Shown in pieces: positions 1-64,000 of a stretch of DNA of 64,000 bases. Made by a program: the position numbers and the translations under genes. Numbering within the stretch: the first letter of the stretch is position 1; each line of letters begins with the position of its first letter. The stretch is taken from the NCBI RefSeq assembly GCF_030936135.1, contig NC_082616.1, positions 12,149,001 through 12,213,000 on the forward strand. The letters are read 5' to 3'. The notes below the pieces were generated by a model. The model did no database searches. It was not told the origin of the DNA and was given only the letters and a program-made list of their open reading frames with translations. The stretch comes from Gavia stellata. Taxonomy: Eukaryota; Chordata; Aves; Gaviiformes; Gaviidae.

Positions 1-1647
1 TGTTGTGTAACTGATTGATTAAGAAATCATAGGGCTGTAAAGTGACTTCCTGGTGGTAGTTGATGGAAGTCTGAAATGGGACTTGGTTGGTGGGAGGAAT
101 GTAAATATGTCAATTCCAAAATCTAACTTAGCCCCCCTCCCCGCCCCAAAAATCAAGTACCTAGAAATTTTGATAGGTGCCTGAATCCTTTTATTAGTAT
201 GCCTCACAAGTATGCTAGCATCCTTTTGTTTTTCTTTTCACAACTTTTCTTGCATTCAGAGCTGGGCCGATACAAATGCTGGTGAAAAAGTATTCCTCTT
301 AAGCAACGTATTCCTGAAAGAGTCCTGCTGCCCTTATTTCATGCCTTACTTATGTAAGCCTAGTTATGCAAGCATTCTTGTTTGCACCTTCGTTTGGTGT
401 CTCATCATTTCCTTACCATTGTAATGCAGTTCATTGAGCCAGCTTACATCTCTGGCCTCCGTATTATGAAGGAACTTCTGACTCCCCAGTCGTCTTGTAT
501 TACTGCATTGCTGCTGTGGGGTGTGGAAGGTTAGACAACGGAGACGGCATATACCATTGACAGAGAGACCCTGATCTACCATCTAGAAATGTTTAACTTG
601 TTCTCAGCCCTTTTTCTCTGAGATCGAGTTCTCATTTCAGAAACTATCGATTCAGTTTGCAAAATTTTCTCCCTTTAATCATGGCTAAAGGTTTGTCTCC
701 CAGGCAAAATTTGAGCAGGGTTTTGTATGACAGTATGAATACCTTACTAGTTCTTGGGAGTATACTGTGTGTTATACAACGGTAGTAAGCCGTCTTCCAT
801 TTACTACAGTGAAGGTTTATTGTATTCTGTTTCGGTTCACAATAAAATAAATTGGCAGAAGATTGGTAGAATCGTTTTAGCTGAGACAAAAATGGCTTTT
901 CATGTGCTGCTTGGCAATACTGCTTCAAAATCTCTGTCTGCAAGTCATCTGAGATGAAGTCAAGGCATTTTCACTGGAATCAGCCTTGCTCTCGGGGGGT
1001 GGCTGCTACCTGAAGTGGGTGTGATGTCTGCAGAACTTTCTAACTGGTTTTCTTTGGTTTTAAATTGATGAGAAAGCAGATACTCTGTCTCGGTGGTTTT
1101 AGTTGAGACCATGACTCCTGGCATGCTGCTGGCTGGATAATTACCCTCTTGAGTCTTCCAAACAGTTACCATTAAACATTTTTATATTCAAAGCTGCTCT
1201 GTCGTATTTCTTAGGTTCCGATCTCAGGTTTCTTGCATGTTGTGACAATGAAACATAGACACACACCTGGGTGCCAGTTGTACTGGTTAATTCTGTGTTC
1301 AGAAAGTGACCAAACGGCACGAAATATTTCAAGTGTTTGGGCTGGTTAGAAATAACATGTCTGCACTTCTAATTGTGAGAAGCTGCTTTGAACGAGATTA
1401 ATTTTATATTCAGTTTGTCAGTCTGCTGTTGATTTGAAGAGCTTTTCAAAGAGCAGGCAGTTGCACAGAATTACAATTGGCTGGTATAGTTATACTTGCC
1501 AACTCGTGGTTCAAGATAGTATTTAGGAATTCAGACTGCAAAAAGGTAGATATTTAGTTTGTTAGATTTGTCTGTATTCGATGTCACTAGATAACCATTT
1601 TTCTTTACTTTCTGAGGTCAATTAAAGAGGTCATTGCTGTTTTTCAG
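1..1647 (+). other. ZC3H6: ZC3H6 intron (5' partial)
   Basis: This stretch ends in a polypyrimidine acceptor immediately before the first recognisable ZC3H6 exon at 1648. The protein upstream of that exon (an acidic and lysine-rich N-terminus in the human protein) is not found here, so it must lie outside the window. The short open frames here resemble no known family. I read it as intron. Confidence 0.7.
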
Positions 1648-4600
1648 GTATTTCTCAAAGAGGTAATAATTACAATGTTGGTCGAGGGCGTGGAATGCAA
1701 AAGAAATTGAAGCGTAAAGATCGTGGAAGGGGAAGAGGGGGCAGTAAGGGATCTGATGGCTTTCATGAGGTACGTGGAATTAAAGTTTAATTCCTAATGT
1801 AGTTGTTTCAGGTGACTGGATGCTTTGCTTTAACGGGGGAGTATTTAACAATACATATCTTTAAACTTTTTTCTCTTCTCTAGAAAATTACTAGAATTTT
1901 CCAACACTTGATGTACAAAGTGTAATTGATAACTTAAGCTAATATATAATTTTTTTGTTTTTCTTGGAAATACGAAAAACTAGCAGAAGGTGGTTTATGA
2001 GCTTTGGTTTCGAATGGTATATGAACTTCCATGTTAACTGTATCTGAAATAAGATGTTTTGCTGCTACCAGTTCACCTCAGATTTTTGAGCAAAGAAAAT
2101 GGATGCCTTCACAGCTTTTTCCAGTTTCCATCTGAATCATGAAGAATTCTTTCTTTTTCCATAGCTGTGACTGTGAAAACGGAAATACACGTGACCTTGG
2201 TTTTCATTTAGTAATGTGCACGGGAATTAGAGAAAACATAGTGTTCAGTATTGCCATGCTATTTGTAAATTTCTCACTCCAATCTTCATTTAAATGAAAA
2301 CCAATACAAAATTGAGGATTAATGGATCAAATCCATCCATGGCTGAAAAACATTATTTAAGCCAAATCATATTTAAGTCTGCATACTGCAACTAAAATGT
2401 TTGTGGTTCTCCTCCCTCCTGCACTCAAGAATGCACATGGCTGGCTTCTCGCTAATGCAGTGATGTGTAATTCAGCCATGTTAATTTTTCCCCGTGTTCT
2501 CCAGCTGGCCTAACTCTCTGGGGCTCCTGGGTGGTCCCGATCAGATTTTCCTTTCCCTGCCCTGCATGTGGTAGGGAAAAGGGCAGCCGTTTGATCTGTT
2601 AGGACGATGCCTCGTTTATAGGACTCCTCCTTCGTGTTGCTGTAGAGCGTGCCCTGTCCTCCAGCGCCGTCTCCCAAGCCGTGGGGAAGGGTGGAGACGA
2701 GGAGGCAGCTGTAGGCAGGTCCCAGCAGGGCTGGGAGGCAGAAAACAAAAAAGCTGGGCTCCTGGCTACAGTGAAATAACGAATCCTGTGACGCAGATGC
2801 TGGGCTGTGCGGTATGGTAGGGTAGCTGCCGGGACTTCTGAGCCACACAGCATCGTCCCTGGATTCTCAGGGACGTGGTGGGAGTGTTTCAACCTTCCTT
2901 GGGCTGTTGTTTCAAGTGCTTTGCAGTGTGGGACGGTTGCTTGTTTGCAGTGCTCCCAGAGAGACTTCGAGTATCATGTTTATGTGATATTTGCATTGAC
3001 CTTGAAGAGGATCAAGTATTAGATTCAAAGCTGCTTTGTCTGAAGCAGCCGAGATTTCTCTGGATTTAATGTATTCAGAGTAGAAAATGGATCTTGACTG
3101 ATCCAGGAGTGGCATTTCTAGCTCGAAGATTTCTGCTTCTCATTGTCAACAAAATTTGCTAATCTTTCTTAGTGTTTAATGTTTTGTGACATTGCTTAAT
3201 TTGCCAAGCGAAATGAGACCAGGCACTTGATGTGCTGATGATCCTGTGCGCTTATGATTCAGTGTGGTGACTGCGGAGAACTGCATGTGTTCTGTTTCAG
3301 AAGTTCCTACTCAGCAGTCAGATCCCTGCTCATTTTTGTGAAAATGGGAAATCAGAAAAGCCTATTTCCCTCTATCATCAGATCAGCAGGCAACCACCTA
3401 GCACTGCAAAGACGACATTTTCTGCTACTCTCTGTTGCAGTGTCATAGGCAGCAGTTCGTTAAAGGCCATCTACTTCCATGACTTCACTAGCTCTGCCAG
3501 GCCCCCTCAGCATCTGTCCCAGACTCTCTAGTTAGATGAGTTTACCATGATTTCTTTAGTTTGTCTCAAGTGCAGATGCCACATGGAAATCAAATCATAA
3601 GAGGGAACAATTATTTGCCTCACCAGGTCCATAATAATTCTTACATGTTAGGTCATGATTGAATTGTGCTTCCTCTCTGCTTTGCCTCATGGTATAAGCA
3701 AACAGGTTATTTTTCTTCTAATCGGAGAAAAAAGGGAGAAGAAAGAAGTTAGATAATCCAGAGATAACAATCGCCTGAGAAGCACGTAGAGGGGAAGGAT
3801 TGGCAAAGTATAGCCTTGCGGCCAAGATGGTGGTCTGGAAGCCTGGATGATTACTCAACTCCTGGCTGTCTGCAGAGGTGCCCTTAATCAGGGTGTGGTT
3901 GGCACTGACTTAGTGGGTACCCAGGAGCCAGCCCTGCTTTCCAGCATTGTCAAATGAAGTGTGAGATACTCTGTCCATTCAGTGAAATTACTTGTGTCTC
4001 TTGTATTGTAGGAAGTTTCTGATTTGGTTGCATTTATAAAAAACTCTCTGTATTAAAGCAGCTAAGAAAAAGTATGCATATTTACCTTTACTTTGAGCTG
4101 TGGGTATAATAATTTTAAAAACTTAAATCATGGTGTAGTTAATCACATTTTGGGGTAACTAGTGCACCAAGTATGCTCTAACGTTTTTGCAACTGTGCTT
4201 AATAAGTAAGCATCAGTAGGATGTTAATTTTTCTTACAGGACGGCAAACCAGTGAAGAAGTGGGTTAATATGAGTCAGGAGTTCATAAATCAGCATACGG
4301 TGGAACACAAAGGCAAACAAATTTGTAAATATTTCCTCGAAGGGAGATGTATTAAGGTAATCATGCACTCTGTCTGTTGGTTGTCATCTTTGGTGTGAGG
4401 AAGGGGAGAAGATGCTTGGTTCTTCTTTACTTCAGCTGATGCAAAGGAAACTTGTATGTTGAAACTCAGTGTTTTGATTTCTTATGTTTTGTGTATTTAT
4501 AGATAAATGCCGGCAGAAGTACTTGTGGAAAAATATCCCCTTCTGTTACGCATTTTTAATTATAACAACTTCTAGTAAAATGATCATGTTTGCTTATTAG

Positions 4601-7600
4601 TATATACAGTAAAAACATCTGTGATAGTATCATAACTTACACTGACAATGTATGATATGTAAATATACAAATCTTACAAGTATGGAATCTGTAAAAAGGC
4701 AATGATTTCTGAATGTATTAGATTATTGCTCTTCTGTGTGCTACTGCTAATTTTGAAACATTGAAGGAATTGCTTAATTATGATAAATTATTTCTCTCTC
4801 TAAAGTAAAAAGTGGGGTTGTAGTAATAGTTCCCCTACCAAAGAATCATCTTCCTTCAGCCAGCAAGTGGAAGGCAGCAGAAAGAAGAGAATGCTATTCA
4901 GAGCAGTCAGCTGTCAAGCAAAAGCCCTAGCAAGACAGTCTCTTATTACATAAAAAAAATGTCTTTGCTTCATTTTGAAGCTTATGCTGCTGTGGAGTTG
5001 AATCCTCTGATGTGAGACTAGTTCAGTCAGTTATAAAACACACTTAAGAAAAACTGCATGCTTCTCGAATAAGTGAGTGCGTCATTTATGTTTGGTTCCT
5101 CTGTGTATTTAGAGATAGAACATTTTCTGTTTCTTTTTGAAATGGTCAAAGTAAAGGTGAAAATTAGTATGCTTTTTCCCCAAACCAGCCAGGAATTGAA
5201 AGCAATGTATTTGTTGCTGCCTTTATGTATTTAAGATGCGTATTTGCTGCCACCTTCAGTTTTAAAACAAGTGGCGGAAAGAGCACTTAAGTGTATTTTT
5301 CATGAAAATAAATACAAAAAATATGCAAAAAAAACTTGTCCAGCAAAGTAATGCTAATGTATAACATGATATGGTTGATAGAAACTTGATATTATTTGGA
5401 CTCAATTTTTCCGACATGGAAGAGTCTTAATACTTTGCTTGTTGGACTTTTTTAAGTTCTCCCCCACACCCGTAAAACAGAATCAGGTTTTCTGATCAAG
5501 TGCATAATTGTTTATATGGAAAAGAATTTCAGTAAAGTATTTGTTTAAATGCCTTTTTAATGCAAATTGCTAGGGGGAGACAGAGAAGAGAACTGGTACT
5601 GTAAGACCAGCTTATTTTCTGTGACCACTGCATATATTCCCGATTGAACCCTGATTCAAGAATTGTTTCTCTATGCCAGGCCCCCCTATTCACAGTTTTT
5701 AGGGACATGCTTATAATGCAGTTCTGTGTTAGTAAAGATAAAAAGTTTAAATTCAGCTGGGGGGGGGGGGGGGCGGGGGGATGTTTTTCTTTAAGTATGA
5801 AATGGAATTCCTCAACATTTCAGATTGATGATGTTTTTTGTTGGTTTTTATTTATAGGGAGAGCAGTGTAAATTTGATCATGATGCAGAGATTGAAAAGA
5901 AAAAGGAAATCTGCAAGTTTTACATACAGGGTTACTGCACCAAAGGAGAGAACTGCATTTATTTGCACAATATCCTTTTAAAAATAATATTTGTATTCAA
6001 CTGAAAGTTTATATTTACTCTTAATTGATGTAAGTGATTTTTAAGGGTAGCTATTTGTTTTCCTAAGAGACTATACCAAAGACTATGTAGATTTACTACA
6101 AGAAGATTATTTTTCTGCTCCAATACTTGGAGGAGGACATATCTATATAATTACTGGTTTGTTTTTGGTTTTAAGGAATTTAATGTTTTAAAAGATAAAA
6201 CCCCTTGAAGTTAGATGCATTTGTCCACGTACTTTTAAAACCCTGATCTGTTCTTGTTTGTTGTAGAGGACTTGTGTTTTATTCTGGAATTGAGACCTTC
6301 ATCTTTTCAATCACAATTTCAGAATCAAGTCAAAAATAATGTTAAGGCCACAGTAATGTAATTAGTAGTAGAATGTTAAATGGAACTAGGAGGTAAGTTG
6401 GTTATTAGCTTTGAAAATTCTTAACGTATTGCTTTGGAAAGATTAAGTACTGGTGAAGAATTGAAGGATAGTTGACAGCTGAATTTCATAAACTTGCCGA
6501 ACAGTGCAAACTAGAAATCAGCCTTTGTTAGGAATCCTTAATACATTGCTTACATGAATTCCCTTGCAAGTTCTACCATACAGGAGCAAAATGCTATCAA
6601 GGAGATAAGTGCAAGTTTTCTCATGCTCCCCTGACTGCAGAAACAAAAGAGCTGTTGGATAAGGTGAGCAGTTTGTAGTCTGTAAACACAAGGTTTGTTG
6701 CTAGAAAGATTAGGGGAGACATTGCTAGAAATTTCCGTGGGATTCTCGGGGAGTGTGGTGCTAAACAGTAATGATGTTAAGCTTCCCTGTTGCTCTTTAG
6801 CACACGAAGTCTGTGACCAGGTTCAATACCAAGAATTCCCCTTGCCATCAGTTATTCAGTTATTTTTCAGCCATATCAGACTCGGTTTATTTTCACAACT
6901 CAAGTTTCTGCCCGTGAACTTCCTTTTGCGTCCTTTTCTGTGGAAATCTTCATGTACTCTCTAACAAGAAGTGTGGCTTTTATGTTGTCTACCTTTAGCT
7001 GCCTAGAAGTTAGATACCATCTGACTTACTTCTGCAGTCAGGGTGGAGAAAGGAATGAGGTGCCTCCTCTGAATGATTCATGCAATCTTGACCTTTATAT
7101 TAAGTAGGATATTTGTGTCTCTCTCCAGTTCCTATATAACAGGTCTTAAAAGAAAAGTGGCCTGAATTTAACACTAGAAACATTATGAATCTTAGAATAA
7201 GTCCTTCAAATTCTGTCACTTAAAATTACTGTTTGAAGGAAATGGACTTGTGTGAAATTGTCCTTCCCTGACTACAGAAATAGTTTTCTTCCTGGCTGTG
7301 AATCGGTGTCCTGCGGAACAAGTAATAATAGATTTATAATTTGTCTGAGTTTGATGTCAGTATAGTATTGTAGCAGGTACTTATGTTTAAATGGAAAGTG
7401 CAAAACTAAACTGAATGGCATATACTGCAAAACTAATGAAGTGTTTGCTATATTGCTTTGTTCCAGGTTTTGAATACTGAGGAGGAACCACAAAATGAAG
7501 ATGAGAAAGAGCTGGAGGAACTCAGAAAGCGTGGCATAGTTCCTCTCCCTAAGCCACCACCAGGTGTTGGACTTCTGCCAACCCCGCCAGAGCAATATCC

Positions 7601-10600
7601 GTTTTCTGAGTCTGACATAGAAAATTATCAAGATCCTTCAGGAGACTATAAGAAAATCCCATCTCTTTTTGAAATAGTTGTGAAGCCTACTGTGGATTTA
7701 GCACACAAAATTGGAAAAAAGTAGGTTTTAGAATTTTGTGTAGAACTCTCCTTAAAACATGGCTGCATAAATACTTAAACAATTCTCTTTGTTGCTGTCT
7801 GAAGTACATACTTCTGAGTATATTGCTAAGTTAATGATCCGTCAAATATTGGCTATTGTAATTATTTACTTATTTAATGCTTTCTATAGAAGGGAACTTA
7901 CTGAGCCTTGACCTTCCAGAAAGTCACTCCATTGGCTCTTGTTTTGGCTCTGTGCCTGCCTTGCCTGTATCCATTTGCAGGTTGAGCAAAGTTCATTCTC
8001 TTCTTAACTCTTTTTATAGGTAGTTTTTTTCTTGACTGAAGCCCATCGACGCTTCTGATGGAGACTGTTGGCCTTGGGATGTTTAAAACTCTTAGTTGCA
8101 GCAAATGTCTAGTTCTGCATGTGCTAATACTGAAAAAATGTTCTACTTCCAGACAAGCGCGGTCATGTGTAATGTATATAGTTACTCTTTCTGAAAATTA
8201 TTTTGCTTCTTTCAGATTTTCATCCAACTTCAGATCAAATAAGTATGAACAGACATCTGTAAGAGTGAGGAGGGGGAGGAGATCGCTAATAGGTTGTTGA
8301 TCTTTGTAGGTGCAAAATCTGATTTGCTAATCTTCTTTTGCCTACAGGCCACCGACCTTCTATAACAGCGCATCACCACCAAGACCACCGTTTCAGGGAA
8401 ATGACCCACATTCTCAGCATATGTATAATCCAGGTTCAAGTCCAGGGCCGGGACCTGGCATGTCACAGGGACATAATGGGCCACCAATGCACCCAGGTTC
8501 TCCTGGACATCATCCGTGCGCAGGGCCTCAAGGCCCGGGAATGCCACAGAGTCCTCCTATGCAGGGTGTTCCACCAGGCTTTCTCGGTCCGCAGAACCAG
8601 ACTGGTATGCCTATGCAAGGACAGCAAGGTGGTCCACCTCTCACACCACCGGGTCTCGGTGGATCTTACAATGCCCCAGGAGTTCAAGGACATATGGTGA
8701 ATATGCCGAGAGAGAATCACTGTCCTCCGGGGCCACAATACCAGCAGATTCCTGGTGAACGGCAGCCAAATATGAATTACGAGCCTATCCAGAACCCAGC
8801 TGATTTCTATGACAATTACTATTCTCATCAAGCCGTACATAACTTCCAGCCAGCTAATAACTCTGGTGGTAAGGACATTTAAAAATTGTTGTTCCTTGAT
8901 ACGGCGCTTTGCAGTTGTGCAGTGTTAAAACATGATGGCTCCAAAGCTGAGCAGCTGAAAGAATTTTGGATAGAAAGCCAAACCTCCTGGAATGTCTTTG
9001 GTGTATAGGCTTTTTCAGCTGATGCTTTCTAGTCATGTAATATAAGTCACATTAGTTTTGCTTGATTGTGTTTTATGTTTTATCTCCTCTGCTGTAAAAG
9101 CCTGTATAGGTTAGCTGCTAACTGGGTTTTTTGTACTGCAGATGGAACGTGGCATGGAGAATATACAGATCATCAGGCTCACCTCATGGCTCAAGAGTCG
9201 CATCAAGGTGCAAGCGAGTCAGACTGCATGAGTAGCCATATGGGCCATAAACCAGCCATTAATGTACCAGATTTTCTTCCAGCAATGCAGAAGGCCCTGT
9301 ATGTAAGACTTAGTCAAAAGCATCAAAGAGATGGAGACTCTGTCAGCAGCCAGGGTCAGAGGGCAATGAGCAAAGACGAAGGTAAAGATAATTTTGTTAG
9401 AGTTCTAAACATGCTTATTGACCGTGTATTAGCCTGGAACAAATCTGTTGACTTGGATTTTCATCACGTTACCATTCACAATTACTGTGAATGTGCAAGT
9501 ACCAACTCAAATAATACTTCCAGCTGAATATACTTGCTTTCCTTCCCAGCTTGTTCCAGGATTTTAGTATACGCTTAGTTGGTGCATTCCAGTTCCAAGT
9601 AGAAAGATCTGTGGATAATTTTTTGGATATAGTTTGTTCTGTTGTTGATAACTCAGTTACTTCTTAAAATCCCTGATTGAAACAGAAAGGTTATTATGTC
9701 TAACTGCCAGTACTGCAAGCGCATCTTAGATCCTGTTTATTCAGTTGTGCCTCTTGATCTTTTCTGCATATTTCATTTCTCTAGAGGAGTATTTTTTCCT
9801 CTGTGATATCTGAAATTTGCAGTGTTTAATCTGAGTGCCTCTTCTGTAACCTGGACAATGGAGAGCAGTAAGCCTGCGGGTCAGATTCAGTCGCACAGAG
9901 TACGTTTGTCCCTTGGCCTGCTCCCTGCTGCACCCTCTTCTGAGGCTGCTAGGTTATGTGACCAGAAATGCATCTTCTGTCTGACCAAAAGGCAGTTGCT
10001 GTCACAAATGATTTCGAGGATATTGCCAATATAATTTTGATCAATGAGAGAGATCTGGAAATGCAGCCCTTCAGGCTACGCACAAAACCAGGGCGACCTA
10101 GAGTAATGTACTGAAGACTTCTCGCTAGTGCTTTAGAGTGACTGGTCGTCCCGTCTAGAGGGCTTTCAGAAAGCAGCGTAATGGAAAAACGTTCCTATTA
10201 GCTGCCTCCAACAGCATGTTACTCCCTGTTGTTGAATACTTGTGTGGTACAAGAAGTGCTGAGGAAACATGCGTTACTGTGCATTAGATAGTGGTGATGG
10301 TGGTGGGTTTTGCCTTTATTCCTCATTTTATTGAGCCAGAACAGACCACTGGTTGCCTTCAGTGAGAAGGCAAGTTCAGGATGCGGACCTGGGCACACGG
10401 CTGTGTTGATAAGGCTTTCCAGTAAATTGCAGAAGGTAGTTGAGAATTTATCCTTTAAAATTAAATATTCTTACTTCTTCCCTTCCTGAATCTTGACCTC
10501 TCCCCAAAACCTTGTGATTTGGATTGTAATAAGGCAGCAAATTCCACATTTGTAATTTATCTGGTTTTAAGACTACTGTAAGGTCCCATTTTACTTTTCA

Positions 10601-12471
10601 TTCTACCATCCCATGGTGAAGGTAATTTTCATCAAGACTCAGATTTTAATTTTTTTTTTACTAGTACTGGTAGAAATAATTGTTTGAAAGCAGGTTATTT
10701 TCCCAGATTAATATTGACACAGAGATATGTAGACAGAATGCAGCAGAGTTTGGGAGTATCTCAGCTAGCTACAGTTTTTTTGTTACATCAGTTCTTGATT
10801 GACGTTGATTTTTGTCATTTTAGATTACGGTTGTTATAATACATGGAGTGATGACTTAATATCCGGTCTTTATAGTTCGATTTTACTGAAAAGTTACCCT
10901 TTATATGAGTGAGTGTGTTGTATTCCCTGGTAATCATTTGCTTGAATGATCTTTTTTTTTTTTTTTAAGATGACAACGTCAACTGGTATTCCAGTAGTGA
11001 AGAGGAAGAGGGAAGCAGTGTTAAATCAATACTAAAAACCTTAAAGAAACAAAGCGAAAATTTTAGGAATCGGCAGCAACATTCCACAGAGCAGCACATG
11101 CTTGGTATTCCTACTGATCCGAGGCTGGCAAAAGAAAAAGGCGCAGGGCCTCAGGCTGCTGACCCGAGACTTCGGGCCTCTCCAAGGTCCAACCCCAGAA
11201 AGCCTTCAGAATCCGCATCCTTGGACCCACGGCTTGTACGAGATCCCAGGATGCACAAGGTCAGCGAGGGTGGTCACGCCAGCTCGTCCCTTGGGGGAGC
11301 AAAGCTAGATTTACACCACGCGCATGCCGGAGTTAAAGTCAAGCAAAAAGGGATGGATGATGATGAAGAGGACTCAGAAAGAGAACTGAGAGAACGAGCT
11401 TTTCTGATACCGTTGGAACCTTTGCCTGGTGTCACATTAAGGGATCCCCGATCTCAGCTTAGGCAGTTCAGCCACATTAAAATGGACGTTACCCTGATGA
11501 AACCAAACTTTGCTAAGCATATTGTATGGGCACCCGAAGACTTGCTCCCAATACCTTTGCCTAAGCCTGACCCCGTCTCTTCAATCAATTTACCTCTTCC
11601 TCCACTCATTGCTGACCAGAGACTTAATAAACTGCGGAATTTGAAAAACGATCCCCATCCAAATGCAATGCCAGCCGACCCGCGACTAGCTGCGAAGGCA
11701 AAAAACAACTTAACGGGCAGGAGCGGCTATTTGGATCCATCTGCAGATTCGCATGCCAGTAGCTCAAGCAAATTAGGAGATCCTCGCTTACAAAAAAACG
11801 TCGATCCCAGACTCCACAGACTGTCGAGTGCAGATACACATCATGGAGTTGTAAAGGATTCACACCCTCCGAAGTTTGACCCCCGCCTCGCCAGGTCTAC
11901 TGCTGGCTCATCGCAGCCCTCGGAAGCTGCGACAGCTAAACCGGACCCAGATGCTCTGCCTCCGTATGCGCCCAAATTATCATCGAGTGGTGTTAGGCTG
12001 GGAACTCCAGGCTCGATACTGAGCGGTATTAGTTTGTATGATCCGAGAGATCACAGCTCATCATTGGACACAGCTCCAGCTAGTTCAGGAGAGAACGGAG
12101 AGAACCAGAAGAAAAGTATTTTGAAAAATTCTGGTAAAAATGAACCCAGTCTCTCAGAAGATACATCGCTGCAGAAGGCTGCCTCGAACGTGGAAAAAAA
12201 TACAGAAGGATCAGCAGAAGCTACTTCAGATAAAGCAAATAGCACCAGTAAATCTCAGGCTAAACACTCCAGCGCTGCACCTGCGGTACATAATCTTCCT
12301 ATCCAAGCTTTATCGGGATTAATCAGACCGCAGTACAGCGACCCAAGGCAGGTTAGACAGCCTGGACAGGTCACTCAAACACAGGATAGTGATCCGAATG
12401 GGGAATCAGATGATAAGTCATTAAAAGATGTTTTCAAGACTTTCGATCCAACTGCTTCACCGTTTTGTTAG
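1648..12471 (+). CDS. ZC3H6: ZC3H6, CCCH zinc-finger protein 6 (5' partial, 7 exons)
   Basis: Coding exons are 1648-1769, 4240-4356, 5858-5969, 6554-6663, 7467-7720, 8348-8868, 9142-9381 and 10970-12471 (stop TAG); phases agree at every junction. The first exon encodes an Arg/Gly-rich basic patch. Three CCCH fingers with C-x8-C-x5-C-x3-H spacing follow: [10 protein letters not shown] across the 4356/5858 junction, [10 protein letters not shown], and [11 protein letters not shown]. Next come [18 protein letters not shown], a Pro/Gly/Met/Gln-rich stretch, and a large last exon with about ten DPR motifs ([21 protein letters not shown]) ending DPTASPFC. Order and wording match vertebrate ZC3H6 throughout and fit it better than ZC3H4. 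The family (ZC3H4/6/8, related to Drosophila Suppressor of sable) is nuclear and RNA-linked; ZC3H4 restrains unproductive transcription, whereas the role of ZC3H6 is less clear. N-terminal exons lie outside the window. Confidence 0.95.
5759..5780 (+). repeat. G homopolymer
   Basis: Fifteen G, one C, then six G, in the ZC3H6 intron about 80 bases before the 5858 exon. It is likely to vary in length and to be error-prone in sequencing. Confidence 0.9.
5970..6553 (+). other. ZC3H6: U12-type AT-AC intron of ZC3H6
   Basis: The 5' splice site reads ATATCCTTTT, the minor-spliceosome AT-AC consensus. The 3' end reads TCCTTAATACATTGCTTAC, which contains a U12-type branch site (TCCTTAA, 6535-6541) about 12 bases before the terminal AC. 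Splicing there joins CAC A to AT GAA TTC and gives His-Asn-Glu-Phe, exactly the residues between the second and third CCCH fingers of ZC3H6. No GT-AG choice gives that reading frame. Confidence 0.9.
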
Positions 12472-13400
12472 CAATTGATTTTAAGTCTTTTTACTGTTGT
12501 GAATATTGCAGTTTTCTGCTGTTTTGTAACTGGTTTACCTCTTTGCTTTATTTATTTTTAAATTATAATTATCAACACTTTTCAGCTGCTAATCTCAGAA
12601 CCACATGCAGTTATACAGTATGCTATAGTGTTTGCAAAGCTGTGGTATTTTCTATATAATACTTTTCCAATTTCAGGGAGACTAATAATTGACATGTAGA
12701 AAAAACCCCATGTATTGTGTTAGAGCTGATAAAAGCACTTTCATTGTAAATAAGTCATTAAGGAAGTCCGACGACCTGTATATGTGTGAGCTGTCTCTTT
12801 CATAAACAACATTTAGATATGATTGCCACATTTGTATGATTGTATAGATACAAGCAATATTATGTACATTACTGTGAGAGACGCTGTTTGACAAGGATTG
12901 TCTGACGCATCAAGCCAAACCTACTAACTGATTTAAAACCTACACGAATGATTTAAAAGGAAAATGTTGATCCTCCTTTTCAGATCAGTTGATGTAAGAC
13001 ATTGACAGTTTTTATTCATGCAGTCAATATTCTTAGTGTAAAAGAGACCTATATCGCATATTGAGGATTAAAAATGTCATATCTTTTAAAAGTATTTTAT
13101 TCTATGCTGTATATAGAAGAAATTGTGAAGTACATAACTAGAAGAAAGTTACTGTTAAAAGTGGAGAATACCTAAGTTGTCTAATACAAAAAAGGTTTTT
13201 ATTTAATTTTTTCACGCATACACAATTCTGATTAGTGCTATAAGTTACATTGTGGTGTTCATGTATTTCAATGTATTTTTGTATTCAGCTGCTTAATTTG
13301 TATTGCTTTTTTGTATTGATGTAACTGCAGTACTTGTATTCATGGTGTCTTTATGACATTTTTAACAAAAAAATTAAAAAGGGTACAGATAAAGTCTGGT
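12472..13400 (+). other. ZC3H6: ZC3H6 3' UTR
   Basis: AT-rich sequence after the stop. It contains two Pumilio-type elements (TGTAAATA at 12745-12752 and TGTATATA at 13108-13115) and ends near an ATTAAA signal at 13373-13378. A canonical AATAAA at 13798-13803 could serve a longer form. Confidence 0.7.
13373..13378 (+). terminator. ZC3H6 polyadenylation signal ATTAAA
   Basis: ATTAAA inside an A-rich run about 900 bases after the stop, followed by TG/GT-rich sequence (GTCTGGTAACGACTGTGATGTTG nearby). This is the commonest variant of the polyadenylation signal. The alternative AATAAA is at 13798-13803. Confidence 0.55.
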
Positions 13401-16400
13401 AACGACTGTGATGTTGACATGCTGGCAGCTAGTTCAGCGTTGGGGAAAGAGCAGTGGGGGTGTCTGCAGGATGAAGGTGACTAAAACTGGTTTTAGTACG
13501 GTTGCTACGCCACGTTACAGTCAGATGGTAGTGGGTTTTTAAACTAACCTTGCGCTGAATCCAAATGGAGTTAGCTTGCTGCGTGGTTCCAAGATCAGAC
13601 TGCTGATTTGGAGAGAGTCGTCATTCTTCTCTTACTACAGTTATCAGCATCGCTATGAGAAATGTCACGCATGTTCTTTAATTTCTGAAGATGTTGCATG
13701 CCAAGAGCACAACTGTCCTCAAAGCCTCTCTTGTTTTGCCTTTTGGGTTGCTCTTTATATAGAGGAAATGTAGTCATACCTAGCTAGCTACGTTTACAAT
13801 AAAAACTTGCCGTCTGCTCAACTGCCATCTGGTTCCCGCCCACTTGGAATGTTTCTTTGCATTAAGTCTCTTCCTTGGTGAACCTTTTCCTCTTTGTTTC
13901 TGTTTCTTGGCCCAAGTAATGCTTGTGAGTGGGATGGTATAGCACTTATCACAAATTCTGTGGTTTTGGTTTCCTGTGCCTGTGAGACAAACAGTAATCC
14001 AGGCAAGAATTGCAAGGGTCTTGCATTGATGAGCAGAGCTTGGATGAACGGAGGGAAGCTGCTGATTTCTACGTGTGCAAAACGTGGCGGGGGAGACGTT
14101 GCTGAAGGCAGTAATGGTTTCAATTTGCCTTCCTGATTGCCCAGAGTATAAATTGTATTAATTTTATAATATTTTGAATCGCGTTCACTCAAAATAATTG
14201 AAAACTAGAAAACGGACATGAAACTTGGGTGTTATTTTGGAGTAATCTACTGGTCCCATGTATTTACTTCTTCTTCATCGGGTGACAAGTTTGGCTGTTC
14301 CAGAATTTCGTCAAAAAAACAAGCCAGCAGAATGGGACAGCAGGGAAAAATAGAAATAGTTTGGAAATAGCATGTGGATTGATAAGGGAACAAAGAGAAA
14401 AAGTGACAGTATTGAAGCCGGATGCGTGGTTTCACATTTAGTTATGGGAAGTATTTGTAGGATGTGCAACTCTTAACCTGAAGTTGTGACTTCTTGTAGG
14501 GTGGTGATGGTGTCATCACTGAATTGGATTCTCTGTGGTTTTTTGAAAGCACTGGAAAAATAAGAGTCAAAGGAAAAGCTTTGATACCAAAAGCAAAATA
14601 ACATGCTTTACAGTTGAGGTAATCGAAGGATCTCGGGTGGTTTGCCATCGGTCTGGTTATGGACCCATTTTGGAGTTGCAGATCAAAATTGGGTGTGTTG
14701 TGGTAGGGGGACGTGGAGTGCTGGCTTCTGACCCTGGAGATCCACTGCCATCTCAGTATCTTTAATACCACACAGGTCTTTTATTTTGGAGAAGAAGGGG
14801 TACAAAGTAAGGAGGAAACGTAACTTGGAAGGGGCCAGCTAGTCCTTGCAGCCTGTTGTCTATGCATGTAACCGCCTCCTTCCTTCCTTCTTCCCAGGTC
14901 CAGAGGTGCCCACCCAGCAGGTCCCCGTGAGCCTCCCCAGCTGCGGCAGGAGGGTCTGCGGGCTGCTGCTCGCCTCCTCCCTCCGCCTGTGCTCGCTGCT
15001 TTATTCGTTGCAGATTTCTTCCCCGAGTCTACGCTTTTTCTGGTGTGCCCGCTGCTGCTGTGCTCTCTCGAAATGTGGAGGAGATTCATTGCTACAGTGC
15101 AAGTACTAAACTACCTGATACGGGGAAGGCGCTGGGGGTGTCGGAGGGGGCAGGTGGGGACAGTCCTGTCACGCTGAGGTGGGCTGGAATGGGCTGCAGT
15201 CACCAAGCAAGTCAAGTCTGATCTGCTGTGCGGATTGATTGTCTTTTACAGGGGAGGCTTGTTTCCATCTCTTCCACACCTGCAGTAAGCTGGCACGGAG
15301 CAGCGGTTCCCTTGGACGCTTGCAACTCATGCCCCTGAGACGGTGAAGCACGATGTGGAGAGCTGTAACAGGAGCAGCTGGTATTGTTGGTCCTGGATGC
15401 TCTGGAAGCCTGTAGCTACAAGGTGGGTGATTGCCAGCATGGAATGTTTTGCTGTGGGTAAAAGAAAGTCCTGGAGCTGAGAGGGATTTTGGGAGAAAAG
15501 TCTCATTTCTCTTCAGCTTCTGCTGAGTCAGGGGCAGCAGGTGAGACAAAATGCTTCGCGCTCCTGCCAGCCCTGGAGATGTGAAATAGTAAAACGTTTT
15601 TCTCTGATCTTTTCTGCCTTCTGCGCTTCAAGAAGAGAGCATTGATAGATCATCACCTGGTGTTTGCTGCCCCATGATAAAAATACTTGTAGGGAGATTT
15701 CTACTCTCCCTAAGTAGCCTATTAATATTTTTCTACTGCGATGAAAAGACTAAGATGAATTGTTCATATTGCAAAGTAAATCAATTTATTCTTGCAAAGT
15801 AGAGAATACTTAATTGCACTCCTGGTTTGCATTTCAAAAGTCAGTGATCCTATCCCTTAGTCTTCTTTCTCATTCAGTTCTTCTTTCCTCTAGCTTTTGT
15901 AGTGCCTTTTTCGTGTTACCCTCTGAGTTCATATTTTGCCTATGAACTCCACCCTGTGCACTGGCTCTTCCGCAGGGTTATGTATCTCTGGCTGCCCTTC
16001 CTGTGCAGCATTTACGATTGCTACCCCTAGAAGAAAAGGGGATGGTTGCTAAAAAGGGGATGGTTGCAAAAATTTTGATTGTGTGCTAAAGATCAGGGCC
16101 TGAGAAAGACCTCCCAGCTTTGAGGCTTTCTTGTGATGAGCAACACACGTCATTTACAGAACCCCCTGATCCTTCCCCCCAGCCAGATTTGCTGGTGCTG
16201 CTACAAGTGCGTTCCTACATCCCTCTGTTTGCATCTTGGGCGCTGAATAACACAGAAGAACTGGCAGTTATTGAAAGTAATATAATGAAGGTACCTCATC
16301 AAATGCTGTCTTCCCTGTATCAATGTGTGCTAAAGAAAAAAAAAAAGCCTGCCTGACTACGTAAGAGCTAGAGCTGGCTCACAGCTGGAAGGGGGCATGT

Positions 16401-16650
16401 GTTATAGGAATATAAAGGGTTGTAGCCCCACTTGGTGGCCATTGATTCAAGAGTAATGGTTTCAGAGTGACTCCTGTGCCAGGTAACAAAGATCACTGAA
16501 TGATGTTTTACTGAACAGGAAACATTCTGTTTTCCCTTTGACTGAGTCTTAAAGCTCTTTCCCAACGCCTGTGTCCTCTGTGGCTCGGTATAGCATCTTA
16601 CTACTCAACTTCAAACGCCATCTGGATGAGAGGCCTCTTAGGAAATACAC
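13401..16650. other. Convergent intergenic region
   Basis: This lies between the 3' ends of ZC3H6 (plus) and the vinculin-like gene (minus). No open frame here is convincing. The only structure seen is a GC-richer patch at about 14880-15060 and a short direct repeat of AAAAGGGGATGGTTGC near 16034-16067. I see no RNA gene. Confidence 0.6.
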
Positions 16651-16666
16651 TAGCGCATGGCATCGT

Positions 16667-16672
16667 TTTATT
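16667..16672 (-). terminator. Polyadenylation signal of the vinculin-like gene
   Basis: AATAAA on the minus strand about 235 bases beyond the stop codon at 16905. It is the first canonical signal downstream, which gives a short 3' UTR. Confidence 0.6.
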
Positions 16673-16904
16673 CTTCTCTTTGTTCAGTGGCCAAAAGGAA
16701 GCAGTGCCTCTGCAGGGTGGAATTTGCCACAGGAGGAGCGGCCAGCACACAAAAGCCTTTCCAGGCCTTGCACTCTCAGTCCTCCTGCAAGAGCAGCTCT
16801 AGCAGAAGAGATGTGAGCCAGGAGGAGTGCAGCATGGGTCGCGTTCTTTCTGCTGAGGCCAGTTAGCCGTGCAGTTCCCCTCCAGCAGAAGTCCCTTCCT
16901 GTTT

Positions 16905-19900
16905 TTACAGGTGGCTGTCCATAATTTTGTGTCCTTTAATAGGTTTTGGATGCCTGGGGGTATTCCTGGTCTGAGGTGATTGTTCTTGCACCATAGCCAT
17001 CAGGCTGGGTTCAGCCCTTGCCTGAGTCTTGCGGAGCCCTAATTCATCCCTGTCTGAGTTTAAAGACTCCTTGGCTCTATGCTGCAACAAGTTTTTTCTC
17101 CACTGCATGCAAAGAGCAGCTACTTCTTCTTCTTCTTCAGAGTCAGGCGGGGGCTGTCGCAAACCCTATTAGGAGGAGACAAAACATTTGCATGCTTTAA
17201 TATATTGTTGTACATGAACTAGTTTTAAATATCTTAAATGATATGAAAGTCTGAATATATCAATGTCTGTGTGACCAATATGGCATCTCTACCAGTTAGT
17301 GCTTAAAAAATGTTTAAAATGCTTAATGCTTGAAAGTGCTTAAAAACCTCCTTACAGAGAGACAAAAGGAATACAGTATAGTTCTTTTAATGATAAGCAG
17401 GGAAATTTCGAAAGGGAGAAAGCCAGGTCATAAAGGACTTTAATCTAGGCCATCAGGATAAAAGAATGGCTAGTTACTTCAGGCTGACATCAGCAAAGTG
17501 AAAAGTGGACATATATAGTATGTATGGGCAATTAACTGCAGGAGGAGCTTTTCCTCCCTTGCGGCTGATTCTCCATCAAATAAAATTCTAATCAAAACTG
17601 TGACTCTTTCAAAAAGATGTGCTGGAGCTCAGCAAAAGTTGTAGGATTATGTAGGAGACTAAGGCACAGAATGAACAACTGCATCAGTGGAGAATCTGGC
17701 TGTATTTGTACTTGTTTTCTGAGTGCTTTCAGATAAAGTCTGCTCTCACAAACTCTTTACAGTTGGATCAATCAGCTGTCATTGGCAGCTGTAAGGGAAG
17801 GTCTTGGGAGTTTTGATCAAAGCTCATCTTGAGACCAACATAAAAGCTAAGACTGACATGGACTATTTCCAAATAAAGGCCTCCAACGAGATGCTGCTGC
17901 TCTCCTATCCAAAAATGAAATGGGAAACGGATCAGCTAAAGATGACTTCAGAATTGGTAGCAGTGACAGAGCAGATTCAATGCCTGGAAAGATGCGTAGT
18001 GGGCTTTAGAAACAAGACAGGCATAAAATAAAAACATCACCGTAAGAATCTTTACTCCCAGCTGGAGTTGACAGAGGTCCCACAGCAGCAGCCTGCTGTA
18101 ACCAGACTTGGCTGTAGGAGCTCCCCACAACGTGGACTTGCCTTGCAAAGCCTATTTGATGTCATCAGCGTTAACTTACTTTGATACAGGCTGCCTCAGC
18201 TGCCTTCAGAACATGCCAAACTGCTTGAATTAGGTTCTGCGCGTTGCTCACGAGCAGCTCAGAAGAGGACTTGCTCTCTGCAGTGACTGCTTTTACCCTT
18301 AAAAGACATTTTAAAGATTTTACTGGAAGAGCATCAGACAGCCTGCTTCCCCTGTGTGGCCAGAGCTCTGGCCAGACACTCTTCAAAACCAGAAGAGTGT
18401 CCCTGCACTATGAGAGCAGGTTTCCACAGAGGCAGGCAAACCAGGGGAGAAAAGGGCTGTTTACAGTGACAGGAAGAGGAGACGGAGCCCCCTGAATGGT
18501 AGCTGAACTCCCTGATCCAACAAGGACCTCTGGAGACCACCATGTATATCTCTTTGTGAAGGGGGCCACCGACCTTCGGAGAGATGGTCCTTGACCCCAG
18601 CGACTCACCTGGCCACAATGCTGAGCTGGCTGCTGATGGTGTGGGTCTGCTCTGCGGCGCACAGCAGCTCTGCGGAGCATCTCCTGTCGAGGCAGTGCTT
18701 CGCAACGATGCGGCCAAATTTAACGAACGCCTGCCCGTCAGAAGCAATTTGCCTTGCGCAGGCGACAAGCTGGTCCTTGCTCTAAAAAAAATAGAAATAA
18801 ATGTGTTTGGGGAGAGAAGGAGAAAAAAGAGGACTTCTCCTGCAAGACAGGGGAGCGTCCCGGAAGCCCAGATGTATTCTGAAACAAGGAAAGGACTGGA
18901 TGCCAGGTTCACATCTAATCAGGAGGAAGTAATCTCTAGTGCTTTGCATAAATGCAGCCGGTACCACTCTTACAAGAGCGGGGTAATTGCAGGGGTTTCA
19001 GCGGCCCTGTCACTGGCTTTGACTGCGCTCTTGAGGAAAAAATACTTCCTTTATCCCTATTAAAGTGCTGGGGTGGAGGGGATGAAACACTCCATACCGC
19101 AATAGGGCCCTTCTTCCTCAGGAACTGAGTCATGTGTAGCATCCTTGTTGCCATGTCCTTGGTGACCTGGGACATCTTGCTGGGGCCGCCCTGCCATGTG
19201 TCACTTTTTTCTCTCTCATGCTTCGCAGGGCTGCTGGCAAGGGAGATGCTGCGAGGACCATTCTGGTGCTGTTGAGACAATAACTGAACAGATTTGAAGT
19301 CTGGAGCGTGCAGAGGCATCGATGATGAGAAGTCTCCGCCTGTGTGTTTCTGAAGGAGTTTTTGGTGAGTAAAGGAGACAGGAGAGCTGCCCGTGACCTC
19401 ACTGGGTCTGCTCTGCCTTCCCAACCAGCCCTTCTTTCCCCTGCATTCACCCACACTGGGACTATCAAATCCCAGTGCCCCGTGCCATCGTCTCCTGAAG
19501 CTATCTCCAAATGGGTGGTAGCTGTCAAGTGAGCTGACAGCGCCCGTGGTTGAGAAGTACGATTAAGTGCTGTTAAATCACTCTGCTGAGCGATCTGAAT
19601 CGTGTACTGAAGCCTTTGCCAGCTCCTGACAACCAACAGTAGTTGTTGTGGGAGTGGAGTTGCTGGTACTCTCCAAGGGTGCTTGTGGGGAGGTGAGCTG
19701 AGCAGAGACAGGTAGTGTTTCAGGGGAGGGAGAGCGGTACAGCCCTCTGCTCCTCAGAAACAGCGTTTTGGAGATGGCTTTATTTATGTAAGAGTGTCTG
19801 TCAGATCAGATATCCAGAACTCAGCTGAACAGGGCAGCCAGCAACCTGATCTAACTTTGAAGGTGGCCAGGGGGTTGGACGACTGACCTCCAGAGGTCCC

Positions 19901-22900
19901 TGCCAACATTGCTTACCTTAATGCTCTGAGGTGTGACTAACAGGACTGACTGACAGCCCTGACCATCACCCTGCAGTATGAGTTGACGGGGCAAAAAGCT
20001 ACTGTACCATTTCACGTGCCTCTCCGGCAGCTCCACTTCCTCGTCTGCTGCTGCTCGGGCAAGTTTCTGCTGACATGGTGTGGCTCAGAGCATCAAGCTC
20101 TTGGGCTGGGAAGAGCTTGGCTGTGCTGTTGCGTTGTCTTGGAGAGCACTGGTCCCCCGTGTTCCGCAAGCGTTGTCTGATGAGCTGCAGAACATGTCCA
20201 CTGATGCCCTGGACAGCCCGCAGCTGTGTGACGAGGTAGTGTGCCTTTGCTGACCAGTACCAGACAATACTGTCCAGGTGGAGATGCCCTTTGTCCTGGT
20301 GGCTCTGGAAGAGCTGGCTGGCACTGCCCACTGCGTCAGACGTGAGGACCAGGAGGTGGTCTGCGACGGAGAGCAGGTTCGCCTGTGACTGCAGTTGAGC
20401 GCTGGCCTCCACAATGTCTTGGAGCGTGGTTTTGACCCACTGAACATTGGCCATCAGCCGACTTGCCTTCTCTTCAAAGACCTGTTTGCTTCTCTCCTTC
20501 TCCTCCTGAGAGAGGGGGGACAGGGCTGGTCCAATGACATCTCGGATGACCCGCAGGTGTTCGGTATTGACCTTCTCCAGGTGAAGCAATAATGCCTTGG
20601 CCCTAAGGGCCAAGTCTCTCTGCAGGAGCTCAAAGCGAATGTACAAGCTGGCAGTAGACAGTGGGGAGACCAAGAGGGTATTTGAGGCATCCAGCAGTGC
20701 TTCCATTAGCACCTTTATCTCCTCCCTGAGCGCTAGGATTTCACTGCGACCATGGTCTTCAGGGCAGGACAAGTAAGACAGCCGGGCGGCCTCCTGCAGC
20801 CTCAGGGAGTTCTCGGACACAGCAGCTAAGAGGCTTTGCGAGCAAAGCTTGTTCTTCACGGCGCTCCTCAGCTCCCTCAGGAACAGGACGTCCCTGCCTA
20901 TGAACCGATCCACAGCGCTCAGCAGGACGTGCATGCTGACAGCCCACTGGACACAGTGCAGCTCCAGGCTGGCCTTTCCCACCCTGCAGGAGCCCTCGAA
21001 GGACGCTGCTTTCTCAAGTAACACTTTGGTGTTCATCTGAGCACGTGAAAACTTGGCTTGGACCTGTAGAAAGCTCTCCCAGACATCGGGGGAAATGGGA
21101 TTTGCCTTACTACAGGCTACGCTTGCAATCTCTCCTGCTAACTGAACTGCTCCTGCTAAACCCATCATGGTCTCATCCAAAGCCTGTTTGCCTCTCAGAA
21201 AGTCATCCGACAAGATAAAGCCAAATACTTGCTGAGACAGGCTATACCAAGAGCCTGCCACAGCTGCCAGGCACTCTTCGGTCTCACAGATCCTTTCTGA
21301 GAGTGTGAGTGCCATTTGGAGAAGTCTGCCTGGATGACAAAGCTGCCTTGGGGCTGTTTCCCTGGCCAGGCAAATAACACGTGGTGTCAGTAACACAATC
21401 TTCTGGTAGTGCCCCAGCGTCTCCATCTGGGGAGACTCAGCAATGGGCAGCGCTTCCTTTGCCGCATCGATACAGCCGTTGGAGAGTTCAAGCAAGGCGG
21501 AGCAAGCAGCGTTGACAGCTGCTGTATCATGGGCTCTTGTTGCTGCTAGGAGAGCCGTAATGACAGGGTGCGTATCTCCTTTCCCTGGAACAACATCCGC
21601 CTGTAAGTTTCCTGGTCGTGGAGGTGGGCGAATTAAGATGTCTTCTTGCAATGCAGCCTCATCCGTAATGGTTTTTAGCCCAGTGTGCGACAGGCTGAGT
21701 TCAAGCGCCTTTGCAACATCAGTGCTTCGCACTTGTTCTCGGAGAGGGCTGAGGATATCTGGGTGATTGGACCCGTCCAGCCCGTCTTGGACACGGCGAG
21801 CGGTATCCATCAGGCAGCTCGCTGCCTTTGAAAAGACATCCCTAGTTTGGAGGCAGGAGAGTCTCTCTGGACAAAGGGCTGTGACCGCTTTCAGGTCAAG
21901 GATGGCGTTGGCCAGTTGCTTAACCCAAACCAGCAAGCCGTTCCTGAAAATGGGGTCTGTGGCTCTGTCCACATACCTGGTGGTAGCTTCAACCACCCAC
22001 CGAGCCCAGCTGGTGAGGTGAGTTACATGCCAAGAGAGCCTCTCAGGGTCCTGATTTTCCAGGGCCTTTTCACACCATTCCCTGTGCTTGGCCATGTCCT
22101 GGACGGACAGCTTAAGGAATTCACGCATGCTGACCGTCTCCTCAAAACACCGCAAGAGGCTTTCTGTTGTCCCAGCCCACGTGTGGTACAAGGACTGCAG
22201 TCGCTCAGCAGCACTCATCTGGGCTGTATTTCTGCTCATTTCTGTGAGCAGTGGAGGGAGACTGGCAAGGAGTCTCTTCAAATACTCTACCCACTCTCCG
22301 ATTTCTCTAGCAGTTTGGGTTTTGGTGCACCTGGCCAGAACAAAGTCCACCGCTCTGAGCATCTGCTGGGCCTGTGTGAAGAAGGTGGCAGTGAGGGGCT
22401 GAAGCTTCTTTAAAAATCCTCCTTGTCCTGCTGGAAAACACCCTGTACCAGCAAGGCTAAGGGCATCTTCAACTAACTGCCTCAGGGGCTCCTTACCCTC
22501 AAAGACGGTGTCAAGGATTTGGCACAGAGTAGCTGTGAGCACTGCCTGGTCGAGAGTCTCCACCTCCTCTCTCATGGTGTGACATTCCTCCTCCAGGCTG
22601 CTTTCTCCCCAGCTTTGCCCTGGCCATCCCTCCTGCTGGCTCACATGGCTGCAGATGCTTTTCCTCAGCCTTAGCAGAAGCCAGCAATGTTTTACCAGGT
22701 CCAGCTTCAGATCTGGCCTGGACGAGTCTGCTAGAAGCATGCAGTAGAAAATGACTGCTTCCACGTGAGCACTGAACTCGCTGTTGGAGAGGCGCACGGG
22801 GTCTGGGCGAGAGAGGAGAGCCAGCAGCCTGCTCACGTGCTGGGAGAAGGTCCCATTTCTGTTCCGTCGCTCCTTGCTGCCCGTATTGTCGATGAGCAGG

Positions 22901-24606
22901 GAAGTGAGCTCTTTGATGGTCTTCTCCGTCAGCTGGAAAGCGTAGTCTTTGGAGAGGCTGACTTGCTGATCCCAGGAGTGTTTAAGATCGCTGTGCTTGG
23001 CTGCATGGAGCAAAGGAATGCACTTCTGAAGGAGCTGCAAAGTTTGGGCCAAACTCTTCTGTCGAGGACAATCTCCGAGTTCCTCGAGGCGCTTTGCTGT
23101 CAGATTGCTCAGCAGAAGCAAGGCCTCAGAAAAGGCCCGGAAAGCAGCCAGCAGTCCTGGCATGTCCCCTGCATCCCGCAGCACGCTCAGGCACTCCAAA
23201 AGCCAGCTGGCAGCCTGAATTATCCTCCTCTCCCCGGCAGCATCTTCGATCTGAAGGATCTAACCAGAAAAAAACAGCAGAAAAACTGGTCAGAGTGGCT
23301 AAGGCTCAAGAATCCCTGTTCACTATTTCATCCCTTGTGCAGCCAAGATGACAGCTCAGCCCTTGCAGGGAAGAGAAGAGGTGCGTTTTGCTCAGCAGGC
23401 CTGCCCTAGAGAGCACACGGGGAAGAAACAACCATTGCTCCAGCTAGAGCCTCCCCCAAGCCCCAGCCCCTGTCCTGGCGGAGGACAGCTCTTGTCCCTC
23501 CTGCAGCTGCACCCTTACCCACCGCTGCGTCCCAGCCCGACCTCCTCCCCTGCTTGCGCCGGCACTGTCCCCCTCTGCCGTTACCTTCACTGTCTCTGTT
23601 AAGACCCTCTTTGCCGATGCAGCCAGCTCCTCCCTGTGGCTAGGGCTCTCCGGCTGTACCTGGAGCTTGTGGGCTGCCAGCAGCACGCACCTCCCTGCCA
23701 GGACGAGGGACTCGGCCGCAGGACGCGTCTCCTCCTTGAACACCTCGTCGCTGGACTCCTCAGCCAACCTGGAACAGAAGCAGCTGAGCTCAGCTCTTCG
23801 CCATCTCGTGAGTACCAGCCTTGGTGGGTAGTAGCAGCGAGGATGCTGCACCGGTCTTGGGCTTTATCACAACAATTAGCCGCGCCAGACCTTAACTGGG
23901 CTCGGATTGATTTTACCTGTATTTGCAAACTGTTTCAGAACCTTTTGCAGTGGGTGCAATTCACTTTAAGATAGGGTGTCTGCCGTCTACCAGGCCCTAG
24001 CTGTAACAGCAGAATAACCCAGTGGCCAGTGCCTGATCTGTTGTTTTGGGCTCCAGTTTTCGGAAGCATTCAGTAAATTCACTGAAGCATTCGGTCAATT
24101 GCCCAGTTATCATTTTAAGATGTGTTTAGTTTAAACATTGCTTGTTGAGGTTTTGCTTACTTTGCCACATCCCTTCCAAGCACATATCCCTGCTTTGTCC
24201 CATCTCTCCTTTTCCCTTCCTAATCCTATTCCCCCGCTTCACGTTCCCCATCCCTCCCTCCCTCCCGTTCCCACCTCTCCAGCGGGGTGCAGGCAGGGAG
24301 CACCAGGCAGGAGAGGCGGGCTCCCTGCCAGTTTCTTTGCCATTCCTTCCTCCTCTTTCCCAGCCCCCAATTCTGCCCAGGAGACACCCAGCAAACTTAC
24401 CTTCCTGCAACAGAAGCGAGTTCTTCTGTGGCTTTGGCTAATATTTCTGCATTCTCCCCTAAATTGGGAAAGGCCTGACAAATCCCATCTTCCCATTCCA
24501 GGGCGAGGATTAGATGGCAGAGCTGCGCAGCCATGGGGCAGAGAATCCTTTGAATAGCTTTGTTTTCTGTTAGGAGCCCAAGGTCATAGAGATAAAAAGG
24601 CTCCAT
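16905..24606 (-). CDS. Vinculin/alpha-catenin superfamily protein, unrecognised member (1428 aa)
   Basis: Coding exons, 5' to 3': 24606-24401, 23768-23585, 23259-20008, 19190-19098, 18781-18609, 18297-18180, 17165-16905. All have GT-AG ends and consistent phase. The N-terminus (IQRILCPMAAQLCHLIL; later TETVKILQIEDA) has the pattern of the first vinculin/catenin helical bundle. The C-terminal exons form a vinculin-type tail: EAREMGGPSKMS, MTQFLRKKGPIA (alpha-catenin MTDFTRGKGPLK), VKFGRIVAKHCLDRRC, HTISSQLSIVARVK, and LLVSNAQNLIQAV (vinculin MLVHNAQNLMQSV) then AAEAACIKV. The last exon adds an acidic DSEEEEEV stretch and a basic C-terminus. Helical sequence fills the middle, with one short proline patch near residue 670. 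At 1428 residues it is longer than vinculin (1066), alpha-catenins (about 906) and alpha-catulin (about 734). An actin or adhesion scaffold role is inferred from family only; I know no name for it. Confidence 0.85.
17166..18179 (-). other. Last intron of the vinculin-like gene
   Basis: It separates the tail exon ending ACIK (18180) from the acidic final exon (17165). It is AT-rich and I see nothing else in it. The other introns over 300 bases, 18782-19097 (316 bases), 19191-20007 and 23769-24400, are likewise empty apart from the CR1 fragment. Confidence 0.65.
19832..19912 (+). mobile_element. CR1 LINE 3' fragment
   Basis: The wording GGGCAGCCAGCAACCTGATC, then GGTGGCCAGGGGGTTGGAC and AGGTCCCTGCCAAC follows the conserved 3' end of avian/reptilian CR1 elements. 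The terminal octamer repeat is not obvious, so it is a decayed, 5'-truncated copy. It lies in the intron after the giant exon of the vinculin-like gene. Confidence 0.75.
20008..23259 (-). other. Single 3252-nt coding exon of the vinculin-like gene
   Basis: The frame is open for 1084 codons between a TTAG acceptor (before 23259) and the donor ATG|GTACAG (after 20008). It encodes residues 131-1214. The residues at its 3' junction join as EAREM|GGPSKMS, matching the register of EARKWSSKGND in vinculin. Vinculin and alpha-catenin genes normally split this region over many exons. Confidence 0.8.
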
Positions 24607-24611
24607 TGCAT
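24570..24611 (-). other. Short overlapping uORF at the vinculin-like start
   Basis: An ATG at 24611-24609 lies five bases upstream of the chosen start and out of frame with it. It has a poor context (T at -3, C at +4) and opens a 13-codon frame ending at 24570. The chosen ATG (24606) has G at -3 and G at +4. Leaky scanning past the weak ATG is the simplest reading. Confidence 0.55.
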
Positions 24612-25453
24612 CCAGCCTGGAAAAGGGAAACAAAACCTGGGATTATTTGGGATGCTTTGCAATCTGTAACCTTACCAGTTTTACTAGTGACCTTGGATTT
24701 GGAGGGCAGCTTCTGGCTTTGGAAATGCTACTGGGTTTAGTTTCTCCCAGCCCTGTGACGAGGTCAGCGACCTGCTTTTGCCGCAGCTTTCCCGGTGTGG
24801 ACCCCCGGCTCTGCCGTCTGGCTTTGCTCAGCGCCGAGACACGGCCGTGCCTCAGGGATGCCCAGACCCATCCCACAGACCCATCCCGAGTTTACATGCA
24901 CGCGGCTCCCTCCCTTACGTGAGCCCAGGTATTTCCTTACCGGGGCGCGGGCGGTGCTGGGGACGGGGTAGCGGGCTGTTCCCACCAGCGGGACCCCGTG
25001 ACGGTGACGTTACCTCCTAGCACCCGGCTGTCGGCGGGGGGACACGGGGGTGCCCATGCCACCACGGGCCTGTGCACACGCAAACGGCTCCTGGGCAGGG
25101 GTATGAGCCCATGGCGAGCCGAGGCGGGGGATTAATTACACCTCCATTACCATAACTCGTTTCCTGTTGTGGACAGGGTGAAAGGCAAAGGGGGAAGGCA
25201 AGCGGCTGCCGCCGGCGTGCGTGGGGCGGAGGGGCTCGGGGGTGCTTGGGGGGCATAGTGGGGGGCTGGCGGCTGGCACCCCCGCGGGCCTCTCTCCTGC
25301 TCCCCCCCGCTCTTTCGAGGCCAGGGAGGGTTCCGGCGCCGGGGGGTGCCTCCCCGCTGGGGGTGCTCCCCCCGGGGATTGCTGGAGGGCCCTGGACGGG
25401 GGGGATGTCTGTGTGAGGGGCCGCGGGGGGCCCCGCCGCCGGGATGCGCCAGC

Positions 25454-25467
25454 GTCGCCATGGAGAC
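25454..25467 (+). promoter_or_regulatory. X-box-like RFX site
   Basis: GTCGCCATGGAGAC resembles the RFX X-box GTTGCCATGGCAAC with imperfect half-sites. It is about 50 bases from the ZNF143-type site. Confidence 0.4.
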
Positions 25468-25518
25468 GTGCCCGCCGGTCGCAGGGCGGTGACGACATGG
25501 CGGCGCGCCCGGCCGCGG

Positions 25519-25538
25519 GGCACGCCGGGAGTTGTAGT
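25519..25538 (-). promoter_or_regulatory. ZNF143 (SBS-type) site
   Basis: The minus strand reads ACTACAACTCCCGGCGTGCC, close to the ZNF143/STAF consensus ACTACAATTCCCAGCATGC that is common just upstream of CpG-island start sites. Its position fits the proposed promoter of the vinculin-like gene. Confidence 0.65.
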
Positions 25539-25640
25539 CCGGCGGTGGGTGCGGGAGGGCCGGGGGGTGCAGGCCGCTGCCTCCGCCCGCCCTCAGCGGC
25601 AGCCTCAGGCCTGAACGCCCCGGCCCTGGGCCGCTAATCT

Positions 25641-26640
25641 GCCTAATCCAGGGGCCAGCCGTCTGCACGGCTTTGTGCTGCGCCTTCCAGCCCCTTAATC
25701 CTCACGCTGTGCGAGCGGATGTGCTCCCTGCCTCCTGCTGCCATCCTGCCTGGGTTGATAGGGGCTGAGGGGGGTGTGGGGGCACACGCCACTATTGCCT
25801 TAAAAACCTGAGGAAATAAGCGGCTGTGTGAGGAGCGAAGGCCCCCAGAGGGGTCCCTCCTCACGCCAGGCCTGCCCGAGACCCAGGCTCCCGCTTCGGC
25901 CCGTGCTAGCGAGCATCCCTCAGCCGCCCGGCCTTTGGGTAGGGAGTGGGGCTGGTGCAGCTTTGCCCCGTAAAAAAGGAGTGACTTCTGCCTTCTCCTG
26001 TCCTCCTGCGAACTCGGTCTGTGTGACGTTTGTAAGGCCTCTGCTGAACTGCTCTGCCAAATGAGGGACTCATCTGCGCACTCGGGTAATTGGGGGGGTA
26101 GGACACAAATGCAAGCGAGAGAGAAAACAGGCACGTTTTCTGCCTATTCTGACTTTTTCTGTGTCCTTTCACTTAATGCAGAATATCCACAGGAAACAAC
26201 GACCCTTCTCCCGGGAGCGTAAGCTTCAGCGCTATCTCCTGTGTTGAAGTAATTCCGTAGGAACTCAGAGAGTAACGTAAGTAAAAGCAGAATCAGAGCT
26301 GCAAAAAAAAAAAAAAAAAAAAACCTTCAGGTTGGGATAAATTCATTTTTCCTTCTTTCTGGCATAGTCTTATGTGCAGCTAGTGTGGCTGCGGAGTGGT
26401 AAGGATTGATCCTGACTGAGATCTGACCCTTCGCAATGTGCGCTGCTCGCAGACATCTGTCTCATACAGTGCTGGAGCTGGATCCTGCTCCGATTTCCTC
26501 CTATTTTAAGCACCCCCGTCCCAGGGGCGGCTGATTTCCTGAGGGGTACGGACATTTTCAGGAAGGTCCTGAACAAATCTACCTTTAGAAATTACTTTTG
26601 TAATTCTGAGGGTTACGGGTGCCTCTGGGGCAGTGCAGCT
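25641..26640. other. Intergenic DNA between two head-to-head promoters
   Basis: No supported gene. It contains a 21-base A run at 26303-26323. The open frames that cross it on either strand are side effects of high GC content. Confidence 0.6.
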
Positions 26641-26689
26641 GTACAAGTTTCACCCTCTTGCAGGGTCCCCCTTGTCGCGGAGGTGCAAA

Positions 26690-27180
26690 AGCCGACAGAC
26701 TCCAGCTGTACGCGCGGGTGTCGGGGCGCTTTTATTCCGAAGAAGCCGCAAAAGGGTCGTTGGAGCTTCTAGACCGTCGCTCGTGAATCGGGGATCCCGC
26801 GTCGCCGCTTCCGAAGGGCCGGTGAGCTGAGGGGGGGCCCGGCCAGGCGCCCCTGCCTTCCTCCGCGCTGGGGTGGGCGTCGTGTGCGGCTGGGGATGCT
26901 GCGGGGGGGCGTGCAGGGTGCATCCCGCATCGTGCATCCCGCAGCGCCCACCGCGCCCCACGCCTGACGCACGCGCCCCGCCCTCCGTGCGCGCGCCCGC
27001 CGGTGCAGCGCCGGAGGAGGAGGAGGAGGAGGAGGAGGAGGAGGAGGAGGAAGGAGAGCCGCCGCGATGGACAGCACGGGCAAGGAGCGGGAGGCCGTGC
27101 AGCTGATGGCGGAGGCCGAGAAGCGGGTGAAGGGCTCCCACTCCTTCCTGCGGGGGCTCTTCGGGTGAGCGGGGCGGAAT
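26690..27180 (+). promoter_or_regulatory. NAPB: CpG-island promoter and 5' UTR of NAPB
   Basis: Dense CpG sequence surrounding and preceding the NAPB start codon, including a GGA triplet repeat just upstream of it. No TATA box is evident. The start site is not determinable from the sequence but probably lies within the last few hundred bases before 27067. Confidence 0.6.
27013..27051 (+). repeat. (GGA)n triplet repeat in NAPB 5' UTR
   Basis: About 13 uninterrupted GGA/GAG units ending 16 bases before the NAPB ATG, so probably transcribed in the 5' UTR. A purine-rich tract like this is often polymorphic and can affect scanning. Confidence 0.9.
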
Positions 27181-30100
27181 GAATGGCAAAGGGGGGCGTG
27201 CCCGGATTGTAAAGGGGGGGCGACTTGCAAGAGGGGGGTGCGCGAAGGGAGGGGTTGCAAAAGGGGGGAGCACGGTGCGCAAAATGGGGGACTTGCAAGG
27301 TGTGCGAGGGGAGGGGCTGCAAAAGGGGGGGTGCGGGTGTGCGAGGAGAGGGGCTGCAAAAAGGGGGGTGCGGGTGTGCGAGGAGAGGGGCTGCAAAAGG
27401 GGGGGTGCGGGTGTGGGAAGGGAGGGGCTGCAAAAGGGGGGGTGCAGGTGTTCGAAGGGAGCTGGGCCCTGTGCGTGGGTTTCTGCAGGGGGGTGGCCCC
27501 AGCTCCTGCCCCTCCACCTGGGTGCTGTGCCCCCCCCCCCCCCCCCCCCCAGCGTGGGTGAGGGTCTCCCTTAGCCTCTGCAGTGGGTGGGCTGTGTTAG
27601 GGTGGGGAGGGAAACACGGGCCCCCCACCTTAGCATAGCAGGGGTAAGCCCGGCCAGCGGTGCTCCAGCAGCCCCCCTTCCAGTGTTGTGCCCCCCCCCC
27701 CCCCCCCCCCCCCCCCGGGTGCTGCCTCTCCTGCGGCTGTCCATGGGCACAGCAGTGTGACGAGCCTGCTCGGCCTCTGCAGCTTAGGGTGCCTCTGCCT
27801 GTGCCCCCCCCACCGTGTTCAGCCCGCCGTGGGGGGTGTCCCCGGGTCCACAGCAGCTGCACTCGCTCATCCCAGCTTTATCCCGGTAGGGAGTCGCCGC
27901 TGGTAATCCTCTCGCGGCTGCGGCGTCACCGGGGTTCGCCCTGGCAAGGGCTGGCCTCTCCCCTTATCCTGGGGCGCATCCTCACCCCGCAGGGCAGCAG
28001 CACCCCAAGGGCTCTGCTCGGGCTGCTGCGAGCGGTGCCAGGGCGAGGCTCGAAGCCCCCCATCCTCCTGGAGGCCTCCTGCAGCTCCGGGGGGGGTTCG
28101 GACCAGGCTCGGGCTTTTGCAGATGATTTCTGCCCAGCGGAGCCGTGGTCCCCTCACAGCTCCGAGCCCTTGGCTCGCGGCACAGAGACCCTCCGAAGGG
28201 ACGGGGTTGCCAGGGGGAGCGATACCCCCAGAAAATGGTAAAGCTTCCTGTTTACTGGGTCTTTTTGTGCAAACGTAGATGTTCCTGGGGGTGCTACGGC
28301 TGTGCCCAGCGGGGTTCTGAAAAACCAGCAGTTTTGGCCACCTCAATTTTGGCTTTTTTTTTTTTATTATTTTTATTTTTAAGAAAAGAGCATTTATGGA
28401 GTGATGCTCCCATGGAGGCCTTGGTGTTTCTAAACAACAGCCTGGAAAAATCTAGTGCCCGCAGCCCTAAAAGCAGAAGTTTTATAAATAAATTCCTCTC
28501 CGTCCTCTGGCAGATTAATCGGGCAGGGCGTGCTCCAGGGGCGTAATCCGGGCAGCAAATTGCTGAAAATCCTGGGAGTGAACCGGCAGAGATTTTGAGA
28601 GGCAAATTTCTCATTTTCTTGGGCTAAAAATAGATGCAAGAAAAATTGCTTTTAAAATGGAAGAAAAGGTGGTGGGTAACTTTGCTCTCGGCATCCTCCT
28701 GGTGAAAGGGGGTGCCCAGGCCACTGACTGCCCGCCAAAAGCATTATTGACGGCTGTGTTTTTCCTGAAGAGCTCCATTAGCTTGCACAAGCACTTTTCT
28801 TTTTTATTTTTTTGAGACTAAAAGGCTGAAAACGGCCCTGGTTTGGATGCTTTGCAGGGTGTAGCATTACCTCGTGCCGCCTCCTTTGGCTTTAGTTCAC
28901 GCAAAAGGCGGCTTTCAAGAGCAAGAGAGAGCAGTCCAGAAAAACCGCCTGTACTTAGAAATGAAATGTGGTCGGCTGCCAGAAGAAGTAAGGGGAAAAA
29001 ATAAAAGGCAATAATAAATGTTGTCACCTCCTGCGCTCCAGTCCTTTCTGGGCTCAGCAGGCCCGTGTGCTACAGAGGGCAGTAACGAGCTTGCAGGAGC
29101 AAGTCCATGAAGAAATCTGCATTTAATTAACAAAAATATTTAACTTCTCTCTCAGGATAAAGTAATCATTAATCATCCGGTTTGGGGAGCCGAGTTATGC
29201 TGCCAAACCCCATCGGTTAGATTTGTGTTGATTTGTTTTCTCGCTCGCTTTCCCTACCAGAAGATGGAGAGGTGAAAACCCAGCGGCGTGTCGGGGCTTG
29301 GGCTGATGAGGTTTATTTGTTGGGACCCGGAGAGCGTGCGCCTGTGTTTGTTATGCAAGCAGCAAGTTGTCTAGCATCTCTTAATTTTTGATTTGCTTTA
29401 TGTTCTCTGAATGATGTGGTGGTTTGTTGCGTACCGGAGCTTGCTTTTTGCAGGTGTTTTTGCTGAGTGTCTTGTGAGACTCTTACGAGAGCCAGCTGCT
29501 CCTGCCCAAAAAAGGAGGGACCCAAATCAGGGAGCAGATGGGGGCTTGCTCCAGACTCCAAACTCTTTAGGCATGTGCCAAAACCCTAAGTTGCCATTTC
29601 AGGAGTGAGTTTGCCTCAGTTTTCCTGTCCCTGCTTTATGCAATGAAAAACTCCACTTCCCCGTTCTAGCAAGGGCTTAGTTATTCGGTGCCTGCCAACT
29701 CCGCCTGCTCCCTGTTCACAGCGGCGCTTGGGGGACCCCCTTAGACGCTAACCGAATTTCTCCCTATCTCCACTGTGTCTTGGTAGTGAGCTGGCACCCC
29801 CTGGGAGAGGGTCCGGTGAGGGCGGGGGTCTGCTGGTCCCCTAAATCCAGCTTTCCCCTCTCCAAGCAGCGTGATGCTCACCCAGCATTTTAAAATCAGG
29901 GTGATCAGCCTTGTCAAGCCCGAGGGGCCATGTCACCCGAGCACGCGGGGCTGCAACATCCCAAACCCTATTTCAGCTCTCGGCTCCGGTTTCGGGGGCG
30001 GTGTTCCATTCCGGCACGGCATCAGGGGCTCTCTCGCTGTGTTTCAGGGGCAACACCAGGGTGGAGGAAGCCTGCGAAATGTACACCAGGGCTGCCAACA

Positions 30101-33100
30101 TGTTCAAGATCGCCAAAAACTGGAGCGGTGAGTACAGCCCCCGCAACTGCGGGGCCTGTGTTAGAGGGTGGCTGATGCCGGGGTGACCCGCGAGCGCCCG
30201 AGCATCTTCCTGCGAATTACGGGAGCGGAGTTTTGCATCCCAGGCTGTTTCCATGGGGATGGTCCCTGTAGCAATGTAGTTCCTTTGCTCTGCCCAGCCC
30301 TGTGATGATTTAAATATTGGGAGGGTGGGCCAAGGCGGGGTGACCTGAATGTTCCTGATGTTAAATAGCTGGGGTGCGGTGTACCATTTTAAAATGAAAG
30401 CTCCTAAGTCTGCAGGGAAGCCTGCGAAAGGGGTGCTGCCCTGGGTTTGCTCTTCAGCAAGAAAATACCTTGGGGTGGGATGTCAAATCCAATGAGTTTT
30501 GAGATCCAGGGGATCCCCCTTGCTGATCCATGGGCGCAGCCAGTAGCGAGGGTGAACACACACTGCCAAGGATGAGCGTGCGTGTGGGGTGCCCCCACTG
30601 CGCCCCATGGGGATGGGCTCAACCCCTGGCAGATGAGCAGCTCCTGGCCACAAACAATTTGGGGTTGTTGCATGTCTCAGCCTCTCTGGGTCCTGGGAAG
30701 TGACGTGTGCTTTGCCTTTTTTCGGCGATCCTGCTCGTTGCCGGGTTGGAGGGGTACATGGGGTCGGTGTGCGCTTCTCTCCCAGCCGCAGGAAATGCGT
30801 TTTGTCAGGCGGCCAAGCTGCACATGCAGCTGCAGAGCAAACACGACTCGGCCACCAGCTTCGTGGACGCCGGGAACGCCTACAAAAAAGCAGACCCGCA
30901 AGGTGAGGGGAGCGATATCCGGGATTGTTTCTTGCAGGGCTGTGTAGTGGCAGAGGAGGTGGTGCGCCGAGGCTTTCGGTAGTGGCCGGGACTGCGGATC
31001 CTCACTGCAGGCTACTCGAAAGCCATAATACCTCCTGCACTTCTGCTTCTCCAAAGCAGTTTTTCAGATGATGCGAGCTAGTCAGCATCGTCTTGGTCTG
31101 CCGCGTGGACCGGCACGCGTGGGGGTGTCATCTCGAGGTGATCTCTGGCGCTTTGGCTGTACCAAAGCCTTTGCTGAGCTTTGGTACGCTGCAGCGTGTT
31201 GGTTGTGAAGCGCTGCCGTCGGTAGCTTCCCTCCTGGTTTAGCTTGACTTTGGAGACGTGCTCACTTCTTTAAGGAATACTTCAGGCAGGTCTCAGGTCT
31301 GGATCCCAGGGGGGTCCCTGCCCTTAGCCCCAGCCCCGTTCCCAGGGGAGGAAGATGGATCGACCTTTGATGGGATGAGGATTCTTGAAATCTGGTCATA
31401 AAGAGCAGGGTTGTGGTTTTCTGGAAGACCTCCGATTCCCTTACCCTGGCTGAGTGTTTGGAAACAAACCAACCAATCCACCAGTATTACCCATGGTTTC
31501 CTGTGCCAGGGGGCTGAAGAAACTAACTCAGGGCTGGTATTCCTGTTTTACGATTGTAAAAGCCCCGAATTTCCTAGAAAATGGCAGCCCCTGCCTGTTT
31601 ATGAGATTGGCATTTTGAATTCTGCTCTGTTTGAGGAAGCAGCCTGATGTTTGTATTTTGCCCATCCTAGTTTTTGACTGTTACCTTTCAGCGTCAGGGT
31701 TTTTGCCCAGGCGAACAGGCAGGCCATCGGTGGGATGGGGGTGTTCGGGCTGGGTGAATCGGGATTAGATCTGCAGGTGCAAAAATATGAGGGACGTTAC
31801 ATCTGTAGGTCTTAGGGGTTGAAAATGCTATGTCTGTCCTTCCAGACATACGTACATACATGTGTGAGTAGATACTTATTGAAGAAGCTGGTGCGTGGTC
31901 TGATGAAGAGAAACGTTACCGAGATCTGATTTTTGGAGGGGGGGGAGGTCTTGGGCTGGAAGTCTGACGTGCTGGCTGACTTTGTTGTTTTTCCTGAACA
32001 CTCATGCTGCAGAGGCCATCAACTGCTTAAATGCAGCTATCGATATCTACACCGACATGGTAAGAAGCTGCACTGGCAGCTCGTGGACCGATGTGCGTGT
32101 AAGAGAAGCAGCTTGGTAAATGCTGTGTGTGCTGGGCAGAGGGGGAGCCCCCGTCTCACGTGCAACCTCTGCCTTCTCTAGGGGCGATTCACTATCGCTG
32201 CCAAGCACCACATCACCATTGCGGAGATCTACGAGGCCGAGCTGGTAGACATCGAAAAGGTAAAGGATGCCGGGCGCTGCTGGCACTGCTCTGCAGGTGC
32301 TGCGGCAGCAGCTGCATTTCCTTCCCTGGCCAGAGCAGCGCCGAGCTCAGCGCGGCTGATAAAACCCCTCTCCCATCCAGCACCGGGCTTCTTCATGTAG
32401 GTGCAAGTCACCCGTAACTTGAAGTTAGCGTTAACAGCATGAGTGATGGATTTTCCCAGCCCCGGTATCTCGCAGGGCAATCCTGACTCTTTCGTGTGCC
32501 CCTCTGCTGAGCAACAGCACAGCAGGGCTGGCAGAAATGCCCAGGCGAGAAACCTCCTTGACTGAAGTGGTGTTTCACGTCTGAAAAGCACTTTGGGAAA
32601 GTTGTGGGGCACTTTTATAGCTGTTTTCTGATGCGCCCAAAGGAAGCTGCTGTTACTTTTAGTTCACAGTTCAGCACCAACCCTCTCTCCTTCCCGTAAC
32701 CGAGGTCCCTGAGCAGGAATCCTGCTGCAAATCTTCTGCTTGAGGTTTGCAGAACAAAAATTCACGGTTTCTAGATACTACTTTCTAGACAATCATTTGC
32801 TTCCTCAGCTCCACTTCATTGGATCCCGTCTCTCTCCATTAATGGCTTCAGTGTTGCCTCTCTGCGTGCAGCCCCACTTAAATCAAGCCCTGCTATGTCA
32901 GGGCTGTTCTGTTAAGCGGTTTATTATACCGCAGCAAACCTGGCAGAAGCCTTGTCGCCCTGTGATCGTAAGCGTTTGTAGTCATTACCTCAAGCGTAGT
33001 GTCACCTGTATTAAACCTGCACCGGAGCTCAGGACTCTTAACAAGGTCACGGTCAAATTTCCAAGGGCAGCCTCGTGTTTTGAGCGTGCAGGGGATGCGT

Positions 33101-36066
33101 GGCAGCGCCTCGCTCCACCAGAAAGCCCGCAGTGTGCCGTGCCGCTGCTCCCTTTGCACGCGGAATGGAAAAGCTTTTGTGAACGTGGTCGTTGTACACT
33201 GGTCTGACCAAAAACGGTACGTCAGGAGTGGCGTTCAAGCGCGATGTTTCTGTCCCCAGGCGATTGCACACTACGAGCAGGCTGCAGACTACTACAAAGG
33301 AGAGGAGTCTAACAGGCAAGTGGTCTTTGTAGAAGAGTCACAACAGGGAAGGGCTGGAGATGGGGATCTGTCCCGGACGGCCCACGCGCTCGCACGCCTG
33401 GCCTGCCGGCCTCTTCCAAAATGTCCTTTGGTGGGATGCCCGAGTCCTACTTAGATTTCTGTTTAAGGTTTTCATCCTGCATGCAGCCTTGCCTGGTTTG
33501 GGGTGCCTGTTTTGGGCACAGAGGGATTGAGCAGTGTCTGACACCAGCTCTGTGCTGAGCTGAAGGTCCTCGTGCCTTTCCCTGTGTTTTAATTTTGGCT
33601 GTTAAAAAGAAAATTCCTAACTTGCTAGCTTTTGGGTCCTGCTTTTATATACACTAAGTAGTACAGGTAGTGCTTGGAGGTATCAGGGTATGGATTTTTC
33701 TTTCCCCCAGGACACAATTACTTACTTTAATGCTATAACTGATTGTAGCTCAGCCAACAAGTGTCTGCTGAAGGTGGCTGCCTATGCCGCGCAGCTGGAG
33801 CAGTACCAGAAGGCGATAGAAATCTATGAGCAGGTGAGGTTGTGCGCTTCGTCCAACGGGGCAAAAATTTCTCGAAAATGAAAAGTGGGTCAGTGTGTCG
33901 GTGTCACAAAATTGCCGTCGCCCAGAAGCTCCTAATCTTGCTTTTTTTGGGGCTTAATGACACCTTTACGAGATGTGGTTTGCTCCTTTGCTTCTAAGAG
34001 TCGCTTTAACTTACCAAAGGCATTTTCTTTCCCTGAATTCTGTTGTTTCTAGAGAAACTGGGGGAAGCAGGGAGAAGGAAATCTATAATTACACTTTTGG
34101 TCGTATTTACAAATACGTTTGGCAGAAGATTTCCCCCCAGATTTGTAAACTTGATTGCTCTGCCTTTGTACCAGGTATTTACCTGGGAGTACTTGCCGTG
34201 CTGTTTTTGTGCTTCTGGAGTGTTAATATTGGAGCAGGCTTTCACCGAGCGACTCGCTTTCCCCTTTCTGCGTCAGACGGGACATGCTGAGGTACCGGCG
34301 TGGTACCCCTGGCCTGGTGCAGTGGCTCCCTGGGAGGACGGGCTGTGGGGGTGCGCTCTCTCAGCTGCCTGCGGGTTTCTGACCTCGCTTGGGATTAGTT
34401 ACAAATCTGTCTGGCTTCCCAATAGCTTTTTGTACGGACACTGGCATTTTTTCTGTGGTCTTTATTTGCATTCTGGCAGTGTGTAATTATAATCAGCTGT
34501 CCTGTTTTTAATTCAGTCCTTAATGATGTGGGTTCCTTTCCCAACTCTAATGATACCTTTTTGTGCCTAGGTCGGAACAAACACGATGGATAATCCTTTG
34601 CTCAAGTACAGCGCGAAAGAGTATTTCTTCAAAGCCGCTCTGTGCCACTTCATCGTGGATGAGCTGAACGCCAAGGTTGGTGGGCTCAGGGCGGTTATCC
34701 CAAACTTTCTGCATCCCTCTTAATCGACCTTTGCCGGGTGAGATGCGTTCTTGCATGCCCGGGGAATTGCATGGACTGAAGCGTGAAGTGCCGTAGTGTC
34801 GAGCTGGATTTACCGCAAATGCTTTCCCAAGCTCTCTATGCGGTTTTAGGACTGGAAGGCAAAAATGGAAATAAAAAGCAAGTAGTTTTGTGTGAAACGA
34901 GCCTAAGCATTGTCTTCTCTCTTTCAGCTTGCACTTGAGAAATACGAAGAAATGTTCCCTGCGTTCACAGATTCACGGGAGTGCAAGCTATTGAAAGTGA
35001 GTAAAGCCGGTTTTAAAATAGTCACGCTTGAAAACGCGTACTGCCCTTTACTTTGTGCTTTTTCACCTTGCCATCAATTGGGTCACTTATTGGAACATTT
35101 TGGAGGACATCAGACTCACTTGGCACTGGGTTTATCCCAGACTTGTGGAAGTAGCTGCAGCAGAAGGATGATTATTCTAGCTAACTTAAAAAAAACCCCA
35201 AAACCTTTTTTGTGTTCGCGGCGGGTGGTTTGAATGGGTTGCCCAGCTGCCGCTGCTGGACACGTGGGTGCCTCGCAGCGCGGGGGCAGAGGTCCCCTCG
35301 CTCCTGGGGACGCGATGCCCGCACACCGCCCCTGCGGGAACACGCAGTAACAGCCTATTTCCTGATTTTCAACGGTGTTCTCCTAGAAACTGCTGGAAGC
35401 CCACGAGGAGCAAAACTGCGAGGCATACACCGAGGCGGTAAGTAGTCACGAATTCACTGAGGTGCGCTCATGGATGGCGGGTTGTTCCCTTTTTATCTTT
35501 TTTTGGGGCATCTGTCCCGTTAAATGTTGGGTAACTGGTTGCCTGAGCTCCGAGTGCTGTGACCGAGTCTGGTGGGGCAAAACACTGGGCATGTCACTGC
35601 TGAGCCACCCCGCCCCAAAACAGCCCGCAGGAGAGATCGACGTTAGCGGAGCCGCTTCCAGCCTGCGCTCTAGCGAGTCCCAGATGTCATGCTTTAAAAT
35701 TGCTGGTTTATCACTGACAGTTCAGTAAAGATCCTGCCTGCTTTTGCTCCAGCTCCTTTCGTTGTTTTACTGTGGCTTAAAGTGCTCTGTGTGTTTTTGG
35801 ATAGATCGGTAGATACCCTTTTTTAATTTAATTTTATTTTTTTCCCTGAGAAGAGTAAAAGTTTCACAAGACCATACTTCAAGAGCTGCAGAATGCTTCT
35901 TTTGCAGCAGTCTTGTTTGCTTTCTAATATCTTAATTTAAACCTTTTTTTTTTTCTAATAGGTTAAAGAATTCGATTCAATATCACGGTTGGATCAGTGG
36001 CTCACAACCATGTTGCTTCGCATCAAAAAGTCAATCCAAGGAGAAGGGGATGGGGACCTGAAGTGA
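27067..36066 (+). CDS. NAPB: NAPB, beta-SNAP (complete, 11 exons, 296 aa)
   Basis: Coding exons: 27067-27164, 30048-30127, 30786-30902, 32013-32059, 32182-32259, 33260-33315, 33749-33833, 34571-34675, 34928-34996, 35387-35437, 35962-36066 (stop TGA). The start follows a GCCGCCGCG context. The protein begins [20 protein letters not shown] and keeps beta-SNAP wording throughout ([56 protein letters not shown]); it ends GDGDLK, which separates it from NAPA. Human NAPB has 298 residues. SNAPs are all-helical TPR-like adaptors that bind assembled SNARE complexes and recruit and stimulate the ATPase NSF to take them apart; the beta form is mainly neuronal. The C-terminal leucine region needed to stimulate NSF is intact. 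Intron 6 uses a GC donor. GZF1 lies convergently downstream, as in human 20p11. Confidence 0.97.
27230..27460 (+). repeat. G-rich minisatellite, unit about 37 bp
   Basis: Four good copies of a unit with the core GGGGCTGCAAAAGGGGGG then TGCGGGTGTGCGAGGAGA. The GCTGCAAAA cores are at about 27316, 27353, 27390 and 27427, a 37-base period. Degenerate copies precede them from about 27230. The plus (RNA-like) strand is G-rich, just inside NAPB intron 1. Confidence 0.85.
27530..27716 (+). repeat. Two long C homopolymers
   Basis: C21 at 27530-27550 and C26 at 27691-27716. The sequence preceding each run is similar (GGTGCTGTG and AGTGTTGTG), which suggests the two tracts arose by local duplication. 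Lengths in the assembly should be treated as approximate. Confidence 0.85.
30128..35961 (+). other. NAPB: NAPB introns 2-10
   Basis: The non-exonic sequence between the NAPB coding exons. The larger introns are 30128-30785, 30903-32012, 32260-33259, 33316-33748, 33834-34570, 34997-35386 and 35438-35961. I see no other gene, RNA gene or recognisable transposon in them. Confidence 0.7.
33316..33748 (+). other. NAPB: GC-AG intron of NAPB
   Basis: The donor reads AACAG|GCAAGT and the acceptor GATTGTAG|CTCAGCC. Splicing here gives ESN-S-SANKC, the exact SNAP sequence. AG|GCAAGT is the strong form of a GC donor, in which the rest of the site pairs fully with U1. Confidence 0.9.
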
Positions 36067-38745
36067 ATCGTGCGTGGTATCTGTGGCATGCAGCCTAAGT
36101 AATCTGTTCTTGTGTTACAGCCAAGGACCACGATGGGATACGTGGTAAAATACCTAGCTTTATTTTGTTGCTTACAAATCCAATGACTTGTGTGTTTCCT
36201 TAGTATCCTGCTCTTTGTCGTGACAACATGGGTAGAGGGGAAGCGATGCTCTGGGTGTCACTGGCAGACCTTTCTGAGGTGAAAGCAGCAGTGCTGGCAG
36301 AAAGCCTTTCCTCGTTTTGCTGAACCCAAAGTCTGCACTTGCAACTACTATTTTGTCCCGCTGTTCTGTCTTAAGGCTCAGTACCATTGATTCCGGCATG
36401 TAAATAGTTCTTTGCCCGTGCCCGAACAGTACAAATAATTGCTTCTGGTCTGTTGCTGTGGTGTTACTGTTTTCTGTTCCGGGATGGACCTCTGCCAGAG
36501 ACACTTGGACCTTTGGGTTTGGTCTTTTTTTTTTTTTTTTAATGATTGAGGTTTTTTAAATGGTGCTAGTGAAAGGCTTTGTGACTCATACGTACAGTAT
36601 GCATGTGTGTGTATATATCCTATACAGATACATGTGTGCACGTATAAATACAGCATACTAATGACCCAGTGTGGGCAGCATTACACGCTGGGGGACAGGA
36701 CTGCTTAGAGTGGTGTCAGCCCTCCGCACAGGCGTCGCCGAGTAGACCTAGTTAATGGTGTATTTTGTATTTCAGATCTAAATATAAAATGTAAGGGTCT
36801 TCTATATTTTCTTGGATCTATTTTTCCACTTACTTTATTTTGTGCTGCATCCCATCCCTCCTACCCCGAGTAATAATCTATTTTTCTAACTTTTCGTTTA
36901 CGTGAACTCCTGCTGCCGTCTCTGCGACAGGTCTGTGCGCGCCGGGCAGGACCCGTTAGGGTCTGAGCTCTCTGCGGCTGGCGAAGCTGCCTGCTTCTTG
37001 TGCGCACAAAGGTGTTGACCGAGACTCAATGCGATGCAGAAACCTTGTCTTAGTTGTGCCAGATGAATTGAGCTTGCTTTGGAAAGGTGTAGCCGTGTTT
37101 AAAAATTCCTGCAGTAATTTTAGAAATGTGTTTTAAAGTGTCTGCAGCCAAGGCTCTTTGTGCAATGCTGTTTAACTAGAGATGATTCAGCTACCCCTTA
37201 TTTCGTGTGTGTACGTTAAGGAGGAGTCGGGAGCCTGTGCAGTTCATCAGCGGGAGCTGTCACTCAGTATTTCTCTGTAATGAAGTGATTTTCTCAGCTG
37301 CACTACTGGCATGTAAAGAATGAAAAAGTAATGAATTAATTGCTTTATTTGGCACAAGTGCTGTTTAAGTGGGCCCTCTTCTACAGCCGGAGCGGGAATA
37401 GCATAGTGACCCCCAGCAGGCAGCTTCGGCGGGCGCTGTTGCCCGGTGTGGACTTGGCCCCTTGGTTCTCCTGATGAAGCGATCATCTCTGGCAGCCCGA
37501 ATGCCGGCTTCCCGCTTCCCTTCGGTTTGTCTGTAATCTAGGCGTTTATCTGAGCCGAACACGGCTTGGCTTGTTGGTCTAAGAGGTTCAGTTCTATTCA
37601 AGGGGTACTTTGTCTCTACCACTGGCTTACAAAAAAGAAAACCAAAAAATGCTCCTGGAACATGCCAAATTATTATTTTTTTTGTTTTCCTGACTCACCT
37701 CGCTGGTCGCTTATTTTCTGTAGACTGTTCTGTGTACCTGAACTTGATAGAAAAGACCCCTGAGCCGTGCAGAACTGGCAAGGTGAGTGCATTGAAAATG
37801 CCTGGAGGGACGATGCTCGTTCTTCCAGGCAACTTCAGTTCTTTCACTCCTCAGATGTGTTTTTAAGGCTCACAATCAACCTCTGTCCACCACAAAACCA
37901 TCACTTTAACTTAGACCACCACACGTCACGTATGTCTGTCCACAAACTCGGCCAAGAAGTACTTTAAATTTTGTTCAGCGTGTGGTCCTGCTCCACCCGA
38001 GATGCTCGCACACCTCAGCGCATCAGAACCGAGGATTGACTGACATGTTCCGTGGGCGTCCCGCTCCTGTGCCAGAGACCTCCGCGTGCTTGTGCCACCT
38101 CCGCCGGGCAGAGAGAACGCGGGCCTTGGGAGGCAGCTAGCATGGGAGGTGGGTGATCTAATCGCGAAAGCTGCATTAGCTGCAGATTTGCTCTTTTTGG
38201 ACAAGAGGGCCCAAAGACATAACCGCTGCTGGACTTACCCATGGTAAAAGGGTGGGCTTGGAACCATTTTTGTTTAATAATGGACCTGTTTCCTTAGCGA
38301 GCAAAGAAAGACCCATCGTATTGACAGGTTTGTCTTGTGTCCAGCACCTTGGTGAGGGGAAGCACGGGCTGAGGTTTACTTTTCCTAGCGTCACAGAGAA
38401 CCGAGGCACGTATTTCACGCCTTTTTTTGTTCACTTTTCCAGGTGTCAGTGCTATGCACAGTTGGGGTAAGATGCACCTGGGGGTGTGTGGGCTGTTACT
38501 GTGCTCTGGAGTAATACCCTTAAAATACAAATGTTAGTTCTGTGTACGTAGGCTACAGCGTGTCCTCCAGTGTGTCAGTGGTAAATTGTGACAGTTTGAA
38601 AATGACAATCTGCCACTCTGCTGTATTCCCCCCCAGTACACAACTCTGTACTATGAACACTTACTCATGAAACGGCCTTAGTAAGAATATCATGTTTTGT
38701 GTGAATCTGTACATGAATAAAGTGAAAATCATGAATGTAAGTAGT
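36067..38745 (+). other. NAPB: NAPB 3' UTR
   Basis: About 2.7 kb after the stop without another gene. It contains Pumilio-type elements TGTAAATA (36399-36406) and TGTATATA (36610-36617) and runs to an AATAAA at 38716-38721. A long 3' UTR is usual for a neuronal transcript. The exact end is inferred. Confidence 0.55.
38716..38721 (+). terminator. NAPB polyadenylation signal
   Basis: Canonical AATAAA on the plus strand. It is a strong candidate downstream of the NAPB stop and upstream of the opposing GZF1 3' end. Confidence 0.55.
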
Positions 38746-40284
38746 GACAAACGTTCCTTCCTGGAAAAGGCAGAAGGCAGGCTGAAGCTAGAGCCCGATG
38801 GAAAGCCGGGGGGGTGTGATGGTAGAAGCCAGTGGGCACAGTGCTTCCTTTCGGCTGCTTTGGTGACCTGTTAAGGTACATCCCATGGGTGCACACTCGT
38901 CTAGGAAAGCACCAGCTGGGCATTTTACAGTGACTGTCACACCACTTAATTGCTTGTTGTACAGCATGTCATCTGCAGGAAACCGGAATGCCCCAGAGTA
39001 TCACGTGCCCCATTTTTTCCGGAGCGTTTCTCAAGGCCTAGCTGAAGGTAAGCTCCCAGAAACCGATCCCGACTTGTGGAAGGGGTAAGGTCTGGCCCAG
39101 GCCTCCAGCGGGAGGTATTGCCGCTCCCTGGCAGGGCCTGGGGAGGAAGAAGAGCAGCGCCCGACAGCAGAGCCGAGTCAGGGCTTAGCCCAGTCAGTGC
39201 ATTCGCAGCGGCGGGGGGCTATGCGTTATGGGGAGGGTATAGAAACAGTCGAGACAGTCATCGAGTCACTGGAAGGGTCAGGCTTAAGATTTCAAATATT
39301 TTAATAAGAACAGTTCATAGGAGGAACTCACTTCCATACATTCATGGAGTACAAAAGATTCCCTGGCTACAGGTACTAATGCTCAGACTTTAAATATATC
39401 TACAAACTCTTTACAATGGTCACTGGGAATACTGAGCTTCAACAGGAACGTCATGCTTGAATAAATATTTCAAATATAACCTCTTGGAAATGTTCTCTTT
39501 TAAAAAAACGCCCTTTCTATAGATTAAGTTATGATTCCATGGTAACAATCAGACATCCCTTTAAGGTTCAAAAATAGCTCTGTGCCACCAGTTTGGGTAT
39601 CTCTATTGCTTTGCCAACCCCTAAGCCATAGAACAGGCCCTTGCAAGGCTTGATTGTGCTTACCTTTAGACTAATGCCATCTTTCAGAAAGTGGGGTTTT
39701 TTTCTCCTCTGGAGACCCGTGCACTGGTGGAATTAGCTGTGGGAACTCGACAGCAAAACAGTAATTAGCTTTTCCCACAGGAGTATTACTGAATTTAAAA
39801 GTAAGTCTGCAGTTCAGAGCAACAGCAAGGTTTAAGCGACACTGAAGAGAAGAGCATTGCTGGCAGATCTGGACCAGCAGAAAACAGCTTAGGTACAAGC
39901 TAACAGGAACATGGCAGGAAGCTGCTTTTCCAGCACAGCTGAAGTGCTGCTGTTCACAGACATTTGTACGAGCGACGTTTCCATCTCTTAATTGCCAAGT
40001 TGTACGTAAGCTGGAGCAGCTAGAAGATGAAGGCTGAACACAACTGTCAAACTGCACCAGGTTTCACTGAAAGGTACAAAACAAGCCCACCGCCTGCACG
40101 GACTCAGCACGTGGCTCCCACTGGCCCATTTTGCAACTAGAGAATCAAAACTCCCGGAGTGAAACTCTACACCTTTCTGAAGCTCGCTCCCATTCGCGGT
40201 CCCAAGGAGCGAGCTGCCTCACTGCTTGGATCTTTGGCAAAAGCAGAGATAAACCAACATTTCCTGAAAAGTAATTTAATAAAA
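38746..40284. other. Convergent intergenic region NAPB/GZF1
   Basis: No supported gene. A minus-strand ATTAAA at 39304-39299 could end a longer GZF1 3' UTR, in which case the right-hand part is transcribed. Confidence 0.5.
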
Positions 40285-40493
40285 TTTATTTTCTGCATGA
40301 ATTTCCACTAGGGAAAACACAATTAATTTCGCTAAGCTACTAGGCTGAGAAACACAACATCGTTTCTCTTGATTGTACATGTGTCATCAAATCAACCGCA
40401 AATCAAGCTCCCACCTGCTTTATAACCTCTCTGAACATAGGTCCTTACTTTCACTGCAGGCCAGCTAGAACGAACAAGCTGAAACCACACCCT

Positions 40494-40499
40494 TTTATT
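40494..40499 (-). terminator. GZF1 polyadenylation signal
   Basis: AATAAA on the minus strand, about 270 bases beyond the GZF1 stop. A second AATAAA follows at 40290-40285. Either could be used. Confidence 0.55.
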
Positions 40500-40766
40500 G
40501 GTAGGGAATAAACTTCCTGGGACTTCTGGCTGCCTCTACCAGCACCCTGGTGCGGTGTGACCCTGCCCTACCTTCAGGAGATGGAGCTGTACACTTTGGA
40601 GGTGGGTAATGACTTTTTTTGAGGAAATTCTGGAAATCCAGTGCATGTCTTTCACATCTAGCCCTGCTTCCTTGCAATAGCTTCCCCTGGTTCCCTCCGA
40701 AGGTTATTGGCAAAGTCAAAGGACTATACAAAGGGTGCAGCTTCAACTGGGTTTGCAAATGCCTCA

Positions 40767-47708
<6,942 letters not shown>

Positions 47709-50700
47709 CTTTCTTCTCTCTGCAAAAAGCTGTTAACAACATTGCACGTTAGCTATTTGCACGCAAGCTAACGAAACTCAAAGATTTCAGTGGCCAAAAG
47801 TCACACCCAGACTTTCGAGAGTGCTTCACTTCAAATTTAAGCACGTAAGGCGCTTGAGCTCAAGAGACCAGACTTTCAAAGGAGCATTGTGAAAAGTCTG
47901 GCTAGAAGAGCAGATTTCAAGAAGTGTCACCCTAAGCAGTCATATCTAAAACCATGCCGCCAGTCATACACAGAGATTTCTCTGAAGTTAATTTGAGTTT
48001 AAATCTCAACCGTAATTTTACATGAAACACTAGAGACTATTAGAACCTGTAATAGGGACAAAGCAAACAGAAGATCATCAAAGGAAATGTTCTCATTAAG
48101 GCATACAGAATTAAGAAATTATTCTCCCCCCTAATCAGGCAATAAGAGAAAGGTAAGATTAAGTAAAAGTTAACTGCAATCCTAAATAAACACTTCCTTA
48201 AACAGGCTTTGAGATAAGACTTTTAAACAAAACTTGGATAAAATTCCAAATGCTTAACCAACCAAAGCATAGGAGACTGCATAATCATATTCTCAAACTA
48301 TAAAGCTAAGAAATCGTAAAACTTCCTCCATGTGTTTTCTTTTTTAAAGAATTCATCACTCAAAATGGACTTACAGTCTCTAAATTTTGAATGCCCATTT
48401 GTAGCCTTACAAGGGCTTCACCATTTCCACTACCGTTCCAGTTATGTTGCGTTTCCAAGTAATGATTTAAGCTGCTCCAAAATTCTCAAAAGAACGGAGG
48501 TTTTTTTAAAAAAAGGTTTGATCCCAGAACAAACAATATTTCTGTGAACTTTGAAGATGCTCTGAACAACACCCCCTGCAATCTATTGAGTTTCACTGTG
48601 TTCCTAACAACTACATATGCATGCATTTTGAATGTGAAGAATTTCTTTCCACTTCCTAAAAGTTAACTAAGGTTCCTTTTCTCTATACGTGCTCAGCTGC
48701 AGTAGACTTGCACACAGGACACTAGAAATCTTGCTCAGAAAAACAAATCAAAAATAGTGTACAAATGGAACAAAATTTGTATTAATATAACAGTAACGAA
48801 GCCCTATTAAGCGTAAGAGAGACACGAGAGTAATATCCATAGCATCAGAAAGAGATGCTCCTTCTCTTCCCATCGAGCTATAAACTCGAATTTTAGTCTG
48901 TACTCATTTCAACAAACCAAAAGTTAGACTCACATCCCAATACAACTTTCTGTTAAAGCAGTTTTAATAAAACATTTTCAAGAAACTGTAAAATTGAGAG
49001 CTACAAAATACACAGATTCATGGAGATCAGTAGTAGCCATGTAAAATCAATGCTCCATGGACTTGATACTACAGACAGTAAAAAGCCCCAGGGAGCCCCT
49101 GCCCTAAGGAGTTTACAAATAAGGCAGACAAGACCTGAGGGAAGAAGAATCATTTCCCCAACCTCACACAACAAGCAAGTGGGAGAACAGGGCACCCAAA
49201 CCCCTACCTTAAATTCTACAGAAAAAAATTATCCTCAGAACCAAACCTTTCCTGTTTCCTAGCCTTTGAGTCTCCAGCTCAGTAAGCTTACTATTAAGAT
49301 TTAAATAGTTCCATTAACGTTATTCTAACAAATACCTAAACCCCACTGTTTGCTAGTTACTACACCTAAAACAGAAGACCCAGGAAGGGGATAAAGAACC
49401 ACCTGTGCCAGCTCAGAGCTCAACAAGCATCTCAAAACACTGTCCACTTATACAAGCAAATGCTACACTTCAGTTTTGATAGAAATTTTGTAAGAACGAG
49501 AATGACATGATTTGACTCCTGACAGAAAGGCTGACTCTTATAAATAAGCATAAAAAACGATATTTAAACTTTGCTCCCCTTTCTCCAGTCACACTGAGAT
49601 TTTTTTTCCTCCCAGTTGTACAACACACTAGCACTCCACATATTGAGGATGAATTAAGCAAAGACTCACTGAATGCTTTATCTGAAATAATCAATGATAT
49701 AAAAACGTAACATTTTTTCCCCAATGCAATTATTTTCGAACTACTTATGTTATTTCACAGCTACCCATCTAATTTCCATTTGAGCACACAGCAAAAGCTG
49801 TGGTCACATGTAGACAACAGCGATCCCCAGCAGGAAACAAGAACCCAAACCACAAACTTCTCCCACTGGCGTGAACGAGCTCGTAACTGTACTCAGCGAG
49901 CTGCTCGTTTCAGGAGCTGACCACAGACACTTTGTGCCGATTCCTTTTTTTCTTAAGGCTGCAAAGCAGAAATCTCCTGTTCTTCCCACCGTAGTACTTG
50001 CAGAATCAAAAGCTGCCATGAGAACACATCGCTCGCTCTCATCACTAGCCTTCCACTGGTAGGGAATTTGTTCAGAGGAGGAGCAGTAATCCAACACGCA
50101 CAGTACGATACGTTGCGCTGTGAAGGCTTTTCACTGGCTCTCCTGTGGCGAGGATACTGAGCTACTGAGGACTGGGCTGGCGCAACATCTTCAACTATTA
50201 CATATTCATCCTAAAAATGACAAGGCCTGAAAATCCGCAAATCGAGCCTGCTTACTAGGACTAGCCTGTAGAACAGATTCAAATAAAAGCAACTCTTGCA
50301 TACAGTCAGCCATCACACGCCATGAATGTGTCCCCTTCCAGAGGCAAAACAAGCTGAAAAGAGATAAACAGAAAAGCCAGCTAGATGTAGCAGATTGTGA
50401 ACCCACGAGCTTGTCTGCTCTTCTGCACCAACAATTCCACCCAGTTTAACAAGAGACATTACTGCTACGCACCAACCTGCCTCATTAGGATTGCTCCAAC
50501 TACTGAAGCTACAATAATGGCCCTGCAACAACAGGCACGGTCCGCAGGGCTGAAGCAGAAGTTAAACCTATGAAGCAAAGGACAGCACGCTGCAGCAAAC
50601 ACCCAGGCCGAGTTTTAGATGACAGGCTAGAGCATCCCGCAAGGACCGGGCAGCCCCTGTGAGAGTGCAGGGGCACTCGGAGTCGTGCACTGACCCCAGA

Positions 50701-51200
50701 CCAGGCCAGGAGACTCCTGCATGGAAAGAGCATGGGGCATCCTCGGTGTCCCCTGCTTGCCACCGCAGCCCGAAGAAGACGGGCCTGGGGACGGGCTGCA
50801 GCCCGCACACACGTCTCTCCCCAGCCGGAAGAGCAGGCAGCTGCCGCCGAAGGGACAGGACGCCCAGCTGGCTGCCCGCACCTAGCGCGGGCGATGAGGC
50901 TACCTGACCTCCCTGCTGAGGGGAGATCCCCCTCCCGCCCTCCGCTTCCTCCCCCCACCCTGCGGGAACGGCCGTGGATCACACGGGAACGCTGGGAGCA
51001 CGTCCCGCTACCTCCCCACGGCGGGGGCAGGGCGGAGAGCAGCCCCCGGCGCAACGGCCGCCGCGCCGAGGGCAGCGGGCCCCAGCAGCCAGCGGCTGAC
51101 GGAGGCGGCAAGGCCGCCGGGGGGGGGGGTCGGGGACAGACCCACCATCGCTACCCGCCTACGGCAGCCCGCGAAGGGCCCTTCCTGCCCCCGCACTCAC
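47709..51200 (-). other. GZF1: GZF1 5' intron
   Basis: The acceptor TTTTTGCAG at 47728-47720 opens the first coding exon at 47719. A strong donor G|GTGAGT (GT at 51200-51199) in the CpG island is the likely partner. The 3.5-kb span is AT-rich and holds no supported gene. The other large GZF1 introns (46362-44415, 44319-43318, 43149-41824, 41665-41124) are likewise empty. Confidence 0.6.
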
Positions 51201-51420
51201 CGGGCCGCCCCGCAGCCGGAGCGGGCCGGGCCGCGCCGCTCCTCACCGCGCAGCCTGCGGGCGGCGGCCGGAAGCGCTGCCGCGCGATAGCCCCGCCCCC
51301 CGCCATGACAACGGCCGTTGGCAGGGGACGGCGCAGGCGCGGCCGTGACGCGCAGGAAGTGGCGTCAGGCTGTGCGACGGGCGTTGCTAGGCAACGCGGC
51401 CCGGGAGGGGGGAACATCCA
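50640..51420 (-). promoter_or_regulatory. GZF1: GZF1 CpG-island promoter
   Basis: A CpG-dense block about 3-3.7 kb upstream of the GZF1 start codon. It includes an ETS-type CAGGAAGTG (51353-51361), a GCGCAGGCGC NRF1-like half site (51331-51340) and a palindromic X-box. First-exon donors are possible at 51200 or 51247. The long plus-strand open frame across the island is a composition effect. Confidence 0.6.
51383..51395 (+). promoter_or_regulatory. Palindromic X-box (RFX site)
   Basis: GTTGCTAGGCAAC has perfect inverted half-sites GTTGC and GCAAC, the RFX-family X-box. It lies at the upstream edge of the GZF1 island, within about 200 bases of the likely first exon. Confidence 0.65.
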
Positions 51421-51535
51421 GCAGAGAACCCAGCCCTGGTTTTACTCTTACCAAATTAACACGTTTTCTGCAGTCAAACCTATGCAAATGAATCGGTTAC
51501 GGGATGGGTGGCCACCTAGGGGTCATGAGCGCATC

Positions 51536-51541
51536 TTTATT
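51536..51541 (-). terminator. Polyadenylation signal of the GZF1 paralogue
   Basis: AATAAA on the minus strand about 320 bases after the paralogue stop codon (51860). The GZF1 CpG island begins only about 115 bases further along the same strand. Confidence 0.65.
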
Positions 51542-51859
51542 AAACCAAAAAGCAGTAATTTACAGCGACAGCACGGTACCGCGTCCGCATACGCACACCG
51601 ACCGGCACAGGCTTTCCCAGAGAGAGACCCCAGGACGCATCCACGGCTTTGTAAAAAATAAAACTCTGTACGGATCTCACATCTAACCGGCATAAACACT
51701 TTTAAGCCTTCTCTGCCTGCACCGTCTGCAGCTCCAGCCCACCCGCACCAAGACGACACCACCCCGCAGAGCTTAACCAGGCAGCCGCAACGAACGTGTG
51801 CGGTAACTTGGCCTCCTATGACCCGGAGAGACTGCACGGCTTTCTGGCAATAACTGACC

Positions 51860-59006
<7,147 letters not shown>

Positions 59007-60929
59007 CCTGCCAGAAAAACAGACAAATGTTTGAATGCTTGCTCTCCCTCTTCCATGAGCTATCTTTTCACTCGTATATGACATCAATCAGCTATAAAAA
59101 AAAAAAACCTCAGTGGAGAGGCGTGTCCTAATTCCCAATTTACAAGATGTGGCAAAGACCTCAAGGTTACTTCTGTCAATGCAACCGTCATCAGCAAACA
59201 CATTTGGTTTATCACACTCGCAGATTTAGATTTACACTCTAGGATAACCCTTCAGAGCGAATATTCTGTAGCACAGATGGTAACAGTAATGAAATACGAG
59301 TAACATGATTAGCCCAGCTTAATAATAAAACATTCTTCACACAAGCACTTTTCAACAGTAGAGGTCACAACAATTTGCAGTGGAAACAAGCATCTTTCCC
59401 CACTCTTGTACCAAGGGGGAACTGAAGCATAGCAAGTCACTTCACTTCCGATTGTTTCCAGGCTGGTGTTGAAACAGAGCCTGTGTTTTCAGTCACACCA
59501 GGCACCACTCACTGCGCCAGGCAGCCCCTTGTGCCAAAGAAGGGGAATAAATCTTTGGATCTGGCTCAGTTTTGTTTCTGTTTTTTTTTCCCCATGTGAA
59601 CAATCAGACCTAGGGGTTAATAACAAAAGTTAGTAAGCTTCTATTGTATTTGGCTACTTAAATAATACACAGGGACAAACCACATATCTAGAAATAGGTA
59701 CAAATTTTTTGAGGAGGTAATAGTGTTTTATTTGAAAAATATTTCAAACCCGCTCCTTCTCAATCAACAAGCAGAGGGGTCAGAAGTTTTTTGACATTTT
59801 CAGAAAGAACGTTTTCCATTTCCCCACCAGCTCTAGAGACAGACACTAGCTATTATTACAGTAAATCCCATGCCTGAGAATTCTGCGGCTTTCCTGTCTC
59901 AACCTGCATATGACACCTACACCGCTGGAACAAGAAGTCTCATTTACCCTTGCCCAGAAAGCACAACAACAATGCTGTCAACCTTACTGAGGCCTTTAGA
60001 TGCTCTGATCTGATCTTCTAAGCTGATATTCCCGATCTAGCATAGTTTTTAAATGTCTGTTATTTAGCACGTGCTTACAACGGCTTTGTAACCAAGGGAA
60101 GAACATTAGGCCAAAATAAACAGATGAATCAGCTTGTTATTGCTTAAAGGCTCTGTTTAATCTTGGCTTGCTGTGCTTCCCTCTCACAGTAATAATGGTT
60201 GGCAGAAAACGACGCTGAACCGCACTTTCACTTCTCATCTAAATTATGTTTGACGTTATATTAAATACATTCCTGGCAGATATAAACTGTCTGATTAAGA
60301 AGACAAATGCATCTTCAACGTAAAGTACCAGGAAGTTGAATACAATTCATAGCCTAGAGTGAATAGGTTTGAATAGCAAGTTTAAGAGATAGCTTTGAGA
60401 ATGCTCTTCCTATTACAAGCTACCGCAGCAAGCACCAGAGAGGATAACCATCTTCTAATCTGCAAGGCATAAGTCATTCAATACTTGTAACACCGCAAAT
60501 AACGTTTTAAAAACTGCATTTAAAGGTTTAAACTGATTTTCTAATGACCCCATTAAATGCCACTGGAACATGTACAGCTACATTCATAGGAAACGGACAA
60601 GATTTCTAGTAGATATAAAATGTCTGTAAATTTGAGCTATGCAGAACCTCAAATATTTGTACTTAATTGGGGGGATTGATCCTGAGTACTCAATGAGCTC
60701 CTGCGAGAAGTCCAACCCCAATCAACGGGACTGCTTGGGATCTCAGCCTTCTCTCCTAGCTGGTGCAGAACCTCCTCACTCCCAACTTCTCACTGCTAGC
60801 AAGTTCAAAGACATTCACTCAGGCAAAAGAAAACAAAATTATTATTACAGGAAAAACACTTAGGAAAAGTAACTAGAAGGAAAAGACAAACAAAGCATGT
60901 GTTGAAACATCCCACAGAAGCTAGAAATT

Positions 60930-60946
60930 GGGGGGGGGGGGGGGGG
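60930..60946 (+). repeat. G17 homopolymer
   Basis: Seventeen G followed by TGCT, in non-coding sequence upstream of the GZF1 paralogue. Confidence 0.9.
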
Positions 60947-61768
60947 TGCTAAACAGCATTGTCTAAATTCTATCAGAAAAGGACTGCTCGCATCCAGACT
61001 CCTACAAATGTTCAATAATTATCGCAACCTCTGCCTTATGAGTTCTGGCCAGTAGGCATCCTTCAAACGCTCCAAACTCAACATCTGCCAACTATTCCCT
61101 ACCAACAATCACCAGCCACGTGGAGATGTAACCCTAACAGCTCCTACGGCACACTTGCAGGCTGCAGGAAGAAGCGCAGATCTGGAGGTTAATACCTATA
61201 TTCAGTCCACAAATTCATAAAAGCTTCCACTTAAATTGTCCCCTGGCTTGCCCTTCTTAGTGTTTTCCAACAGGATATCCTTCTCCATTTCGGTGCAGAA
61301 CTGACCCCAGTGTTGCGAAGCACACCGATCAGTAGTGCTTAAAGAAATCAATGAGCAGAGCATGTGCTAATTTCCTCCTTCTCCTTTTTAAGATCCCCAT
61401 CTGTGATAAATTCTCGATATGCGCTCCCATGTGAGCTCTACTAACACCGGTATCTGACACTAAGCCAAATGGAGAGGTATGTTCCAACATCATCTCTTCA
61501 GTTCAGCTTGTTCTAGATTAAATCAGCCCAGAAATAGTTTACTGAAACGTCTTTCCAATGAAAAATGTCACCAATTAATCAATTATCACAATTTTTTTTA
61601 CTTCAGGAAAAATGAGACTGTACTTTTTGTTACCATTTAGAGAGGAAATTGATCTTTAGTTTTCTGAAGTGGTGTTGAATATAGTTTGTTTTCTTATGTT
61701 TTACAGTTTCATGAGGTTGAGAGTAGAATACAGTGTTTCAGGGGTATAAAACAGTATGTAAGATTATT

Positions 61769-61788
61769 CCCCCCCCCCCCAAAAAAAA
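61769..61788 (+). repeat. C12-A8 homopolymer pair
   Basis: Twelve C followed by eight A in non-coding DNA. A simple repeat with no coding meaning. Confidence 0.9.
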
Positions 61789-64000
61789 TTTCAAGCAATA
61801 GAAGATTTCCAAGCATTTTGCTTTCACTGTGGGGGTAAGGAAGCAGCTTCTTATCCCCAATGGATTAGGAAAGCTATTTTCTCCTTACTCTTTACACTTC
61901 GTTAACACTTAATGACAAGAGAAGATTCTTGAGGAATTCCCATCCACAGCAGGAGGAATGAGGATGACAAACGTTGCAGTAAATCATCCACTTATTGAAT
62001 CAGAGAGAAGGATGTATTTTGTTCTAATTGCTGGTTAATGCTGGCTTGAAATAAGCAGCAGTAATTAAATAGCAAAAATAATGGTAACATCATTAATAGG
62101 TTTAATTCTATCCCTCTATTTATGAGCACAAGGCACCCTGGTCTTCGTAATCCTAACTTTCACTCGCAACTGCATCCGTAAACCAAGCATTCCCAGAGCT
62201 GCACCCCATCTCTTTTGCCTTCCAGCGCTCTAGCCAGCCCAAATCTCAAAAGGATCGGCACTTCTCTCTCTCCTGCTCTGCTGCAAACACGCCACCCTAA
62301 CCCAGCAGAACAAGCTCCCGAGCGGCGACACAGGACGGTCAGGAAGGCGGAAAAAGTGCGTGCAGCAGGAGGAGTGTGCCGCACCGCTCCGCAACCCCTC
62401 CACTATTTTCTCACCCCCTAAGAAACCCTCCTGGAGCTCGGGAGGCAGCAGGGTTCACAGCCCACTGGGAGAAGGATACCACGGATCACTGCGGGTCATC
62501 ATGAACCCGTTGCCACTTAGGAAACCAGCACGCACAAGGGAGCTGGTTAGAGGTTAACAGCCCTAATAAACATCATTCTGCTATACCCTGAAGCTACTTC
62601 TGAAAGCAGCAAGCTGCTAGTGTCCGAGACACTGACCTCAATGCAAAGATTTAAATGAAAACCGCGTTTTTTTCCACATACAGCATTCTAAGGGTTTTGT
62701 TTGTAACTTCTTTCAGCTTTTTGCCCAGTAATAAGGGAATAAATACTTCAAAGAAATGGCACTTACGCAAGATTTACAGAAAACATAATTAATCTAACAG
62801 AACCACGGCAAAAGCCAAAATGTATTTCAACTCAATCACAGTTCCTGATAAGGCCACTAGAATAAGTACAACTGTTTTCAAAAATAAAGCCTAACAGTGG
62901 CTTCCGATCTCCAAGAAGAGATTTCTATCTGCTCTGTACTACAGTGCTTTTTTTTTTTAATGATGCAACAACATAGCCAATAGCAGCCCTCTAACTCTGG
63001 ATAATTAACACAGTAAATGAAGACATTTGTAGGAAGGACAGTAAGTGTTTCTAAAACATTGTTGTTTCTTGGACTTTCACTGTTCACGTCTACTTTGCAA
63101 TTTCTATGGGCCAGAGCCTTAACTGGTGTAACACAGTATAGCCCTTTTGAAGCGAAGACAGTGAAGATACACTGATTTACACACCCAAGTATCCGGAGGG
63201 AAAAACCCAATAGGTCAAAGAAATTGAATCACATTACTTCTCAAAAATTCTGTTACTTCATGTAAACATGCCCTGCTTTTTGCAAAGTATACATAATCTC
63301 TGGTTGCTTGATTTTCCCCAAGCCTTTTCAATTAGATCTTGAGTTTCTCTTCAGAGAAGTTAGGAGGAAATCCTTCCTTATTTTCCCAGGAAGAGTTCCT
63401 TTAAACTCTCGATAGCTACATATACACGTACAACAAAGGGCCGTGACAGTCATCAAAATGAGAACCCTTGAAATATCAATGGTGTTAGGGAAAAACCCAA
63501 AAGTTCTGGTATGCTCTTATTTGATCATGTTTATTCTCTGCAGAAACTGCCCAAGTATCTCTTTGAAGTGCTGGTATGGTGTAAGAGCATGTAATTGCTC
63601 CTCTTAATACCTGGGCTATGACTTGGCAAAATAAGACCAACATAGATTGTAACAGCAGTGCAGCACCCCAGATCCTGACCAATAAAACGGACTGCTCGAG
63701 AGATCAGATTAAACAACCAGAGCTGCAGTACAACAGGCAGAATATTTAAGAGCATGCAAACCGCCCTAAGTGAAGGGCAATAAGATACCTACGATTTTTT
63801 TTCTGATTTTTTCTTTGTTTTTTCCCTGTAAAATCAGGTAATGTTTACTCATCTTAAAGATAGATTGCGATGATAAAAACACATTAATAGCAGTGAGATA
63901 ATAAGCTAACAGGGGTGAAAAAGAGCATTACAAGGCTGTAAGTAACAGCTGGAGTTACTCAAGTGTATTAATCATTTGGAAAATTAAGCTTATTCACATA

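Follow-up and report, generated by a model that had tools for sequence, protein, structure and literature searches.

A minus-strand gene at 24606-16905 of the window (the whole 64,000-nucleotide stretch of Gavia stellata DNA analyzed here) is designated VCLL, a name coined for this work. Judged from its sequence, VCLL is probably an intact coding gene, the sixth vinculin/alpha-catenin superfamily member detected in this genome, and a deep lineage of its own, with a product that would act as a linker and an origin that may lie in a spliced transcript. Vinculin/alpha-catenin proteins connect cell contacts with the actin cytoskeleton. One more ancient member, intact and extended by a long additional segment, would change the picture of how cell adhesion evolved. 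Two features go beyond the first-pass annotation of this DNA: the intron pattern of VCLL and an insert of approximately 575 residues between the head and the actin-binding tail.

Gene Structure and Coding Integrity

VCLL has seven exons (E1 to E7) with matching phases and GT-AG at every border, and its product is 1481 residues in length (Table 1). The first-pass annotation predicted the start (ATG, 24606-24604) and the stop (TAA, 16907-16905) exactly, and all of the motifs it quoted are found in VCLL. Its product length of 1428 residues is replaced here by one that is 53 residues longer. It also described the exon ends and phases as all clean, which holds for the reading frame and the GT-AG borders of the seven exons but not for the E3|E4 donor. 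This donor (ATG|GTACAG) is weak and lies outside the ten best-scoring donors in a crude donor scan, making E3|E4 the least certain border. E7 is the least supported coding exon because it has no homologue.

Table 1. Features of VCLL and its surroundings (window coordinates).
Feature	Coordinates	Strand	Description
E1	24606-24401	-	Residues 1-68 and two bases of codon 69; ATG at 24606; donor GTAAGT; start of vinculin-type D1 head, ungapped vinculin match from residue 15
E2	23768-23585	-	Remainder of codon 69 through residue 130; acceptor TTCTGTTCCAG, donor GTAACG; inside vinculin match
E3	23259-20008	-	3252 bp; residues 131-1214; 0 stops
E3, head part	23259-21730	-	Residues 131-640; colinear with alpha-catenin/vinculin head
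E3, insert part	21729-20008	-	Residues ~641-1214; without known relative
E4	19349-19098	-	Residues 1215-1298; linker followed by beginning of actin-binding tail
E5	18781-18609	-	Residue 1299 through the first two bases of codon 1356; within actin-binding tail
E6	18297-18180	-	Final base of codon 1356 through residue 1395; within actin-binding tail
E7	17165-16905	-	Residues 1396-1481 and stop; acceptor CTCCTAATAG, phase 0; C-terminal extension
I1353 codon	18619-18617	-	Counterpart of vinculin I997 and alphaE-catenin I792
V1357 codon	18296-18294	-	Counterpart of vinculin V1001 and alphaE-catenin V796
Poly(A) signal AATAAA	16672-16667	-	233 bases beyond VCLL stop
CpG-rich stretch	25001-26000		Between VCLL and NAPB exon 1; GC 0.69-0.72; CpG observed/expected 0.63-0.71

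The 1084 codons of E3 contain no stop. In 200 dinucleotide shuffles, the stop count averaged 36.9 and never fell below 24, and each of the other five frames contains 23-46 stops. The open frame of E3 is not due to chance. When used as a query, E3 matched a single locus in the genome, which rules out a second VCLL copy. The CpG-rich stretch is a candidate for a promoter region shared by VCLL and NAPB.

Domain Layout

By sequence, the layout of VCLL is (N- to C-terminal) a vinculin-type head at residues ~15-640, the insert, a vinculin-type tail at residues ~1253-1395, and an unrelated C-terminal end. Pfam Vinculin (PF01044) scores 216.2 bits on the whole product (E 1.2e-63; cut-off 38.1) and 75.6 bits on residues 131-639 alone. 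E5 was matched by PF01044 in the genome scan with an E of 4.7e-6, which is below the cut-off by itself. Among PDB sequences, 51 matched VCLL at E ≤ 1, with best values of 5.9e-34 for vinculin and 6.4e-30 for alpha-catenin. The PDB and family HMM matches follow the order of the superfamily, a head and then a C-terminal actin-binding domain.

The family HMM match spans residues 10-626, and residues 16-626 align to CTNNA1 23-624. The D1 region aligns with vinculin over 205 residues without gaps; 49 are identical and A50 is retained. Vinculin D1 positions occupied by V, I, L, M, or F are hydrophobic in VCLL as well at 54 of 69 sites (background 0.49). The vinculin D4 region corresponds to residues ~480-624 (segment HMM, E 1.8e-8). 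A full-length MAFFT alignment that placed D4 on the insert was overruled by this result and dropped.

Depending on the PDB chain, the tail alignment starts at residues 1219-1265, and the PDB vinculin match ends at residue 1395. Vinculin gives the best tail match (52 of 158 identical). The tail motif GPIA resembles the GPLK of alpha-catenin. I1353 and V1357 are retained in VCLL; the corresponding residues contribute to F-actin binding in vinculin and alphaE-catenin. Of seven further vinculin tail residues, three (R976, E1015, and E1021) are conserved in VCLL and four (N980, Q983, R987, and R1008) are not. The FPPPP linker and PWYQ end of vinculin are absent from VCLL and present in VCL of the same genome.

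With this layout, VCLL would serve as a cytoskeletal linker of considerable length. Its head would bind an amphipathic helix presented by an adhesion or membrane partner, comparable to vinculin with talin, the insert would form an extended helical rod, and the tail would hold F-actin.

The insert matched no Pfam family above its cut-off and gave a single PDB match (E 1.1). Repeated vinculin bundles were considered and rejected: the vinculin-family HMM gave 1.1 bits (E 0.033 among eight segments), self-BLAST gave a best E of 1.5, and the hhalign score of 20.9 (E 0.16) is only a slight excess over the 15.2-18.2 of four shuffles and was not counted as a match. The helical moment of the insert has a z of 3.2, and both composition and helical moment are like those of the VCLL head. 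The insert is probably helical.

Distinctness and Phylogenetic Placement

VCL, CTNNA1, CTNNA2, CTNNA3, and CTNNAL1 were each found at a separate site in the same genome (CTNNAL1 at C3:68.30-68.36M). VCLL is therefore at least the sixth superfamily member and not a known paralogue under another name. Six is a minimum, and more diverged members are possible, because the Pfam genome scan assigned scores to 53 of the 63 candidates and CTNNAL1 was absent from its list. Identity between VCLL and each known paralogue is 16-22%. A search for related loci in collections of genome contigs and viral contigs returned no relative. The superfamily members named in the excerpts of PMC9569426 and PMC3141441 are vinculin, the alpha-catenins, and alpha-catulin only. 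No description of VCLL was found among the matches listed from open-licence literature, and automated annotations may already call it "vinculin-like".

Trees were built from columns with a VCLL residue and no more than 3 of 9 rows missing (560 head and 160 tail columns). Residues 58-80 (exon 2) and 626-634 were masked in the VCL row. Paralogue coverage was 832 (CTNNA1), 771 (CTNNA2), and 705 (CTNNA3) of 906 guide positions, and 693 of 734 for CTNNAL1. The rows include reference sequences such as human VCL, and a second run without the reference rows gave the same picture.

The concatenated alignment, without an outgroup, separates VCLL and VCL from CTNNA1-3 and CTNNAL1 with support of 99.2/100. 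In these unrooted trees, the concatenated and tail alignments favour the vinculin side (alternatives p-AU 0.004-0.010). With the head alone, p-AU is 0.062-0.069 for a position on the alpha-catenin stem or beside CTNNAL1, and neither is excluded; the SH test retains both placements even on the concatenated alignment (p 0.33; 0.078 without reference rows). The tail-only tree does not support the alpha-catenins as a clade (35/44). The VCLL branch is 1.7 substitutions per site, and its length could distort the tree.

Nesting of VCLL within a known group was rejected on the concatenated alignment in five positions (p-AU ≤ 6.2e-5), which bears out the earlier proposal of a superfamily gene outside VCL, CTNNA1-3, and CTNNAL1. 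Three of these lie inside CTNNA1-3 (p-AU ≤ 1.04e-5; sister to CTNNA2 alone was left out), one lies with CTNNAL1 (2.0e-5), and one lies within VCL, between the VCL of this genome and human VCL (6.2e-5). The tail alone rejects the position within VCL weakly (p-AU 0.035, p-SH 0.42). Inside CTNNA1-3, the largest tail-only p-AU is 0.0105 (with CTNNA1), and two positions analyzed without reference rows give p-AU ≤ 4.9e-6 on the concatenated alignment.

Introns

The region covered by E3 holds 14 resolved introns in VCL and eight in CTNNA1. None of the five mappable VCLL introns is common to VCL, CTNNA1, or CTNNAL1, and no exact position or phase match exists; an earlier candidate, two tail introns at alpha-catenin positions, was discarded on this computed map. 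For two of the five, the offset is 11 nt to a VCL intron and 19 nt to a CTNNA1 intron. CTNNA1 and CTNNAL1 have four introns in common. One intron common to VCL (674.0), CTNNA1 (463.0), and CTNNAL1 (480.0) is missing from VCLL.

The map is composed of script-resolved junctions only (17 in VCL, 12 in CTNNA1, and 12 in CTNNAL1). The E3|E4 intron of VCLL lies in the unaligned linker and was left out, as was VCL 853.0, also in the linker; VCL 628.2 is doubtful. For CTNNAL1, an unreliable junction at ~461, two unresolved junctions near the 3' end, and one short intron within a match are excluded. CTNNA2 and CTNNA3 were not mapped separately; those of their introns that were resolved are the same as those of CTNNA1.

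As judged from the five mappable introns, ancestral introns are absent from VCLL, as for a retrogene. The lack of shared introns is a hint of duplication at the RNA level followed by intron gain, and it suggests that VCLL arose from a spliced transcript and gained its introns later. The poly(A) tract and target-site duplication of a retrogene are expected to have decayed at such divergence.

Alternative Explanations

Two alternatives concern the gene model. VCLL may be transcriptionally silent or recently inactivated, with a frame yet to decay, which would fit the weak E3 donor. This is very improbable given 1481 stop-free codons, GT-AG throughout, and the poly(A) signal; moreover, a frame kept intact despite long divergence from every paralogue points to long selection. 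The earlier view that VCLL is not a pseudogene holds at the sequence level. The insert may instead belong to a separate gene or be a retained intron, leaving a true protein of ~900 residues, a vinculin relative of normal size. The insert has no homologue and the E3|E4 border is uncertain, but a single stop-free frame covers both head and insert, and the two resemble each other as described above; this reading is improbable. An intact gene that includes the insert is preferred.

The other two concern ancestry. PMC3933685 postulates a lost ctnna4, sister to ctnna3 and former host of lrrtm4, and VCLL could be this gene, a fast-evolving fourth alpha-catenin, as the GPIA motif might suggest. This identity is extremely improbable. 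The trees reject a position sister to CTNNA3, with p-AU values of 3.8e-50 on the concatenated alignment (3.4e-6 without reference rows), 3.0e-4 on the head, and 0.003 on the tail. The other tested positions inside CTNNA1-3 are rejected as well; VCLL shares no intron with CTNNA1, whereas CTNNAL1 does, and its D1 head is ungapped against vinculin. An ordinary ancient vinculin paralogue, duplicated at the DNA level with most introns lost singly and no retroposition, is a serious contender whose chances fall a little short of even. An excerpt of PMC3257199 describes intron gain in vertebrates as extremely rare and loss as commoner, with gains reported in domesticated genes and those in retrogenes mostly in 5' UTRs, and the rarity of gain disfavours a history of retroposition plus gain. 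Six introns are still present in VCLL, and alignments at 20% identity can shift by a few residues, which is relevant to the 11- and 19-nt offsets. Against single losses stand the missing intron common to VCL, CTNNA1, and CTNNAL1 and the absence of any exact position or phase match.

With a spliced-transcript origin, the coding region of VCLL may be an instance of introns being gained repeatedly in a vertebrate. In its fullest form, which we regard as speculative and rather unlikely as a whole, VCLL would be a fourth vinculin-superfamily subfamily, derived from a vinculin-like mRNA reverse-transcribed before the human-bird split and later furnished with six introns in its coding region along with a new rod of 575 residues. 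It would serve sauropsids as a long, force-bearing actin linker, and mammals may have lost it as the ZC3H6-NAPB interval broke.

Comparison with Known Relatives

The putative ctnna4 of PMC3933685 is a hypothesised additional vertebrate alpha-catenin, and it differs from VCLL in its postulated ctnna3-sister position, rejected here for VCLL, and its postulated lrrtm4 host role. Alpha-catulin (CTNNAL1) belongs to the same superfamily and has a similarly low identity to vinculin, 18.5% (21% in the excerpt of PMC9569426). It is 16% identical to VCLL, is about half its length, occupies a separate locus, and shares introns with CTNNA1 and none with VCLL. The alpha-catenins (CTNNA1-3) have a colinear head of similar length and the I792/V796 pair kept in VCLL; they differ in the rejected in-clade positions, the unshared CTNNA1 introns, and the VCLL insert preceding the tail.

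Vinculin shares with VCLL the ungapped D1, the best tail match, and the I/V actin-contact pair. Overall identity is 22%, no mappable VCLL intron is held in common, and the middle of the VCLL head is shorter: the two head matches lie ~250 residues apart, compared to ~470 in vinculin. VCLL also differs in having neither the FPPPP linker nor the PWYQ end. With the 575-residue insert, it would be a naturally occurring vinculin that spans a different distance from partner to actin.

Gene Model and Domains

The vinculin/alpha-catenin-like gene, referred to here as VCLL, has seven exons that join into a single frame of 1481 residues. The total of 1428 residues given in the first-pass annotation was not reproduced. 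Its seven exons with fitting ends and phases were borne out, as each border is GT-AG and the phases are compatible throughout, with the border between exons 3 and 4 being the weakest. Exon 3 is 3252 bp in length and contains 0 stops, compared with a mean of 36.9 and a minimum of 24 in 200 dinucleotide shuffles. A poly(A) signal is located 233 bases past the stop. Exon 7 is without a homologue. It contains an acidic run (EEEEE) encoded by five consecutive GAA codons.

VCLL scores 216 bits against Pfam Vinculin, and its best PDB sequence matches are vinculin and the alpha-catenins. The head (residues ~15-640) aligns colinearly with alpha-catenin 23-624; starting at residue 15, a gapless vinculin match covers 205 residues, 49 of them identical. 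The best match of the tail (~1253-1395) is the vinculin actin-binding domain, with 52 of 158 residues identical.

The insert between head and tail (~641-1214) matches no Pfam family above its own cut-off. It finds one PDB chain (E 1.1) and scores 1.1 bits against the vinculin-family HMM. The hhalign score of 20.9 slightly exceeds the 15.2-18.2 of four shuffles and was given no weight. The composition of the insert resembles that of the head. The helical moment is raised in both (z 3.2 in the insert, 4.7 in the head), although the 160-degree control is also raised (z 2.1). We infer that the insert is a diverged helical rod.

Relationship to Known Paralogues

A whole-genome Pfam scan (1.32 billion bases, 53 of 63 candidates scored) returned five clusters: VCLL, and four assembling into VCL, CTNNA1, CTNNA2, and CTNNA3. 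The CTNNA1 is 98.6% identical to the human sequence used for comparison over 832 positions. CTNNAL1 is missing from the list for the candidates scored; a human CTNNAL1 probe located it at C3 (77% identity, 693 positions). The genome therefore holds at least six superfamily members. Exon 3 of VCLL, used as a genome probe, matches only its own locus. Each paralogue shares 16-22% identity with VCLL; over the same columns, VCL and CTNNA1 are 28.5% identical.

The concatenated head and tail alignment (720 columns) separates VCLL and VCL from CTNNA1-3 and CTNNAL1 with support of 99.2/100. On this alignment the AU test rejects three VCLL positions inside CTNNA1-3 (p of 1.04e-5 or less), one inside VCL (6.2e-5), and one inside CTNNAL1 (2.0e-5). 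With tail columns only, p reaches 0.0105 for the CTNNA positions and is 0.035 for the VCL position. With the paralogues at separate loci, these results uphold the earlier claim of a gene outside VCL, CTNNA1-3, and CTNNAL1.

For placement on the alpha-catenin stem or beside CTNNAL1, the AU test gives p of 0.004 with the concatenated alignment and 0.009 with the tail, rejecting both positions, but 0.062 with the head by itself, where neither is rejected. The SH test, which is more conservative, retains both even with the concatenated alignment (0.33, or 0.078 without the human sequences); the results otherwise agree when these sequences are dropped. The alpha-catenin clade is unsupported on the tail alone (35/44, or 22.4/34 without the human sequences). 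The VCLL branch is long (1.7), and because the tree is unrooted, VCLL could be the outermost lineage.

PMC3933685 postulates a lost ctnna4. The position predicted there for ctnna4 is rejected for VCLL by the trees. Among the matches listed from the open-licence literature (titles and abstract openings), none describes a gene of the VCLL kind. An automated annotation name such as "vinculin-like" may well already exist for VCLL.

Intron Positions

Five of the six VCLL introns lie in alignable sequence, and none of these five coincides with a mapped intron of VCL (17), CTNNA1 (12), or CTNNAL1 (12). The nearest are 11 nt away in VCL and 19 nt away in CTNNA1. A span that is a single exon in VCLL holds 8 introns in CTNNA1 and 14 resolved introns in VCL, of which one is doubtful and another falls in the linker. 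The mapping recovers the expected sharing, with four introns common to CTNNA1 and CTNNAL1. One of the four is also in VCL, and this intron is absent from VCLL.

In our view, this pattern is best explained by an origin of VCLL from spliced RNA followed by new introns. Against this reading stands the description of vertebrate intron gain as extremely rare in PMC3257199, which does report such gains for domesticated genes. A possible alternative is that introns were lost step by step, together with some alignment error.

Genomic Neighborhood

VCLL lies between what we take to be ZC3H6, for whose last large exon Pfam gave no match, and NAPB. The starts of VCLL and NAPB are divergent, ~2.5 kb apart, and flank a CpG-rich stretch, possibly a two-way promoter. 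Past NAPB come two BTB/POZ zinc-finger genes; as GZF1 adjoins NAPB in human, one of the pair may be GZF1 and the second a relative. Human ZC3H6 and NAPB are on chromosomes 2 and 20, which places VCLL at a gene-order difference between human and this genome. Just past NAPB exon 1 is a tandem repeat (37-bp unit, 4.4 copies, 92% matches). The long GC-rich frames that it opens on both strands are unlikely to be genes.

Features of the VCLL region (window coordinates)
Feature	Position	Strand
ZC3H6, last large exon (putative)	10969-12471	plus
ZC3H6-NAPB interval (gene-order difference from human)	~12500-27000	
VCLL, exons 7 to 1	16905-24606	minus
GAA codon run, VCLL exon 7	17124-17138	minus
Interval between VCLL and NAPB starts, around a CpG-rich stretch	24606-27067	
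NAPB first exon (putative), ATG	27067	
37-bp tandem repeat	27299-27461	
NAPB, SNAP-family exons	~30782-36039	plus
BTB/POZ zinc-finger gene	46296-47732	minus
BTB/POZ zinc-finger gene	57537-59087	minus

Comparison with Vinculin and Alpha-Catenin

Vinculin A50, which has a part in talin binding, is conserved in VCLL. Alanine substitution of I997/V1001 in vinculin, or of I792/V796 in alphaE-catenin, reduces F-actin binding, according to PMC11827635. The VCLL counterparts are I1353 and V1357; VCL and CTNNA1 of this genome likewise carry I and V in these positions. Four of seven other vinculin tail residues checked differ in VCLL, and the FPPPP linker and PWYQ end of vinculin are absent. Judged from the residues kept and lost, the VCLL tail probably binds actin; the insert would extend the reach of the link.
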